DNA from: CBDCVA01 sp965222935 [NCBI: Candidatus Latescibacterota bacterium]
Lineage (GTDB): Bacteria; Latescibacterota; CBDCVA01
Reading direction: 5' to 3'
Length of the DNA stretch: 64,000 nt
NCBI GenBank assembly: GCA_965222935.1
Contig: CBDCVA010000002.1
Location: 1,550,001-1,614,000, forward strand
The notes under the pieces were generated by a model. It was not told the DNA's origin and ran no database searches. It was given only the letters and a program-made list of their open reading frames with translations. The position numbers were made by a program, and so were the translations under genes. Position 1 is the stretch's first letter. The number at the start of each line of letters is the position of its first letter. Shown here in pieces: positions 1 to 64,000 of the stretch.

Positions 1-1202
1 TCCCGCCCCTCGGGCAGGAAATCCTCTAACCTGGGGACGGTGAAGCCCTTGGCCCGAGCCTGCTTGGAGACGTAGACGCACAGAGGGTCTTCGGCCAGCA
101 TGTCCCCGGTCATGGCGAAACTGCGGGCGCGGGAGCCGCCGCAGACGACCTTGTACTCGCACAAGCCGCACTTTCCGCCAAGCTTGGGCTTGTCCCGCAG
201 ATCCAGAAAGAGCGGGTCATGCCTGTAGATGTCCACCAGCGAGCGCTCGCGCACGTTACCCCCTTTGACGGGCAGGAAGCCGTCGGGGTAGACGTCGCCC
301 GTGTGGCTGATGAAGCAGAAGCCGTCGCCGTCGTTGACGCCGTGCTTGGACATCTTGATGCCGTCGGAGAAGGCGAAGTTGCTGCGAAATCGGGCCAGGC
401 TCTCGGGGGCGTCATCCTCCCGGTGAGCGTCCGGATCCCGCGCGTTCATCTCCGCCTTGCGGCGCTCGATGACGACGCGGCGGTAGTGCGGGGCGGCGGT
501 GACCTTGACGGGCAGCCGTCCGCTGCTGGCGATGTCGTAGAGCCGGTGGAGGACGCGCTCGTGGTCCTCGGGCGTGATCAGGTCGCGGACCTGGCCCCGG
601 CCCGTGGGGACGAGGAAGAAGACGCTCCACAACGCCACGCCAAAGGCCTCGATGAGATCGGCAATGGCCCCCAGATCGTCCAGATTATAGCGGGTAACCG
701 TGGTGTTGATCTGGAGCGGAATGCCCAGTTCGCGCGCGTCGCGCATGGCGCGCAGGGTGAGGGCGTAGGAGCCCGGCTGCTGGCGGAAGAGATCGTGGAC
801 GCTCGCGGAGGAGCCGTCGAGGCTGATGGCGATGCGGGTCATGCCGCTGCGGCTAAGCTCCGAGATGGCCTGGCGCGTGAGCTTGGGCGTGGCGCTGGGC
901 GTGACCGCGCACCTGAGGCCGATCTTGGCCGCGTGCTCCACGAACTGGAAGATGTCGCGCCGTTCGAGCGGGTCGCCGCCGGTGATGACGAACAGCGGCT
1001 TGCCGAACTCGCGGATCGTCTCGATCAGGCGCAGGCCCTCGTCGGTGGTAAGCTCATCGGCGTGCCGCCAGGGAATGGCCTCGGCGCGGCAGTGGATGCA
1101 GGCCAGCCCGCAGGCGCGGGTAATCTCCCAGATCACGATGAAGGGGGAACGACTGAAATCGGGGTCGGGGAAGGACGGCCGCACAGCGGGAAGGTCGTTC
1201 AT
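1..1202 (-). CDS. Radical SAM/SPASM domain protein (3' end off the window)
   Basis: This is a radical S-adenosylmethionine enzyme. Translating the minus strand from the ATG at 1202 gives a radical SAM cluster motif with cysteines at residues 31, 35 and 38, followed by a TGGDP segment near residue 72. A SPASM-type cysteine cluster (CGLCEYKVVC, then a distal DPLC) lies near residues 340-365. A purine-rich ribosome-binding site precedes the ATG. The gene begins 18 bases after the diheme cytochrome c gene on the same strand, so the two are probably cotranscribed. The layout resembles the TIGR04053 and heme-d1/heme-b (NirJ/AhbD-like) radical SAM groups, which is a family-level inference. The reaction cannot be read from sequence. 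The C-terminus lies beyond base 1. Confidence 0.88.
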   Translation of the reverse strand, partial: MNDLPAVRPSFPDPDFSRSPFIVIWEITRACGLACIHCRAEAIPWRHADELTTDEGLRLIETIREFGKPLFVITGGDPLERRDIFQFVEHAAKIGLRCAVTPSATPKLTRQAISELSRSGMTRIAISLDGSSASVHDLFRQQPGSYALTLRAMRDARELGIPLQINTTVTRYNLDDLGAIADLIEAFGVALWSVFFLVPTGRGQVRDLITPEDHERVLHRLYDIASSGRLPVKVTAAPHYRRVVIERRKAEMNARDPDAHREDDAPESLARFRSNFAFSDGIKMSKHGVNDGDGFCFISHTGDVYPDGFLPVKGGNVRERSLVDIYRHDPLFLDLRDKPKLGGKCGLCEYKVVCGGSRARSFAMTGDMLAEDPLCVYVSKQARAKGFTVPRLEDFLPEGR

Positions 1203-1220
1203 AACACTCCCCCGGACCTC

Positions 1221-2102
1221 TTATCCGCCATCTTGCTCGGTCTTGAGGGCGGTGAGGAAGGTGGTGAGATCGAGCAATTGCCGCAGCGTCAGGGTGTCGT
1301 GATATTCGGGCATCTTGGAGCTGCCGTCCTCGCCCATATAGCCCTCGCCCGCGACGATGAGGGCGTTGGGGTCCATGATGGACTCCATGAGGTAGAGCGG
1401 GCCCTGGATGTCCCCGATGCCGGTCAGGTCGGGGCCGATGCCGCCAAGGTCCTCGGGGCTGCCGCCGAAGTCGTAGCCCTCGATCGTGTGGCACTGATGG
1501 CATTTCATGTCATCGAAGGTGTAGTAGCCCATCTCGGGGTCGCCCTCCGGCGGAATCCACTGGACCGCGGCCTCCTCGACCTGAACCTTGCCCGAGCGGT
1601 AGGGCGCCTGAGCCTGGGCCAGGGCGCGGAGAGTGCCCTCGTCCACGTCGGCGCTCAGACTGAGCAGGTAGAGGTTGATCGCCTGGATTTCGTCGTCGCT
1701 GAGGGCGATGGGAGGCTTGTTGATGGGCGTCATGAGGTTCTTGGGAAAGCCCTCGACGACAAAGGCGTTGGGGTTATAGAGCGATTCGACCAGGTAGGCC
1801 TCCGCCGACACCTCCTCCTTGCGCGTCGCGGCTCGGATGCCGATGGCCTCGGCGAATTTGTCGGTGACACCGAGGTTGGGACAGCGAATGGCGCTGCCCC
1901 GGGTGCCGATGGAATGGCAAGTGCTGCACTTGCCCTTGCCCCAGAAGAGGGCCTCGCCGACCTCGGGGCTGATCTCGCCCGTGACGATCTCGGGGCCTCC
2001 ACCGCCGGAAAGGGCGGTGATCGTGTCGCCGACGGCGACGAAGAACCCAACGAGGGTGAGAACGAAGACGCTGATTTTGAGAAACGTTTTGCCCATCCGC
2101 AC
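1221..2102 (-). CDS. Membrane-anchored diheme cytochrome c
   Basis: The 293-residue protein has a hydrophobic N-terminal segment (about residues 6-25) that is a signal anchor or uncleaved signal. It carries two class I cytochrome c domains, each with one CXXCH heme site: CSTCH at 59-63 and CHQCH at 201-205. Candidate methionine ligands lie downstream of each (PKNLMTP near 120-126 and SKMPEY in the second domain). It probably carries electrons on the periplasmic face. A start at the third codon (MGK) is equally possible. It is the promoter-proximal gene of a two-gene unit with the radical SAM protein, which suggests the pair acts in a heme or redox process; the partner enzyme is unknown. Confidence 0.9.
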   Translation of the reverse strand: MRMGKTFLKISVFVLTLVGFFVAVGDTITALSGGGGPEIVTGEISPEVGEALFWGKGKCSTCHSIGTRGSAIRCPNLGVTDKFAEAIGIRAATRKEEVSAEAYLVESLYNPNAFVVEGFPKNLMTPINKPPIALSDDEIQAINLYLLSLSADVDEGTLRALAQAQAPYRSGKVQVEEAAVQWIPPEGDPEMGYYTFDDMKCHQCHTIEGYDFGGSPEDLGGIGPDLTGIGDIQGPLYLMESIMDPNALIVAGEGYMGEDGSSKMPEYHDTLTLRQLLDLTTFLTALKTEQDGG

Positions 2103-2250
2103 CGATCTCCCGGACGCGCGCTGTCCTACGGTTCAAGCCAGACGGTGGCCGCCGCGGTGCAGCTAATGCACGGCTCAAAAGGATAGCGGCGCGGCTACCG
2201 GCTGTCAACCCGAATCGAAGAGCGAAATCCCGTCCAGAGGGCCTCCAACG

Positions 2251-2574
2251 ATGACCACGACCTCATGGCCGATCGAGACCCCGTCCCACACTTCCACAGA
2301 GGCGTTGCGCCAGGATATCAGGGCAAAGCTGGGGCCAGGTGAGAGCGCCGGGTGCGTTGAAATCGCCCTCGAGGGCGGGAGCATCGCCGGCGCTCGGGAG
2401 CTCGGCCAGGCCCTGGTCGCGCTCCGTAAAGAGGGGGTGCGAGTGACGTACGACATCACCATCACGCTCGCCTTCCCCGAGCCGGTGGATGGGGCGAAGG
2501 TGGACGCCATCCTGTCGAAGACGGCCGTGCCGGAGGGCGGAAGAATTCGCGTGCGGCTGGAGGGGCCGGAATGA
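2251..2574 (+). CDS. Hypothetical protein, 107 aa
   Basis: I do not recognise this gene. The open frame encodes a soluble acidic protein with an alternating beta/alpha look (CVEIALEGGSI, then a helix ARELGQALVALRKEG, then VTYDITITLAFPEP and a closing strand RIRVRLEGPE). It has no signal peptide, membrane segment or cysteine motif beyond one Cys. The ribosome-binding site is poor. The organised strand-helix-strand pattern and codon use like its neighbours favour a real gene. It is divergent from the cytochrome operon, with 148 bases between the two starts. Confidence 0.5.
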   Translation: MTTTSWPIETPSHTSTEALRQDIRAKLGPGESAGCVEIALEGGSIAGARELGQALVALRKEGVRVTYDITITLAFPEPVDGAKVDAILSKTAVPEGGRIRVRLEGPE

Positions 2575-2644
2575 ACCGACCTCGGGCCCGTGAGCGCCGT
2601 CGCGGCGCCCGCAGGGACTCGCGAGGCATCGTTACACCCTTTTG

Positions 2645-2689
2645 CCCCCCTCCCTGCCAGCGGGGAGGGGGTTAGGGGGTGGGGTCCCC
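2645..2689 (+). repeat. GC-rich hairpin / G4 repeat, copy 1
   Basis: A C-rich arm (CCCCCTCCCTG) is followed by GGGGAGGGGG, a short loop, GGGGG, T and GGGG. The unit can fold as a hairpin or, from its four G-tracts with loops of 1, 3 and 1 bases, as a G-quadruplex on the plus strand. This is the first of at least 14 related copies, all between 2.6 and 24.4 kb. It lies between the 107-aa ORF and the tRNA gene. Confidence 0.85.
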
Positions 2690-2747
2690 ACCATGCTTGA
2701 CGCCGCCGGGGCGGGCGTATATTTTCGGCGTTCGGCCCTTCTCGGGA

Positions 2748-2823
2748 GCCAACGTAGCTCAGTCGGTAGAGCGGCTCACTCGTAATGAGCAGGTCCGGGG
2801 TTCGATTCCCCGCGTTGGCTCCA
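2748..2823 (+). tRNA. tRNA-Thr (anticodon CGT)
   Basis: The 76-base gene folds as a complete cloverleaf. The acceptor stem is GCCAACG/CGTTGGC, the D-arm closes with GCTC/GAGC, and the anticodon stem GCTCA/TGAGC carries the loop CTCGTAA with anticodon CGT. The variable loop is AGGTC, the T-arm is CGGGG/CCCCG with TTCGATT, and the discriminator T is followed by an encoded CCA. It reads threonine codon ACG. Confidence 0.97.
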
Positions 2824-2915
2824 GTTTCTCCCCCGCTGACGCCGGGTGAACCCGCGTTTCGAGCCGTTGTGGGGTCCGACGTGAACGTTGCGCCCAATCT
2901 CTCGCAAGACAAACC

Positions 2916-3461
2916 ATGCGTCTCTTGATCGTTGAGATCAAAGCACGGTGTGATCGCCCGGATGCGATTCGGCAGGTCCTGACCGAAGAGGGGGCGGTTT
3001 CCAGGGGCATCGTGCAACAGGTCGATACCTACTTCAAGTGCCAAAACGGGCGGCTGAAGCTGCGCGAGAGCACGGGTTGCGGCGAGCTGATCCACTACGC
3101 CCGCGAGGACAGAATCGACCCCAAGGCCTCCGTCGTGACCCTCTACCCGGCCGAACGTCCACGGCTGTTGAAGCGAGCTCTGACGGACGCCCTGGGCGTC
3201 CTCGCCGTCGTGGAGAAGCGGCGGGAGATCTACGCGCTGGACAACGTCGTCTTCCACCTAGATGCTGTGGAGAAGCTGGGCACCTTCGTCGAGATCGAAG
3301 CCCGCGACCCCGAGGGCGCCATCGGCAGAGACGAGCTTCTGCGCCAGTGCGAAGGCCACATGAGACGGCTGGGAATCGGACGCGATGCGCTGATTGATGG
3401 CTCCTACAGCGACATGCTTCTGAGCGCTCGCGCTGAACATGCGGAGGGCGAAAGCGCTTAG
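2916..3461 (+). CDS. CYTH-domain protein (class IV adenylate cyclase / thiamine triphosphatase type)
   Basis: The 181-residue protein has the CYTH triphosphate-tunnel architecture. An N-terminal strand ends in VEIKAR (the ExK-type metal and phosphate signature), followed by QVDTYF, GRLKLRES, a block resembling the substrate-binding YxR..D...SxxxxYP pattern, VVEKRREIY, a HLDAVEKLG loop and FVEIEA. These elements occur in the order seen in class IV adenylate cyclases (CyaB-like) and related inorganic triphosphatases. It probably acts on a triphosphate substrate in the cytoplasm; whether it makes cAMP is not decidable here. The gene follows the tRNA and ends just before a repeat cluster. Confidence 0.85.
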   Translation: MRLLIVEIKARCDRPDAIRQVLTEEGAVSRGIVQQVDTYFKCQNGRLKLRESTGCGELIHYAREDRIDPKASVVTLYPAERPRLLKRALTDALGVLAVVEKRREIYALDNVVFHLDAVEKLGTFVEIEARDPEGAIGRDELLRQCEGHMRRLGIGRDALIDGSYSDMLLSARAEHAEGESA

Positions 3462-3478
3462 AGTGAACACCCTCTTTG

Positions 3479-3950
3479 CCCCCTCCCTGCCTGCGGGGAG
3501 GGGGTCAGGGGGTGGGGTTTCTAGGGTGAGGGGGTGGGGTGCTTGTGTCACTTTTTCGACACTGACAGCGGGCCTCGCGTTCGCTATCTTCTCCAGGCGC
3601 TCGGGAAGCTCGGTTGCTCAAAAGGAGCCCGCACCTCGGATGACCGTCAATGCGGCTGGGATGACCTCGGCTCACTCTCTTGCCCCCTCCCCTCGCGGGC
3701 GGAGTGAGCCTTGTCCCCACGCTGGCGGGTGGGATTTCCTCTTTTACCCCCTCCCTGCCTGCGGGGAGGGGGTCAGGGGGTGGGGTCCCGTCGCTGCCCG
3801 CAAGGCCAGGCTTCCCTTGATTTCCGGGTTCACCCGCCCGCATATTGCCGCTGAGCTTGCGCTCGCCCTCGCGCGATCAGGGATTCGCGAGTCATCGGCT
3901 CACGCTCTTTTGCCCCCTCCCTGCTTGCGGGGAGGGGGTGGGGTCCCGAG
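3479..3950 (+). repeat. Repeat cluster: three hairpin/G4 copies and a GTGTCA-hairpin element
   Basis: The roughly 520 bases between the CYTH gene and the next start hold no gene. They hold hairpin/G4 copies at 3479-3518 (with an extra G-rich tail to 3540), 3747-3786 and 3912-3945. At about 3546-3601 lies a second element: an imperfect GTGTC...GACAC hairpin joined to a tail GCGGGCCTCGCGTTCGCTAT. That tail recurs inverted at 7407-7440 and, slightly changed, at 21504-21530. The last G4 copy ends about 37 bases upstream of the next start codon. Confidence 0.85.
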
Positions 3951-3981
3951 GGCAGCGCCACGACAGGATCGGAGGGCCACG

Positions 3982-4809
3982 ATGCGGCTGGCTTACCACA
4001 TGATCACCTGGGGCGGTGACTTCGACGGCGCCATCGGGGACATCGCAGACGCCGGTTACCACGGCTTTGAGACCTGGTCGCACGTGATCGAGCAGTACGA
4101 CGGACGGGAGGAGGCCCTCCGCGAGCTCATGGCGCAGCACGGGATGGCGTTCACCACGGTTTACGGCGGCGGAGCCCTCATCGACCCCCGCGAAAGCGAG
4201 ACGGAGATCGCCAACAACGTGCGCTGGGCGGCGATCCTCTCGAAGATCGGGACGACGGTCATGCCCTGCGGCGGAGGGCGGAAGCTGCCGGAAGGCAACA
4301 CGCCCGAGCAGTACATGCAGTTCTTCAAGATGCTGAACGAGATCGGTAAGCGCACGCTGGACCTGGGCGTCAGCCTCGCCTACCACCCGCACTGGGGAAC
4401 GCTCACCGAGCGGCCCTGGCAATTGGACGCCGCCATGCACGAGACGGACCCGCGCCACGTCTTCTTCGGACCGGACGTGGCCCACATGCGCAAGGGCGGC
4501 GGCGACCCCGTGAAACAGGTCCGGGACTACGCCGGCCGCGTGCAGTACGTACACATCAAAGACATCGCGCTGGCTGACGGCTCGACGCCCGAGTTGGAGG
4601 AGGTGGACCTGCCCGAGCGGGAGACCACGTTCGTCGAGTTGGGGGAGGGCTACGTGGACCTCGTCGGGGTGGTCGATGCGCTCCGGGAGGGTGGCTTCGA
4701 CGGGTGGGTGACCGTGGAGATGGACCGCAAGCGGCCGCACCGCACGCCCAAGGAGAGCGCTGAAATCTCGAAGCGTTACGGGGTGGAGAAGCTGGGCCTG
4801 ACCCTTTAG
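3982..4809 (+). CDS. Sugar phosphate isomerase/epimerase (xylose isomerase-like TIM barrel)
   Basis: The 275-residue protein has the AP-endonuclease-2/xylose-isomerase TIM-barrel pattern: a YHMITWGGDF start, a GYHGFETW strand 2, a metal-region histidine in LAYHPHWGTL, HVFFGPDVAHM with an acidic/His pair, VQYVHIKDI and a closing strand WVTVEMDR. Such enzymes isomerise or epimerise sugars or inositols in the cytoplasm. The frame stays open upstream through the repeats, but the ATG at 3982 has a GGAGG ribosome-binding site and starts the conserved fold. A paralogous-fold gene follows 29 bases downstream, so the two probably form an operon for sugar or inositol catabolism. Confidence 0.87.
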   Translation: MRLAYHMITWGGDFDGAIGDIADAGYHGFETWSHVIEQYDGREEALRELMAQHGMAFTTVYGGGALIDPRESETEIANNVRWAAILSKIGTTVMPCGGGRKLPEGNTPEQYMQFFKMLNEIGKRTLDLGVSLAYHPHWGTLTERPWQLDAAMHETDPRHVFFGPDVAHMRKGGGDPVKQVRDYAGRVQYVHIKDIALADGSTPELEEVDLPERETTFVELGEGYVDLVGVVDALREGGFDGWVTVEMDRKRPHRTPKESAEISKRYGVEKLGLTL

Positions 4810-4838
4810 GCGGCCCCTGATCGAGGAGGACCCAAGCG

Positions 4839-5801
4839 ATGAAGATCGGCGTGCTGACGGCACTGATGCAGAGCGAGCCCCTGGAGAAGGCCCTGGATTT
4901 CTTGGTCGGCGAGGGCGTGGAGGCGGTCGAGTTGGGGGCGGGGGGCTACGTCGGGAACGCGCATTGCAATTCGGACGAACTGCTCGCTTCGGCGCCCAAG
5001 CGGCAGGCGCTCCTGGACCTGGTCGAATCGAGGGGCCTGGAGATTTCGGCCCTTTCTGTGCACGGCAACCCGCTGCACCCCAATCCCGATCTGGCGAAGA
5101 AGGACCATGAGGCCTTCGAGAAAGCCTGCCGGCTGGTCGAGCAGCTAGGGCTCACGCGGGTCAACGGCTTCAGCGGCTGCCCCGGCGATTCGCCCGGCGC
5201 CAAATATCCCAACTGGATTACCTGCGCCTGGCCGCCGGATTTCCAGGAGGTCCTCAAGTGGCAGTGGGAGGAGGCGATCCTGCCCCACTGGTCGAAGGCG
5301 GGGCAGTTCGCCCGCGACCACGGGGTGAACTTCGGCTTCGAGATGCACCCGGGCATGTCGGTCTACAACCCGGAGACGCTCCTGCGGCTACGGCGTGAGT
5401 GCGGCGACAACCTGGGGGCGAACTTCGATCCGAGCCACCTCTTCTGGCAGGGGATGGACCCGCTCGTGGCAGCGAAGGCGCTCGAAGGGGCCATCTACCA
5501 CGTCCACGCCAAGGACACCCGCGTGGACCCCGACAACACGCGCCTGAACGGCTGCAACGACACCAAGCCCTACGCCGACGAGAGCCATCGCTCGTGGATT
5601 TTCCGCACGGTGGGCTACGGCCACGGCGAGGGCTTCTGGCGCGATTTTGTCAGCGCCCTGAGCCTGGTGGGCTACGATGACGTCCTCAGTATCGAACACG
5701 AGGACGGCCTGATGAGCCCGCAGGAAGGGCTGCGCAAGGCGGTCGCCTTCCTCAAGGGCATCCTCATCACCGAGCCGCCGGGGGAAGCCTACTGGGCGTG
5801 A
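4839..5801 (+). CDS. Sugar phosphate isomerase/epimerase, second TIM-barrel enzyme
   Basis: The 320-residue protein is another xylose-isomerase-like TIM barrel. It begins KIGVLTALM, has GVEAVELGAGG for strand 2, ISALSVHGNPLHPN, VNFGFEMHPGM with a probable metal Glu/His, LGANFDPSHLFWQG, AIYHVHAKDT and VLSIEHEDG. These features match the IolE/IolI-like isomerase family. A GAGGAGG ribosome-binding site precedes the ATG. With the gene before it, it suggests a carbohydrate or polyol breakdown pathway; the substrate is not identifiable. Confidence 0.88.
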   Translation: MKIGVLTALMQSEPLEKALDFLVGEGVEAVELGAGGYVGNAHCNSDELLASAPKRQALLDLVESRGLEISALSVHGNPLHPNPDLAKKDHEAFEKACRLVEQLGLTRVNGFSGCPGDSPGAKYPNWITCAWPPDFQEVLKWQWEEAILPHWSKAGQFARDHGVNFGFEMHPGMSVYNPETLLRLRRECGDNLGANFDPSHLFWQGMDPLVAAKALEGAIYHVHAKDTRVDPDNTRLNGCNDTKPYADESHRSWIFRTVGYGHGEGFWRDFVSALSLVGYDDVLSIEHEDGLMSPQEGLRKAVAFLKGILITEPPGEAYWA

Positions 5802-5848
5802 GCAAAGCCTCACGCCACGGAGACGCCGAACGCCGACCCAGCCTACAG

Positions 5849-6643
5849 CTACAGCCCTAAGCCGAGCCCGACGCCGATTTGGTGTCCATCGAGCGTAGCT
5901 TCGAACTCGCGGCCCGTCACATCATCCTCGAAGGTCGCGGCCATGGGTCTGAAATAACGATAGTCCAGGCTGACGGTGATGGGGCGGCCACCCGATGCGA
6001 TCATCTCATAACCGACGCCCCCGCCCACCTGATAGGCGAACACTCTGTCGTGGTCGTCGACGAGCGACGCGACGACATCCTCCGCCTGAAACCAAGCGAG
6101 GCACCTCCCGACGCCACCACCCACATAGGGCCTCCAGACGGACCCTATATCGAAATCGTAGTATCCATTGACCATCAGAGCGACCACCTGAGCATCGCCG
6201 CTGATGTTCCATCTTCCCTGTGCCGCCTCCGCGGCCTGGATTCGTGTCTCCATAGGGAGGCCCTGGAAATTGGGAAACAGGAGCATGATAAGGCTTCCGG
6301 GGCTTTTCACGATCATTTCGTCCAGCGTGTTCTCGCGGTAGCCGAGTTCGCCTTCGACGCGCCAGCCGTTGTCAAAGGCGTAGCCGACCGCGCCGCTCAT
6401 GGCGGAGCCGCTGTTCGGATTGGATGTGGCGTCGAGCGACGGGAAAAGCGGGTCGGCCGGAGCCGTGGCGTCGGAGCCGCCCATCATGCTGACGCCGCCG
6501 CGGAGCCCGACGTAGGGTCCGTCACCGGCCGCCACGGCGCGGGACGCCGACAAACCCACCGCCGCCGCAAAGACCAACGGGACGATGACTCTTGGGACTG
6601 TGCCGTATCTGCCAGAATGGGCCAACACTGCTTTCCGGTTCAT
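5849..6643 (-). CDS. Outer-membrane beta-barrel protein
   Basis: The 264-residue protein has a cleavable signal peptide (about residues 15-35, ending SRAVAAGDGP). The rest alternates short amphipathic strands typical of eight-stranded porin-like barrels: YVGLRGGVSM, MSGAVGYAFDN, WRVEGELGYRE, VVALMVNGYYDF, RPYVGGGVG, YQVGGGVGYE, ITVSLDYRYF and HQIGVGLGLGL. It belongs to the opacity/OmpA-barrel-like superfamily and probably sits in the outer membrane. The ATG at 6643 follows a GGGGGAAGG site, so the frame upstream of it is excluded. The C-terminal residue is Leu rather than the usual aromatic. Confidence 0.82.
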   Translation of the reverse strand: MNRKAVLAHSGRYGTVPRVIVPLVFAAAVGLSASRAVAAGDGPYVGLRGGVSMMGGSDATAPADPLFPSLDATSNPNSGSAMSGAVGYAFDNGWRVEGELGYRENTLDEMIVKSPGSLIMLLFPNFQGLPMETRIQAAEAAQGRWNISGDAQVVALMVNGYYDFDIGSVWRPYVGGGVGRCLAWFQAEDVVASLVDDHDRVFAYQVGGGVGYEMIASGGRPITVSLDYRYFRPMAATFEDDVTGREFEATLDGHQIGVGLGLGL

Positions 6644-6695
6644 CGCCTTCCCCCCGCATAGAGAGAGCGTATTCTTTTGAGTCCGTCCATCAAGC

Positions 6696-6785
6696 CCTGG
6701 GGAAACCCCACCCCCAACCTCCTCCCCGCTAGCAGGGAGGAGGCCAAGGCTCACCCCGTCCGCGCTGGGAGGGGGCCAAGAGGGT
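6696..6785 (-). repeat. GC-rich hairpin / G4 repeat, copy 5 (minus orientation)
   Basis: The C-rich strand (CCCCACCCCCAA then CCTCCTCCCC) lies on the plus strand, so the G-tracts are on the minus strand. A short GCTAGC spacer and a partner arm GGGAGGAGG give the hairpin. One G-tract is broken compared with other copies. It lies between the outer-membrane protein start and the ferritin gene stop. Confidence 0.75.
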
Positions 6786-6818
6786 GAACCGGCGCGGGGG
6801 CGACGAGCCATCAACGCC

Positions 6819-7235
6819 TTACTCGCTGAGAAGCCGCTGGAGCTCTTCGAGGTGGTCGGTTTCGTCGGCCGCCATCTCCTCCAGCCGGACCTTGAGGCCG
6901 ATCTCGCCAACTTCCCCGGCCAGATGCGAGTGCTCGACGTAGTTCCGGATCGCCTGCCGTTCGAGCTCCAGGTCGTACTCGGCCATCGCCCTGGAGTCGG
7001 TGTGCACCTGCATCGCGGCGGGCTGTGTCGTGGGCGTGCCGCCCAGCATGACGATCTTGTCGGCCAGGAACTGGGCGTGCTTAAGTTCGTCGGCGGCTTC
7101 TAGTTGCAGCAGCTCCCGGAGCTCGTGACCCAGACCGCCAGCAGCCGTCGCGGCCTGGTGCGTGTAGAGGATGATCGCGCCCAATTCGTGGGCGAGGTCG
7201 TCGTTGAGTCCGTCTATGAGCGCCTGCTTATCCAT
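6819..7235 (-). CDS. Ferritin-like/bacterioferritin-type protein
   Basis: The 138-residue protein is all-helical with a ferritin-like diiron pattern: a first-helix glutamate in DDLAHELGAIILY, EAADELKHAQFLADKI in the second helix (ExxH), a third-helix LELERQAIRNYVEH and a fourth-helix EEMAADETDHLEEL (ExxH-like). It is close in length to small bacterioferritin or Dps-like proteins. It probably stores iron or protects against peroxide in the cytoplasm. It is a single leftward gene beside the outer-membrane protein; no operator was evident. Confidence 0.85.
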   Translation of the reverse strand: MDKQALIDGLNDDLAHELGAIILYTHQAATAAGGLGHELRELLQLEAADELKHAQFLADKIVMLGGTPTTQPAAMQVHTDSRAMAEYDLELERQAIRNYVEHSHLAGEVGEIGLKVRLEEMAADETDHLEELQRLLSE

Positions 7236-7394
7236 GACATCCCCCTAAGGGCACTGAGGGCCCGTGAGCCCCTGCAAGAAAGCTCGCTGGTTCACCAATC
7301 CGATTCGACCGTTTCGCCTCCATGATCGCACACGCCGCGTGCTCCGGCAAGTTCCAGTGCCCGGAACCGCCAGCCCTTTCGAAAGACCGATCTT

Positions 7395-7862
7395 CCCGCG
7401 CGCCCAGAGAAGATAGCGAACGCGAGGCCCGCTGTCAGTGAAACCCCAGGGCGCGGGGGCCGGGGGCGGGGTCTCTCTTGTTCCCCCTCCCTGCTTGTGC
7501 CAGCGGAGCTTCCGCCGGGGAGGGGGTCAGGGGGTGGGGTTCACTTAGTGTCAACTTTCCAGCACTGACTTTTGCCCCGAAAATGACGATCTTCCCACTC
7601 GCGCCCGAAGAGAGCAGCCACCGATGACCCAGACGAACCGGACGCCGATTCAACAGCCCCTCGCGCCCCCCCTTGCCGACGGGCCGACGGAAGCCCAGCC
7701 CGCAGACGCCGCGATCTTGTTCCTCTCCCCCCACACGTGGCAGAGCCCCATCCTCTTTCTCCCCTCCCTGCATGTGCCAGCGGAGCTTCCGCTGCCAGCG
7801 GAGCTTCCGCCGGGGAGGGGCCGGGGGTGGGGTCTCTCCGACGGTAAGGAGCGATACGCTTA
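7395..7862 (+). repeat. Composite repeat block A upstream of the SpoIID-like gene
   Basis: The 630 bases between the ferritin gene and the next gene contain no convincing gene. They hold an inverted copy of the GCGAACGCGAGGCCCGC tail (7405-7440), a G-rich stretch (7454-7472), a hairpin/G4 copy (7482-7540), a GTGTCA...CACTGAC hairpin (7546-7567) and a roughly 160-bp module. The module includes a mini-frame beginning MTQTNRTPIQ at 7624. A second hairpin/G4 copy (7760-7833) with a duplicated CAGCGGAGCTTCCGC unit closes the block, about 30 bases before the coding region. The 7562-7833 portion recurs at 9680-9982 and 11706-11972. Confidence 0.85.
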
Positions 7863-7866
7863 GTTG

Positions 7867-9531
7867 ATGAAATTTCGCTGGCTTCGAGGTGCGTCAGCCC
7901 CGCTTCTGACCGCGCTCGCATGCGCTCCAGCCGAGCCGCCCGCGCCACCCTTGCGCCACACGGTCCGCATCGGCATCGCCATTCACGTGCAGGAGGTGAA
8001 GCTCGGTGCGCGGGGCGACTGGTTCGTGGAGCTAGGAGCGAACGGAGCGCCGCTCGGGCGGTTCGGACCCGAGGACGCGCTATGGGTGCGCTGGTCCGGA
8101 GACCGGCTTCAGATCACCGCCGAAGACGGGCGCGAACTCGCGCTCGCCACCGAGCCTCTGCGCGTCCGCCCGCTTCAGCGCGGCCGGCCTCTTGTGGCGA
8201 ACGGCCACCGCTACCGCGGCCTGTTCGAGGTCCTTCCGCGCGATACGGCGCTGACCCTGGTCAATGCCGTCGGGATGGAGGAGTACCTTTACGGCGTGGT
8301 GCCGGGGGAGATCGGGCGGCTGCGGAGTGAGCAGATCGAGGCGGTCAAGACGCAGGCGATCGCAGCCCGGACGTACGCCTACGCTCACCTGGAGCGCCGC
8401 GCGAGCTACGGCTTCGATCTCTTTTCGAGCGTCGGCGATCAACTCTACGAGGGCATCGATGGAGAACACCCCGTGGCAACGCGGGCGGTGGAAGCGACGC
8501 GGGGGCAGGTCCTCGCCCACGATGGGCAGTTCGTCGAGGCGTTCTACTCATCGACATGCGGCGGCCATACAGAGGATGTCGACGCCGCCTGGGGCCACGC
8601 GAAGCGGCCCTTTCTGGTGGGTGTGCGCGACACGGCGCGGGCGGGCGAGCCGCTATGCGCGCCCTCGAGGCATTTCCGCTGGCGGGAGCATTGGTCGCGG
8701 GAGGCGTTGGAGTCCATCTTGCGTCGGTCGATCCCGAAGGAACTGCCCCGGTATCGCCCGGAGGACATCGGAGAGCTTCGCGATCTCGTCGTCGAGGGGC
8801 GGACGCGCTCGGGCCGGGCGAAGGCGCTGCGGATCGTCACATCACGGGCGAGCCCCCTGGTCGTCGCCGACCGCATTCGATGGGTCCTGCGGCGCCCCTA
8901 CGGGCGGAGGCCCATCCTGCGCAGCACCTATTTCCTGCCACGAGTCCGGCGCGACGGCGAGGGTCGGGTCACGGCCGTGGAAGTGGTAGGCGGCGGCAAC
9001 GGGCATGGCATCGGGATGTGCCAGTGGGGCGCGATCACGATGGCGGAGCGGGGCTACACCGCCGAGGAGATCCTGGCCCACTACTACCGGGGGGCACAGG
9101 TGATGCCCGCCGATTCCGTCGCCATGCCCCCACCCATAAAACCCGGGGTGATGCGCACCTTCTGGCCTCTGGTCGGCCCCCCCGTGCTCTTCTTACCGCT
9201 GGTGAGCAAGCTGGGAGCCCTCGAAGCGGAGCTCGCGCGGATGCGGGCGCTCTGCACCCGCCACCATTGGACGGCTTCGCCGGGCGTTGACGGCGGCTCC
9301 TGGGGCGTACGGGTGCATTCGGGATGGGACAGCGACCGAGCGGCGGGGATAGCGGCCGCCGTGCGGCTGGCGACCAGCGAGCCTGTACATCTCGGCTGCT
9401 CAAGCGGCCGCTGGACCGTCCATGCGGGGGCGCGTCGAACGCGGCGGAGCGCCGAGCGGCTTGCGGCGGAGCTCGCCTCGGACGGGTTCTCGGAGGCCGT
9501 CGTCGAGGCACTGCCCAACTCGCAGTACTAA
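7867..9531 (+). CDS. SpoIID/LytB-domain lipoprotein with C-terminal SPOR-like region
   Basis: The 554-residue protein starts with a lipoprotein signal (lipobox LTALAC near residue 19). A SpoIID/LytB domain follows: NAVGMEEYLYGVVPGEIG, VKTQAIAARTYAYAH, YEGIDGEHP, VEAFYSSTCGGHTEDV and GNGHGIGMCQWGAITMAERG, in the canonical order. Spore SpoIID is a lytic transglycosylase acting on denuded glycan, and LytB-like proteins enhance amidases. The last 110 residues (HLGCSSGRWTVHAGARRTR...) look like a SPOR peptidoglycan-binding repeat. A TTG at 7864 is an alternative start; AAGGAG lies 11-16 bases upstream. With the symporter, MurQ and AnmK downstream it suggests release and recycling of cell-wall sugars. 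Confidence 0.88.
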   Translation: MKFRWLRGASAPLLTALACAPAEPPAPPLRHTVRIGIAIHVQEVKLGARGDWFVELGANGAPLGRFGPEDALWVRWSGDRLQITAEDGRELALATEPLRVRPLQRGRPLVANGHRYRGLFEVLPRDTALTLVNAVGMEEYLYGVVPGEIGRLRSEQIEAVKTQAIAARTYAYAHLERRASYGFDLFSSVGDQLYEGIDGEHPVATRAVEATRGQVLAHDGQFVEAFYSSTCGGHTEDVDAAWGHAKRPFLVGVRDTARAGEPLCAPSRHFRWREHWSREALESILRRSIPKELPRYRPEDIGELRDLVVEGRTRSGRAKALRIVTSRASPLVVADRIRWVLRRPYGRRPILRSTYFLPRVRRDGEGRVTAVEVVGGGNGHGIGMCQWGAITMAERGYTAEEILAHYYRGAQVMPADSVAMPPPIKPGVMRTFWPLVGPPVLFLPLVSKLGALEAELARMRALCTRHHWTASPGVDGGSWGVRVHSGWDSDRAAGIAAAVRLATSEPVHLGCSSGRWTVHAGARRTRRSAERLAAELASDGFSEAVVEALPNSQY

Positions 9532-9599
9532 GCCATGCCGCGAAGCTCATCGAAGTTTGAGTGCCGGTTCGGCCTCTGGACGTGGACGCTGGTCCTTGC

Positions 9600-9985
9600 T
9601 CTTCTCCCCTCCCTGCTTGTGCCAGCGGAGCTTCCGCCGGGGAGGGGCCGGGGGTGGGGTTTTAGTGCCACCTTTCCAGCACTGACTTCCACCCCGATAA
9701 TGACGATCTTCCCACTCGCGCCCAAAGAGAGCAACCACCGATGACACAGATGAACTGGACGCCGATTCAGGAGCCCCTCGCGCGCCCCCTTGCCGACGGG
9801 CCGACGGAAGCCCAGCCCGCAGACGCCGCGATCTCGCCCCCGTCCCCTACACGTAACCCCCTCCACGTTCTGGCTGTCCTTGCTCTTCTCCCCCGCCAGC
9901 GGAGCTTCCGCTCCCTGTATGTGCCAGCGGAGCTTCCGCTGCCAGCGGAGCTTCCGCCGGGGAGGGGGTCAGGGGGTGGGGTTCG
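9600..9985 (+). repeat. Composite repeat block B upstream of the symporter
   Basis: This is a second, nearly complete copy of the block at 7482-7833. It has a hairpin/G4 copy (9605-9660), a GTGCCA...CACTGAC hairpin, the module with a mini-frame (MTQMNWTPIQ at 9741), and a final hairpin/G4 copy (9889-9982) with the CAGCGGAGCTTCCGC unit present three times. The core coding GPTEAQPADAAI is base-for-base identical to blocks A and C. It ends 18 bases before the symporter ATG, so it forms most of that gene's leader. Confidence 0.85.
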
Positions 9986-10000
9986 CATTAAGGAGCGCGC

Positions 10001-11713
10001 ATGCAGCTAACGGCCCTGGACTGGGGGATCATCGTCGGCTACGGCCTCCTGGCGCTGGGACTGGGGATAGGCTTCGCGCGGCGCGCGTCGGGGAGCCTCA
10101 CGGCGTTCTTCCTCTCGGGACGGTCGCTGCCCTGGTGGCTGGGCGGCACCTCCATCGTCGCGACGACGTTCGCGGCCGATACGCCGCTGGCGGTGACGGG
10201 CCTGGTGCGCGAACAGGGCATCGCGGGGAACTGGTTCTGGTGGAACGTGGCGCTCTCGGGGACGCTGGCGACGTTCCTGTATGCCCGCCTGTGGCGCCGG
10301 GCGGGGATTCTGACGGACATCGAGTTGACCGAACTCCGCTACGCGGGGCGGCCCGCGGCGGCGCTGCGAGGCGTCTCGGCCGTCTACTTCGGGGCGGTGA
10401 CCAACTGCATCACGATGGGCTGGGTGATTCTGGCCATGGCAAAAATCCTGGGCGTGGCGCTGGGCTGGCCGAAGGTCACCTCGCTGGCCGTGCTGATGCT
10501 CGTCGCGCTCTCCTACTCGATCCTGGCGGGCCTGTGGGGCGTGGTGATCACCGACCTGATACAGTTCGTCATGGCCGTGACGGGTTCGATCGCTCTGGCG
10601 TGGTATGCGATGGAAGCGGTGGGAGGCATGGGAGGGCTCGTCGAGGGGCTGGAGCGGACCCAACCCTCGGCGGAGGCGCTGCTGGCGTTCTTTCCGGCGA
10701 CGGGCTCGGCCTGGATGCCGGCAACGACGTTCGCGGTCTACCTTGGGGTGATCTGGTGGGCGCGTTTCCACGCCGACGGCGGGGGCTACATCGCGCAGCG
10801 GTTATTCGCTTCACGGGACGAACGGCAAGCGGTCTTCGCGAGCCTTTGGTTCAACGTCGCGCACTACGCGCTGCGGCCCTGGCCCTGGATCCTGGCCGCG
10901 CTGGCTTCGCTCGTGCTCTATCCAGAGCTGGCCGATCCCGAGACCGCCTACCCCAAGATGATCGTCGCGCTCCTGCCCAGCGGGCTCCGAGGGTTGATGA
11001 TCGCGTCCTTGCTCGCGGCTTTCATGTCCACGATCGACACGCACCTCAACTGGGGGGCGTCCTACCTGGTGAACGATGTCTACCTGCGCTTCTGGCGGCG
11101 CGGCGCCTCCGAGGCCGAATCCGTCCGCGTCTCGCGAATGGCGATGGGGCTTTTGCTCGTCGGCGCGGCGCTCACGGCTTATCTGATGACGTCGATCGTC
11201 GGAGCCTGGAAGTTCCTCACGGCCGTCGGCGGAGGGACGGGCCTGGTGTTCCTCCTGCGCTGGTACTGGTGGCGGATCAACGCATGGTCGGAGATAGCGG
11301 CGCTGGCGGCGTCGTTCGCGATCACCGTGGCGCTGACGCTCTGGACGAATCTCGATTTCGCGGGCAAGATGCTCGTCGTCGTGCCCGCCTCGACGGCCGT
11401 GTGGCTCGGGGTCACGTTCGCCACCTCGCCGGTCGCCTTCGAGCGGCTCGAAGCGTTCTACCGACAGGTCCGACCCCATGCGCGGATGTGGGGTCCGGTG
11501 GCCGAGAGCGTTGGGCCACTCGAAGGCGAGAGACGCGGCGCGCGGGACCTGTGGCACTGGCTTTTGGGCGCGGTCGGCATTTACGCGGCCATGATCGGGA
11601 TCGGCAAGCTTCTGCTGGGGCATCCGGCGCTAGGGGCTAGCCTGTGCGTGCTGGCGGCCGGGGCGTTATTCGTGATCTTGCGGGACCTCGGAGAGACCCC
11701 ACCCCAAAAATGA
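10001..11713 (+). CDS. Sodium:solute symporter (SSS family)
   Basis: The 570-residue integral membrane protein has about 13-14 hydrophobic segments. It shows the SSS-family hallmarks, including an N-terminal FFLSGRSLPWWLGGTSIVATTFA segment type, WVILAMAKILG, a YSILAGLWGVVITDLIQF helix and LMIASLLAAFMSTIDTHLNWGASY. It probably couples Na+ to uptake of a small solute across the inner membrane. AAGGAG lies 6 bases before the ATG. Placed between a SpoIID-like protein and MurQ-AnmK, a likely cargo is a muropeptide sugar such as N-acetylmuramate or anhydro-MurNAc (inference). Its last codons and stop lie inside the next repeat copy. Confidence 0.9.
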   Translation: MQLTALDWGIIVGYGLLALGLGIGFARRASGSLTAFFLSGRSLPWWLGGTSIVATTFAADTPLAVTGLVREQGIAGNWFWWNVALSGTLATFLYARLWRRAGILTDIELTELRYAGRPAAALRGVSAVYFGAVTNCITMGWVILAMAKILGVALGWPKVTSLAVLMLVALSYSILAGLWGVVITDLIQFVMAVTGSIALAWYAMEAVGGMGGLVEGLERTQPSAEALLAFFPATGSAWMPATTFAVYLGVIWWARFHADGGGYIAQRLFASRDERQAVFASLWFNVAHYALRPWPWILAALASLVLYPELADPETAYPKMIVALLPSGLRGLMIASLLAAFMSTIDTHLNWGASYLVNDVYLRFWRRGASEAESVRVSRMAMGLLLVGAALTAYLMTSIVGAWKFLTAVGGGTGLVFLLRWYWWRINAWSEIAALAASFAITVALTLWTNLDFAGKMLVVVPASTAVWLGVTFATSPVAFERLEAFYRQVRPHARMWGPVAESVGPLEGERRGARDLWHWLLGAVGIYAAMIGIGKLLLGHPALGASLCVLAAGALFVILRDLGETPPQK

Positions 11714-11975
11714 CGATCTTCCCACTCGCGCCCGAAGAGAGCAGCCACCGATGACTCAGACGAACTGGACGCCGATTCAAGAGCCCCTCGTGCCCCCCCT
11801 TGCCGACGGGCCGACGGAAGCCCAGCCCGCAGACGCCGCGATCTCGCTCCCGTCCCCTACACGTAACCCCCTCCACGTTCTGGCTGTCCTTGCTCTTCTC
11901 CCCCGCCAGCGGAGCTTCCGCTCCCTGTATGTGCCAGCGGAGCTTCCGCCGGGGAGGGGCCGGGGGTGGGGTTTC
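11700..11975 (+). repeat. Composite repeat block C upstream of murQ
   Basis: This is the third copy of the block. It begins inside the symporter's last codons (ETPPQK is repeat-encoded), carries the module with a mini-frame (MTQTNWTPIQ at 11751), and ends with a hairpin/G4 copy (11900-11972) about 24 bases before the murQ start. Compared with block B it lacks one CAGCGGAGCTTCCGC unit. The three blocks therefore precede three consecutive genes of one pathway. Confidence 0.85.
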
Positions 11976-11995
11976 TTTAGGCCAGGGGTGAACCC

Positions 11996-14314
11996 ATGAC
12001 CCGTGAATCCCCGCTGGCCAGGGAGTTGGCGGAGTTGGTCACCGAGGGCGTTGACCCCGCCATGCGCGATCTGGACGCCCTCGGGACGCGTGCGATTCTG
12101 GAGCGCATCCATGCGGCGGACCGAACCGTCGCGGACGCGGTCGGCGCGGAGCTGGACCGCATCGCCGAGGCGGTGGAACTGATCGTCGCCGGATTTCGCG
12201 CGGGCGGGCGGCTTTTCTACGTCGGCGCCGGGACGAGCGGGCGGCTTGGGGTGCTCGACGCCTCGGAGTGCCCGCCGACCTTCGGGACATCCCCGGAGAG
12301 GGTTCAGGCGGTCATCGCGGGCGGACCCGAGGCGGTCTTTCGGTCGCAGGAGGGCGCCGAAGACGACCGGAATGCAGGGGGGCATGATCTGGCGATGCAC
12401 GGCGTGCGGCCGCCGGATGTCATCTGCGGACTGGCGGCGTCGCGGCGTACGCCGTATGTGGCTGGCGCCCTTGAATGGGCGCGCGGCGCGGGCTGCCGGA
12501 CGATCCTGGTGAGCGCGAACCCGCCCCAGACCGAGACCAGCCTTGCCGCCGACGTCACGATCTCTGCGGTCGTCGGGCCGGAGATCGTGATGGGCTCGAC
12601 GCGGATGAAAGCGGGGACCGCGCAGAAGATGGTCCTCAACATGCTCTCGACTGCGGCGATGGTGCGGATGGGGAAGGTCTACGGCAACCTGATGGTGGAC
12701 CTGCGAGCGGGGTCGGCCAAGCTGATCGAGCGGGCGCGGCGGATCGTGCGATTGGCGGCGGGCTGCACCTATGAGGACGCCACGGCGGCGCTGGAAGGGG
12801 CCAACGGCTCCGTGAAGGCGGCGATCGTGATGCGGCGCACGGGCGCCTCGCGCGCGCAAGCCGAGGCGCGGCTTGGGGCATCGGGCGGTTTCGTGCGCGG
12901 CGCTCTCGCGGCATCGGGCGTCGATCCTGAGCTGCCCCGGGGTTCGATGGAGCCCGACGCTCGCACATCCTTGCTCTTCCCCCCGCCGGCGGAGCTTCCG
13001 CTCCCTGCACGCGGGGAGGGGGCCGGGGGTGGGGTTCTCTTTCCCCGCAAGATGAAGCTGGCGGAACTCGCGGCGAGGCCGACCCGACGCGTGGCCGGTT
13101 TGATGTCGGGCACATCGCTGGACGGCATCGATGTCGCGCTGGTGGACCTGACGGGGACGGGATCGGAAACGTCTCTCTCGCTCCTGGCTGCGCGGACGTA
13201 CCCCTACGCGCCGGACGAGCGGGACCGGCTGGCGGCGCTCATGGATGCTTCATCGAAGCTCGGCGGGGGTGATTCAGCCGATGCCGCGCCCCGACGGGCC
13301 CAGGAAGGCGCTGAAGGCGAAGGCCCGCTGCCGGGGGGTGGGGCCGGGGGGTGGGGTTTCTTGCTGGAGCGGATCGCGGAGGCGAACTTCTGGCTTGGGG
13401 ATCGCTTCGGGGAAGCGGTGCTGAGGCTATGCGAGGAAACGGGAACGAGCGCCGTAACCGTGGACCTCGTAGGCTCGCACGGCCTGACGATCTACCACCG
13501 GCCGCCCTGCGGAGACCGCCGGGGTGCGACCTGGCAGATCGGGGAAGCAGCGGCCATCCGTGAGCGTGTGGGCTCGGTCGTCGTGAGCGATTTTCGCGTC
13601 GCGGACGTGGCCGCCGGGGGGCATGGGGCACCGCTTGCGCCTTACGTCGATCATCTGCTCCTGGGGCGCGAGGGCACGCCCAGAGCAGCGCACAACCTGG
13701 GCGGGATCTCCAACGTCACCGTCGTCACCGGGGCGTTGGAGAACATCGTGGCGTTCGATACGGGGCCCTGCAATCTCCTGATGGACGGAATGACCCGGCT
13801 CGTGACGGACGGGGCGCTCGCCTATGACGAGGGCGGCGCGCTGGCCGCAACGGGAGAGCCGGACCTGGACGCAGCGGCGGCATTCCTCAAGCACCCGTAC
13901 TTGATGAAGCGCCCTCCAAAATCCACGGGCCGCGAGATGTTCGACCTGAAATTCGTGAAGGACCTAGCGGCCAAGCTCGAGGGAAGTATCGAAGACAAGA
14001 TCGCAACGGCGACTCGGGCAGTGGCCGACTCGATCTTACAGGCGTATAGGGATTTCGTGCTCCCCCGCTTCCCGCTCAAGGAGGCGGTCTTTTCCGGCGG
14101 GGGAGCGCACAATGCGACGCTCATGCAGTGGCTTGCGAAGGGGCTGACGCCTGTGCCCGTTCGGACGAGCGACGCTTACGGGATCCCGGTTGATGCGAAG
14201 GAGGCAATCCTGTTCGCGATTCTGGCGGACAAGACGATTTCGGGTCGAGCAGCCAACGTGCCCTCGGCGACGGGGGCGCAGCGGCCCGTGGTGCTCGGCA
14301 AGATCTGCCTTTAA
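11996..14314 (+). CDS. murQ-anmK: MurQ-AnmK open frame: MurNAc-6-P etherase joined to anhydro-MurNAc kinase through repeat-encoded linker
   Basis: Residues 1-315 are MurQ (N-acetylmuramic acid 6-phosphate etherase), with the SIS sugar-phosphate site YVGAGTSGRLGVLDAS, the catalytic-region ECPPTFG, and EIVMGSTRMKAGTAQKM. From about residue 353 follows AnmK (1,6-anhydro-MurNAc kinase), with LMSGTSLDGIDVALV, DFRVADVAAGGHGAPL, LGGISNVTVV, FDTGPCNLLMD and SGGGAHN. AnmK phosphorylates anhydro-MurNAc and MurQ then removes lactate, so they catalyse consecutive recycling steps. Residues 322-350 are read from a hairpin/G4 repeat, and a second repeat scrap lies inside AnmK near residues 440-455. An ATG at 13052 could start AnmK separately. 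Both catalytic signatures are intact, so the fused or internally started products may work. Confidence 0.88.
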   Translation: MTRESPLARELAELVTEGVDPAMRDLDALGTRAILERIHAADRTVADAVGAELDRIAEAVELIVAGFRAGGRLFYVGAGTSGRLGVLDASECPPTFGTSPERVQAVIAGGPEAVFRSQEGAEDDRNAGGHDLAMHGVRPPDVICGLAASRRTPYVAGALEWARGAGCRTILVSANPPQTETSLAADVTISAVVGPEIVMGSTRMKAGTAQKMVLNMLSTAAMVRMGKVYGNLMVDLRAGSAKLIERARRIVRLAAGCTYEDATAALEGANGSVKAAIVMRRTGASRAQAEARLGASGGFVRGALAASGVDPELPRGSMEPDARTSLLFPPPAELPLPARGEGAGGGVLFPRKMKLAELAARPTRRVAGLMSGTSLDGIDVALVDLTGTGSETSLSLLAARTYPYAPDERDRLAALMDASSKLGGGDSADAAPRRAQEGAEGEGPLPGGGAGGWGFLLERIAEANFWLGDRFGEAVLRLCEETGTSAVTVDLVGSHGLTIYHRPPCGDRRGATWQIGEAAAIRERVGSVVVSDFRVADVAAGGHGAPLAPYVDHLLLGREGTPRAAHNLGGISNVTVVTGALENIVAFDTGPCNLLMDGMTRLVTDGALAYDEGGALAATGEPDLDAAAAFLKHPYLMKRPPKSTGREMFDLKFVKDLAAKLEGSIEDKIATATRAVADSILQAYRDFVLPRFPLKEAVFSGGGAHNATLMQWLAKGLTPVPVRTSDAYGIPVDAKEAILFAILADKTISGRAANVPSATGAQRPVVLGKICL
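12977..13035 (+). repeat. Hairpin/G4 repeat inside the murQ-anmK frame
   Basis: This copy contains the GGAGCTTCCGC unit, a C-rich arm, GGGGAGGGGG, CC, GGGGG, T and GGGG. It lies in the reading frame between MurQ and AnmK and is translated as a Pro/Gly-rich linker (PPPAELPLPARGEGAGGG). It carries no stop in this frame, so two neighbouring genes are now one open frame. Confidence 0.88.
13326..13365 (+). repeat. G-rich repeat scrap inside the AnmK coding region
   Basis: The segment reads GGGGGG-T-GGGG-CC-GGGGGG-T-GGGG, the G-tract half of the repeat, preceded by GGCCCGCTG like the second repeat family. It is translated as GPLPGGGAGGWGFL. It lies in the stretch between AnmK strand 2 and the helix ANFWLGDRFGEA, where E. 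coli AnmK has a much shorter loop, so it probably inserts about 25 residues into a surface loop. Confidence 0.75.
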
Positions 14315-14375
14315 CCCGGCGAGGCGAGGCCCGATGTTGGACGAAGAACGCGACGGAACGGATGACGCCCGGCGT

Positions 14376-16487
14376 CTATACCTCGCGAGAGCCTCCCGTG
14401 CCGCTCGGCCGCGTCCTGGTCGGAGGGCGCCGCCTCTGGCAGACGATGACGCGGTGGATGGCTAGCGGGGGAAGGATAAGCTCGGCGTAGCGTCCCACCC
14501 GCCTCATGCGGACGGGGGCGTCCTCCGGCATACTGCGGCAGCGGATGACCTGGCCTGCGATGCGCGGTCCCAACGTGATGGTGATGTCGCGCTGGACCTG
14601 GTCGCCTGGGGCGACCGCGAGGGCCTCGGGGCGGCCGGCATTGTGATTGATGAGATGCAGGACGATGTCGTCTCCGGTCTCGTTGGCCACGATCTCGACG
14701 CCGGGGGGAGCATCGGTGCGCAGGACCGGCTCGGTGATCTGCGCGGCCACGAGCGTCTGCGCGAGGCGCTTGGGCCAGGTCCCCATCAGGTGGCCGGACG
14801 CTATCACCGCCCCCAGCCGCCACGCCGCGTAGGTGAAGCTGCCCGCGCCGTGCGCGCGCCGGCAGATGGCGGGCGACGTCCGCTTCGGATCAGGCGGCGG
14901 CTTGCCCCGGAGAATGCCCGTGCCCGGGGCGTGGCCCGTCTCGGGTAGCTCGGTGACGGCCAGGACCGCAGCGTCGGTCGCGCGGACGAGGATCGGCGGG
15001 CGCTCGATGAGGATGGGGACCTCGGGACATCCCGCACCGACCTGTCTATCCGTGATCCGCAGGTAGCCGAAGCCGTCCTCGCTCTCGCCCACGAATGCCA
15101 GACCCATCGCCTCCCATAGCGCCGAGTGGAGTCCGGGCTCGCCCCTCTCGTCGGCGGTGCCCGTCAGCCCCGTCACAACCCCGTCGCCGCCCGCCTCGAC
15201 GAATGCGAGGATGCGCTCGACCTCGGCGGCGGCCAGCGAGCGCCGGTCGCCCAGGATGAGGACCGCGTAGTCATCGAGGCGTTCGAGGTCCGGCAGGAGG
15301 TCGTACTGAATGTGAGCATCGAGGAGAGCGCCGTGCCAACCCTCGACCTCCTCGGCGTGGGGAACGCCCAGGTGCGGCGCGTCCAGGGCGGCGATACCAA
15401 GAGCCAGGCCGACGTCACTGATGCCCCGAGGGCGGACGCAGAGGGGTTCGAGCGCTCTCAGGCGACCGAAGACCTCGGCCAGCGCGTCGAACTCGCCGGG
15501 GTTGGGCGCAGCGGCGGGGATGGGCCGATGCCCCAGGGTGACGCTGGCGCCATGAGCGGCGCCGATGGCGGTTTCGAGCGTCAGCAGCGCTCCGGGCTTC
15601 TGATCCCAGCCATCCCAGCCGGAGAGCGCGCCAGGGGTGAGCACCTCTCCGGGGCGCCCCCGCGCCTTGATCCAGCGAGCCTGGAGGCTCTGGCGCAGGT
15701 AATCCGGGGCGTGCCCCTCCATCGAGACGAGATCGGCGTTATCCACAGCGTCGTGTGGAAAACCCGAGTCGTTATACACTACCAGCGCCTCGGGGCGATG
15801 GCGGTGGATTGCGGCGCAGGCGCCTTCGAGGAAGCTGCGCGCGGTCGCGACGAGGGTGCGGTAGCACTCAAGGGTTTGGGCGAAATCGGGATCGCGGGGC
15901 ACCTCGCGGCCGAACTCGCGGCGAAAGGCCCCTCGACAGGCGATGCAGGTGCAGGGCTGACGGATGCGGCCCCGCCAGCCAATCCGGTCGAAGCCGCCCC
16001 ACGTCGTCGGGACCCCGTCGAGCCGGACGCCATCGACGGGCGCGTGTTGGGCGAGGGCTTCGAGTTGACGGCAGGCGTAGCTGCGGTAGTCACTGCCCAA
16101 ACACAGCCAGCGGAAGGGGCCGCAGTCGCGGGGCTGGCCGTGGGCGTCGGCGAAGCACCACTCGGGGTGAAGCCCCGCAGCCGCATGGTCGAGCGCGACG
16201 CTGAAGGAAGCGATGAGCCGGAGCCCGTGCCCGTGGGCCGCTTCGGTCATAGGGCCCAGGATGTCGATCGGGCAGACCTCTCCCTCGGGCGAGGGGTAGT
16301 AGCATATGCCGTGAGGGTCCTTGGCGCAGAACTGGACCGTCTCGACGCCGGCTTCGGCGAGCCGAGCGGCATAGCTTTCAGCATCGAAGGCGGCGCCGCG
16401 ATCGCGGGCCCATGCCGCCGAGACGTCGAGGATGCGGACCTTGCGCAGGGCGTCCCCGAACCAGACGCCGCGGTCGGACTGCGGCAT
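14376..16487 (-). CDS. GHL6-type glycosyl hydrolase with C-terminal trimerisation-like region
   Basis: The 703-residue protein begins like the hypothetical glycosyl hydrolase 6 (GHL6)/alpha-L-fucosidase-like superfamily. It has YAARLAEAGVETVQFCAKD, GICYYPSPEG, a barrel strand GLRLIASFSVALDHA, CLGSDYRSYAC, VDGVRLDGVPTTWGG (a candidate catalytic Asp), a CxxC pair in CTCIACRGAF and LVVYNDSG. A middle domain (YAVLILGDRRSLAAAEVERILAFVEAGGDGVVTG) resembles the beta-galactosidase trimerisation Rossmann fold, and the C-terminus is beta-rich. There is no signal peptide. It probably cleaves a glycoside in the cytoplasm. An upstream GTG at 16514 is an alternative start. It is convergent with murQ-anmK, 61 bases away. 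Confidence 0.78.
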   Translation of the reverse strand: MPQSDRGVWFGDALRKVRILDVSAAWARDRGAAFDAESYAARLAEAGVETVQFCAKDPHGICYYPSPEGEVCPIDILGPMTEAAHGHGLRLIASFSVALDHAAAGLHPEWCFADAHGQPRDCGPFRWLCLGSDYRSYACRQLEALAQHAPVDGVRLDGVPTTWGGFDRIGWRGRIRQPCTCIACRGAFRREFGREVPRDPDFAQTLECYRTLVATARSFLEGACAAIHRHRPEALVVYNDSGFPHDAVDNADLVSMEGHAPDYLRQSLQARWIKARGRPGEVLTPGALSGWDGWDQKPGALLTLETAIGAAHGASVTLGHRPIPAAAPNPGEFDALAEVFGRLRALEPLCVRPRGISDVGLALGIAALDAPHLGVPHAEEVEGWHGALLDAHIQYDLLPDLERLDDYAVLILGDRRSLAAAEVERILAFVEAGGDGVVTGLTGTADERGEPGLHSALWEAMGLAFVGESEDGFGYLRITDRQVGAGCPEVPILIERPPILVRATDAAVLAVTELPETGHAPGTGILRGKPPPDPKRTSPAICRRAHGAGSFTYAAWRLGAVIASGHLMGTWPKRLAQTLVAAQITEPVLRTDAPPGVEIVANETGDDIVLHLINHNAGRPEALAVAPGDQVQRDITITLGPRIAGQVIRCRSMPEDAPVRMRRVGRYAELILPPLAIHRVIVCQRRRPPTRTRPSGTGGSREV

Positions 16488-16597
16488 CCTATCCGACCCG
16501 CCGCCCTTCTCCACAGTGTGAAGAGAGGAATGTCTCCGGTTCTTCGACAGGTTCAGGGCTCAGGGGGGTATGGATCGCGCTGGGGGCGGCGACAGCG

Positions 16598-16969
16598 CTA
16601 GGGTTCCATCTCGGGCTCGCCATGATCCGAGCCTTCCTGCGCCGCCTCGGGCTCGGAGCGGACGAACTTCTGATTGCGCCGGGGAGGCCGTGCGTGCGGA
16701 TCGTCCGGGAGCAGGACGGTGGCGTCCAGGCGCATTTTCAGGTTGTGGGCTGCGCGAATCTGGACGGGCGACGCCTGGAGCAAGCGCTCGATCTCCTCCA
16801 GGGAGTACGCCGGTGCGCCCAGGTCCGCCTTGTCCTCCTCCTTCCACACGATGGCAAAGCGCAAGGCCGGTGCGGAACTGTCCCCGTCCGGGGCGACGGG
16901 CGCCTCAAGCCAGGCCACGCCGCGGCCGAGGCGGAACTGCTCACGCAGGGCCTCCAGTTTCCGGCTCAT
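16598..16969 (-). CDS. Hypothetical protein, 123 aa
   Basis: I do not recognise this gene. The product begins MSRKLEALREQFRLGRGVAWLEAP, contains ALRFAIVWKEEDKADLG and a helix YSLEEIERLLQASPVQIRAAHNLKMRL, and ends in a charged, probably disordered tail. The ATG overlaps the stop of an upstream open frame by ATGA, and a GAGAGGG ribosome-binding site precedes it, which favours a translated pair. It lies upstream of and on the same strand as the GHL6 gene. Confidence 0.5.
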   Translation of the reverse strand: MSRKLEALREQFRLGRGVAWLEAPVAPDGDSSAPALRFAIVWKEEDKADLGAPAYSLEEIERLLQASPVQIRAAHNLKMRLDATVLLPDDPHARPPRRNQKFVRSEPEAAQEGSDHGEPEMEP

Positions 16970-17157
16970 GGCCCTCTCACAAGCTGCTGGGACAGAAGCT
17001 CTTCATGCGCCCTCAGCCTACGCCCCAAGGCCGGACGATGCACGTCGCGCGCCTGATCGTGCCATAGCAGAGACGGCGTCAGATACGCTGAGAGGGATCG
17101 AGGCTCTTGCCTCCCACCGCATGTCGTGCGAAGGGCCCGGACGAGCTCGTGGAGCAT
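16966..17157 (-). CDS. Possible small protein preceding the 123-aa ORF
   Basis: An open frame ends with an ATGA overlap onto the 123-aa gene. The ATG at 17157 would give 63 residues (HELVRALR...SAYLTPSLLWHDQ...RAHEELLSQQLV), rich in Arg and Leu and probably helical. The frame stays open further upstream through a hydrophobic stretch (GIAVALGAQAV), so the start could be a non-ATG codon nearer 17230. No family is recognised. Apart from this, 16970-17281 shows nothing else. Confidence 0.3.
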   Translation of the reverse strand: MLHELVRALRTTCGGRQEPRSLSAYLTPSLLWHDQARDVHRPALGRRLRAHEELLSQQLVRGP

Positions 17158-17281
17158 GGGCCGACACAATCTCCGCACCGCCTGAGCCCCTAACGCGACC
17201 GCGATCCCCAGGGACAGGGGGCAGCGGCGATTCGCGGAGACCTTGGGTCCTGCGCAGGGCTTCCCGAAGCCCGAGCGGCGG

Positions 17282-17872
17282 CTAGAGGCGGAGGTGAAGC
17301 GCCAGACCCGCCCCCTTCGCCGCCGGAGTGATCTGGACGCGGCGGGGTGGGCCAATCCTGCCGTTCTGGTGGGCGTCGTAGGCGCTGCTACCGGCCACAG
17401 CCAGGCCTATCGCAAGGAGCAAGACATCGGTTGCGGTCTCCTTGGGCTCGAAGACGAGGCGGTTGAGAAGCACGTTGGTGGGGGACATGAAAATCCGCGT
17501 GGCACTCGACACGTCCTCCTCATCCGTGCTGCCGAGGATGGCATTGTTGACGGCGTTCCCCGCGATGTAGGCGACGCCCTTGCCGACGTTCCCGCTCGCG
17601 TTCGACCACTGACCGAGTCCCGGGATGATGAAGGAAAGGGTCGCGGCGTAGACCTTGCGATTGAAGAGGTCGTCCGCGCCGGGGAAAAGCCGGAAGTGCC
17701 CCCAGTACCAGCCGCTGCGGTCGTCCTCCATTTGGGCGCCAGCGGGCTCCTCTTTCGCGGCGAGCAACCCAAGTGGTTCATGCGTCCGATCGCCAGCGAT
17801 ACCGTCCGCCCACGTGCCCAACAGGGCGGCGGCCGCCAGCAACAGGATCGCACACAAGGCGGTCGTTTTCAT
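17282..17872 (-). CDS. Exported or membrane protein with PGLGQ motif (DUF5683-like)
   Basis: The 196-residue protein has a signal peptide (about residues 1-22, ALLLAAAALLGTWADG-type). The mature part contains FIIPGLGQWSNASGNVGKGVAYIAGNAV, the PGLGQ-plus-glycine-rich helix pattern of the DUF5683/P13-like envelope proteins. A hydrophobic stretch TDVLLLAIGLAVAGSSAYDAH follows near the C-terminus. It probably sits in the cell envelope; its role is unknown. GGGAGGGG precedes the ATG at 17872. The gene is divergent from the Nramp transporter, and the two share a 161-base intergenic region. Confidence 0.7.
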   Translation of the reverse strand: MKTTALCAILLLAAAALLGTWADGIAGDRTHEPLGLLAAKEEPAGAQMEDDRSGWYWGHFRLFPGADDLFNRKVYAATLSFIIPGLGQWSNASGNVGKGVAYIAGNAVNNAILGSTDEEDVSSATRIFMSPTNVLLNRLVFEPKETATDVLLLAIGLAVAGSSAYDAHQNGRIGPPRRVQITPAAKGAGLALHLRL

Positions 17873-17989
17873 GATTCCCCTCCCAACGCGTGCAGGGCGT
17901 GCATCCGATAACCCCCAAGGCCTCCAACTTTCCACCTTTGCATCATAAATATAATCCCAAAACAAGACTTTCGTCAAGAGGCTGTAAGC

Positions 17990-18018
17990 TTGACACCCGC
18001 CGGCGGGATGGATATCGT
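17990..18018 (+). promoter_or_regulatory. Sigma-70 promoter for the Nramp gene
   Basis: TTGACA at 17990-17995 is a perfect -35 box, and TATCGT at 18013-18018 is a -10 box, with a 17-base spacer. The spacer itself contains a perfect 12-base palindrome (CCCGCCGGCGGG, 17996-18007). Transcription would start near 18025, only about 9 bases before the ATG, so the message would be almost leaderless. No ribosome-binding site is seen. Confidence 0.7.
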
Positions 18019-18035
18019 ATTGTCATCCATACGAT
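18014..18035 (+). promoter_or_regulatory. Putative operator: ATCGTAT-N8-ATACGAT
   Basis: A perfect 7-base inverted repeat with an 8-base centre overlaps the -10 box and runs into the ATG. A repressor bound here would block both polymerase and ribosome access. Its position before a metal-ion transporter suggests a metal-dependent regulator of the MntR/DtxR or Fur type; the regulator is not in the window. Confidence 0.55.
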
Positions 18036-19383
18036 GGCCGAACCCACCGCTGCTCCATCCGTGCGCGAGCCGCCCAGGACTTTCTGGGGAACCCTGCGCA
18101 ACATCGGACCCGGCATCATCGTCTCAGGATCGGTTGTCGGCTCGGGCGAACTGCTCGTGACGACGCGAATGGGGGCGCTCGTCGGGTTCATCTTCCTTTG
18201 GGGCGTCATCGTGAGCTCGGTCATCAAGTATTTCCTCCAGATCGAGATAGGCCGCCATTGCCTGACCCACGGAACCACAACGCTGGGGGCGCTCAACGCC
18301 ATGCCGGGGCCGCGCTGGCGGGGGACCTCGTGGCTCGCGCTCACATGCTTCATAGGCACGCTCTTCATCAACGTGGCGCTGGTGGGCATCCTGGGTTCGG
18401 TGGCGGGGCTGTTCCATACGATTATGCCGGGGCTGAACGCGGGCGTCTGGGCGGCGGTCGTCTTCTGCGCTGTTTCGCTCCTGCTCGTCCGAGGGCTTTA
18501 CGCGGACGTGGAACGCGCGGTAGCTGCGCTGGTGGCGGGGTTCAGCTTTATCGTCATCCTGAGCGTCTTCCTGCTCCAAGGGACCCCGTTTTCGTTCAGC
18601 ACGGGCGATGTCTTGAGCGGGCTGACCTTCCAGATCCCCTGGGGCAGCGGCTACGATGCCCTGGCCGTCGTGGGCTCGACCGGGGTGACAGCCATCGAGC
18701 TCTTCATGTATCCCTACTGGGTCCTGGAAAAAGGCTATCCCAGCTACATCGGCCGCAGGGAGGACGACCCCGAGGGCTGGGCGCGCAGGGCGCAAGGCTG
18801 GCTGCGCGTGCTCAAGACCGACGCCGCCGTTTGCACCGCCCTGGCCGTGGTCATCACCATTGCCTACTACATCCTGGGCGCTTCGATCCTCAGCCGCCAG
18901 GACATCGTGCCCAAGGGCATGGACGTGGTCAACGACGTCTCGCACATCTTCACCCTGAGCTACGGCGGATGGGCCTACGGGATCTTCATGTTCGGCGCGT
19001 TCTGCACGCTGTTTTCCACCCTCACCGTGTTCGCAGCCTCGGCCGGGCGGATGTCCACCGACTTCCTGGGGATGATCGGGCTGGTGACCCCGAGCAAAAA
19101 GGCGGAGCGCCGCTGGCACCGCATCTTCCAGACCGGCTATCCGCTTCTATGGCTCCTGGTGATCCTGTTCGTCCAGGAGCCGGTGAGCCTCATCCTCTTC
19201 GGCGCCAACAGCAACAATCTGCTCCTTTTCCCCTTGAGCGCCGGCATCATCTTCGTGGCCTTCAGGGCCCGGCGGCTGCGCTCGGGATTCGTGATGTCGG
19301 GCGTCTCGGCGGTGTTACTGGTGATCAGTACGCTGGCAGTCGCCGCATTCACACTCATCAATATCACCCACTTCACCCATTAG
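18034..19383 (+). CDS. Nramp-family divalent metal transporter
   Basis: The 449-residue integral membrane protein has about 11 hydrophobic segments. It begins with the Nramp-type segment NIGPGIIVSGSVVGSGELLVTT, followed by FLWGVIVSSVIKYFLQIEIGRHCLTHG and a consensus transport region near GSTGVTAIELFMYPYW. These place it in the Nramp/MntH-like superfamily, though the canonical DPGN of MntH is replaced by VSGSVVGSG, as in divergent NRAT/Mg-type members. It probably imports Mn2+, Fe2+ or another divalent ion. I chose the ATG at 18034 because it follows the promoter; upstream codons are not conserved in type. It is followed within 25 bases by a FecCD-type permease. Confidence 0.85.
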   Translation: MAEPTAAPSVREPPRTFWGTLRNIGPGIIVSGSVVGSGELLVTTRMGALVGFIFLWGVIVSSVIKYFLQIEIGRHCLTHGTTTLGALNAMPGPRWRGTSWLALTCFIGTLFINVALVGILGSVAGLFHTIMPGLNAGVWAAVVFCAVSLLLVRGLYADVERAVAALVAGFSFIVILSVFLLQGTPFSFSTGDVLSGLTFQIPWGSGYDALAVVGSTGVTAIELFMYPYWVLEKGYPSYIGRREDDPEGWARRAQGWLRVLKTDAAVCTALAVVITIAYYILGASILSRQDIVPKGMDVVNDVSHIFTLSYGGWAYGIFMFGAFCTLFSTLTVFAASAGRMSTDFLGMIGLVTPSKKAERRWHRIFQTGYPLLWLLVILFVQEPVSLILFGANSNNLLLFPLSAGIIFVAFRARRLRSGFVMSGVSAVLLVISTLAVAAFTLINITHFTH

Positions 19384-19407
19384 TCCCTTCCCCGAGCGGG
19401 GCCCCTG

Positions 19408-20508
19408 ATGACCGCACAACGCGCAGTCGGCTCCGGCCCGCGCGCTCGGAATCCCTCCGCCGGGGCTCTGGCGGGGCCGGCGACCGCGCCCGTCCTGACG
19501 CTCAGGCGGTGGGGCACCGTGGTGCTGAGCCTGGGCGCTTTGCTGGTCGTCGCGATCATCGTCTGCACGTCCATCGGCGCGGCGGACGTACCCTTCGGCG
19601 AGATCGTCCGCGCGATCCTGGGACGCAGCACGGGGCGGACGGCGACGATCATCCGCGATGTGCGCCTTCCGAGAGTATTGACCGGAGCGGTCGTGGGGGG
19701 ATCGCTCGCGGCGGCCGGGGTAACCTTCCAGGCGCTTCTGCGCAACCCGCTGGCGGATCCCTACATCCTGGGCGTATCGGGCGGCGGCGCGGTGGGCGCG
19801 ATTCTGGCGATCCTGATGGGGGCGCACTTCTCGCTCTGGGGCTTCTCGGCCGTGACGGTGTGCGCTTTCCTGGGAGCGGTGGGGACGATTGCGCTGGTGT
19901 ATACCGTCGCGCACACGGGCGGGCGGTTGGTGACGCACAGTCTGCTTTTGGCCGGGGTGATCGCCAACGCGATCTATGGTGCTCTGATCATGTTTATGGT
20001 GACCATCCTGGACTACACGCGGGTGCAGAACGTGCTGTACTGGCTGATGGGCAGCCTGGGAGCGGCGGAGCCAAACGTGCTGCCGGTGCTGGTCCTCTAC
20101 ATCGGCGTGGGGCTCGTGGGCCTCCTGATGCTCGCGCGGGACATGAACCTCCTGGCGCTCGGCGAGGAATCGGCGGCGACCCTGGGCGTGTCGGTGGAGC
20201 GGACGAAGCTCTTGGCGTTCGTCGGCGCGTCGCTCATCACGGGCGCGAGCGTATCCGTGAGCGGGCTGATCGGGTTCGTGGGCCTCATCATCCCGCACGC
20301 CGTCCGGATGGTCATAGGGGTGGATCACAGGCTTCTGTTACCCGCGTCGGTGCTGGCGGGTGCGATTTTCCTGATGATAGCCGATAGCCTGGCGCGCGTT
20401 GTCCTGTCGCCGAGCGAGCTGCCCGTCGGCGTGCTGACCGCGCTCTGTGGCGGGCCGTTTTTCATCTGGCTTCTGCGGGCGCGAACTCGCGTGACCGGAG
20501 GGCGGTGA
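19408..20508 (+). CDS. FecCD/BtuC-family ABC transporter permease
   Basis: The 366-residue protein has about 9-10 transmembrane helices and FecCD signatures: GEIVRAILGRSTGRTATIIRDVRLPRVL, VGGSLAAAGVTFQALLRNPLADPYILGVSGGGAVGA, ARDMNLLALGEESAATLGV and ASVSVSGLIGFVGLIIPHAVRM. It forms the membrane channel for iron-siderophore, heme or cobalamin uptake. An ATPase follows 132 bases downstream. No substrate-binding protein is next to it, so one is probably encoded elsewhere. Confidence 0.93.
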   Translation: MTAQRAVGSGPRARNPSAGALAGPATAPVLTLRRWGTVVLSLGALLVVAIIVCTSIGAADVPFGEIVRAILGRSTGRTATIIRDVRLPRVLTGAVVGGSLAAAGVTFQALLRNPLADPYILGVSGGGAVGAILAILMGAHFSLWGFSAVTVCAFLGAVGTIALVYTVAHTGGRLVTHSLLLAGVIANAIYGALIMFMVTILDYTRVQNVLYWLMGSLGAAEPNVLPVLVLYIGVGLVGLLMLARDMNLLALGEESAATLGVSVERTKLLAFVGASLITGASVSVSGLIGFVGLIIPHAVRMVIGVDHRLLLPASVLAGAIFLMIADSLARVVLSPSELPVGVLTALCGGPFFIWLLRARTRVTGGR

Positions 20509-20640
20509 GACGGTGATCTACGGAGAGGATATTCTCGCTTTAGAATCCCTCCTGCTAAAGCTGGCGCCATCCTTCGACGGGCACAGGATGGCGACGGGGT
20601 TCCACGCCCCTCGCTTGCAGGAAGAGGCGGGAGAAAGACT

Positions 20641-21429
20641 ATGACGGCGCCTTCTGGGCCAGCGATCGAGCTTCGGGGCGTCCATTTCAACTACGGCGGT
20701 CCGCCCGTGCTGCGGGACCTATCGCTGGGCATCGCGGAGGGAGAGTTCGCAGGGGTGATCGGGCCGAACGGCTCGGGCAAGAGCACACTGGTGGGCCTGA
20801 TCGCGGGGTGGTACACCCCGACGGAAGGGGAGGTGCGGCTACTCGGTCGATCGGTGCGGGCGTGGCCAAGGCGAGCGCTGGCGTGCAGGCTGGCGGTGGT
20901 CCCCCAGATGACGACGGTGGCCTTCCCTTTCACGGCGCTGGAGGTCGTGCTGATGGGCCGGTCGCCGCACCGGGGCCGGTTATCGCTCGACCGGGCGGAG
21001 GACCTCGAGGTCGCGCGGGGGGCGCTCGCCATGACGGACGCGCTGGAAGCGGCGTCGAGGCCGATTGATGAGCTTTCGGGCGGCGAGCGGCAGCGAGTGA
21101 TCCTGGCCCGGGCGCTTGCGCAGGAGCCCGAAGTGCTGGTGCTGGACGAGCCGACGACGGCACTGGACATCCGTCACCAGGTCGCCATCTTCCGGCTGCT
21201 TCGGACGCTCAAGGCCGAGCGGGGCGTGACGGTGATCGTCGTCGTGCATGATCTGAACCTGGCGGCGCGCTACTGCGAGCGCCTGATCCTGCTCTCGCGC
21301 GGGCAGTGCGTCGTCGAGGGCACGCCCGAGAAGGTGCTGACCGAAGCGACGCTCAGCGGCGTCTACGAGACCCCCGTGGCCGTCCGCCGCGACGAGACGA
21401 CTCAGAGCCCGCTCGTGCTGCCCTTGTAG
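20641..21429 (+). CDS. ABC transporter ATP-binding protein (FecE/BtuD type)
   Basis: The 262-residue ATPase has Walker A GPNGSGKST near residue 40, a Q-loop VVPQMT, signature LSGGERQRVILARALAQEP, Walker B VLVLDEPTTAL and a switch histidine in VIVVVHDLNLAARYC. These match the FecE/BtuD subfamily. It energises uptake through the preceding permease. With the Nramp transporter it forms a metal-uptake set. GGGAG lies before the ATG; the 130 bases before it hold no other gene. Confidence 0.94.
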   Translation: MTAPSGPAIELRGVHFNYGGPPVLRDLSLGIAEGEFAGVIGPNGSGKSTLVGLIAGWYTPTEGEVRLLGRSVRAWPRRALACRLAVVPQMTTVAFPFTALEVVLMGRSPHRGRLSLDRAEDLEVARGALAMTDALEAASRPIDELSGGERQRVILARALAQEPEVLVLDEPTTALDIRHQVAIFRLLRTLKAERGVTVIVVVHDLNLAARYCERLILLSRGQCVVEGTPEKVLTEATLSGVYETPVAVRRDETTQSPLVLPL

Positions 21430-21456
21430 ACGCGCCCCCCTCACACCGCAAAAAAG

Positions 21457-21486
21457 GAGCCGGTCGAGACTGAACCCGACCGGCTC
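21457..21486. terminator. Bidirectional hairpin terminator
   Basis: A perfect 10-bp inverted repeat (GAGCCGGTCG/CGACCGGCTC) has a 10-base loop. On the plus strand it follows the ATPase gene. A run of six A residues just to its left gives a T-run when read on the minus strand, so it is a canonical intrinsic terminator for the leftward Hsp20 genes. Confidence 0.75.
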
Positions 21487-21503
21487 ACGTCCACGGTGCG
21501 TTG

Positions 21504-21590
21504 GCGAACGCGAGGCCCGATGTCAGTGTCGGAAAGGTGACACTGAGACCCCACCCCCTGCCCCCCTCCCCGCGAGCAGGGAGGGGGAAA
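21504..21590 (-). repeat. Hairpin/G4 repeat copy 13 with GTGTCA-hairpin element
   Basis: Read on the minus strand, four G-tracts (GGGG, GGGGGG, GGGGG, GGGG) are followed by a GTGTCA...GACACTGAC hairpin and the GGGCCTCGCGTTCGC tail. This is the same composite order as at 3479-3601. It lies between the terminator and the first Hsp20 stop. Confidence 0.8.
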
Positions 21591-21619
21591 AGCTCACCAC
21601 GTCCGTGCTGGGAAACGGT

Positions 21620-22069
21620 TTACGCGCTCTCGACCTCGATCTCCCGAGCTACGGCCTCCTCGGCCTTGGGAACGGTGATCGTGAGCACGCCGTCGCGCGC
21701 GGCCGCCTTGACCCGATCAGCGCGCACACCGACGGGCAGTGAGAAGGAGCGCCGGAAGCGGCCTTGGCTTCGCTCCACGCGATGGTAGTTCCGCCCCTTC
21801 CGCTCGCGCTCCTCCTTCTTCTCGCCCTCGACGGTCAGAACGTTGTCGGCGAGGGTGATCTTCACGTCCTCGGCCTTGAGACCGGGCAGCTCGGCGGAAA
21901 TCGTGTAGTGGCCGCTCTCTTCGAGCAGGTCCACCGCCGGGCACAGCGTCACATCCTGCCCGGCCTCTCGCCCGACCTCGGGCCGGTCGAAGAAGCCCTC
22001 GAACAGGCGGTTCACCTCATCGCGGTGCGACGGGCGTCCGCCGAACGGTTGATAGCGCACGAGAACCAT
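21620..22069 (-). CDS. Hsp20 family small heat-shock protein
   Basis: The 149-residue protein has an alpha-crystallin domain: PAVDLLEESGHYTISAELPGLKAEDVKI, LTVEGEKKEERERKG and GVLTITVPKAE. It is an ATP-independent holdase that binds unfolded proteins in the cytoplasm. It is a tandem paralog of the gene 73 bases upstream, and the shared N-terminus (VRYQPFGG versus MRYHPFGG) points to a local duplication. GGAGGT precedes the ATG. Confidence 0.95.
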   Translation of the reverse strand: MVLVRYQPFGGRPSHRDEVNRLFEGFFDRPEVGREAGQDVTLCPAVDLLEESGHYTISAELPGLKAEDVKITLADNVLTVEGEKKEERERKGRNYHRVERSQGRFRRSFSLPVGVRADRVKAAARDGVLTITVPKAEEAVAREIEVESA

Positions 22070-22142
22070 TGAATCCTACCTCCTCCGTGAACTGAACTTC
22101 GGTACGACTTCCCACATGAGACCCGACGAGACGACCGATGGC

Positions 22143-22574
22143 CTACGCGGTCTCGACGGCGATCTCCTTGACCCTGGCCTCCTCGGCCTTGGGAACGGTG
22201 ATCGTGAGCACGCCATCGCGCGCCGCCCCCTTGACCTGATCGGCCCGCACACCGCGAGGCAGTGCGAACGAGCGGCGGAAGCGACCGTGGGTGCGCTCCA
22301 GTCGACGATAGTCGCCGCGCTCGCGCTCTTCCTTTTTCTCACCCTCGATGGTCAGGACATCCCGCTCCAGGGTGATCTTGACGTCCTCCGTGCTCAGGCC
22401 CGGCAGCTCCACGGTGAACGTGTAGCGGTCTTCGTCTTCCGTCACGTCCACCGGGGGATGAAGCGCGAGCTCCCGCCCGGTCCGTGAGCGGCCGCAGGCG
22501 TCCCCGAACGGGCGGTCAAACTCGTCGCGACGCGACAGGAGCCCGCCGAACGGGTGATAGCGCATGAGAGCCAT
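22143..22574 (-). CDS. Hsp20 family small heat-shock protein
   Basis: The 143-residue protein has the alpha-crystallin domain: PPVDVTEDEDRYTFTVELPGLSTEDVKI, LTIEGEKKEERERGD, FALPRGVRADQVKG and GVLTITVPKAEE. AAGGAGGT lies 7 bases before the ATG at 22574, which fixes the start against an in-frame upstream codon. It is the first gene of the tandem pair and lies about 45 bases downstream of a predicted sigma-54 start point. Confidence 0.95.
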   Translation of the reverse strand: MALMRYHPFGGLLSRRDEFDRPFGDACGRSRTGRELALHPPVDVTEDEDRYTFTVELPGLSTEDVKITLERDVLTIEGEKKEERERGDYRRLERTHGRFRRSFALPRGVRADQVKGAARDGVLTITVPKAEEARVKEIAVETA

Positions 22575-22631
22575 TTGGCTTACCTCCTTTTTGATCAGAT
22601 CCACCTTTTTTCACTTCCGCCTAAGAAGGGG

Positions 22632-22647
22632 GCAATAGCCGTGCCAA
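22632..22647 (-). promoter_or_regulatory. Sigma-54 promoter for the Hsp20 pair
   Basis: The minus strand reads TTGGCACGGCTATTGC, which matches the sigma-54 consensus YTGGCACGRNNNTTGC at every specified position, with -24 GG and -12 GC correctly spaced. The predicted start near 22620 gives a 45-base leader to the Hsp20 ATG. An enhancer-binding protein would be required; none is encoded in the window. Confidence 0.65.
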
Positions 22648-22671
22648 GACAGTATTCATGCAGTCATATAG

Positions 22672-22700
22672 TTGCACGACAATGCGTTATATGGTATTGT
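22672..22700 (+). promoter_or_regulatory. Sigma-70-type promoter for the HtrA gene
   Basis: TTGCAC (22672-22677) and TATTGT (22695-22700) are separated by 17 bases. They read rightward toward the protease gene about 200 bases downstream. The site is back to back with the sigma-54 promoter, so the 331-base gap between Hsp20 and HtrA is a divergent control region. No other feature is seen in the gap. Confidence 0.5.
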
Positions 22701-22905
22701 GTCGGGATCAGGTTCCGGGCGGCAGGGAGGCGACTGCCACGTCCGTGGCCGGTATACTGCCATACTGGCAGTCACCCGTCGGAGGGGCGGCAGAGATCGC
22801 ACTGATGGGGCACCCCGCCCGAGCGTGCAACCTGCTGGAGGGTGCGTCGTCTCAATGGAAGCTTTGAGAAGCAGGAACTCTATTCTCAACTCTGGAGGCA
22901 CTTCG

Positions 22906-24336
22906 ATGGTGGCGAGAGGATTAGGTAAAAGGGCTCGGGGGTTGGCTCTGCGCTTCGCGCTGGGCGCCATCCTGATGTGGCCGGCTGCGGGGACTGCGAG
23001 CGTGAAGCCGCCGGAGGGGCTGAGCCAACTCAACGAGGCGTTCGTGGCGATCGCCGAAGCGGTGACGCCCGGGGTGGTGTTCATCACGACGGAGACGAAG
23101 GTCCAGCGAGGCTTGAGGCGTTCGTTGCCCAAGGGCCATCCGCTCGAGGAGTTCTTCCCTTTCGGACCGGAGCCCTTCCGCTCCGGCCCGAGACGCGGTC
23201 TGGGTTCGGGCGTGGTGGTCAGCGAGGACGGCTACATCCTGACGAACAACCACGTGATCGAGGGAGCGGACAAGATCACGGTCACCTCCTCGGACAAGCG
23301 CGAGTTCACGGCCAGGCTGGTCGGGGCCGATCCACCCAGCGACATCGCCGTCGTCAAGATCGATGCGGGGGCCATCAAACCGGCGCCGATGGGGGATTCG
23401 GACGCGCTGCGCGTGGGCGAATGGGTGGTCGCCATCGGCAACCCCTTCGCGTTCACGCACACGGTGACAGCGGGCATCGTGAGCGCGAAGGGGCGCTCCA
23501 GCGTGATCAACCGGGATAACTACGAAGACTTCATCCAGACGGACGCCGCCATCAACCCCGGCAACTCCGGCGGGGCACTGGTGAACATCCGAGGTGAACT
23601 GGTCGGCATCAATACGGCGATCGCCACGCGCTCGGGGAGCTACCAGGGGATCGGGTTCGCCATTCCGATCAACATGGCCCAGCGGGTCATGGCGGCTCTG
23701 ATCGAGCACGGGGAGGTCGTGCGAGGGTGGCTGGGCGTCATGATCCAGGACATCGGCGAAGACCTGGCGCAGGTGCTGGAGCTTTCCAATCGGCAGGGGG
23801 CGCTTGTGGGCGAGGTGGTGGAAGACAGCCCCGCATCCGAGGCCGGGGTCGAGGAAGGCGACGTGATCCTGGAGTTCGACGGCAGCTCCGTCGAGGACAC
23901 CAACGATCTGCGAAACCGCGTGGCGGCGACGTCACCCGGCAAGCGCGCGAAGTTGGGGGTCCTGCGGGATGGGAATCGGCGGACACTTACGGTCGCCATC
24001 GGTCAGTTGCCGGCGGAGTACGGCGGCACCCAGCCGCGGCAGCCGGAGAGCCGCCTGGGACTGGTGGCGCAGGAATTGACGCCAGACCTGGCCAAGCTTT
24101 TCAGGTACAAGGGCAAGGAAGGCGTTCTCGTCTCGTCGGTCGCATCGGGGAGCCCGGCCGATGACGCGGGCCTGCGTGCGGGCGACATCATCCGAGAGAT
24201 CGACCGTGCGACGGTGGAGGACGTCGAAACCTACGAACGCCTGATCCGCGAGGCGGAGCCGGGCGACACGCTCCTGCTTCTGGTCCGCAGGACGAGCGGC
24301 CAACTCTATCTGACCCTCAGCGTTCCCGAAGAATAG
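22906..24336 (+). CDS. htrA: HtrA/Deg periplasmic serine protease with two PDZ domains
   Basis: The 476-residue protein has a signal peptide (about residues 12-32) and a trypsin-like domain. The triad is His116 (ILTNNHVIEG), Asp146 (SDIAVVKID) and Ser221 (AAINPGNSGGAL). Two PDZ domains follow, near 280-370 (GALVGEVVEDSPASEAGVEEGDV) and 390-470 (GVLVSSVASGSPADDAGLRAGD). It is probably a periplasmic quality-control protease/chaperone. TGGAGG lies before the ATG at 22906; the long frame upstream of it is not used. Divergent Hsp20 genes suggest a shared stress locus. Confidence 0.93.
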   Translation: MVARGLGKRARGLALRFALGAILMWPAAGTASVKPPEGLSQLNEAFVAIAEAVTPGVVFITTETKVQRGLRRSLPKGHPLEEFFPFGPEPFRSGPRRGLGSGVVVSEDGYILTNNHVIEGADKITVTSSDKREFTARLVGADPPSDIAVVKIDAGAIKPAPMGDSDALRVGEWVVAIGNPFAFTHTVTAGIVSAKGRSSVINRDNYEDFIQTDAAINPGNSGGALVNIRGELVGINTAIATRSGSYQGIGFAIPINMAQRVMAALIEHGEVVRGWLGVMIQDIGEDLAQVLELSNRQGALVGEVVEDSPASEAGVEEGDVILEFDGSSVEDTNDLRNRVAATSPGKRAKLGVLRDGNRRTLTVAIGQLPAEYGGTQPRQPESRLGLVAQELTPDLAKLFRYKGKEGVLVSSVASGSPADDAGLRAGDIIREIDRATVEDVETYERLIREAEPGDTLLLLVRRTSGQLYLTLSVPEE

Positions 24337-24344
24337 CCCCAAGC

Positions 24345-24405
24345 GTGGGGGGAGACCCCACCCCCAACCCCCTCCCCGCGAGCAGGGAGGGGGCCAAGAG
24401 AGTGA
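24345..24405 (-). repeat. GC-rich hairpin / G4 repeat, copy 14 (minus orientation)
   Basis: The plus strand reads CCCC-A-CCCCC-AA-CCCCC-T-CCCC, then GCGAGC and GGGAGGGGG. This is the last copy I can find; none is seen from here to 64 kb. It lies 10-70 bases after the HtrA stop. Confidence 0.8.
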
Positions 24406-24432
24406 GCCGAGGTTGCCCCAGCCGCACCAAGC

Positions 24433-24579
24433 CAGTTTTTTCCTCGAACGAGCATCGCCAGTGACATCTCGTTTCTCGTTGATACCGGCGCCGATAGAAG
24501 CGTACTGCACCCCGGTAACCCGAGCGACAAGTACCTCGGGTTCAAGGTTCTATCCGCCGACCACACCATAGCCCTCTAG
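24433..24579 (+). pseudogene. Remnant of a retropepsin-like aspartyl protease gene
   Basis: In one frame the segment reads SDISFLVDTGADRSVLHPGN, then a short strand FKVLSADHT, and ends at a TAG (24577). DTGAD with flanking hydrophobic residues is the active-site motif of retropepsin-like aspartyl proteases. There is no start codon, and the frame is cut short at both ends, with a repeat copy immediately upstream. The surrounding 460 bases between HtrA and the lipoprotein hold nothing else. Confidence 0.5.
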
Positions 24580-24796
24580 CTGCGCCCTCTTGCCCCACCA
24601 CCGGGCCGCCCTGCAAGCAGCGAGGCCGTTGGGTTGGCACTCATCCCGTCAACCTAGGGGAAGTCGCAGGTGCAAGAAAAAGCCTATTGTGTTCGCACGA
24701 TGCCCGCCGTATCCTCCTAAGAGGTTATAGCTTCGCGGTCCGGGAGCCTCAGCCAGCTTTCGTACGGTCGTGTCGGTAGTCAAGGAGGGGGTTCAG

Positions 24797-25216
24797 ATGC
24801 CACACCGGGGTTCGGTCTGCATCGGAATTGTTGCGCTTCTCGCCGTGGTGTCCTGCCTCTCAACCAAGGTCATTCCCCTGGGAACCTACCGTTACCAGTA
24901 CATGCCGGTGCCCACCGACTCGGTGCAGGTCTTCTTAGCGGAGGCCGATATCAAGGTACCCTTCGAGAAGATTGCTCTCATCAAGGTCTCAGGTGAGGAA
25001 TCCTGGGCCGACGAGCCGAAAATGATCAAGGCGTGCAGGAAAAAAGCGGGGGAACTGGGCGCAAACGGGATCATTCTCGGGCCCATCGAAGATGCATCGA
25101 CGGCGGCCGTGATCGCCAAGGAACTGCTGGGCACCCCCGCAAAAAGGAAAGGCGAAGTCGTAGCCGTTCGGCTTCACCCCAGCGCGGAAGAAGACCCCGC
25201 ACCACCGGAGAACTGA
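24797..25216 (+). CDS. Hypothetical lipoprotein, 139 aa
   Basis: The protein has a signal ending in a lipobox (LLAVVSC, Cys at about residue 20) and a compact mature domain. The pattern VQVFLAEADIKVPFEKIALIKVSG, then KMIKACRKKAGELGANGIIL, then a basic strand GEVVAVRL, resembles small envelope stress lipoproteins, but no named family is recognised. AAGGAGGGG lies 7 bases before the ATG at 24797. It is probably anchored to a membrane facing the periplasm. Confidence 0.7.
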   Translation: MPHRGSVCIGIVALLAVVSCLSTKVIPLGTYRYQYMPVPTDSVQVFLAEADIKVPFEKIALIKVSGEESWADEPKMIKACRKKAGELGANGIILGPIEDASTAAVIAKELLGTPAKRKGEVVAVRLHPSAEEDPAPPEN

Positions 25217-25244
25217 GTCCCCGCCTAGCGCACGCCGTGCTCCG

Positions 25245-26195
25245 CTAGAACCCGCCGGAGAGGGAGACGCGGTGCATGAGGCCCAGTTCGGCGAAGGAGC
25301 TGACGGCGTAGTCCACATCGACGACGCCGACGCCGAACCCTACCCCGCCCGATAGGCCGGGCAACTGGTCCGAATCGAGGCCGTCGAGCGCACCGTCGAA
25401 GCCGCCGCGCAGCAACAATCCCCCGGGCACGGCGACCTCAACGCCGGCGCTGCCGAAGACATCGTTGTCGTTGGGGGCTACCAGGTCGGCGGCGACCGTG
25501 AAGGGGGCCTCGCGCAGGCGAAGCGCAACGCCAAGCCGCAAGCTGACGGGCAGCGCGTCCTCGAACGTCTCGGTGAAGCCGCTGCGGACGAAGCCGAGGT
25601 TCGTCACGGCAGCACCGAAGACCAGCGCGTCGAAGGCTCGAATCGCGGGGCTCACGTCCCAGGTGACGCCGAGATCAAGGGCGTAGGCGTCGGAGGTGAA
25701 ATCGTCGATCGAGGAGACGATGGCCTTGAGCGTCGCACCGAGGGCAACGTCGTCCCTGACGGACCTCGCGCCAACGAGGTGGACGGCGACATCCTGGGGC
25801 GTGAAGGTGCCGAGGGTCTGGCCCTCTTCGTCAGTGCGAAGCAGCTCGCCGTGGGAAAGATACTTGACGCCGAGGGCGAACGCACCGCGCCCCCCCACAG
25901 GCGCCCCGAAGGCAGCGAAACCCAGTTGTCCGCCCACGACCAGGTTGGCGAAGGTGGCGGCCGCGGTCGGGAGACGCACCTCCGCCAGGCTCGCCGGGTT
26001 AACCGTCAACGCGGTCAGGCCGCCGGTCATAGCCGTGTAGGCCTCGCCCAGGGCGCTGGCCCGCGCGGATGTGCCAATCTTGAGGAAGGCGAAGCCCGTG
26101 GTGCCCACGTTCTCGCCCGCCTGGGCCGCAGGCAACGCCCCCCACAGCACCGCCAGAGCCAGGACGCCGACCCACGCAGGACAACGGAGCCTCAC
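25245..26195 (-). CDS. PorV/PorQ-family outer-membrane protein
   Basis: The 316-residue protein has a signal peptide ending AAQAGE. The mature start GFAFLKIGTSARASALGEAYTAMTGGLTALTVNPASLA is the hallmark of PorV/PorQ, FadL-like barrels of the FCB group, some of which serve type IX secretion. The remainder alternates beta-strands and ends LMHRVSLSGGF with a C-terminal Phe. Translation starts at a GTG that overlaps the gatB stop (GTGA), with GGAGG upstream, so it is coupled to gatB. No type IX secretion genes are seen here. Confidence 0.85.
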   Translation of the reverse strand: MRLRCPAWVGVLALAVLWGALPAAQAGENVGTTGFAFLKIGTSARASALGEAYTAMTGGLTALTVNPASLAEVRLPTAAATFANLVVGGQLGFAAFGAPVGGRGAFALGVKYLSHGELLRTDEEGQTLGTFTPQDVAVHLVGARSVRDDVALGATLKAIVSSIDDFTSDAYALDLGVTWDVSPAIRAFDALVFGAAVTNLGFVRSGFTETFEDALPVSLRLGVALRLREAPFTVAADLVAPNDNDVFGSAGVEVAVPGGLLLRGGFDGALDGLDSDQLPGLSGGVGFGVGVVDVDYAVSSFAELGLMHRVSLSGGF

Positions 26196-27649
26196 GAGGG
26201 CGCCTCCACCTCGTCGAGCGCCTTGCGGAAGACCTCGTTGGCGAGGCGCGGATCGGCCTTGCCCCTGGTCTCCCGCATGAGTTGGCCCACGAACCAGCCC
26301 AGAAGCTTGGTGCGGCCTCCCTTGTAGCGAGCGACTTCGTCGGGCGAATGCTCGATGATAGCACGGGCGGCAGCTTCGAGGCTGCCCGTATCCGTGATCT
26401 GGACCAGGCCCTCCGCCTCGACGATCGTTCGGGGGGCTTCGCCGCTTTCGAGCATTCGGTCGAAGACGGTCCTGGCGAGGGTGCCTGAGATGGTGCCCTC
26501 GTCGATCAAACCCAGAAGCTCCGCCAAGTGCGCGGGCGAGAGGCCCAGTTGATCCACGGAGATATGGCGCTCGTTGAGGGCGCGGAGCACGTCGCCCATG
26601 ACCCAGTTGGCGGCGGCCTTGGACTGGGCGCCAGCGGCGACGGTCGCCTCGAAGAAATCGGCCAGGCCGCGCTCGGCGGTGAGGACGCCGGCATCGTAGC
26701 CGGAGAGGGTGTACTCGCTCTCGAAGCGGGCGCGTCGTTGGGCCGGGAGCTCGGGCAGGTCGGCGCGGATCGCCTCGACCCAGTCCGGATCGGGCCGCAG
26801 AGGCACCAGGTCGGGCTCGGGAAAGTAGCGGTAGTCGTGGGCAAATTCCTTCGAGCGCATGGGGAGAGTCCGCATCTGCGCCGTGTCCCACAGGAAGGTC
26901 TCCTGGACGACGGACTGGCCCGCCTCGATCAGGCGAATCTGGCGGGTGATCTCGGCGTCGATGGCCTGCCGGGCGAAGCGGAAGGAGTTGAGGTTCTTGA
27001 TCTCGGTCTTGGTGCCCAGTTCCCCGTCGCCGACCGGGCGCACGGAGATATTGGGCTCGCAGCGAAGGCTGCCCTCCTCCATCTTGCCGTCGGAGACGCC
27101 CAAGTAGACCAGAATCTGATGGACCGCTGTCATGTAAGCGTAAGCCTCCTCGGGGCCGCACAAGTCGGGCTCGGTTACGATCTCGAGCAGCGGCGTGCCG
27201 CAACGGTTGGCGTCAAACAGTGACCTGTCGGGGGTCGCACCGCCCTCTTCACCGTGGATGAGCTTGCCCGTATCCTCCTCGATGTGGACGCGGACCAATC
27301 GGACGCGCTTGATCTCGCCGTTCACCTCGATGTCCACGTGACCCCCGAGGGCCAGCGGGCTCTCGTACTGGCTGACCTGGTAGTTCTTGGGGAGATCGGG
27401 ATACCAATAGTTCTTGCGGGCGAACTGGGCGAAGAGTTGAACCTCGCTCCCGAACGCCAGCGCCGCGCGCAGCGCCAGGTGGATCGCCCCTCGGTTGATG
27501 ACGGGCAGGACGCCCGGATAGCCCAGGCAGACGGGGCACGCCTGGGCGTTCGGCTCCCCGCCGAAGCGGTTCGGGCAACCGCAGAACATCTTGGACTGCG
27601 TCTTGACCTGCGCGTGAATCTCAAAGCCGATGACGGGTTCGTAGGGCAT
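26192..27649 (-). CDS. gatB: Asp/Glu-tRNA(Asn/Gln) amidotransferase subunit B
   Basis: The 485-residue protein is full-length GatB. It begins YEPVIGFEIHAQVKTQSKMFCGCPN and contains the conserved CPVCLGYPGVLPVIN, YWYPDLPKNYQVSQY, the PLLEIVTEPDL region and a C-terminal YqeY-like tail domain. It phosphorylates Glu- or Asp-tRNA and, with GatA, amidates it to make Gln- or Asn-tRNA. It would normally follow gatA directly. Here 3.1 kb of nuclease and methylase genes separate them. Its first 23 codons also survive as a copy at 29581-29651. Confidence 0.97.
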   Translation of the reverse strand: MPYEPVIGFEIHAQVKTQSKMFCGCPNRFGGEPNAQACPVCLGYPGVLPVINRGAIHLALRAALAFGSEVQLFAQFARKNYWYPDLPKNYQVSQYESPLALGGHVDIEVNGEIKRVRLVRVHIEEDTGKLIHGEEGGATPDRSLFDANRCGTPLLEIVTEPDLCGPEEAYAYMTAVHQILVYLGVSDGKMEEGSLRCEPNISVRPVGDGELGTKTEIKNLNSFRFARQAIDAEITRQIRLIEAGQSVVQETFLWDTAQMRTLPMRSKEFAHDYRYFPEPDLVPLRPDPDWVEAIRADLPELPAQRRARFESEYTLSGYDAGVLTAERGLADFFEATVAAGAQSKAAANWVMGDVLRALNERHISVDQLGLSPAHLAELLGLIDEGTISGTLARTVFDRMLESGEAPRTIVEAEGLVQITDTGSLEAAARAIIEHSPDEVARYKGGRTKLLGWFVGQLMRETRGKADPRLANEVFRKALDEVEAPS

Positions 27650-27673
27650 GGGGCTCTTGGAGAGTAGTTTTAT

Positions 27674-28636
27674 TTAGAACAGCACCATCTGTTCTGGATA
27701 GCCTTGCCCGGTCTTACTCCGTGAAGAAGGTGGGCTAGCACTTCCTCCCGTGCCGTCTGGTGTCGCGAAACCGGGTTTGATAAGTAATGCTTCATACATC
27801 TCGTTGCGAAGGTTCTCTCTTGATCCCACATGGTAGAAGTGTCGGACGATCCGCATCTCAGACTCTGACCAACAGCGCTCGATGTGTTCGTTCTTTCTGT
27901 ACCTGTTCTGAAGCCACATCGAAACAGCATAGCCGCAAGCCAGGCTTCCGGTCATCATGGAGAGTTTTTCGGCCTCCGCTTTGTCCCAGGAGACATGGTA
28001 GTCTGTGTGGCGACCGATGTAAGGCGGATCAATGTACACAAAGTCCTCAGGCTGGGCAACATCGAGAATTTGGTGCCATGGGGCGACACGAAACTGCCAC
28101 CTACGACCGCGCATCCGCCGTGCTATCCAACCCACCTGATTGACTATCTTAGTGATATAAGCTTTGGAAAAGCGGTTTGGCTTGTGACCAAAGGGGACGT
28201 TAAACTTGCCTTGGCGATTGAAGCGCATAAGCCCATTAAAACATGAACGATTTAGAAAAAGGAAGTCGAGCGATGATCCCTTGTCGTTAAAGCGTTCTCG
28301 CACTTCATAATAATAATCCGCGCCGTACGTTTGCAGTTTCCTGCCTTCCTGTTCCAGAAATCTCCGCACAGTGGTTTGACTGATCTCACCTCGGTATATA
28401 TCTTGGTAAAAGCCGATGATGTGCTCGTTGGTGTCGGCGAGAATGGCGTGCTCAGGGGCGAGGTTGAAGGCAACAACCCCCGAGCCTAAGAAGGGCTCTA
28501 TCCACCTAGCGGTGCCATCTGCGACCCATTCGATATTCCTGAGGATGAATGGAACCAGCTTTGTCTTAATGCCCTGGCATTTGATGGGCGGTACACCGAC
28601 GTGATTCACCAGAAGGGGTAGCTTAGTCATCGTCAA
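27674..28636 (-). CDS. Adenine-N6 DNA methyltransferase (Dam/D12 class), partner of the EcoRV-type nuclease
   Basis: The 320-residue protein has the D12-class layout: GIKTKLVPFILRNI near 22-35, the SAM-binding EPFLGSGVVAFN at 47-58, and the catalytic DPPY at 203-206 in FVYIDPPYIGRH. M.EcoRV is a member of this class, and the ATGA overlap with the EcoRV-like endonuclease upstream makes this its protective partner. It would methylate adenine in the shared site, by analogy GATATC. The gene is visibly richer in A+T than gatA and gatB, consistent with transfer. Confidence 0.92.
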   Translation of the reverse strand: MTMTKLPLLVNHVGVPPIKCQGIKTKLVPFILRNIEWVADGTARWIEPFLGSGVVAFNLAPEHAILADTNEHIIGFYQDIYRGEISQTTVRRFLEQEGRKLQTYGADYYYEVRERFNDKGSSLDFLFLNRSCFNGLMRFNRQGKFNVPFGHKPNRFSKAYITKIVNQVGWIARRMRGRRWQFRVAPWHQILDVAQPEDFVYIDPPYIGRHTDYHVSWDKAEAEKLSMMTGSLACGYAVSMWLQNRYRKNEHIERCWSESEMRIVRHFYHVGSRENLRNEMYEALLIKPGFATPDGTGGSASPPSSRSKTGQGYPEQMVLF

Positions 28637-29481
28637 CTCGGTTTAGGACCACTCTTGTACTCGAAATATGTTTGAAGATTCCTATACGGAGGCTTCTCTA
28701 AACCCACAACCCTCGCGTCCGACAAGGTCATATAGTACGTCCAATAATCGTCGAACACTTCCTCGCCTAGCTGTGCGAAAGGCCCATTTCCAATGAGTAG
28801 TTGGGATAGCTGACGTATCGCACCAATGTTTTTGGTGTTGCCGCTTCCTGGCTGATCGTTCGCTATACGGTACTTGGGTTGTGCGAAGAACTGTAAATTC
28901 TCCACGACCGATGGCACTTGCTCAAGCGAACCGACAGTATGGGTCGTGTTTATAGACGTAGTGACTCCTCCCAGTTCTTCTACACTATAGATTTTCAGCT
29001 CATCCGCTTTTAATTTGGCTCGGTCGTACACAACCCCCAACACGAAATGACCGGAATAATCTCCATACGGGAAGGTCGTCGTGCGTGCAGTAGTACGCTC
29101 ACGGAAGTAACCGGTAAAGGCTCCCAGGGTCATCGTGTTGACTCTCTCAGAGCCAGTGCGATAGGTGCTCTTGAGGTCAACGGCAAACTTGTAGCCATCG
29201 CTGCTGAGAAACGATATATCAGGATAGTGGTTCTGATGACGCGCCAAGACTAAATCCATGCTATGCTTATCAGCAAAATCCTTGAAATTCGGAAGGAGCA
29301 TGAGCTCAATTAGCTTAGAGACTACCTTGGTATCCGCCGAGATAGTGAACACTCGTCTGAAAACATCTATGAAGCCTCTAACTATCCAGTCCCCGCTAGA
29401 AGTAGAGATACGCTTCCTAAACGTCGCCGCTTCTTCTTGCAGGAGAGAGAGAAACTCGCCAGCTGCTTCTTTGGAGGTCAT
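28633..29481 (-). CDS. EcoRV-type type II restriction endonuclease
   Basis: The 282-residue protein aligns by eye with EcoRV along its length. SADTKVVSKLIEL corresponds to the SDTKVLST region, HQNHYPDIS to QQNHYPDFT, FAVDLKSTY to IAIDIKTTY, TLGAFTGYF to TLGGYTSFI, and GSGNTKNIGAI to GSGNTTNIGSI. The catalytic PD...DxK is conserved as Asp88, Asp102 and Lys104 (EcoRV Asp74, Asp90, Lys92). The recognition loop equivalent (GSGNT) is kept, so the expected target is GATATC or a close variant, cut blunt (inference). It is about 37 residues longer than EcoRV. The stop overlaps the methylase start. Confidence 0.93.
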   Translation of the reverse strand: MTSKEAAGEFLSLLQEEAATFRKRISTSSGDWIVRGFIDVFRRVFTISADTKVVSKLIELMLLPNFKDFADKHSMDLVLARHQNHYPDISFLSSDGYKFAVDLKSTYRTGSERVNTMTLGAFTGYFRERTTARTTTFPYGDYSGHFVLGVVYDRAKLKADELKIYSVEELGGVTTSINTTHTVGSLEQVPSVVENLQFFAQPKYRIANDQPGSGNTKNIGAIRQLSQLLIGNGPFAQLGEEVFDDYWTYYMTLSDARVVGLEKPPYRNLQTYFEYKSGPKPS

Positions 29482-29540
29482 ATACTCCCTCGCAATCTCC
29501 CGTCAGAGCATCTGGCACCCATAGAGACCTGCTTTCCCAG

Positions 29541-29651
29541 CCCCTCAATCGCCCGTGCGACGCGGAGGACGGTCGGCTCCCCGCAGAACCTCTTGGACTG
29601 CGTCTTGGCCTGCGCGTGAATCTCAAAGCCGATGACGGGTTCGTAGGGCAT
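29541..29651 (-). pseudogene. Hybrid remnant: start of gatB joined to end of gatA
   Basis: On the minus strand, 29651-29581 repeats the first 23 codons of gatB with two or three base changes (MPYEPVIGFEIHAQAKTQSK). It then switches at a shared TCGGCTCCCCG to about 40 bases matching the 3' end of gatA (EPTVLRVARAIEGL versus EPTVLRAARAIEVL). The order gatB-start then gatA-end is the junction expected inside a tandem gatA-gatB duplication after an internal deletion. It lies between the 356-aa nuclease gene and the EcoRV-type gene and has no function as it stands. Confidence 0.85.
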
Positions 29652-29653
29652 GG

Positions 29654-30720
29654 TCATGGGTTTTGGAAGCTGTCCTTCACCAGACCGAGTTGGCGGATGC
29701 TCTCGGTGGCCTGCGAGAGCCACTCGTGGACGCGAAGGACTTCGGCCGCGTCCCAGTAAGCCAAGCCTGACACGAATTTCTCCGGAAGCCCTTGTGTTTC
29801 CTTCTGAATTTGCCCAAGCTGCTCAGTGTCCGAGACCGCGACCACCTTCTGAACAGTAGCATTGCCCGTCGCCTTCTGCAGGTTCAGGATCAAGCTATCT
29901 ACTGAGCCGCCTTTCTGCACCTCGAACACGTAGGTCACGACGCCGAGGTTGCCGATATCCGCACGCCAGACCACGTCAACGCGAGCACCCTGTGCGATGA
30001 ACTTTTCGGTCTCGGTTGTGAAACCCAGAAACGAGCCTATTTGCTCCAGTTTATCTCGAATCTCGTTGTGCTCCCACCCTTCCATCAACGGAGATGTTCC
30101 AGTGTCCGAGCTCTGCGACACCGCCCACAGGAAACGATCGGTTCCCAGGAGGTCCATTTCCTTGAGTTCCGCGTCCCGCAACTCTTGGGCGATGACGGTA
30201 ACAATCCCGTTAAAGCGGTCGTATTCATCGGCGGAGAGCTGGTACTTCTTGAGCGGGAGATCATCTCCGAAACCAAGAAGCCCTAATGCCTTCCGAGGAG
30301 TTTCGTTCCATATCCCGAAAGAGCTAGGTGAGCGGTAGCACAGCATCTCGGTCACCGAAGCTGGGCCAAAGCCCTTAACGTGCTTGATGAAGCGATCATA
30401 CCGCTGACTTGCTGGAACGCCGTCGTAAAACAGACGGACGAACTCACATCGCACCCGCTCTAGGCCATTAGAGAGGATCTTCTGCACAGGATATTCTTTG
30501 CTGCTCCACATCTGACTCGCCCAGAGCTTTTCGACAATCTCTCGCAAAAGAGCCTCGTCCAATTGCTCAAGACCCTCTCGGTCCAGGGTCTGGAAAAACT
30601 GCACGCGCTCGCGACAGGTTTTGATGTGGTCTTGCCCCTGTGATGTCTTCTGGTATGCCCTGAACGCTTTAACGTGCTTGCGGATAACCTCCCGCTGCTC
30701 CGGCGTGAGAACGATGTCGG

Positions 30721-30724
<4 letters not shown>
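29654..30724 (-). CDS. Predicted nuclease with HhH-like and PD-(D/E)XK-like domains
   Basis: The 356-residue protein is not one I can name. The N-terminal half is helical, with a helix-hairpin-helix-like stretch at about 112-150 (FIKHVKGFGPASVTEMLCYRS, then FGIWNETPRKALGLLGF). Near the C-terminus, ARVDVVW (Asp250) is followed by YVFEVQKGG (Glu268, Gln270, Lys271), which fits a PD-(D/E)XK nuclease core of the E-x-Q/K kind. Its ATG overlaps the gatA stop (ATGA), so it is coupled to gatA translation. It probably acts in DNA restriction or defence, judged from the fold and its EcoRV-type neighbour. Confidence 0.75.
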
Positions 30725-32265
<1,541 letters not shown>

Positions 32266-32319
32266 ACATCCAGGGTGGGGTTGGACGCTGTGGGAGCGTC
32301 TCGTGGGCCCGCCGCGATC

Positions 32320-32562
32320 TCAGTTCTGCGGAGGAGGCTGCGACCGGGGCTCTTGAGCGGGGGGCTGTTGCTCACGCGCGGGAGGCGTCGTGGGAGGAGC
32401 GTTCACGTCGATCTCCTCCCGGACGTCACGGACGGCCTTTCGGAACTCGCGCATGCCGCGTCCGAGCCCCTGGGCGATCTCCGGGATGCGCTTGGCGCCA
32501 AAGACGAGCAGGACGATGAGGAAAATCAGCAGAATTTCGCCGGTGCCCAAACCACCAAGCAT
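32320..32562 (-). CDS. tatA: Twin-arginine translocase subunit TatA/E
   Basis: The 80-residue protein has the TatA pattern: a short N-terminal membrane helix (EILLIFLIVLLVFGAK), an RIPEIAQGLGRGMREFRKAV amphipathic helix and a charged, Pro/Gln-rich tail. TatA oligomers form the passage for folded twin-arginine substrates across the inner membrane. TatC is not in the window. GAGGAGGTGA precedes the ATG. Confidence 0.95.
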   Translation of the reverse strand: MLGGLGTGEILLIFLIVLLVFGAKRIPEIAQGLGRGMREFRKAVRDVREEIDVNAPPTTPPAREQQPPAQEPRSQPPPQN

Positions 32563-32588
32563 GATGCGTCACCTCCTCTCGAGCCGCG

Positions 32589-32879
32589 CTAATACGCATA
32601 CTTCCAATAGTAACCTGCAACGGCCATCCCCAGAAAGCTAATAAAGTTGACGTTGATCCGAAAGCCCAAGACGAAGGAAAAGACGGCGAGATCCACCGAG
32701 ATGGGATCGATCCCCACCGACAGCGTTCGGATGAAGACGGTCTCGACGACGTGATGATCGGGGAGCATCAAGGCCAGGAGCTGGCCCACGGCGTTACCCG
32801 CGAGCACCCCGATCAACAGGAAAAGGGCGAGGCCGCCCATGCCCGGTCTGCTCAAAACCATCGGGTGCGGGTCCTGCAT
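32589..32879 (-). CDS. DUF4321 family membrane protein
   Basis: The 96-residue protein has two hydrophobic segments (GLALFLLIGVLAGNAVGQLL and a C-terminal ISFLGMAVAGYY) flanking a polar middle with FSFVLGFRINVN. This is the DUF4321 pattern found as a small gene beside tatA or lipid genes in several phyla. Its function is unknown. It lies 26 bases upstream of tatA on the same strand. Confidence 0.75.
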   Translation of the reverse strand: MQDPHPMVLSRPGMGGLALFLLIGVLAGNAVGQLLALMLPDHHVVETVFIRTLSVGIDPISVDLAVFSFVLGFRINVNFISFLGMAVAGYYWKYAY

Positions 32880-32921
32880 CCGAACCTTTGGCTCGGACAG
32901 AAAGCGATGGGTTGCATCGGG

Positions 32922-33629
32922 TCATTCAGCGCTGACGCTCACCGCGCCGCGCTCACGCCACAGGCCCATGACCCACCGAAACGGACCGGAGGCAACGTAG
33001 ACGAGAGTCGCCGGAAAGATCCCTTCATGGGGGAAAAGGGCCAAGCCCGCGATCAGGAGCGCCAGGGCGCCGGATTCGAGCCGCTGCAAGGCGGAACCGA
33101 AGCGAAACTTAGGACAGGAGATGTACTCGAAAGAGCTGACCATCAGAGCGGCGAGCGCCAGCGCGAGGGGGACGGAAAGCTCCACCTCGTCGAGGCCACG
33201 CCAGACACCCTGAACGAAGAGGACGTAGGACGCCAGGACTATCGCCGAGATGGGGATGGGCAACCCCGTAAAATTCGTTTTCTCGAAGCCGACCTGGCGA
33301 ATGTTGAAGCGCGCGAGGCGTATGGCACCGGCAGCGAAGAACAGGGCCCCGACACCGATCCCCCAACCGCCCCACTGAAGCTCAACCATCAAGACGGCCG
33401 GGGCCAAGCCAAAGGAACAGACGTCGGCGAGCGAATCGAACTCGATGCCGAATTTGCTCTCGCCGCCGGTGAACCGGGCGAGCATGCCATCGAAAAGGTC
33501 GAGGCAGCCGGCGAGAATGATCAGCCAGGCGGCGGCGCTGAAGCGGCCGTGGGCGACGAAGTATACCGCCAAGAAGCCGCAGACGAGGTTGCCAGCGGTG
33601 AAAAGGCTGGGGAACGTGGCCCTTCTCAT
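32922..33629 (-). CDS. pssA: CDP-diacylglycerol-serine O-phosphatidyltransferase
   Basis: The 235-residue membrane enzyme has the CDP-alcohol phosphotransferase motif DG(x2)AR(x8)G(x3)D(x3)D, read in DLFDGMLARFTGGESKFGIEFDSLADVCSFG, and about seven further hydrophobic segments. It makes phosphatidylserine from CDP-diacylglycerol and serine at the inner membrane. Its ATG overlaps the psd stop (ATGA), so the two successive enzymes of phosphatidylethanolamine synthesis are translationally coupled. Confidence 0.95.
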   Translation of the reverse strand: MRRATFPSLFTAGNLVCGFLAVYFVAHGRFSAAAWLIILAGCLDLFDGMLARFTGGESKFGIEFDSLADVCSFGLAPAVLMVELQWGGWGIGVGALFFAAGAIRLARFNIRQVGFEKTNFTGLPIPISAIVLASYVLFVQGVWRGLDEVELSVPLALALAALMVSSFEYISCPKFRFGSALQRLESGALALLIAGLALFPHEGIFPATLVYVASGPFRWVMGLWRERGAVSVSAE

Positions 33630-34294
33630 CGGCGGGGTCGCCCCTTGGGCGGCGGAGGCAGGATGCCGAGAATCGTCTCGCCTGCCCGCACGCGGTCCCC
33701 AACCTTGACCCGGAGGTCAATGCCGGCGGGGACGACGATCTCAACGCGGGAACCGAACTTGATCATGCCAATCCGATCGCCCTGGACAACCTCCTGCATC
33801 TTCTGAACCCACGTGACGATCCGGCGCGCCATCATGCCGACGATCAGGCGGACGACCATCGCGGTATGGCCCGACCGGACGACGACCTCGCAGCGGGTGT
33901 TCCAGCGGCCGGCCTGCTCGCTGAACGCGGCCGCATACTTGCCCTCGACGCGGTCGATCCCGCTGATCTGGCCAGTGATGGGCGCTCGCTGCACGTGGAC
34001 ATCCAAAGGCGACAGAAAGATCGCTATCTCTATCCCCTTGCCGTCGGGAGTAAGAGCCAAAACCGCATCGTCGACCGCAAGGATTCTACCGTCCGCAGGC
34101 GACACCACGGCGTTGGGGACATCGGGCACCTCGCGCTCGGGATCGCGGAAGAAATAGAGCATGAAGCCAACGAGCAGGACGCCCACGACGAGCAGGACAG
34201 CCGGCCAAGGCCCCGGTACCCAGAGCATCCACCCTGCGCCAGCCAGGGCGGCGGCGGCTCCAAAGCCGACGAAAGGTATGCCCTCTCGAACCAT
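33626..34294 (-). CDS. psd: Phosphatidylserine decarboxylase proenzyme
   Basis: The 222-residue protein is the short PSD-A type. It has an N-terminal membrane segment, then YFFRDPEREVP, VVSPADGRILAVDD, IFLSPLDVHVQRAPITG, NTRCEVVV and the self-cleavage site FGSRVE near residue 183, where the serine becomes the pyruvoyl group. It converts phosphatidylserine to phosphatidylethanolamine. GGAGG lies 8 bases before the ATG at 34294; the frame upstream is not used. Confidence 0.95.
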   Translation of the reverse strand: MVREGIPFVGFGAAAALAGAGWMLWVPGPWPAVLLVVGVLLVGFMLYFFRDPEREVPDVPNAVVSPADGRILAVDDAVLALTPDGKGIEIAIFLSPLDVHVQRAPITGQISGIDRVEGKYAAAFSEQAGRWNTRCEVVVRSGHTAMVVRLIVGMMARRIVTWVQKMQEVVQGDRIGMIKFGSRVEIVVPAGIDLRVKVGDRVRAGETILGILPPPPKGRPRR

Positions 34295-34431
34295 CGCATT
34301 CCTCCCCCGGTCCCCAGGGTGCAGGCACCAAATATAGAGGCTAAGCCCTCCTGACGCAATGTCAGCACGGGGAAGAGCATGGGCCACCCTTCGATGGGCT
34401 GCGGATGACGCGCAGGCACGCCCAGCTATGG

Positions 34432-35676
34432 CTATTCGGGCTGGGGCGTTAGCTGCATCCGGAGGGCGAGTTCCTCGCCTTCACGCCAGAGGGTAAGGAC
34501 GTACTCATCGCCCACCGAGGCGCCAAGGAAGACCTGACGGATGTCATGACTATCGTCGATATCACGGTCTCCGACCGCCAGGATGACGTCGCCCACGTGA
34601 ACGCCCGCGGCCTGGGCAGGGCTCTTAGGACGTACCTCCGCCACAATGACGCCCGCGACGCGGTCGAGCCCGAGACTTCTGGCAATCCAGCGGTCCACCC
34701 GCTGCACCGTGAGGCCCGTCCAGGGCCTGCGCAGGTGTCCGTACGCGAGGAGCTCGTCGAGGGTGCGCCTCGCGCGGTTGATGGGGATCGCGAAGCCGAT
34801 CCCCAAAGAGCCGCCTCCCTCGCTGAAGATGAACGTATTCATGCCGATGACCTCGCCCAGGCCGTTGAGGAGCGGTCCGCCCGAGTTGCCGGGATTGATG
34901 GCGGCGTCGGTTTGGATCATATCGCGGTAGACGCGCCTGATCCCTCTCCCGGTCCTGAGACGGTAGGCGTCTCCAGTACGGCCCTGCGGCTCGAAATCGC
35001 GGCCCAGAGCGCTGATGACACCGACCGTGACCGTGGGGCGGGCGTCGCTGATCAGGTAACCGAAGGGGTTGCCTATGGCAATGGCCCACTCGCCCAGGAT
35101 CACGTCGCGAGAATCACCCAGGGTGACGGCAGGCAGGGCATGGCCTTCGATCTCGAGCACGGCGATATCGAGCGTCTTATCGCCACCCAAGAGCTTCGCT
35201 TCGAACTGGCGACCGTCGGGGAGCGTGACAGCGATGTCGCTGGCGCCGTGGACGACGTGCTCATTGGTGAGGATGCGGCCTTCAGCGTCCACGATGAAGC
35301 CCGACCCCATGCCGATGACCCTCCGGGTGCCCTCGCGGCGGAAGCCCCAGAAGAAGGGGGCGAAGAAGGGATCATTGAAGGTGGAGAAGGGCGAGGGCAA
35401 CTCATAGCGTTTCTCCGCGAACGCGCTGACCGTGACCACGGCCGGCTCGGCCGCCTCCACGGCGCGCACGATGGCATTCCGACGCCCCGCGGCGAGGCTA
35501 TCGACCGACGCGTTGCGCGAGGCCTCCGGCCCCTCCTCGGCGTGAGCAGGCATGGGGCCAATGCGCGCACCGGCCAGGGCAATCTCCATGAGCGCGCCCA
35601 GGACCAGCCACAAGGCGACAGCTCTCACGGAAAGGCTCGGACACAGCGGCCGCCGCTTATCTCTCCAGTCAGCCAT
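34432..35676 (-). CDS. HtrA-like serine protease with one PDZ domain
   Basis: The 414-residue protein has an N-terminal signal or anchor helix (about 18-38) and a trypsin-like domain with His140 (ILTNEHVVHG), Asp170 (TLDIAVLEIEG) and Ser265 (AAINPGNSGGPL). A 25-residue Arg/Gly-rich insertion (GRDFEPQGRTGDAYRLR) lies between strand elements before the serine. One PDZ domain follows (VIVAEVRPKSPAQAAGVHVGDVILAV). It is a paralog of the two-PDZ HtrA at 22.9 kb with a different architecture (DegS-like). AAGGAG lies before the ATG at 35676. Its partner substrate is unknown. Confidence 0.9.
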   Translation of the reverse strand: MADWRDKRRPLCPSLSVRAVALWLVLGALMEIALAGARIGPMPAHAEEGPEASRNASVDSLAAGRRNAIVRAVEAAEPAVVTVSAFAEKRYELPSPFSTFNDPFFAPFFWGFRREGTRRVIGMGSGFIVDAEGRILTNEHVVHGASDIAVTLPDGRQFEAKLLGGDKTLDIAVLEIEGHALPAVTLGDSRDVILGEWAIAIGNPFGYLISDARPTVTVGVISALGRDFEPQGRTGDAYRLRTGRGIRRVYRDMIQTDAAINPGNSGGPLLNGLGEVIGMNTFIFSEGGGSLGIGFAIPINRARRTLDELLAYGHLRRPWTGLTVQRVDRWIARSLGLDRVAGVIVAEVRPKSPAQAAGVHVGDVILAVGDRDIDDSHDIRQVFLGASVGDEYVLTLWREGEELALRMQLTPQPE

Positions 35677-35700
35677 GAACGCTCCTTCGCACCGCAAACC

Positions 35701-36495
35701 CTAGATGCCGGCGGCTTCCTCGATGCGAGCAGGTGCCAGGAAGATCCTCTCTTCCGCCGGGCGCCAGCCGGGGTACTCGACGGCTGAAAGGCAGAGCCCC
35801 TGGGGCGGCGCGGTCTGGCCCAGAGCCCGCCGGTCACCCGCTCCGATGGCCTGGGCGAAGGCCTCGACCGACATCGCGCCCCGGCCAATAGCGACCATCG
35901 CGCCCACGAGCGTGCGCACCATTCTGGACACGAAGCGATCAGCCTTGATGGTGAACGTGAACGCAGTCCCTCTTACCAGCCAGTCCGCGCAGTCGACGAC
36001 CACCAGCGGATTGCCTTCCAGGCGGCCCGCTGCGAGGGCGCGGCAATCGCGACGGCCGGGGAGGAGCCCGGCGGCGGTTGCCATCGGCTCGGGATCGAGG
36101 GGCCATGGGACCTGCCAGGTACAGCGACGGCTGATGGCAGAGCGCTCGGTCGCGAGCGTATAGGTGTATTGGCGGGCCACGGCATCATAGCGCGCGTGGA
36201 AGCCGACCGGATGCTCCACGGCCGCGCGGACGACGACATCCGCCGGCAGGAGACCTCCCAGCGCTCGCACGAGCCTCCGGGGGGTGAATCGAGGCGGCGC
36301 CGTGAAGCTAGCGACCTGGCAACTGGCGTGGACGCCGCGATCGGTGCGGCCAGCGCCCACGGTGCGCACGGGCTCAGCCCAGAGGGTCGAAAGCGCGCGC
36401 TGAAGCTCACCCTGCACGGTACGGCGCGCCGGCTGCACCTGCCAGCCGTAGAAATCGGTCCCGTCGTACTCGATCACCAAGGCATAGGTCGTCAT
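35701..36495 (-). CDS. truA: tRNA pseudouridine(38-40) synthase TruA
   Basis: The 264-residue protein has the TruA signatures YALVIEYDGTDFYGWQVQP at the start, the catalytic aspartate in GAGRTDRGVHA, FHARYDAVARQYTYTL and FVSRMVRTLVGAMVAIG. It isomerises uridines 38-40 in the anticodon arm of many tRNAs. The start at 36495 begins the conserved first strand. It is in the leftward run between the EcfT-like and HtrA-like genes. Confidence 0.96.
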   Translation of the reverse strand: MTTYALVIEYDGTDFYGWQVQPARRTVQGELQRALSTLWAEPVRTVGAGRTDRGVHASCQVASFTAPPRFTPRRLVRALGGLLPADVVVRAAVEHPVGFHARYDAVARQYTYTLATERSAISRRCTWQVPWPLDPEPMATAAGLLPGRRDCRALAAGRLEGNPLVVVDCADWLVRGTAFTFTIKADRFVSRMVRTLVGAMVAIGRGAMSVEAFAQAIGAGDRRALGQTAPPQGLCLSAVEYPGWRPAEERIFLAPARIEEAAGI

Positions 36496-36543
36496 AGTCA
36501 GAGCTGCAGGAGGGCTCAAACGAACGGCCGCCACAGCCGTCGC

Positions 36544-37317
36544 TCAGCCCCAAGTGAACGCCGCATCGAACCCCACCGGAAGGGCGATGAGGACCACGGC
36601 CACGAGGTCGCGCGCCGTCGCGGACGGCGACGCGCCCGACAGAGCCTCCAAGGCACCTACGCGGGCGTTCAGGGCATCCGCCATGCGATCGGCCTTGTAA
36701 GCGGCTAGCCGCACCAGGGGTACCAAGAGGCCGATGACATCGCGGATCCGCCCACCCAGGCCTTGATCGACTCCCAGACCCCTAGCCTCTTGCGCCCTGC
36801 GGAGCCGCGCCGCGATCTGAGCCGTGCGAGGTACGGCCACGACCGCCAAGCCAAGCACCGCCCCCACCTCGCGCAACACCGACCAGCGGCACCCGATACG
36901 CAGGGCGCTGCGCGCGATGGCAGCCGGAGCCGTGGTCGCCGAAAAGAGAGCCGCCGCGAGCGCCACAAGGGTGACTTGCGCGCCGCGAGCCACGAGCGCG
37001 CCTGCACCAGCTTCGGGAACGAAGCCGTCGGTCGAGAGAGCGCCCAGCCACGTTGCGCCAGCGCTGACACCACCCAGGCTCACGGGCAGCCAGAGACGGC
37101 GCGCGCGCGCTCCGAGGGGCTCGCTCAGCGTTACCCAGGCGGCCAACAGGAGCGCGGCCAGCGCCGCACGCCCTGCAGGGCCAAGCGCCGCAGCTTCTAC
37201 GGCGACGAGCACAACGCAGGAAAGCTTGGTGCGCAAGGTCAATTCCGCAAGCGCCGTCGGCCCCGAGATCGAGCGTCCGAGCGTGACCCCACGTGGAAAT
37301 CGTAGTGTCCGAATCAT
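36544..37317 (-). CDS. EcfT/CbiQ-family transporter transmembrane protein
   Basis: The 257-residue protein has about six hydrophobic segments. Near its middle it carries the paired Ala-Arg-Gly coupling-helix motifs typical of energy-coupling factor T subunits (LRRAQEARGLG, then a second helix RMADALNARV). EcfT joins a substrate-binding S component to two ATPases. No EcfA or S gene is adjacent, so it may use partners encoded elsewhere. It is the first gene of the leftward run and starts about 20 bases from a good promoter. Confidence 0.8.
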   Translation of the reverse strand: MIRTLRFPRGVTLGRSISGPTALAELTLRTKLSCVVLVAVEAAALGPAGRAALAALLLAAWVTLSEPLGARARRLWLPVSLGGVSAGATWLGALSTDGFVPEAGAGALVARGAQVTLVALAAALFSATTAPAAIARSALRIGCRWSVLREVGAVLGLAVVAVPRTAQIAARLRRAQEARGLGVDQGLGGRIRDVIGLLVPLVRLAAYKADRMADALNARVGALEALSGASPSATARDLVAVVLIALPVGFDAAFTWG

Positions 37318-37345
37318 CTGTAAATTTTTCTTCGGGCTTTAGGCT

Positions 37346-37375
37346 ATAATAGTCCACCCTTTCACGCGCTGTCAA
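37346..37375 (-). promoter_or_regulatory. Sigma-70 promoter of the leftward run
   Basis: On the minus strand TTGACA (37375-37370) and TATTAT (37351-37346) are separated by 18 bases. The start near 37338 gives a leader of about 20 bases to the EcfT-like gene. It is the left side of the divergent control region next to dnaA. Confidence 0.65.
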
Positions 37376-37642
37376 ATGGATTGCGGGACCCAATATGCTA
37401 TCTTGTTGTGGGACAGTAATAAGAGCGTAAGTTATATTATATACATATATTTAATGGTCAAAGAAAGGGGTTGACGACCGGCTCCTTGTGAGGTAGTTTA
37501 GGGGGTGAGGAAGTTGGCGCGTTCGCGGTGATCGCTCGGCTCTCTCCGGTTCGTTTTCCTGCTCCAGTACCAAAGCTCGGAACGCTCTTAAAGTGACTAT
37601 CGCCTCCGGCCATTGGGCCTTTATATCACCACGTCAGAAAGC
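37376..37642 (+). promoter_or_regulatory. dnaA upstream region with AT-rich stretch and candidate promoter
   Basis: An AT-rich stretch at about 37420-37455 (ATATTATATACATATATTTA-like) contrasts strongly with the GC-rich surroundings and could be an unwinding or promoter-up element. TTGACG (37471-37476) and TAGTTT (37494-37499), 17 bases apart, form a moderate promoter for dnaA. No clear ribosome-binding site precedes the dnaA ATG. Confidence 0.5.
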
Positions 37643-39016
37643 ATGAGTGCACCTAGCGCCGCCAGCGCCCTCTGGATGCGGTGTCTGAATCGCATCGCCG
37701 ATCAAGTCAGCCGCCAGGCATTCGAGACGTGGTTCCGGCCGACCCGGGGCGTCGAGCTCGCCGGGGACACACTTACGATCGAGGTCTCCAGCCGCTTCGT
37801 GAGCAAGTGGCTGGAGGAGAACTACCGCCCGCTGATTGGCCGGACCCTGGCGGCACTCCGGACTGAGCCGACGGGGGTGAGCTTCGCTGTGAACGGCACA
37901 AAGGCCCCACCTCCACCGCCATCGCCTCCCGCTCCAGTGCAAACACAGCCGGTCCACCGAACGCACGCGAACGGACGGGACCAGATGCTGAGTCCGCGTT
38001 ACACATTCGAGACGTTTGTGCGGGGCAAGGGCAATGAATTCACGCACGCCGCCGCGCAGGCGGTGGCTGAGAACCCGGGTCAGACGGCGTTCAACCCGCT
38101 GGTGATCTACGGAGGCGTGGGGCTGGGCAAGACGCACATCCTGCAGGCCGTGGGCCACTATGCGCGGGAGCGGAGCCGGGCGGCTCGGATTGTATATGTC
38201 ACCTCGGAACAGTTCACCAACGACTTCATCAGTGCCATCCAGAACGGCGCCACCGATCGCTTCAACGAGCGCTACCGCACTGCGGACCTGCTCCTTCTGG
38301 ACGATATCCAGTTCTTCCCGAACAAGGGGCGCACCCAAGAGGAATTCTTCCACACGTTCAACAAGCTGCACCAGGACGGCAAGCAGATCATGTTGAGCTC
38401 GGACAGTCCGCCCGGCGACCTCAAAGGGATGGAGGAACGGCTGATCTCGCGATTTCAGTGGGGATTGGTGACCGACATCCAGCCGCCGGATTTCGAGACG
38501 CGCGTGGCCATCCTCCGGAAGAAGGCCGAGCTCGAGGGCGTGAGCCTGGGACCCGAGGTCGCAGGCTACATCGCGGAGCGGGCGACCGACAACATCCGGG
38601 AGCTGGAGGGCTCGCTCAACCGGCTCATGGTGTACGCATCGCTCAGGAACAACGACATCACGCTGCACCTCGCGGAGGAGGCGCTGGATAGAGTCCTCAA
38701 AGCGCCCGTGCGGAGCGCGGTCACTGTCGCCTCGATTCGCCAGGTCGTTTCCAAGAAACTCAACGTCCCCGTGGACCTCCTGACGTCCAAGACCCGCCGG
38801 CGTGAGGTCACTCGAGCGCGCCAAATCGCCATGTTCCTGGCCAAGCGGCTGACGGATAGCACCCTCAAGGCTATCGGTGAGCACTACGGCGGCCGCGATC
38901 ACACGACCGTTCTCCATGCCTGCCAGCTCATGGAGACTCGGCGCCGCGCGAGCGCCAGCTTCAATGAGAAGCTCGAAAGCCTGGCAAAGGCATGCTGTGG
39001 AGGACCCGTGGATTGA
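37643..39016 (+). CDS. dnaA: Chromosomal replication initiator DnaA
   Basis: The 457-residue protein has all four DnaA domains. Domain I is MRCLNRIADQVSRQAFETWFRP, followed by a Pro-rich linker near 90-110. The AAA+ domain has Walker A GGVGLGKTHILQAVG, Walker B LLLLDDIQFF and sensor RFQWGLVTDIQPPDFETR. The C-terminal duplex-DNA-binding domain carries the signature YGGRDHTTVLHACQLM. It binds DnaA boxes and opens oriC. The linker domain II is short. A TTG at 37613 is an alternative start. It heads dnaA-dnaN-recF-dciA-gyrB. Confidence 0.98.
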   Translation: MSAPSAASALWMRCLNRIADQVSRQAFETWFRPTRGVELAGDTLTIEVSSRFVSKWLEENYRPLIGRTLAALRTEPTGVSFAVNGTKAPPPPPSPPAPVQTQPVHRTHANGRDQMLSPRYTFETFVRGKGNEFTHAAAQAVAENPGQTAFNPLVIYGGVGLGKTHILQAVGHYARERSRAARIVYVTSEQFTNDFISAIQNGATDRFNERYRTADLLLLDDIQFFPNKGRTQEEFFHTFNKLHQDGKQIMLSSDSPPGDLKGMEERLISRFQWGLVTDIQPPDFETRVAILRKKAELEGVSLGPEVAGYIAERATDNIRELEGSLNRLMVYASLRNNDITLHLAEEALDRVLKAPVRSAVTVASIRQVVSKKLNVPVDLLTSKTRRREVTRARQIAMFLAKRLTDSTLKAIGEHYGGRDHTTVLHACQLMETRRRASASFNEKLESLAKACCGGPVD

Positions 39017-39397
39017 GAAGGGAGAAGGCGTGGAAAACCCGGCCATAGAGCTGCAGGATGTGGATTCTCAACCCTTTTCCCCTTTCTCACGACACATAAC
39101 TCACACATCATCCACAGGCGCCCTTCTCTCTTGCGCAGCACAAGCGCGCAAGTGGACACGACTTCCACATTTACACACGGCCTATGACTACGACTTCTAG
39201 TTTTATAGAATATAAATTTCACAGTAGTGCTTTCACCCACCAAACGCAGCTAACCGAGCCGCTCAACACCGGGTTAAGGCTTGCGTGATGTCCAAGATTG
39301 TATTATCTTCTAAAGCCATACAGGATCAGAGCTAGGGGCGCCTTAAGGTGCACGTCTGTTCAAGGGAACGCAACTCGCCCGAGGGAGACCCAATCTC
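39017..39397 (+). other. Putative replication origin (oriC) between dnaA and dnaN
   Basis: The 380-base gap is far less GC-rich than its neighbours. It holds a DnaA-box-like TCATCCACA (39108-39116, one mismatch to TTATCCACA), a minus-strand GAATCCACA (39059-39067, two mismatches) and further CCACA-containing sites near 39163. An AT-rich stretch around 39199-39228 (TTTTATAGAATATAAATTT) could be the unwinding element. Gene orientation diverges around this point. The boxes are weak, so the region upstream of dnaA could share the role. Confidence 0.6.
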
Positions 39398-40543
39398 GTG
39401 AAATTCCAGTGCGATCAGGAGACGCTGTCTAATGTCGTGAGCACGGTTCTGAACGTTGTGCCGGCGCGGACGACACTGCCAGTGGTTTCGCACCTCTTGC
39501 TGGAGGTGCGTGAGAACATGCTGATGCTCACGGCCACGGACCTGGACTTGTGGCTCTCAACGCGGGTAGATGTCACGGGAGTTGGGGGCGGGACAGTTAC
39601 AGTGCCGGGGCGGACGTTCGCGGAGATGGTAAGGGAGCTTCCTCCTGGTGAGGTGAGGCTTGAAGCGGAGGGTTCAAAAGTCACGCTTCTGACGGAGCGG
39701 GGCACATTTAGCGTGATGGGCACCGATGCGGATGAGTTTCCGAAGTTCCCGGCACTGGGTGAAGGCGTCGCGTTCAGCGTACCTGGGGCGACGCTGCATT
39801 CCATGATAGACCGGACGGCCTTCGCGGCCTCGACGGATGAGACGCGCCCGGCGCTGTGTGGCGTGCGCTGGAGTATTACCGCAGCCTCTACAACCATGGT
39901 CGCGACTGATGGATTCCGGCTTGCCCGCACCGAGCACAAGCTGGAGAATGGGCCGCCGGAGGATGCGTTCAGCGAAGCCGGGGGAAAACTGGATGCGATC
40001 GTGCCTCCGGGGGCACTGCAGCAGGTGATGCGGCTCGTATCGGGCGGCGATGGTACGGAGGTACGGGTGACCTTGGCGGAGAAGATCGTGCAGTTCGAGA
40101 TGGGCGAGAGCGTCATGGTCTCTCGGATGATCGGCGGGCCGTATCCGAGCTTGGAGGAGGTCATCCCCAAGGCGAACCCGAAACAGCTTGTCGTTGCAAG
40201 GGAAACGCTGGAGCCTGCGGTTCGGCGCGCTCAGGTTCTCTCCAGTTCAGGCAGCCAGCAGGTGAAGCTGACGTTGCGCGAGGGCGAGGCTGTCCTTGAG
40301 GCGGAGAGCGAGGAATTCGGCGGGCGCGCCTTTGAAACGGTGGCGGTGGAGTACAACGGCGAGCCATTGGATATTCTTTATAACGCCGCGTATCTGGTAG
40401 AGGTGCTGCGCAAGATGGGAGCCGGCGACGTTCGGTTCGAGCTGGACACATCCGTCACGGCGAGCGTGATCCGGCCCCAGGCGCCCGACGCGGAGGAGGA
40501 CTATCTTTGCCTGCTCATGCCCCTGAGGCCTCTCGAGGAGTGA
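39398..40543 (+). CDS. dnaN: DNA polymerase III beta sliding clamp
   Basis: The 381-residue protein is a full-length beta clamp with three repeated domains (KFQCDQETLSNVVSTVLNVVPARTTLPVVSHLLLE; FAASTDETRPALCGV; VVARETLEPAVRRAQVLSS). It ends near the hydrophobic-pocket LLMPLRPLEE, the typical ...MPMRL-type tail. It tethers polymerase III to DNA. Translation starts at GTG 39398 behind GAGGGAG. Its stop overlaps the recF start. Confidence 0.97.
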   Translation: MKFQCDQETLSNVVSTVLNVVPARTTLPVVSHLLLEVRENMLMLTATDLDLWLSTRVDVTGVGGGTVTVPGRTFAEMVRELPPGEVRLEAEGSKVTLLTERGTFSVMGTDADEFPKFPALGEGVAFSVPGATLHSMIDRTAFAASTDETRPALCGVRWSITAASTTMVATDGFRLARTEHKLENGPPEDAFSEAGGKLDAIVPPGALQQVMRLVSGGDGTEVRVTLAEKIVQFEMGESVMVSRMIGGPYPSLEEVIPKANPKQLVVARETLEPAVRRAQVLSSSGSQQVKLTLREGEAVLEAESEEFGGRAFETVAVEYNGEPLDILYNAAYLVEVLRKMGAGDVRFELDTSVTASVIRPQAPDAEEDYLCLLMPLRPLEE

Positions 40544-41683
40544 GCACCCTCTTTCGGGGGACAAGACATGGCGGTAGTGCTGCACTGTATCTGACTCATC
40601 TCATCCTGCACGACTTTCGGAACTTCTCGCGAGCCTCTTTCACGTTCGCGCGGGGGCGAGTACTGGTCCTCGGCGATAACGGCCAGGGCAAGACGAATCT
40701 CCTGGAAGCCATCAGCTACCTGGCCATTGGCCGCTCAGCCCGCGCCGTGCGGGACCGGGAGGTCGTCCAGCGAGGAACACCCAGCTTCGCGCTGTTCGTT
40801 CGCTTCTGCCGTGGTGGAGCGATGCACTCGGCTGGGATCGAGTACACCGAGGGTGGAGCCAAACGGGTTCACCTCGACGGAGCGCCGGCCGAGGGCCTTG
40901 CGGAGCTGGTGGGGCGACTGTGCATGGTCGCGTTCTTTCCGCAGGATGTGGAGCTTCTCCTGGGCGTGCCGGCCGGTCGGAGGCGGATGCTGGATGTGCT
41001 CTTGGCACAGATGGAGGCGCCGTACTTCTCAGCCCTGCGGGCTTACCGGAGGGCGCTGGAGCAGCGAAACGCGTGGCTGCGGCTCGGGCGGCGCGATAGC
41101 AGCGCTCTCTTGCCGTGGGACGTGGAACTGGCCCGCCACGGCGCGACGATCGTGCGCACGCGCCTTGCGTGGCTTTCGCGGCTGGACCATGCGGTGGGGG
41201 AGCACTATAGGGCGATTACGGGGGATGGCGCGGCGGTGACGGTGGCCTACGAAGGGCCGGAGGTGTACGCGGGTGAGGAGGATGTCGAGGGGGCGTTACG
41301 GTCGCAGTTGCGCGAGAAGCGCGGGCGGGAATGGGCGGCTGGACACACGCTTTGTGGTCCCCACCGTGAGGGCGTGAGCGTGCGCCTGGATGGGCAGTCC
41401 ATCGATACATTCGGCTCACGGGGTCAGCAGCGGATGGCGCTCTTAGCGTGGCGGCTGGCGGAACGCGATCTTCTGGCAGAGCGTCACGGTGAACCTCCGG
41501 TGGTCGTCCTGGACGACGCCCTGAGCGAGTTGGACGCCGCACGGAGCAAGGCGCTGTGGGAGGCTACTTCCGGAGGTGAGCAGACGTTCGTTTCAAGCGC
41601 GAGGGCGCCCAGTCTCGGTGGGCCGTATGCCGCGCTTGAGATCGTGGGCGGACGGCTGGCGCGGAGCTGGGTTGTGGAGGCCG

Positions 41684-41703
<20 letters not shown>
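40540..41703 (+). CDS. recF: DNA replication/repair protein RecF
   Basis: The roughly 387-residue SMC-like ATPase has LTHLILHDFRNFSRASFTFARG, Walker A LGDNGQGKTNLLEAISYLA, MVAFFPQDVELLLG, GPHREGVSVRLDG, the signature FGSRGQQRMALLAWRLAE and Walker B VVVLDDALSELD. It loads RecA at gaps. The GTG at 40540 overlaps the dnaN stop (GTGA) and follows GAGGAG; the true start could also be a few codons later, nearer LYLTHL. Its C-terminus overlaps the next gene. Confidence 0.94.
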
Positions 41704-43944
<2,241 letters not shown>

Positions 43945-43950
43945 GGCCCG

Positions 43951-44130
43951 ATGACCAACCGCTGGCAGTTCTTGATCGCAACAGTGATTTTCGCACTGGC
44001 GATTGTGCTCTTCGTGTGGAAGGCGGATAGCAGGCCGGCATGGGCTTTTGTGCTTCTTGCGATCTGGGCTTCATTGCTCCCGTTTCTCGGGGACTTCCAA
44101 CGCCTCAGGAATACGTGGACCGAAGGTTGA
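43951..44130 (+). CDS. Small membrane protein, 59 aa, two helices
   Basis: The protein reads TNRWQFLIATVIFALAIVLF, then a second hydrophobic segment AWAFVLLAIWASLLPFLG, then a short charged tail. It starts 6 bases after the gyrB stop. The size and two-helix topology are holin-like, but no family is recognised. Its stop overlaps the next small ORF (TTGA). Confidence 0.5.
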   Translation: MTNRWQFLIATVIFALAIVLFVWKADSRPAWAFVLLAIWASLLPFLGDFQRLRNTWTEG

Positions 44131-44294
44131 ACGAGAGCGACGTTCTGAAAGAAGCGACCGCGAAATGCCGCGAGGACGCCCAGCGCGCAAACGAGCGCCT
44201 GGAGATCATCGAAGCCAAGCTGGGCGGCCTTCTTGAGAGGGATCGTCGGGCGCGCATTGACGAGAGCCTTGAATACATGCGCCGCTTGAAGTAG
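44127..44294 (+). CDS. Small coiled-coil protein, 55 aa
   Basis: A TTG start overlapping the preceding stop (TTGA) gives a charged helical protein (NESDVLKEATAKCREDAQRANERLEIIEAKLGGLLERDRRARIDESLEYMRRLK in outline, with heptad-like Leu/Ile spacing). It is probably a coiled coil. No family is recognised; an earlier start at 44040 is possible but would overlap the membrane-protein gene more deeply. Confidence 0.4.
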   Translation: MNESDVLKEATAKCREDAQRANERLEIIEAKLGGLLERDRRARIDESLEYMRRLK

Positions 44295-44332
44295 CCCACG
44301 ACGCAGACCGGAGCCACAGAGAGGGGCCGAGC

Positions 44333-44749
44333 ATGAGAGCCGTCGCCATCATCATCATCGCCGCGTCGCTGGTCGCAACGGGGGCCGACCACGCGAAGAC
44401 CCAGGAAGATGACCCGATCCGGCGCTACGTGGACGCGGAGACCAAAGCCCTGCGGGAATACATCGACCTGAAGTTCAACACTGCAACCCAAATACACGAA
44501 GAAATCCTTCAAAGACTCCTGAACAACGCCCGCCTGGACCTGAAGGACTCCCGCTTGAGCGCGAGAACCGACAGCCTGCTACTGATCCACACCAAAATAC
44601 TCGGAAGTGTGAGCGACCGGGTGACGCGCAACTTCAACATGGTCGTGGAGAACGACAGCCTGCTACTCATCACCCTCAAAAGCCTCCTAAGAACGGACCT
44701 GAATTTGATCGACCGGGTGATGCGTCTCGAAGCCGCGAGCAGGAAGTAA
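44333..44749 (+). CDS. Exported hypothetical protein, 138 aa
   Basis: The protein has a signal peptide (RAVAIIIIAASLVATGADHA) and a helical mature part. An internal partial repeat of about 35 residues is visible (RTDSLLLIHTKILGSVSDRV and ENDSLLLITLKSLLRTDLNL). It is probably periplasmic and coiled-coil. It forms, with the two preceding small ORFs, a string that resembles a phage lysis or tail-chaperone module only in size and order; the function is unknown. Confidence 0.5.
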   Translation: MRAVAIIIIAASLVATGADHAKTQEDDPIRRYVDAETKALREYIDLKFNTATQIHEEILQRLLNNARLDLKDSRLSARTDSLLLIHTKILGSVSDRVTRNFNMVVENDSLLLITLKSLLRTDLNLIDRVMRLEAASRK

Positions 44750-45060
44750 GGCCCCACTCGTGCAGACTTCGCATAAAGGGGGTTTCTGTAAACCTGCCCG
44801 ATGCCAGACGTCCAGATTTCAAGTGCCGGAGCTGGTCGGACAGGAAAATTGATTGACAGGTGGCCAGACCGAACGGACGACTGATGGCCGCTTGAGCAGA
44901 ACGACCGACGACCGTCCACACCGAGGGCCTGCAGGACGGGACGACGACGACCGCCGGAGCGCTGCAGGAACGGGGGGGGCGAGAGACAGGGCGAAGGGAC
45001 ATAAGGGTAAAAGCGCCAGGGGCGGAGATCAGCGCAGAGTTTCGTGAGGTCCAGAAAGAC

Positions 45061-45303
45061 GTGTATGCCAAGCTTGAGACTATCCGTAAAATGGGCGAAG
45101 GACTAGCTAGAATCGCTGTGGTATCCATGGTATGGGCGGGCCGGTGGTCAGACCCGGAGCGTTTGGATCAGGACATAGCCGAAAGCCGCAGCGAGTTGGT
45201 CAAAGTGTTGAGTGACCTTGGTACTCCTCAGCCTCAGATCAAGTCGATTGTGTCGCGGCTGGACTCTACAATTGCCGCTGATCGTGGGAGGTCAGGGCGC
45301 TAG
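45061..45303 (+). CDS. Hypothetical helical protein, 80 aa or longer
   Basis: From a GTG at 45061 the product reads VYAKLETIRKMGEGLARIAV, then RLDQDIAESRSELVKVLSDLG and IKSIVSRLDSTIAADRG, and is helical. The same frame is open upstream to 44896 (EISAEFREVQKD directly precedes the GTG), so the true start may be earlier at a non-standard codon. The 300 bases before it contain no other gene. No family is recognised. Confidence 0.4.
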   Translation: MYAKLETIRKMGEGLARIAVVSMVWAGRWSDPERLDQDIAESRSELVKVLSDLGTPQPQIKSIVSRLDSTIAADRGRSGR

Positions 45304-45328
45304 AAGCTTCGTACACGGAGGATGAGTC

Positions 45329-45412
45329 ATGCCGCCGCTCGTAGGCGCTGCGTTGGTAATAGCCCGGACCTTTGCTGCCATCGTCGGGAAGGAATCGCTC
45401 AGTGGCCCATAG
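45329..45412 (+). CDS. 27-codon leader-like ORF before the adenine methylase
   Basis: ACGGAGGATGAGTC lies directly before an ATG that encodes PPLVGAALVIARTFAAIVGK and a short tail, ending within the start region of the methylase gene. The strong ribosome-binding site suggests it is translated. It may couple translation into the methylase or be the stub of a phage protein. Confidence 0.35.
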   Translation: MPPLVGAALVIARTFAAIVGKESLSGP

Positions 45413-46286
45413 GCGCAGGCGCAAGGTTCCACCTATCTATTTGGATAACGGCGAAATGGGGAGATTTCCCGCTGCCCGCCCTCGGCGGCGCCGTCGTCTC
45501 ATCGCGTTTGGCTGGTATGGTGGAAAATTCAGTCACCTGGAGTGGCTTCTTCCTCTGTTACCGGAGGCGCACCATTACTGTGAGCCGTTTGCTGGATCGG
45601 CGGCTGTCTTGCTCAATCGTGAGCCGGCCCCCGTGGAGACGTACAATGATATGGACGGCGAGATGGTGAACTTCTTTCGGGTGCTCCGCGACCATTCGGA
45701 GGAGCTTGCTCGGACCCTTCGGCTGACGCCGTTCTCGCGCGAAGAGTTCTATTTTGCCATCCACGGCGATTTGAACGGGCTTACCTCGCTGGAACGGGCG
45801 AGGCGTTTCTGCATCCGGGCGCGCCAGGCTCGCACCGGCTTGGCCCAGACGGCCACGCTCGGGCGCTGGGCCAACTGCAAGAAGACCAGCCGCGCGGGCA
45901 TGTCCGGCGTCGTCTCTCGGTGGTTGGGCGGTATCGAGGCGCTCCCGCACGTTGCGGATCGGCTTTTACGCGTCCAGATCGAGAACCGGCCGGCAACGGA
46001 CGTGATCCGCGTCTATGACAGCCCCGAGACCTTGTTCTATTGCGATCCGCCTTATGTTCACGAGACGCGGGGTGATGACAAGGCCTACGGCTTTGAAATG
46101 GACGAGGAGGAGCACGGTGAGCTGGCCGACACACTGCACCACTGCGAGGGCAGGATGGCTCTCTCGGGTTATCGGTGTGACCTGATGGACGAGTTGTACG
46201 GAGACTGGCGTCGCTTTGATGCCCCGGAGAAACTTTGCCATTCTATCAAAAAGAACCGCAGGGAATGCCTCTGGATGAACTACTAG
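45402..46286 (+). CDS. Dam-family adenine-N6 DNA methyltransferase
   Basis: The roughly 294-residue protein has the D12-class layout: motif X FGWYGGKFSHLEWLLPLLP, motif I CEPFAGSAAVLLNR, and motif IV FYCDPPYVHETRG. This subtype, with the WANCKKTSRAGMSG middle segment, is common in phages and often methylates without a partner nuclease. The N-terminus is unusually Arg-rich; the GTG at 45402 (behind GGGAAGGAA) is the best start. No restriction gene is next to it. It lies between small phage-like ORFs and the AAA+ cassette. Confidence 0.88.
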   Translation: MAHRRRRKVPPIYLDNGEMGRFPAARPRRRRRLIAFGWYGGKFSHLEWLLPLLPEAHHYCEPFAGSAAVLLNREPAPVETYNDMDGEMVNFFRVLRDHSEELARTLRLTPFSREEFYFAIHGDLNGLTSLERARRFCIRARQARTGLAQTATLGRWANCKKTSRAGMSGVVSRWLGGIEALPHVADRLLRVQIENRPATDVIRVYDSPETLFYCDPPYVHETRGDDKAYGFEMDEEEHGELADTLHHCEGRMALSGYRCDLMDELYGDWRRFDAPEKLCHSIKKNRRECLWMNY

Positions 46287-46296
46287 GCATCACAGT

Positions 46297-46428
46297 TTGG
46301 GCACTATAGGCCCAAAGGGTCGGAGCGTCTTCACGGACAAGGTTCTGTCCTTGTTGGGGGATAGAGAGATGCCAGCCGCGCTCAAGCTGGCATGGAACGA
46401 GCGAGTCAAGGCGCTGCTGGAATCGTAG
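46297..46428 (+). CDS. Possible small ORF or 3' remnant before the AAA+ gene
   Basis: One frame reads TIGPKGRSVFTDKVLSLLGD, then PAALKLAWNERVKALLES and stops at 46426-46428. It has a protein-like pattern but only a TTG start and no family. The stop codon overlaps the first base of the 45-bp direct repeat, so this was probably the original upstream neighbour of the phytanoyl-CoA dioxygenase gene. Confidence 0.3.
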   Translation: MGTIGPKGRSVFTDKVLSLLGDREMPAALKLAWNERVKALLES

Positions 46429-46472
46429 GGGCGGAGGCGTACGATGAAACTCACCGCTGAGCAGGTCGAGCA
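46428..46472 (+). repeat. 45-bp direct repeat, left copy (duplicated start of the phytanoyl-CoA dioxygenase gene)
   Basis: This segment is identical, base for base, to 47755-47799. It contains the ribosome-binding site (GGGGCGGAGG), the ATG and the first 9-10 codons of the dioxygenase gene. Beyond it the two copies still share five of seven bases. It provides the start of the AAA+ ATPase gene. Confidence 0.97.
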
Positions 46473-47688
46473 ACTCAACAAGAGGGAGAAGCTGGCTGAG
46501 GTATTCACGCCTGCCAGCCCAGTCAGTCAACTCGAGCTCTTCGCTGGGCGAATCCCACAAGTTTTTCAGATTGCAGATGCAGTGAATCAGCAGGGCCAGC
46601 ACGTAGCTATTTACGGAGAGCGAGGTGTAGGTAAAACCTCTATGGCGAACATCCTGGGCGCTTTCCTCGGTCTCCGTGGTGGGTTCCGTCCCTTTACGGT
46701 AGTGAAGATAAACTGCGGAAGTTACGATAAGTTCGCAAGCCTCTGGAAAAAAGTCTTTGAGCAGATAGCCATCGAGGTCAAGCAGCCACTTGCAGGGTTC
46801 TCTCGTGCTCCGGGAACCACGGTAGCAACCTTGGCAAATGAACTTCCCGACAAACTGTCTCCGGATGATGTGAGGAGAGGGCTCGGGATGCTAGCTGGGC
46901 CAAATGTAGTGATTTTGGATGAGTTCGACCGAATTGAATTTTCTCAAACACGCAGGATGATGGCGGACACGATAAAAGCGGTCTCAGACTACGCAGTTTC
47001 AACAACCATCATTGTCGTGGGTGTAGCCGACACGGTAGATCAGCTTATAGAGAATCATGCTTCAATAGGCAGGGTGCTGGTGCAAGTCTACATTCCTCGG
47101 ATGTCCCAGAGCGAGTTAATCGAAATTGTCGATAAGCGCCTGAAAGAAGTTGGAATGGACATTGAGTCTGATGCGAAGGAGTATGTTGCCCAGTTGTGTC
47201 AAGGGCTTCCGCACTATGCTCACGTACTCGGTCAAATCTCGGCTCTAACAGCGCTTCATAACCAGCGTTTGACTGTGAGTCGAGATGACGTTGAGGCGGC
47301 GATTAGCGAGGCACTCCAGCGAGTGCAGGCAAGCATCTCGAGCCTGTATCACACAGCTATATCCAGTACGAGGAAGGAGAACTTGTACAGGCAGGTTCTG
47401 CTGGCATGCGCCCTAGCGGATGTCGACAACCTGAGCTTCTTTCCTCCGTCTAATGTGCGTGGTCCTATGTCACAAATAATGCGAAAGCCCTATGGCATAG
47501 CAGCTTTCTCTAGGCATCTTCATGCATTGTGTGAGCGCGAACGAGGCGAGGTTCTGCAAAAGAGAGGCTCGCCAAGGAAGTTTCTGTTCAGGTTCCGTGA
47601 TCCGCTAATGCAGCCGTACGTTGTCATGCGTGGATTGACGGACGGAATGATAGCTGAAGATCTGCTAAGACAACTTGGTAGGGTATAA
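46444..47688 (+). CDS. Orc1/Cdc6-like AAA+ ATPase that begins with captured dioxygenase codons
   Basis: The 414-residue protein has Walker A YGERGVGKTSMAN (58-70) and Walker B VVILDEFDRIEF (155-166). Sensor-like segments TTIIVVGVADTV and IGRVLVQVYIPRMSQSELIEIV follow, then a C-terminal winged-helix-like region ending RKFLFRFRDPLMQPYVVMRG. This fits the Orc1/Cdc6-STAND-like group of defence-associated ATPases. The first ten residues (MKLTAEQVEQ) are those of the neighbouring phytanoyl-CoA dioxygenase, read from the 45-bp repeat. A native start may have lain near KREKLAEVF. The gene is richer in A+T than its neighbours, a sign of transfer. Confidence 0.85.
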   Translation: MKLTAEQVEQLNKREKLAEVFTPASPVSQLELFAGRIPQVFQIADAVNQQGQHVAIYGERGVGKTSMANILGAFLGLRGGFRPFTVVKINCGSYDKFASLWKKVFEQIAIEVKQPLAGFSRAPGTTVATLANELPDKLSPDDVRRGLGMLAGPNVVILDEFDRIEFSQTRRMMADTIKAVSDYAVSTTIIVVGVADTVDQLIENHASIGRVLVQVYIPRMSQSELIEIVDKRLKEVGMDIESDAKEYVAQLCQGLPHYAHVLGQISALTALHNQRLTVSRDDVEAAISEALQRVQASISSLYHTAISSTRKENLYRQVLLACALADVDNLSFFPPSNVRGPMSQIMRKPYGIAAFSRHLHALCERERGEVLQKRGSPRKFLFRFRDPLMQPYVVMRGLTDGMIAEDLLRQLGRV

Positions 47689-47754
47689 GCGAACTCGGTG
47701 TGGGGATAATCTGTAGGAGGCGTTCGCAACATCAGGGAGACCACAGTGGCTTCT

Positions 47755-47799
47755 GGGGCGGAGGCGTACGATGAAACTCACCGCTGAGCAGGTCGAGCA
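47755..47799 (+). repeat. 45-bp direct repeat, right copy
   Basis: This is the resident copy of the repeat, covering the ribosome-binding site and first codons of the intact phytanoyl-CoA dioxygenase gene. Together with the left copy it brackets exactly the AAA+ gene and about 65 bases after it. Confidence 0.97.
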
Positions 47800-48673
47800 G
47801 TTCAACGAGGACGGGTACCTGGTGGTCGAGGGAGCGCTGGAAGAGGGCGACCTGGCTCCGGTCATCGAGGAGTACGAGGCGCACATCGACCGCCGGGCAC
47901 AGAAGGCTTTCGGCGAGGGGAAGATCGGCCAACTTTACGAGGACGAGCCCTTCGAACGACGGCTGGCGTGCCTCTGCCGGGAGAACAGCGAGGTCCATGG
48001 CGGGCTGGACATCATGCACCTGCGCGGGGAGGCGTCGTTCGAGTTCTTGGGTAACGACCATCTAATGGACATCGTGGAGAGCATCGTTGGGCCGGAGATC
48101 ATCTGCAGTCCGATCCAGCACATCCGCCCGAAGCTGCCCGACGGCTTGATCCCCGACGGCAGCGACAGGCACGTGGTGCCCTGGCACCAGGATGCCGGCG
48201 TGACCTGGGCTGAGGCCGACCCCCACTTCATCCTGACGGTCTGGCTCCCGATGGTGGAGGCCACTGCCGAGAACGGTTGTCTGCAGATCATACCGCGCCA
48301 GCACGGCAAGGGCCTGGTGCGGCATGAGAGCCGCGCGGGCGTGGGCACCGTCATCGCCGAGGACGCGATGCCGGACGCCGAGCCGATGGTCCTTCCCATG
48401 CGGAAAGGCAGCTTGCTCCTGATGCACAAGGAGATTCCGCACCGCTCCACGCCGAACGTCACCGATGCCGTCCGCTGGAGCATGGACCTGCGCTACCAGA
48501 AGACCGGCACGCCCACCGGGAGGCCCTTCTACCCCGATTTCGTGGTGCGCAGCCGGTCGGACCCCGCATCGGTCCTGACCGCCCACGATGAGTGGTGTCG
48601 GATGTGGATCGAAGCCATAGAAGGGGCCAAGGCCGCGGAGGCGCAGCCGCACCGCTGGCAAGCCGTGTCTTAG
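47771..48673 (+). CDS. Phytanoyl-CoA dioxygenase family protein
   Basis: The 300-residue protein is a non-heme Fe(II)/2-oxoglutarate oxygenase of the PhyH family. The iron-binding HxD is His139-Asp141 in VVPWHQDAGVTW, and the distal His224 lies in MHKEIPHRSTPN, followed by the 2-oxoglutarate-binding region WSMDLRYQKTG. It hydroxylates an unactivated carbon of a small substrate that is not identifiable. A paralog lies at 55.1 kb. The family is often expanded in Latescibacterota- and Poribacteria-like genomes. It precedes gyrA by 41 bases. Confidence 0.92.
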   Translation: MKLTAEQVEQFNEDGYLVVEGALEEGDLAPVIEEYEAHIDRRAQKAFGEGKIGQLYEDEPFERRLACLCRENSEVHGGLDIMHLRGEASFEFLGNDHLMDIVESIVGPEIICSPIQHIRPKLPDGLIPDGSDRHVVPWHQDAGVTWAEADPHFILTVWLPMVEATAENGCLQIIPRQHGKGLVRHESRAGVGTVIAEDAMPDAEPMVLPMRKGSLLLMHKEIPHRSTPNVTDAVRWSMDLRYQKTGTPTGRPFYPDFVVRSRSDPASVLTAHDEWCRMWIEAIEGAKAAEAQPHRWQAVS

Positions 48674-48714
48674 GGGGAGCGTCTCCCGATCCGATAGGAG
48701 GGACGAATTCGTCG

Positions 48715-51294
<2,580 letters not shown>

Positions 51295-51360
51295 GGCCCG
51301 CCGCCGGCGCCGCGAGGGTCGAGTGTGGTTGTAGTGGGTGCAAGACGAAGATAGCCGTCG

Positions 51361-52629
51361 ATGAGGACCAGTGTGGAGATTCGTCTCTCTCGTAACGTTC
51401 AATTCATATATGAGAACGCCCTGGCGTGTACAGAGTTTGAAGTTGGTTTTGGCGCGGAGAATTTAAGGACGATCCCATCCGATCCTTGGCTGATTCATGC
51501 AGATGTTGATGGCAACCCATCTTCCATTCTTGAGCGCTCTGCCTATGCTGGCGAGGTAAATGGTGACACCGCCGTTTACTCTCAACTGATTCGCCCGGCT
51601 TACCAGGGCGGACGCTTCAATCAGACGCGATCCGTCAATCAATATCTCACGCACTGGATTTATCCTTACAAAGGCAAATTCCACCCTCAGATGATTCGTG
51701 CACTCTTGAACATAATGGGTGCCCGACCAGGGTGGACAGTTCTTGACCCCTTCATGGGCAGTGGCACGACGGCTCTCGAGTGCCAAATGCTGGGCATAGA
51801 CTGCATAGGTGTAGACGTTTCGCCGCTATGTGCTTTGCTTACGAAGGTCAAGACTAATTCATGGCAGCATTGGCCGGAGATTGAAGCGCTCCTCGATCCA
51901 GCCCTCAAGAATAAAGCACTTGATCCTAATGATTCAACGCTTCAGAAGGAAAAAAATGAAACCGTGTGTGATTTCTTAAAGATCGGTGAGATGGTTGCCC
52001 TTAGTGATGCCTCGAATAGGAAGAGAGATGCGAAGACGTGGTTTCCGAGGAGGCTAAAAAATATGCTGGAATCCGCCCGGGCTATGGATGATGTAAGACA
52101 CCGCTTTGGCCTTAGATTTGGTGAGGTCCGCTCATACGTAGGAGATGTCAAGTTCCTTGATAAACATGGTATAGAGAGTGCTTCTATAGACGGCATCGTT
52201 ACATCACCTCCATATTCTCTTGCACTGGATTACGTACACAATGATAAGCACGCCCTAGAGGCCATGGGCGAAGATCTAGGAAAGATTCGCGAGCGTTGTA
52301 TAGGCTTGAGGGGGCGTGGCGCTGTCGAGAGGCTGCATAATTACAACTCTGATATGAGACAGGCTCTTGCAGAGCTCGCCAGAGTTCTCAAGCCCGGTGG
52401 CAGGGCAGTAGTTATTATCGGTGACGCGACTGTCAAAGGCGAGGAAGTTACAACGACAAAGGAGATGGTGCGTTGGGCAAGGGAGGCGGGGCTGGTTCTT
52501 GAGAGGACTCTGCCCAAGATAGTCTATGGTTTATACAACGTGATTGCTGACGAGAAGATATTGTTCTTCCGCCGCGATCCGCTCTCGGGAGGGAAGTCGA
52601 ATGTACGAAGTGATGTTGTCAAGCGATGA
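51361..52629 (+). CDS. SPPY-type amino DNA methyltransferase (N4-cytosine or N6-adenine)
   Basis: The 422-residue protein has SAM-binding motif I VLDPFMGSGTTALECQMLGIDCIGVDVSPL at about 122-150 and catalytic motif IV ITSPPY-like TSPPYSLALDYVHND near 281-295, with about 150 residues between them. SPPY is typical of m4C methylases but is also found in some m6A enzymes. It ends with a Rossmann strand GGRAVVIIGDATVKG. No restriction enzyme is adjacent; an 80-aa protein overlaps its end. The gene is visibly A+T-richer than gyrA before it, which suggests transfer. Confidence 0.85.
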   Translation: MRTSVEIRLSRNVQFIYENALACTEFEVGFGAENLRTIPSDPWLIHADVDGNPSSILERSAYAGEVNGDTAVYSQLIRPAYQGGRFNQTRSVNQYLTHWIYPYKGKFHPQMIRALLNIMGARPGWTVLDPFMGSGTTALECQMLGIDCIGVDVSPLCALLTKVKTNSWQHWPEIEALLDPALKNKALDPNDSTLQKEKNETVCDFLKIGEMVALSDASNRKRDAKTWFPRRLKNMLESARAMDDVRHRFGLRFGEVRSYVGDVKFLDKHGIESASIDGIVTSPPYSLALDYVHNDKHALEAMGEDLGKIRERCIGLRGRGAVERLHNYNSDMRQALAELARVLKPGGRAVVIIGDATVKGEEVTTTKEMVRWAREAGLVLERTLPKIVYGLYNVIADEKILFFRRDPLSGGKSNVRSDVVKR

Positions 52630-52843
52630 CATGGCGGCTCTTGCGAGGGCAGTGAAAGGTGAGGGCGGCTTTCAGGATCTCTTACGTCTGCTTCAGGAGC
52701 GACGGCAGAACAGCACATTGCGAGTAAGCCATCACGAGGCTGAGCGGATAGTCCGCTATGCTGGTGATTACGGTCCAGGTGGTTGGGAAGATCGCTTGCG
52801 GAGGATTGCGGCGGAGTTGCAACGTCAGATGGGTGACCAGTAG
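52601..52843 (+). CDS. Small protein, 80 aa, coupled to the methyltransferase
   Basis: The ATG at 52601 lies inside the methyltransferase 3' end, behind GGGAGGGAAG. The product reads MYEVMLSSDDMAALARAVKG, then a basic helical part RLLQERRQNSTLRVSHHEAERIVRYAGDYG and a closing amphipathic helix WEDRLRRIAAELQRQMG. The 29-base overlap shows translational coupling. It could be a regulator, a recognition subunit or an inhibitor; no family is recognised. Confidence 0.6.
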   Translation: MYEVMLSSDDMAALARAVKGEGGFQDLLRLLQERRQNSTLRVSHHEAERIVRYAGDYGPGGWEDRLRRIAAELQRQMGDQ

Positions 52844-52878
52844 TTGTGCTGTGAGGGACTTCCATAGGAGGCTCGCGG

Positions 52879-53928
52879 ATGAGTGACGGCAGGATAGCAC
52901 GGTTGGGGTTCATCGGCGCTGGCTGGTGGGCCAGTTCCAATCACATGCCGATCTTGGCCGAGCGTAGTGATGTGGAGCTCACCGCCGTCTGCCGCCTAGG
53001 GAAGGACGAGTTGCACAAACTCCAGGAAGGGTTCGGGTTCTCGTACGCCACCGAGGACTATCGCGCGATGCTGGAGGAGGAGCTCGACGGTGTGGTCGTC
53101 GCGTCGCCGCACAGCCTTCACTACGAGCACGCGCGCGCGGCCCTGGAGAAGGGGCTGCACGTCATGTGCGAGAAGCCGATGTGCACCCGCTCCGCCCACG
53201 CGCGCGAGTTGGTCCGCCTGGCCGCCGAGAAGGGGCTGCACCTGTTGGTGCCCTACGGCTGGCATTACAACCCCTTCATCCAGGAGGCCAAGCGGCGGAT
53301 GGACGCGGGCGTCGTGGGTGAGATCGAATACGTGCTCTGCCACATGGCCTCGCCCATTCGCGAGCTCCTTCGGGGGGAGGGCTTCAGTTGGGGCGACATG
53401 TTTTTCGAGCCCGATGCCGCCACCTGGGCGGACCCCGAGGTCGCGGGGGGAGGCTACGGCCACTCGCAGATCTCCCACTCGGCGGGGATGCTCTTCTGGC
53501 TCACGGGCTTGGTGCCGCGCCGCGTGTCGGCGGTGATGTCGGGCCCCGGGGCGAAGGTCGAGCTCTACGACGCGATCACCGTCGAGTTCGAAGGCGGGGC
53601 GATCGGCACGGTCTCGGGTTCGGCGACGGTGCCCGCGGGCATGGGCTTCCAGGTGGACATCCGCATCTTCGGATCCAAGGCCATGCTGCTCCTCGATCTC
53701 GACCGTGCCCGAATGGACGTGCACGGCCACGACGGCAGCCACGACGTGATGGACCTGGACCCCAATGCGGGGGAGTACACGTGCGAGGGCCCGCCCAACA
53801 ACTTCGCCGACCTGATCCTGGGCGAGACCGAAACGAACTGGGCGCCGGGTTCGGCGGCCATGCGCTCGGTGGAGGTGCTGGACGCGGCGTATCGCTCGGC
53901 TCAATCGGGGGAGGCGGAGAGGGCCTGA
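52879..53928 (+). CDS. Gfo/Idh/MocA-family oxidoreductase
   Basis: The 349-residue protein has an N-terminal NAD(P)-binding Rossmann fold (LGFIGAGWWASSNHMPIL, with GxGxxx in variant form), VVASPHSLHYEHARAALEKGLHVMCEKPM (the EKP catalytic lysine) and a C-terminal GFO_IDH_MocA sheet. It oxidises or reduces a sugar-like alcohol in the cytoplasm. AGGAGG lies before the ATG. With the FAH-family hydrolase after it and phytanoyl-CoA dioxygenases around, it fits a catabolic cluster for an unknown substrate. Confidence 0.93.
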   Translation: MSDGRIARLGFIGAGWWASSNHMPILAERSDVELTAVCRLGKDELHKLQEGFGFSYATEDYRAMLEEELDGVVVASPHSLHYEHARAALEKGLHVMCEKPMCTRSAHARELVRLAAEKGLHLLVPYGWHYNPFIQEAKRRMDAGVVGEIEYVLCHMASPIRELLRGEGFSWGDMFFEPDAATWADPEVAGGGYGHSQISHSAGMLFWLTGLVPRRVSAVMSGPGAKVELYDAITVEFEGGAIGTVSGSATVPAGMGFQVDIRIFGSKAMLLLDLDRARMDVHGHDGSHDVMDLDPNAGEYTCEGPPNNFADLILGETETNWAPGSAAMRSVEVLDAAYRSAQSGEAERA

Positions 53929-54054
53929 CGGCAGCCCCCGCCCCCTTCCCCCCCGCCTTGCAGGGGAGAGATAAGGCGTTGCTTGCGGCCGTGGACGCCG
54001 TCATCCGGGAAGGGCGGCCTGGGAAGTGACTTCAGCCATGAACAGGAGAGACGG

Positions 54055-54969
54055 ATGCGACTGCTTTCGTACGTGACGCCCGAGGGACCGAGACTTGGAG
54101 CGGCGCTGGGGGATGGCCGAGTGGCGGACTTGGCGCAAGCTGCGGCGGCCATGATCGGGGATGGCAAGCTGAAGCCCGAGCGCGCCCTGCCCGATGGCAT
54201 GCGGGCTTTCCTCGTCGGGGGTGAGGAGGCGATAGCTTCCGCGCGTGAGGTCGTCGCCTACGCCGCCGAGGCTGCGGGCGTCTCGTGGGTGCGCCCTGAA
54301 GCCCAGATCACTTACGCCCCGCCCGTGCCCGATCCCCGTAAGATCATCGGGATCGGCCTCAATTACCGCGACCACTGCGCCGAGGTGGGCGTTGATATCC
54401 CCGAGCAGCCGCTGATCTTCACGAAATCACCCACGTCCAACGTTGGACACGGGGCGGCGGTGGTGCTCCACAGGGTAACGGAGAAGGTGGACTATGAGGC
54501 GGAGATAGCCTTCGTGGTGGGCAAGCCCGCCAAGAACGTCCCCGCCGAGCGAGGCGTCGAGGTCGTGGCGGGCTACACCTGCTTCAACGATGTGAGCGCG
54601 CGGGACATCCAGATCGAGCAGAAGAACTTCACGCTGGGCAAGTCCCCCGATACCTTCGGGCCGAACGGTCCCTACCTGGTCACGCGCGACGAGATCCCCG
54701 ATCCCGAGAACCTGGCCATCTCCTTGCGCCTCAACGGCCAGACCATGCAGGATTCCAACACCTCCAACATGATCTTCGGCATCGGGGCGCTGGTGGCCTT
54801 CCTCTCTCGCACGATGACTCTGGAGCCGGGCGACCTCGTCTTCACCGGCACACCGCCGGGCGTGGGCTACTTCCGAGACCCCCAGGTCCTGCTCAAGCCG
54901 GGAGATGTGATGGAGGTGGAGATCGAGCGGATCGGCCTGCTCAGGAACCCGGTCGTGGCGGAGGTCTAG
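54055..54969 (+). CDS. Fumarylacetoacetate hydrolase family protein
   Basis: The 304-residue protein has an N-terminal domain of about 70 residues (RLLSYVTPEGPRLGAALGDG) and the FAH core: KIIGIGLNYRDHCAEVG, VDYEAEIAFVVGKPAKNV with the metal ligands Glu-Glu, GYTCFNDVSARDIQ, and LEPGDLVFTGTPPGVG. Members hydrolyse or decarboxylate beta-diketone-type acids such as 2-keto-3-deoxy sugar acids or acylpyruvates. CAGGAGAG precedes the ATG. It is 126 bases after the dehydrogenase gene. Confidence 0.93.
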   Translation: MRLLSYVTPEGPRLGAALGDGRVADLAQAAAAMIGDGKLKPERALPDGMRAFLVGGEEAIASAREVVAYAAEAAGVSWVRPEAQITYAPPVPDPRKIIGIGLNYRDHCAEVGVDIPEQPLIFTKSPTSNVGHGAAVVLHRVTEKVDYEAEIAFVVGKPAKNVPAERGVEVVAGYTCFNDVSARDIQIEQKNFTLGKSPDTFGPNGPYLVTRDEIPDPENLAISLRLNGQTMQDSNTSNMIFGIGALVAFLSRTMTLEPGDLVFTGTPPGVGYFRDPQVLLKPGDVMEVEIERIGLLRNPVVAEV

Positions 54970-55048
54970 CCTCGGGCCGGGAATACTATACAGGTAGAAG
55001 TCAGGATTTCGCCCTCGCGATTGCACGAATCAAGGGTGGAAGGATGTG

Positions 55049-55083
55049 CAAACGGGAGCCTGCAGATTCGAGGCTCCCGTTTG
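55049..55083. terminator. Bidirectional hairpin between convergent genes
   Basis: A perfect 12-bp inverted repeat (CAAACGGGAGCC/GGCTCCCGTTTG) with an 11-base loop lies between the FAH-family gene and the convergent dioxygenase gene. A short T-rich stretch follows on the plus strand. It probably terminates both transcripts. Confidence 0.75.
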
Positions 55084-55114
55084 TGCTTTCGCGCTTCTGT
55101 GAACCCGTAGCCCG

Positions 55115-56038
55115 TCAGGCGGGCACGCCGCCGGGCCAGCGGTACCATCGGGCGCCTCGGCTGGAGACCTTGGCGAGCTTCCAGGCCGTCAGCCACTCGG
55201 CGTGATCGGTAATCACCAACTCGGGGCTCTCCTGGCTTCGCACGAGCATTCCGGGCAGGTGCGGTCGGCCGTTGGCCTTTCGGGCGTCGTTCCAGCGCAG
55301 GTCCATGCTCCAGCGCAGCGTATCGGCTCGGTTGGGCTGGCTTCCGTGGGGCGTGCGGCAGTGCATCATGAGGAGATCACCGCGCTTGACGGGGGCCTTG
55401 ACGGGATCTCCGGCGGGCTTCTCGTCTTCGGCGATCTCCCAGTTGCCGATACCGGCGGGATGGATGTGTTTGCGGAGCGGCTCGTTATGGCATCGAGGGT
55501 AAACCATGAGCGTGCCGTTGGTCTCGTTCGTGTCCACGAGGGGAATCCAGGTCGTCACGACCAGCGTGTCGTCGGCCTCGGACAAAAGCACGCCGGCGTC
55601 CTGATGGAGCGGGGTCCTGTGCGCCCACTCGCTCGAGGAAAGAGCGCCTTCGTAGTCGTCCGAGGCGGGCAGCTTGGGCCGAATGTGTTGACAGGGGTTG
55701 CAGTAGATCTCGGGACCGATGAGGGCCTCGACCAGATCGAGCAGCCGATCGCTGTGCAGAAACTCGAAGATGGCCCTCCTCAGATTGTTCGGAAAGTTCA
55801 TGGCGAAGGCGACACTGCCATCCACCTTGGCAAGCGGGATGAGCCGCTTCTCGAAAGGTAGCTCGGCGTAGTCGGAATCAAGTTTGCCCTCGGCGAAGAG
55901 ACGCTTGGCCGCGTCGTCCACAATCCGTTCCAGTTCCTCTTGAACGGGGTCGAGGTCTTCGGGACGCAGCGCGTCCTCGACGTGCAGATAGCCCTCGGTA
56001 TGGAAGGTCTCGATCTGCTCGCGGGTGAGTCCGGACAT
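55115..56038 (-). CDS. Phytanoyl-CoA dioxygenase family protein
   Basis: The 307-residue protein is a paralog of the dioxygenase at 47.8 kb, sharing the TREQIETFHTEGYLHVEDAL type start. It has the iron-binding HxD in RTPLHQDAGVLLSEAD, a distal His in MHCRTPHGSQPN and the 2-oxoglutarate region RWSMDLRWNDARKANGRP. It uses Fe(II) and 2-oxoglutarate; the substrate is unknown. CCAGGAGATC precedes the ATG at 56038; a long frame upstream is not used. Confidence 0.92.
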   Translation of the reverse strand: MSGLTREQIETFHTEGYLHVEDALRPEDLDPVQEELERIVDDAAKRLFAEGKLDSDYAELPFEKRLIPLAKVDGSVAFAMNFPNNLRRAIFEFLHSDRLLDLVEALIGPEIYCNPCQHIRPKLPASDDYEGALSSSEWAHRTPLHQDAGVLLSEADDTLVVTTWIPLVDTNETNGTLMVYPRCHNEPLRKHIHPAGIGNWEIAEDEKPAGDPVKAPVKRGDLLMMHCRTPHGSQPNRADTLRWSMDLRWNDARKANGRPHLPGMLVRSQESPELVITDHAEWLTAWKLAKVSSRGARWYRWPGGVPA

Positions 56039-56168
56039 GACCGATCTCCTGGCGATAGAAGCCCTCTTTATGGCTCTGCTCTCGAAGGCCCTAAGATAGC
56101 CTCCAAGCTCTTGCGTGGCAAACGGTCTTAACGTAGGGGTCCGGGATACAGGGCAGGCGCCTGGCGCG

Positions 56169-56260
56169 ACCCCATTCCCTGAAGAGAGCCGGATAGTCTC
56201 GAATCCCTTGAGAGGCAAGAGCCGCGCGGCGGGGTTGACAGTGCCTATGCGTGCAGGCAT
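56169..56260 (+). repeat. ~92-bp direct repeat, left copy, flanking the NotI-type system
   Basis: This segment matches 58278-58368 at roughly 85% of positions, including an identical 22-base block around TCGAATCCCTTGAGAGGCA. It contains TTGACA (56235-56240) with a degenerate -10 (CATCTT) 17 bases later. The whole 309-base gap between the dioxygenase and methylase starts holds only this element. Confidence 0.85.
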
Positions 56261-56347
56261 CTTGTTCCGTGTGGGAGCGGGGCAGCGCCTGAGGAACTCG
56301 CTGGCGGGCTGATAGATCGGTTGGGCTATGGCAAGGACGCCGTGATC

Positions 56348-57223
56348 ATGGGAATGACGATGAACAAATTCTCCACGGCCGCTTACGATCCTCTGGAGCA
56401 GAAGAAGATCGTAAACGTGGCGACGGTCCCGCAACGTAGCCCTTTCCGTTATCCCGGCGGGAAAACGTGGCTGGTCCCCGAGATACGAGCTTGGCTTCGG
56501 TCGCTGCTGCACAAGCCCTGTGTTCTCGTTGAGCCCTTTACGGGTGGTGGCATAGCTTCGCTCACTGCTGTTTGCGAGAACTTTGTGCAGCGGGCGGTCA
56601 TGGTTGAGAAAGACGAACCTATGGCTGTAGCGTGGGAAACGATCCTCCAGGATGGGCGGTGGTTGGCTGAGCGCATCCGCGCGTTTGAGCTGACCCCAGG
56701 AAACGTGAGAAGCACTTTGTCTTCCACACCCGAAAACCCACGGGAGAGGGGCTTTCAAACGCTTTTGCGTAATCGTGTGCAACGCGGCGGCATCATGGCT
56801 CCCGGAGCGAGCTTGATGAAAACGGGGGAGAACGGGAAAGGGCTTAGATCTCGCTGGTACCCTGACACGCTTGCAAAGCGAATCCTCGCCATCTACCAGT
56901 ACCGGCACAGGATCACCTTCGTTGCCGGAGACGCATTCGGTGTGTTGCCGCGATACAGTTCCGATGAGTCAGTAGCGTTCTTTGTTGATCCGCCGTACAC
57001 GGCGGGTGGGAAGCGCGCAGGGAGCCGACTTTACGCCCACAGCCAAGTGGACCATGAAAAGCTCTTTGCGCTCATGAGGCGCTTTAAGGGACCGATCTTG
57101 ATGACATACGATGAGTCCGAAGAGGTGCAGCGGCTTGCTGACAGATACGGCTTCTCAAGAAGAAGGGTTCGGATGATGAACGCGCATCACGCAAAGCAGT
57201 ACGAGCTTTTGATCACCCGTTAG
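56348..57223 (+). CDS. D12-class adenine-N6 DNA methyltransferase next to the NotI-like nuclease
   Basis: The roughly 291-residue protein has motif X FRYPGGKTWLVPEIRAWL, motif I VEPFTGGGIASLTAV and motif IV AFFVDPPYTAGGKRAG, the D12 (Dam-like) order. It methylates adenine. The ATG at 56348 has only a weak ribosome-binding site; a TTG at 56321 is possible. It converges on the NotI-family endonuclease gene, with an 11-base overlap of their 3' ends, so it is probably the protective enzyme of that system. Confidence 0.9.
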   Translation: MGMTMNKFSTAAYDPLEQKKIVNVATVPQRSPFRYPGGKTWLVPEIRAWLRSLLHKPCVLVEPFTGGGIASLTAVCENFVQRAVMVEKDEPMAVAWETILQDGRWLAERIRAFELTPGNVRSTLSSTPENPRERGFQTLLRNRVQRGGIMAPGASLMKTGENGKGLRSRWYPDTLAKRILAIYQYRHRITFVAGDAFGVLPRYSSDESVAFFVDPPYTAGGKRAGSRLYAHSQVDHEKLFALMRRFKGPILMTYDESEEVQRLADRYGFSRRRVRMMNAHHAKQYELLITR

Positions 57224-58145
57224 CTCCGAGCTCCGTCACAAGTTTCTTGTGGATTCTGTCCTCGAACTCTGCCTGAGTCACGGGAACGCCTGCGGTAAGC
57301 CCTTCCACTGCCCGCTCAAGCGTTGTGTACCGTACAAATGCAGGTTCTATGGTGGTTCGCCCCGCCTGTTCTTGGTAACGCATGACAAACCAGGCTATAT
57401 CGGCATTTGATAGGTGCCCAGCATCCTCCATCTGGCCCAATTCGCCGAAAAAGATCTCATCCACAACGACGGCCATCTTCTTGCCCCACCGGCGGAGCGT
57501 CGGCACCTTGATCTGTAGCTGGGGCATCAGACGTTTCGGTCCGCTGCTTCGATAGTCTGGCCGTCTTCGGCCAACCGGGAATGGTAAGCTATCCGATGCA
57601 TGGGCCGCAATGCGCGCGAACTCGCTGGACATCGTGTCTCCGGAGAAGTAGACGGCCTGCATCTCAAGCGCACACCACGACAACGGCGTCAGGTTAGGGT
57701 GCGCGAGCACCATGTCAATACGCCCCACATCGGCTGCCCTCCCTGAGGCAAGCGGTCGCTCAAGGAAGCCCACTTCACCCACACGTATGGGTTCCTTGTG
57801 CCCAAGGATGACTTCTCCTACCCACTGGAAGACGGTTAGTCCTTCTTTGAAGCGTTCGGGACACGTCGTCGCAAGTGCTCCCGGCCTGTCCGGTACTGCC
57901 GCAGCACCATCCTCCGAGAGGCGATACGAACGAAGAGAGCATACCCCACCTTGCTTCTGACAGATCGCATGGGTGCCTTCTGCGATTCGGGGAAGACATG
58001 GTTGCATTGGGCGCTGGCTCCGGGGAAGGCTCTGAATGCTGGCGAAAGCTCGCCGTTCTTCCGCCGAGAGACGGACGAATGACCGCCCGTACCACTCCCC
58101 TATGCCATAGCGTGCCGTCGTCCTGTTCCGCTTGAGTTGCTGCAC
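57213..58145 (-). CDS. NotI-family type II restriction endonuclease
   Basis: The 310-residue protein starts GIGEWYGRSF and has a cysteine cluster at Cys50, Cys62, Cys69 and Cys95 (C...ICQKQGGVCSL), matching the iron-Cys4 region of NotI/EagI-type enzymes. The catalytic core is GRIDMVLAHP (Asp144) and CALEMQAVYFSG (Glu161, Gln163), the E-x-Q form of the PD-(D/E)XK site known in NotI. It is probably an 8-bp-type or 6-bp cutter. Translation would start at GTG 58145 with no good ribosome-binding site, so the start is uncertain. The adenine-methylase partner implies a site containing adenine, unlike GCGGCCGC. Confidence 0.8.
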   Translation of the reverse strand: MQQLKRNRTTARYGIGEWYGRSFVRLSAEERRAFASIQSLPRSQRPMQPCLPRIAEGTHAICQKQGGVCSLRSYRLSEDGAAAVPDRPGALATTCPERFKEGLTVFQWVGEVILGHKEPIRVGEVGFLERPLASGRAADVGRIDMVLAHPNLTPLSWCALEMQAVYFSGDTMSSEFARIAAHASDSLPFPVGRRRPDYRSSGPKRLMPQLQIKVPTLRRWGKKMAVVVDEIFFGELGQMEDAGHLSNADIAWFVMRYQEQAGRTTIEPAFVRYTTLERAVEGLTAGVPVTQAEFEDRIHKKLVTELGANG

Positions 58146-58277
58146 GGTATGCGTAGACTATTGCCGGGGGACGATCTACGCAAGTAGGCATCGCGGTGGC
58201 GCGGCTTCGGATGTGCGCTGCCGTGAACGGGGGCGTTCCCCTCAGCTCTCGGCTGCTTTGCGATGGGGATGCGCGTA

Positions 58278-58368
58278 ACCCCATTCTCCGAGGGAGCCAG
58301 ATAGCCTCGAATCCCTTGAGAGGCAGGAGCCGCGCGGCAGAGTTGACAGTGTTTATGCGTGCAGGTAT
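58278..58368 (+). repeat. ~92-bp direct repeat, right copy, flanking the NotI-type system
   Basis: This is the partner of 56169-56260. The two copies bracket the methylase and NotI-family genes. The minus strand of both would read PAR-I-TVN-AARLLPLKGFE, so an ancestral coding or structural role cannot be excluded. This copy keeps a strong promoter. Confidence 0.85.
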
Positions 58369-58371
58369 GCT
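58343..58371 (+). promoter_or_regulatory. Sigma-70 promoter for the Fic gene within the right repeat
   Basis: TTGACA (58343-58348) and TATGCT (58366-58371) are separated by exactly 17 bases, a near-consensus promoter. It reads toward the Fic gene about 110 bases away. The left repeat copy has the same -35 but a weakened -10. The 337 bases between the nuclease and Fic starts hold nothing else. Confidence 0.65.
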
Positions 58372-58482
58372 GTAGCATGTGTGCTCGGGAAGGGAGGGGT
58401 CAGCGGGCAATTCGCGGCCGCAGGGCGTGTATTCACTGTTGGGCGGGCTAAACCACGTACCGACAGCGCAGGAGGCTTGAAC

Positions 58483-59985
58483 GTGGCAGACTACAAATGG
58501 CGGCCTATTGAACCGTTAACGGATCAAGACAGGGCTATAGACTTAGCCGAAATCCGTCCTCTCTATGATTCTTGGCGTGCGTCGAAGAAGCGCCTCCAGT
58601 CCGCCGGCGAGGCAACGCTCTGGGGGTTCACTGAGCGCCTCATCCGACGGCTCAGCATCGAGACGGGAATCCTGGAGCGGCTATACGACCTAGATCGCGG
58701 CACGACCGAAGCCCTCATAGCCAAAGGTTTTGTTGAGGATCTTGTCTCTCGCTCAAGCACCGACATCGAACCGTCGCGTCTTATCGACATCTTGCGCGAC
58801 CAGGAGGCGGCGATCCAGCTTCTAATGGACTGCGTGGGCGGGGATAGGCAGCCTACGAAGGGAGTCATTCACGAGCTGCACACAATGTTGACTCGGCATC
58901 AGGATACCACGTGGGCGCTCGATCAATTCGGAAATCGGGGCGAGATAGAACTCCTCAAGGGTCGTTACAAGAAACTGCCGAATAACCCGCGGCGTCCCGA
59001 CGGTTCCCTCCACGAGTACTGTCCTCCTGTTCAAGTGGATTCGGAGATGGAGAATCTCCTTAGCTGGCTGTCTGACTACTCATCCGACGATCCGATCATC
59101 GTGTGTGCGTGGCTCCACCACCGCTTCACCCAAATACACCCCTACCAAGACGGCAACGGGCGAGTTGCGCGGTCGCTCATCACCTTCATCTTGCTTCGCT
59201 CGGAGCTTCTACCGCTGGTTGTCGATCGCGACCTCCGAACGGAATACATCAATGCTCTGGAGGAAGCGGACCGAGGTGATCTTTCTGCGCTGGCACGCCA
59301 ATTTGCGGGACTGGAGCGCGCAGCGATCCTGCAGGCTCTCAGCGTAGACGCCGGCTCAGAGATGGAGCATGAGCGAGCGCTCACCAGTGCCGTGATCGAC
59401 AGCCTGACCCAAAAGCTAGGGAGACGGCGTCAAGCAAAACAGGCGGAATTGAGACGAGTCAACGACGTCGCTGTCGCGCTTCGGGGTCGCGCGAAAGACC
59501 ACACCGATAGGGCTTTCAATAAGCTGGAAAGGGCATTGGTCGGTATCGGAGAGCCGAGTATTCTCGTGACGGAGGGTGATCCTGATCAGGGCAACGCGCA
59601 CTGGTACAAATATGAAGTGTTCAAATCTGCCAACGAACCTAGAAGGTCTGCCAACGAACCTAGAAAGTTCGTAAACTTTGCCGAGCCGCATTACTTCATC
59701 AAGTTCAGTATGCACGTGTCACACGAACGTCTCGAGTTCGTTGTCTCGTTTCATCACGTGGGTCGCGAACTGTCTGGCATCATGGAGGCGACCGCTTTCG
59801 CTAGGCTAAAATCCTACGGGGATTCGGACGACAGCGAATACCCATCGCAGGAGTTCTTCCTGTGCTCGTTGGAACCATTCGTGTTTACACATGAAACTAA
59901 TGAACAGCATATCGAGGACGCCTTCTCTCGGTGGCTAGACACCGCGCTAGCCCTTGCCATAAAGGAGTATGGGGATCGCCTCTAG
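58483..59985 (+). CDS. Fic-domain protein (predicted AMP transferase)
   Basis: The 500-residue protein has an N-terminal SIETGILERLYDLDRGTTEALI segment (the inhibitory-helix region of class II/III Fic proteins) and the Fic core motif HPYQDGNGRVARS near residue 219, including the catalytic His and phosphate-binding Asn-Gly-Arg. A C-terminal domain of about 200 residues is unassigned. Fic enzymes usually transfer AMP to hydroxyls of target proteins and often act as toxins or regulators. GTG 58483 is chosen for AGGAGG just upstream. A 21-base unit is tandemly repeated in frame at 59626-59668 (SANEPRR/SANEPRK). It abuts the restriction cassette. Confidence 0.9.
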   Translation: MADYKWRPIEPLTDQDRAIDLAEIRPLYDSWRASKKRLQSAGEATLWGFTERLIRRLSIETGILERLYDLDRGTTEALIAKGFVEDLVSRSSTDIEPSRLIDILRDQEAAIQLLMDCVGGDRQPTKGVIHELHTMLTRHQDTTWALDQFGNRGEIELLKGRYKKLPNNPRRPDGSLHEYCPPVQVDSEMENLLSWLSDYSSDDPIIVCAWLHHRFTQIHPYQDGNGRVARSLITFILLRSELLPLVVDRDLRTEYINALEEADRGDLSALARQFAGLERAAILQALSVDAGSEMEHERALTSAVIDSLTQKLGRRRQAKQAELRRVNDVAVALRGRAKDHTDRAFNKLERALVGIGEPSILVTEGDPDQGNAHWYKYEVFKSANEPRRSANEPRKFVNFAEPHYFIKFSMHVSHERLEFVVSFHHVGRELSGIMEATAFARLKSYGDSDDSEYPSQEFFLCSLEPFVFTHETNEQHIEDAFSRWLDTALALAIKEYGDRL

Positions 59986-60077
59986 ACCGGAGGCAGTGAT
60001 ACGTCGCCCAACAATGCGGTGCACCGGACTGCTCTTGCGCTACCGTCCATAGCTGGCCCTTCTGCGGGGCGTTCCCC

Positions 60078-61508
60078 TCACCCCTCGCTCGCCTCCACCT
60101 CCCGCCAAAGGGGCACGTAGACGGGATCGCGGGGGAGGCAGCCCGCCGGGAACTGGCCCAGGGGGTGCTTCTTGGTGCGCATGAAGGCTGTGCAGTAGCT
60201 CACGCCCAGGCAGACCTTTTTGGTGTTCAGGGCGCCGCTCCCGAGCGCGTCTCGGGCGTAGTCGGGGTAGGCCAGCGCCCCGCGCCCCACCGCGGCCACC
60301 GTCACACGTCCCTGCGAAACGTTGGCCGCCGCCGCGTTGGTCAAGTACTGCCGCAGCCAGGAGTAGCCCGTCCCCACGACGATCAGGTCGGGGTATGCGC
60401 GCTGGACCGCCGCCGCGAGGTGAAAGTGACGCGCGACGCCCACCAGCGGGTGCTCCGGCACGCCGTAGCCATCGAGGGGCGGCTTTTCGAAGGGGCGGCC
60501 GACGTGGGGGTTGGTGTAAGGGTTGCCCGTCGTGATGTTCACCATGCGCACGCCTAACGCCCGCAGCTCACCGATCCAGCGCAGCGGCTCGGTTAGGTCG
60601 GGCCGGAGCGGGTCCGCCTCGTCGCAGCCGAAGCCATAGCGGTAGGGCGTCTGGTAAGGTGCGGGGATGCCTTCTCCCGTTGCCGGGTCGGTGCGGAAAG
60701 GCACGCCATCGTGGACGTTGAGCCGCGTGGCGAGGGCCACGGCCGAACCCAGAGCCTCCCCCACCCGCGTGAAGATCTCTCTCGCGAGCCGCGTTCGGTT
60801 CTCGAAGGGGCCGCCGAAGGGCCCGGGGCGCGTCCTGGCGGCCAGCAACTCGTTGAGCAGGTAGCGGTGGCACTGCTTGATGTCCACGAAGTCGAAGCCC
60901 AGGCGCGCCGCGAGCATCGCCGCATCTACGAACCGATCGGCGATGCGCAAAAGCTCGTCGTCGGAGAGGAGGGGATCATCCGCCGTCACGGGCCGCTTGC
61001 GACCCTTACCGGTGAGGGTCATCGCGTCGAGCGTCCGGTCGTGCTGAGCCAGCTTTGCGCCGTGGAAGCTGTAGCGCCCTGAGTGGGTGAGTTGTGCGCC
61101 GATGACGACCTCGGCGTTCGGACCCATGACCTCGCGGTGAGCGCGGCGCGTGCGCCCGACGAGGTCCGCTATGGCGGGGGCATTACGCTCGCAGAGGTAG
61201 AGCTGGCGCGGGTTGGCGCGGCCGTCTTCCGCCACGGCCATGGCCTCGCCCCACACCAGGCCCGCCCCCCCGGCTCCGAAGCGCACCCAGCGGCGGAGGG
61301 TCAGATCGGCGGGCTGGCCTTCGGGCGTGCCGTCGCAGCCTTCCATCGGGTGAATGCCCAGCCGGTTGGCGAGCCGGAGGGAACCGGCCTCCACGGGCTG
61401 CGCCAGGGGCGAGAGATCGTTCTGGAGCGGGATGTCCTCGACCAGGCCGTGGTCGGCGATGGCGGCGGCAAGGTCTTCGAGATCGCGGAATCGGAAGAAG
61501 GCGGGCAT
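60078..61508 (-). CDS. NADH:flavin oxidoreductase / old yellow enzyme family
   Basis: The roughly 476-residue protein is a TIM-barrel flavoenzyme of the OYE family: NRLGIHPMEGCDGTPEGQP, GLVWGEAMAV, VIGAQLTHSGRYS, DDELLRIADRFVDAAMLAARLGFDFVDIKQCHRYLLNELL, and FGGPFENRTRLAREI. The latter carries the usual RxGGSxENR-type motif. The active-site His pair is varied (KQCHRYL). The C-terminus keeps CLGVSYCTAFM, a possible iron-sulfur-like Cys remnant, but lacks the NADPH-binding domain of larger members. It reduces activated double bonds using FMN. The start near 61508 is uncertain. Confidence 0.85.
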   Translation of the reverse strand: MPAFFRFRDLEDLAAAIADHGLVEDIPLQNDLSPLAQPVEAGSLRLANRLGIHPMEGCDGTPEGQPADLTLRRWVRFGAGGAGLVWGEAMAVAEDGRANPRQLYLCERNAPAIADLVGRTRRAHREVMGPNAEVVIGAQLTHSGRYSFHGAKLAQHDRTLDAMTLTGKGRKRPVTADDPLLSDDELLRIADRFVDAAMLAARLGFDFVDIKQCHRYLLNELLAARTRPGPFGGPFENRTRLAREIFTRVGEALGSAVALATRLNVHDGVPFRTDPATGEGIPAPYQTPYRYGFGCDEADPLRPDLTEPLRWIGELRALGVRMVNITTGNPYTNPHVGRPFEKPPLDGYGVPEHPLVGVARHFHLAAAVQRAYPDLIVVGTGYSWLRQYLTNAAAANVSQGRVTVAAVGRGALAYPDYARDALGSGALNTKKVCLGVSYCTAFMRTKKHPLGQFPAGCLPRDPVYVPLWREVEASEG

Positions 61509-61706
61509 ATTGGGTTTCCCGGCGTAATATAGTTGAGAGCCACCCTTCGACAAGCCCAGAGTATCGGTGGTGGATGGGTCGGACGGCGATGGGTTCCCGG
61601 GTGCCGCCGCCGCTCAATGGGGGAACTCCTGCTCCGTTCGCGCGTGAACGGGCTGCCCGTCGGGCCGTGATCTCAAGAGGGCCGTAGAGCGATCTTTGGT
61701 GCTGCG

Positions 61707-62765
61707 ATGATGACAACCGAGCCCCCTGCCTCCGATCCCGAAGTTGACGCCAGTCGGTCGTCGCTGCGCGCCGTGCTCGACACCCTGGCCGACGGGATCG
61801 CGTGCGATCCTCGCAACGCCGACATGTACGCTGCGATCCTCGACACCCTGAGCGGGTTCGCCACGGACAGAGCCAGCCGGGGCGACCTCAAGCTCATCAG
61901 CCATGCGTTGATGGACCTGCGCTGCGCCTTTCGCGTCTTCGCCCCGTACCGTGATCTGCCGAAGGTCAGCATCTCCGGCTCGGCGCGTCTGGGGATCGAG
62001 GACCCTTCCTACCAGCAGGCGGTCGCTTTCGCCAGGAAGATCACCGAGCTCGGCTTCATGGTCATCACGGGCGCGGGAGGCGGCATCATGGAAGCCGGCC
62101 AGGGGGGCGCCGGTTCGGAGAAGAGCTTCGGCGTGAACATCCGGTTGCCTTTCGAACAGATGGCCAATTCCGTCATCGCCCGCGATCCCAAGCTCGTCAA
62201 CGTCAAGTATTTCTTCACGCGCAAGCTGATGTTCCTGAAGGAAGCGAGCGCCATCGTCTGCTTTCCCGGGGGGGTCGGGACCCAGGACGAGGCCTTCGAG
62301 GCACTGACTTTGGCCCAGACGGGCAAGAGTTACCCCGTGCCCATCGTGCTGGTGGACCACCCTCAGCGCAACTACTGGCAAGCGTGGCGCCGGTTTGTCC
62401 ACAGGCACGTTCTGGGGAGCGGCCTCATCTCCGAGGAGGACCTCGCGCTGTTCACCATCACGACCGACGTGGACCGCGCTTGCGAGGTCATCACTCGCTT
62501 CTACAGCGTCTACCATTCCCTTCGATATGTCGGTGACTGGCTTGTCCTCCGCCTGAATCAGCCCATCTCGGACCGCTTGCTCGCAGAGCTCAATCGCGAA
62601 TTCGGGGACATCCTCGTCCGAGGCGCCATCAGCCGCACCGCGCCCCTGCCAGCCGAGCACAACGAGCCCAAGCTGGCTGATCTACCCCGCCTGCGTTTGC
62701 ACTTCAACCGCCGCCGCCTCGGGCGGCTTCGCCAGTTGATCGACCGGCTGAACGCGGGGGCGTAG
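61707..62765 (+). CDS. LOG-family protein (nucleotide 5'-monophosphate nucleosidase-like)
   Basis: The 352-residue protein has the LOG/TIGR00730 Rossmann core: SISGSARLG, GFMVITGAGGGIMEAGQGGAG and the PGGVGTQDEAFEAL signature (PGGxGTxxE). It is longer than plant LOG or short bacterial members and resembles PpnN-type nucleosidases that split nucleotide monophosphates to base and ribose 5-phosphate. The N-terminal 90 residues are helical and may be regulatory. It is cytoplasmic and stands alone, divergent from the flavoenzyme gene. Confidence 0.88.
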   Translation: MMTTEPPASDPEVDASRSSLRAVLDTLADGIACDPRNADMYAAILDTLSGFATDRASRGDLKLISHALMDLRCAFRVFAPYRDLPKVSISGSARLGIEDPSYQQAVAFARKITELGFMVITGAGGGIMEAGQGGAGSEKSFGVNIRLPFEQMANSVIARDPKLVNVKYFFTRKLMFLKEASAIVCFPGGVGTQDEAFEALTLAQTGKSYPVPIVLVDHPQRNYWQAWRRFVHRHVLGSGLISEEDLALFTITTDVDRACEVITRFYSVYHSLRYVGDWLVLRLNQPISDRLLAELNREFGDILVRGAISRTAPLPAEHNEPKLADLPRLRLHFNRRRLGRLRQLIDRLNAGA

Positions 62766-62914
62766 GCGGTTCGGGCGCCGCCGCCCGTAGGCCAATTGAC
62801 AGGCTGAGGTGCACCGGGCATTTTATACTTTCTGGGGTCCCGCCCCGCATGAGGGAAAGGGAGCGAGCGGTAACGAATCCGAAGGGACGCAGCATCGACA
62901 CGAGGAGAGAACCC

Positions 62915-63154
62915 ATGCCACTCTATGAATATATCTGCGAAGCGTGCGAGCACGCGTTTGAGGTCCTGGTGCGGAACGCGGACGATACTGAGGTCCGTTG
63001 CAGCGCTTGCGGTTCATCCGGGGCTCGAAAGCGCTTCAGCGCATTCGCGATGAGCGTGAACAACTCCAGCTCCGGGGCCGAGGGCTTCACGGGACCCTCC
63101 GGTTGCCCAACGTGCGGCGACGTTACCGGCGGGGCGTGTCAATTCGGGAATTAG
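62915..63154 (+). CDS. FmdB-family zinc ribbon protein
   Basis: The 79-residue protein begins MPLYEYICEACEHAFEVLV and has a C4 zinc ribbon (CEAC and CSAC), the FmdB/CxxC_CXXC_SSSS hallmark. A Ser-rich stretch and a second CxxC (CPTC) follow. Members are small putative regulators of unknown function. GAGGAGAG lies before the ATG. The 220 bases after it show nothing notable. Confidence 0.92.
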   Translation: MPLYEYICEACEHAFEVLVRNADDTEVRCSACGSSGARKRFSAFAMSVNNSSSGAEGFTGPSGCPTCGDVTGGACQFGN

Positions 63155-63374
63155 AATGCTCTACTAATAGGAATTGGACCGTGGCGTGAACGGTCGCCAC
63201 TCTCCGGCAGGCTCAGAGTGACGATGGGTTTCGGGCAGCCGAAGGGTGGATCGGGTTGAAGACGTGAATCCTCTTTTGCAACCCTGAGTCCCTGCATCAG
63301 CCGCTTGGCTCGAAGGATAGCTCACCGCGACGGGAACCGAGCCATCGGCGCCCGCGCGAGAAAGGAGACGGAGA

Positions 63375-63752
63375 ATGGCCAATCCGTTCGTGCATGTGGA
63401 GCTCTGGTCGGAAGACGTGGACAAGGCCAAAGCCTTCTACACGGGTCTATTCGACTGGAAGCTGGAAGACGTCCCGATGGCTGGCCCTGGCGGCGGCGGC
63501 ATGACCTATACAGTCATCTGCCCGGGAGAGGGAACCGGCGGCGGGATGATGAAAAATCCCGTGCCGGGCAGCCCGCCTCACTGGATGCCCTACGTCGTGG
63601 TGGATGACCTCAGTGCCTCGACGAGTAAGGCGAAATCGCTGGGTGCGACCGTCGCCGTGGAGCCGACCGAGATCCCCAACGTGGGCTGGTACAGCTTGAT
63701 CACGGACCCCACGGGCGCCACGCTCGGGCTCTTCCAGGACGCAAACCACTAG
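63375..63752 (+). CDS. VOC-superfamily (glyoxalase/bleomycin-resistance-like) protein
   Basis: The 125-residue protein has two beta-alpha-beta-beta-beta modules: FVHVELWSEDVDKAKAFYTGLFDWKLED at the N-terminus and PYVVVDDLSASTSKAKSLGATVAVEP in the second half, ending DPTGATLGLFQ. This matches the VOC fold of glyoxalase-like and resistance proteins. It may bind a metal and a small ligand; no substrate is predicted. GAAAGGAGAC precedes the ATG. Confidence 0.92.
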   Translation: MANPFVHVELWSEDVDKAKAFYTGLFDWKLEDVPMAGPGGGGMTYTVICPGEGTGGGMMKNPVPGSPPHWMPYVVVDDLSASTSKAKSLGATVAVEPTEIPNVGWYSLITDPTGATLGLFQDANH

Positions 63753-63832
63753 GCTGCGCGCGGCGGTTTGCCCTTGGCATGGACGTAAACGAGCTCTTTG
63801 ATCTTGAGGGCGCCCTCCAGCGCCACGAGGCT
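63749..63832 (-). pseudogene. Scrap of glmS (glucosamine-6-phosphate synthase)
   Basis: The minus strand reads SLVALEGALKIKELVYVHAKG and then PPRAA before a TAG that overlaps the VOC stop. ALEGALKxKE-xYxHA is a signature of the SIS isomerase part of GlmS. There is a stop codon immediately upstream in frame, no start, and nothing of the rest of GlmS, so it is a remnant of about 27 codons. Confidence 0.7.
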
Positions 63833-63870
63833 TCATTCGCTTCTAGGAAGGTCATTCGCTTCCAGGAAGG
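63833..63870. repeat. 19-bp tandem direct repeat
   Basis: TCATTCGCTTCTAGGAAGG (63833-63851) is followed at once by TCATTCGCTTCCAGGAAGG (63852-63870), one base different. It covers the stop codon and last residues of the edge gene and abuts the glmS scrap, so it marks the rearrangement joint. Confidence 0.85.
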
Positions 63871-64000
63871 CGTCTACCATATTGAAAGCGTTCAGAAAGA
63901 GCGGGCTTCCGGAGAACGATAATGGGCTCACCGGGCCGGTCGTCATGAACGAGTACTGTCGGCTCCTGGGATCGAAGGCCGAGTGTGGATCACGGAAGAG
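63833..64000 (-). CDS. Partial CDS at the right edge (5' end off the window)
   Basis: The last 55 codons of a leftward gene are visible. They read LFRDPHSAFDPRSRQYSFMT, then a hydrophobic TGPVSPLSFSGSPLFLNAFNM and VDAFLEANDLPRSE before TGA. I do not recognise the family. The final residues come from the 19-bp tandem repeat, so the natural C-terminus may have been altered. Confidence 0.6.
   Translation of the reverse strand, partial: LFRDPHSAFDPRSRQYSFMTTGPVSPLSFSGSPLFLNAFNMVDAFLEANDLPRSE

What the first reader, a model, noticed from the sequence alone, without database searches (positions are those of the whole stretch)
46428..47799. AAA+ ATPase gene inserted with a perfect 45-bp duplication that supplies its own start
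The ribosome-binding site, ATG and first codons of the phytanoyl-CoA dioxygenase gene occur twice, identically, 1327 bases apart. The left copy runs in frame into an Orc1/Cdc6-like AAA+ ATPase, so the newcomer is translated from host initiation signals and carries ten host residues, while the host gene stays intact. Perfect identity suggests a recent event. This is an elegant way for a cassette to enter a genome expressed and without damage.
Basis: seen in the sequence. Interest (0 to 1): 0.85.

Follow-up and report, generated by a model that had tools for sequence, protein, structure and literature searches.

The report
Foreign gene borrowing its neighbour's start
A gene acquired from outside sits in front of a resident enzyme gene behind an exact second copy of that enzyme's start signal, which is the only usual start the newcomer has; similar scars at a restriction system in the same stretch and in an unrelated genome suggest that defence genes can slip in by recombining at the start of a neighbour.

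Summary
A 45-nt exact direct repeat (46428-46472, 47755-47799) carries the ribosome-binding site, ATG and first 29 coding bases of the PhyH gene. The left copy is fused in frame to a low-GC Orc1/Cdc6-like ATPase gene and is its only ATG/GTG/TTG before codon 47. None of 20 homologue loci with a readable N-terminus begins this way.

It is not unique. Between gatA and gatB an EcoRV-type restriction-modification pair lies behind a 73-nt copy of gatB's start joined to a 48-nt copy of gatA's end. An unrelated genome (L054) shows the same permuted order, with fragments resembling another species' genes.

Best reading: additive entry of defence-type cargo by recombination at the downstream gene's 5' end. 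It works like 'insertion with long target duplication'; the permuted arms at two loci hint at a circular or tandem donor.

Limits: no general enrichment (8 of 100 methyltransferase loci, 2 of 40 controls; scar in 1 of 21 EcoRV loci); the permuted arms are absent at PhyH itself; no host genome, relatives or reads, so empty site and artefact are untested. A defence role of the ATPase is inferred from phage and plasmid homologues.

The parts
46428..46472 (+). Left copy of the 45-nt repeat: RBS, ATG and 29 coding nt of the PhyH gene, fused in frame to the ATPase
47755..47799 (+). Right copy of the repeat, at the start of the intact PhyH gene
46444..47688 (+). Orc1/Cdc6-like AAA+ ATPase gene, 414 codons, GC 51%; its start is supplied by the repeat
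   Evidence: Pfam AAA_22 1.6e-10; TIGR02928 5.7e-8, below cut-off; Foldseek top-ranked hits Cdc6/Orc1; GC
47689..47754 (+). 66 nt between the ATPase stop and the right repeat copy; no similarity above shuffles to the left flank
47771..48673 (+). Phytanoyl-CoA dioxygenase (PhyH) gene, intact, just upstream of gyrA
   Evidence: PhyH 2.1e-22; the paralogue inside 55115-56908 shares the N-terminal LT-EQ motif
45372..46286 (+). D12-class DNA adenine methyltransferase gene upstream of the left copy (other mobile-type cargo)
29581..29653 (-). Copy of the start of gatB (73 nt, 97%; first 45 nt exact), fragment only
29539..29586 (-). Copy of the 3' end of gatA (48 nt, 90%) directly after the gatB fragment; the two alignments overlap by 6 nt
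28633..29481 (-). EcoRV-type restriction endonuclease gene
   Evidence: Endonuc-EcoRV 7e-93; REase_II
27674..28636 (-). D12 methyltransferase gene paired with the EcoRV-type endonuclease
29654..30724 (-). Further inserted gene of unknown family (356 aa), starting in the gatA stop codon (ATGA)
26192..27649 (-). gatB, intact
30721..32265 (-). gatA, intact

Best explanation
A foreign segment of 1282 nt between the repeat copies, holding one Orc1/Cdc6-like ATPase gene, was added upstream of PhyH between gyrB and gyrA. It entered by recombination at the 5' end of the downstream gene, which left two copies of that gene's start. The left copy supplies the ATPase's ribosome-binding site, ATG and first ten residues; the right copy keeps PhyH intact. 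Shown: the duplication, the in-frame fusion, the absence of any other early ATG/GTG/TTG, the foreign composition, and the same kind of duplication at gatAB and in L054. Inferred: that incoming DNA recombined with the resident 5' end. In the gat locus and L054 the order is upstream gene - downstream start - upstream end - cargo - downstream gene (at gat with one more inserted gene after gatA), the order expected if the donor was a circle or tandem repeat of a segment holding the cargo and pieces of both neighbours; at PhyH the corresponding join would lie inside the ATPase's own first codons. Inferred role of the ATPase: a lysogen-type, probably anti-phage accessory protein.
For: Exact 45-nt repeat and only early start. 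Second case in the window with an unrelated cargo. Third case in an unrelated genome (L054): start of an ABC-transporter gene, 102 nt at 82% with the first 45 exact, joined to a 32-nt copy of the upstream dipeptidase gene's end (score 42, 0 of 300 shuffles reach it) before an EcoRV-type pair. In L054, leaving out a 2-nt indel, 16 differences lie in the last 55 of 100 columns and none in the first 45 (p 2e-5 if placed uniformly); 9 of 16 are at third codon positions, 6 of 13 changed codons are synonymous, and the dipeptidase piece reads ARQLKAEERNKIQ-stop, as from a foreign orthologue. Crossover in the identical start fits that mosaic. Of 5 differences in 45 nt of the gatA-end copy, 3 are at third positions. 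Homologous ATPases lie on phages and plasmids: Kevin1 gp30, 39% identical, Cashline gp34, 35%, a phage-like Salmonella plasmid, 25%, 13 IMG/VR loci, 15 records of the plasmid collection, 2 of them above 40% identity. Passages of PMC9122126 name the gpA-gpQ interval of P2-like phages as an anti-phage hotspot.
Against: No relative with an empty site or with the donor arrangement could be fetched. At PhyH there is no copy of the upstream gene's end (score reached by 251 of 300 shuffles), so the permuted-arms signature is missing at the very locus asked about. Survey without enrichment: candidate start duplications in 8 of 100 D12-methyltransferase loci, 2 of 40 control windows, 0 of 21 ATPase loci; the three methyltransferase candidates read in detail were not this architecture. 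Among 21 EcoRV-family loci only L054 has the scar. In gatB's copy both differences change an amino acid, which looks like drift rather than donor origin.
Confidence: 0.6

Rival explanations
1. Transposition-like insertion of the cargo with a long target duplication: a staggered cut of about 45 nt at the PhyH start is filled in on both sides of a linear cassette, with no homology involved.
For: The flanks tested outside the repeat share nothing above shuffles; published reports describe restriction-modification units inserting with long and variable target duplications, of the order of 100 bp (passages read in PMC3874152, and PMC3031569).
Against: The ATPase is the only ORF above 120 aa between the copies and no inverted repeat of 16 nt or more sits at the ends. 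In L054 and gat the inserted segment begins with the continuation of the very gene whose start is duplicated, then the end of the upstream gene, which blind insertion would not give.
Confidence: 0.18
2. Homology-facilitated illegitimate recombination of a linear donor: one side exchanged by homology in PhyH, the other joined at a few matching bases inside the ATPase start. The left copy is then all recipient.
For: The alignments of the gatB-start and gatA-end copies overlap by 6 nt at their join, with one mismatch on the gatA side. The process is described in transformable bacteria and was proposed for stepwise stacking of immunity genes in Vibrio cholerae (passages of PMC5361080).
Against: It predicts that left and right copies are alike beyond the crossover; in L054 they are identical first and diverge later.
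Confidence: 0.15
3. Relic of a tandem duplication of PhyH: two PhyH genes stood in a row and the ATPase replaced most of the first.
For: A second PhyH gene, 43% identical, lies about 6.4 kb downstream on the other strand, so the family is multicopy here.
Against: Nothing of PhyH beyond about 55 nt remains in the left copy, and similarity stops at once upstream of the ribosome-binding site.
Confidence: 0.05
4. Assembly artefact: a chimeric join placed the PhyH start before an unrelated ATPase gene.
For: No reads were available.
Against: The join is in frame and falls in the variable leader of the ATPase family; comparable joins recur at a second locus and in a second genome.
Confidence: 0.05

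Closest known systems
Insertion with long target duplication of restriction-modification genes (Nobusato 2000; Furuta 2010; papers not held, seen only as cited in PMC3874152 and PMC3031569)
   Same: Foreign defence-type genes flanked by direct repeats of tens to about 100 nt of host sequence.
   Different: The main cargo here is a lone ATPase; the repeat is a gene start and is used as the cargo's own start; at two loci the inserted segment carries pieces of both neighbours in permuted order. Whether the original reports contain such cases I could not check.
Homology-facilitated illegitimate recombination / cassette stacking in V. cholerae type VI clusters (PMC5361080, passages)
   Same: Additive entry beside an anchor of conserved sequence, older genes pushed aside, no integrase known.
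   Different: There the older effector gene is displaced and the anchor is upstream; here the downstream gene stays whole and its start is doubled.
Merodiploids made by transformation in Streptococcus pneumoniae (PMC3784515, passages)
   Same: Alternative pairing of repeated donor sequence gives tandem duplications with new joints.
   Different: Those duplications span 100 kb and more and rest on long repeats; here they are 45-102 nt.
Accessory genes in the gpA-gpQ hotspot of P2-like phages (PMC9122126, passages)
   Same: One distant homologue of the ATPase (25% identical) lies between a replication endonuclease/Tum pair and a portal gene on a phage-like Salmonella plasmid.
   Different: The window gene is chromosomal, between gyrB and gyrA; no activity has been tested.

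Membership tests
Insertion with long target duplication | Direct repeats of tens to about 100 nt flank the inserted genes | tested here: met
   45 nt exact (55 nt at 94.5%) at PhyH; 73 nt at gatB; 102 nt in L054
Insertion with long target duplication | Cargo is a restriction-modification unit | tested here: not met
   At PhyH the cargo between the copies is an ATPase only; met at gatAB and L054
[quoted passage not shown]
   No genome or relative held for the window
Homology-facilitated illegitimate recombination | Homologous exchange on one side, short-match join on the other | tested here: inconclusive
   6-nt overlap at the gat joint; the L054 mosaic fits poorly
Transposon or IS | Transposase gene or terminal inverted repeats between the copies | tested here: not met
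   The ATPase is the only ORF above 120 aa there; no inverted repeat of 16 nt or more at the ends. ORFs of 73-75 aa there were not scanned
Integrase-driven island | Integrase gene next to the attachment site | tested here: not met
   Six ORFs between gyrB and PhyH were scanned with Pfam (44040, 44333, 45061, 45322, 45372, 46444): a methyltransferase, the ATPase, one weak sub-cut-off hit and three without hit. Other short ORFs were not scanned
Integron cassette | attC site | not tested
   No attC search was run
orc1/cdc6 family TIGR02928 | Score above the curated cut-off | tested here: not met
   32 bits against a cut-off of 181.3
Orc1/Cdc6-like fold | Best-ranked structural matches are Orc1/Cdc6 proteins | tested here: met
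   Model pLDDT 76; 1fnn, 7jgr, 1w5t rank first, E 7e-12 to 9e-11, but TM only 0.47-0.49 and RuvB and clamp loaders follow closely
Anti-phage defence protein | Protects against phage | not testable with these tools
   Only context: phage and plasmid homologues; PADLOC hits are marginal

The most novel reading that the evidence does not exclude
Small defence units travel without any recombinase of their own as circles or tandem copies of a segment that holds the cargo and short ends of the two housekeeping genes beside it (downstream start joined to upstream end). In a new genome they recombine with the same downstream gene's start, so they enter beside an intact, expressed gene and leave a doubled gene start as a readable scar. 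Sometimes, as here, the scar becomes the cargo's own translation start.
Probability: 0.25. Interest if true: 0.75.

Novelty: new variant of a known kind. Interest (0 to 1): 0.5.

Why it matters
As far as I know, how restriction-modification and other small defence genes move without transposases is still open. The permuted neighbour fragments seen in two unrelated genomes offer a concrete, checkable route (recombination through ends of the neighbouring genes), and doubled gene starts give a simple sequence signature to search for. The PhyH case also shows a direct way for a foreign gene to become translated from host signals in one step.

Tried and rejected
Whole-genome work on the host: no genome held, so other copies of the repeat, the ATPase or an empty site in relatives could not be sought.

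ATPase as the mobile agent: rejected, because 0 of 21 homologue loci gave a gene-start duplication. The 21 include one contig twice (L003, L043) and three pairs with the same leader (L041/L042, L045/L046, L049/L050); L053 lacks the N-terminus. Other direct repeats in L005, L044 and L052 do not flank the ATPase gene.

General enrichment of start duplications at methyltransferase loci: not found (8 of 100 against 2 of 40). The 100 loci were picked by hand from the capped list; left out were mostly places within about 6 kb of a contig start, partners of EcoRV loci already fetched, neighbours of fetched loci and the lower-scoring end of the list. The 40 controls are windows 40 kb to 1 Mb away on contigs of those loci. 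L083, L085 and L093 were read and dismissed; L075, L109, L116, L127, L136 and the two control hits were not read. EcoRV-family loci: one scar in 21 (L054-L060 and L204-L217); several of the latter lie on short contigs, so flanks are partly missing.

Third inserted gene, 51361-52629 after gyrA: no convincing duplicated flank. An upstream-gene fragment after the PhyH copy: none. Structure of the 356-aa cargo: pLDDT 38, useless. Prophage defence papers PMC6426596 and PMC6426606 (passages): their systems are described as RexAB-like, and the passages name no AAA+ ATPase as a component.

One search used a script with a loop error (it missed the known L054 case); its counts were discarded and replaced.

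Full report
What is there. The 45-nt repeat is real and exact (46428-46472, 47755-47799) and far above chance (longest repeat in 60 Markov versions of the window 20 nt). It holds 16 nt of leader with a GGAGG site, the ATG and 29 coding nt of the PhyH gene. The left copy opens a 414-codon ATPase ORF. The frame is closed by a TAG at 46426, and there is no further ATG, GTG or TTG before codon 47, which lies beyond the conserved F-x-P (residues 21-23) and FAGR (33-36) motifs of the family. So without the copy the ATPase would lack a usual start codon in front of its conserved part. The ATPase has GC3 54% against 87-89% for PhyH, gyrA and gyrB.

Whose start it is. PhyH's 43% identical paralogue in the window shares the N-terminal LT-EQ-E-F pattern. 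Of 21 ATPase homologue loci, 20 have a readable N-terminus, in 16 distinct forms, and none begins MKLTAEQVEQ. The segment is native to PhyH. Homologues have roughly 12-25 variable residues before F-x-P (starts judged by eye) and this one has 20; the fusion falls in that stretch, and the model shows one helix over residues 5-20.

What the ATPase is. Pfam AAA_22 and related models, TIGR02928 below cut-off, Foldseek best ranks Cdc6/Orc1 and the archaeal ATPase 2fna, with TM scores of only about 0.5, PHROG 6841 of unknown function. It is patchy: strong hits (E < 1e-80) in 3 of 396 genomes sampled from the phylum of G001, with weaker hits in 13 more, and 8 of 395 in that of G002 at E <= 1e-10 with the alignment as query. 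It occurs in 13 IMG/VR loci, 15 records of the plasmid collection, of which 2 exceed 40% identity and the rest are 23-29%, and 3 phage records of two phages. In Kevin1 it lies between a HicB-like gene and a hypothetical gene beside holin and endolysins, near integrase and repressors; in Cashline between tail genes and the integrase region; on a phage-like Salmonella plasmid (25% identical) between replication endonuclease/Tum and portal, an interval that PMC9122126 describes as an anti-phage hotspot in P2-like phages (passages). A defence role is an inference from place.

A second scar in the window. Looking for all long exact repeats brought up the start of gatB, again 45 nt exact, at 27607-27651 and 29609-29653. 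The order along the transcript is gatA, an unknown 356-aa gene starting in gatA's stop codon, a 73-nt fragment of gatB's start (97%), a 48-nt fragment of gatA's end (90%), an EcoRV-type endonuclease gene, its D12 methyltransferase gene, then intact gatB. The three inserted genes have GC 48-56% against 66-69% for gatB and gatA.

A third scar elsewhere. Of 8 EcoRV-family hits in 396 genomes of the G001 phylum sample, 7 were fetched with flanks first and the eighth later. L054 has the same order: dipeptidase gene, 102-nt copy of the start of an ABC-transporter gene (82%, first 45 exact), 32-nt copy of the dipeptidase gene's end, EcoRV-type pair, intact ABC-transporter gene (the two host genes are named from my reading of their translations, not from a family search). 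After a 2-nt indel the copy still reads as a related protein, with 9 of 16 differences at third codon positions, and the dipeptidase piece reads to a stop as an orthologous C-terminus would. These fragments look like pieces of another species' genes that arrived with the cargo. All 16 differences lie after position 45 (p 2e-5 under uniform placement), as if the crossover happened in the identical stretch.

Mechanism. A donor in which the downstream start is already joined to the upstream end (a circle or tandem repeat of the segment around the cargo) and which recombines with the resident downstream start gives the observed order and mosaic. A linear donor with one illegitimate end gives the same order but not the L054 mosaic. 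Insertion by staggered cut gives the repeats but not the neighbour fragments. At PhyH only the repeat is present and no upstream fragment, so the three mechanisms are least separable there; I carry over the reading from the other two loci, which is the weakest step.

Results against. The start-duplication scan gave candidates in 8 of 100 D12-methyltransferase loci, 2 of 40 controls, 2 of 7 EcoRV loci (one of them, L056, not flanking the pair) and 0 of 21 ATPase loci; three of the eight were read and were low-complexity or unrelated repeats. A further 14 EcoRV loci gave none. So the scar is uncommon, and two in one window may reflect this organism or luck. In gatB's copy both differences change an amino acid. 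That all three exact stretches are 45 nt long is unexplained; in gat the next difference is a single base, so I treat it as coincidence.

Known ground. Long and variable target duplications for restriction-modification units are published (Nobusato 2000, Furuta 2010; not held, seen cited in PMC3874152 and PMC3031569). PMC3031569 also notes that units flanked by direct repeats are expected to amplify in tandem. In the listings and the passages read I saw no description of the permuted neighbour fragments or of a duplicated start used by the cargo; the library is partial and most listed papers were not opened, so this is not proof of absence.

Verdict. New variant of a known kind, interest 0.5.

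Noticed in passing
window 51361-52629: Low-GC (50%) N6/N4 DNA methyltransferase gene directly after gyrA, another likely acquisition, without a convincing duplicated flank.
   Followed up: partly
window 46279-46428: Open frame ending ...LAWNERVKALLES-stop just before the left repeat copy, perhaps the 3' remnant of a gene partner of the D12 methyltransferase.
   Followed up: no
window 47715-47730: GGAGGCGTTCG in the 66 nt after the ATPase resembles the PhyH leader GGAGGCGTACG; could be a trace of another gene start or chance.
   Followed up: no
window 7480-12000: Repeated blocks up to 101 nt exact (9839/11849 and others), many with the motif CCAGCGGAGCTTCCGC, around successive long ORFs.
   Followed up: no
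window 21653-21691 and 22176-22214: 39-nt exact direct repeat 523 nt apart, perhaps within neighbouring paralogues; not identified.
   Followed up: no
window 29654-30724: 356-aa gene starting in gatA's stop codon, no Pfam, NCBIfam, PADLOC or PHROG match; homologues at 31-39% identity on four plasmid-collection records, archaea among them.
   Followed up: partly
L054 4806-4850; window 27607-27651 and 46428-46472: The exact part of all three start duplications is 45 nt long.
   Followed up: partly
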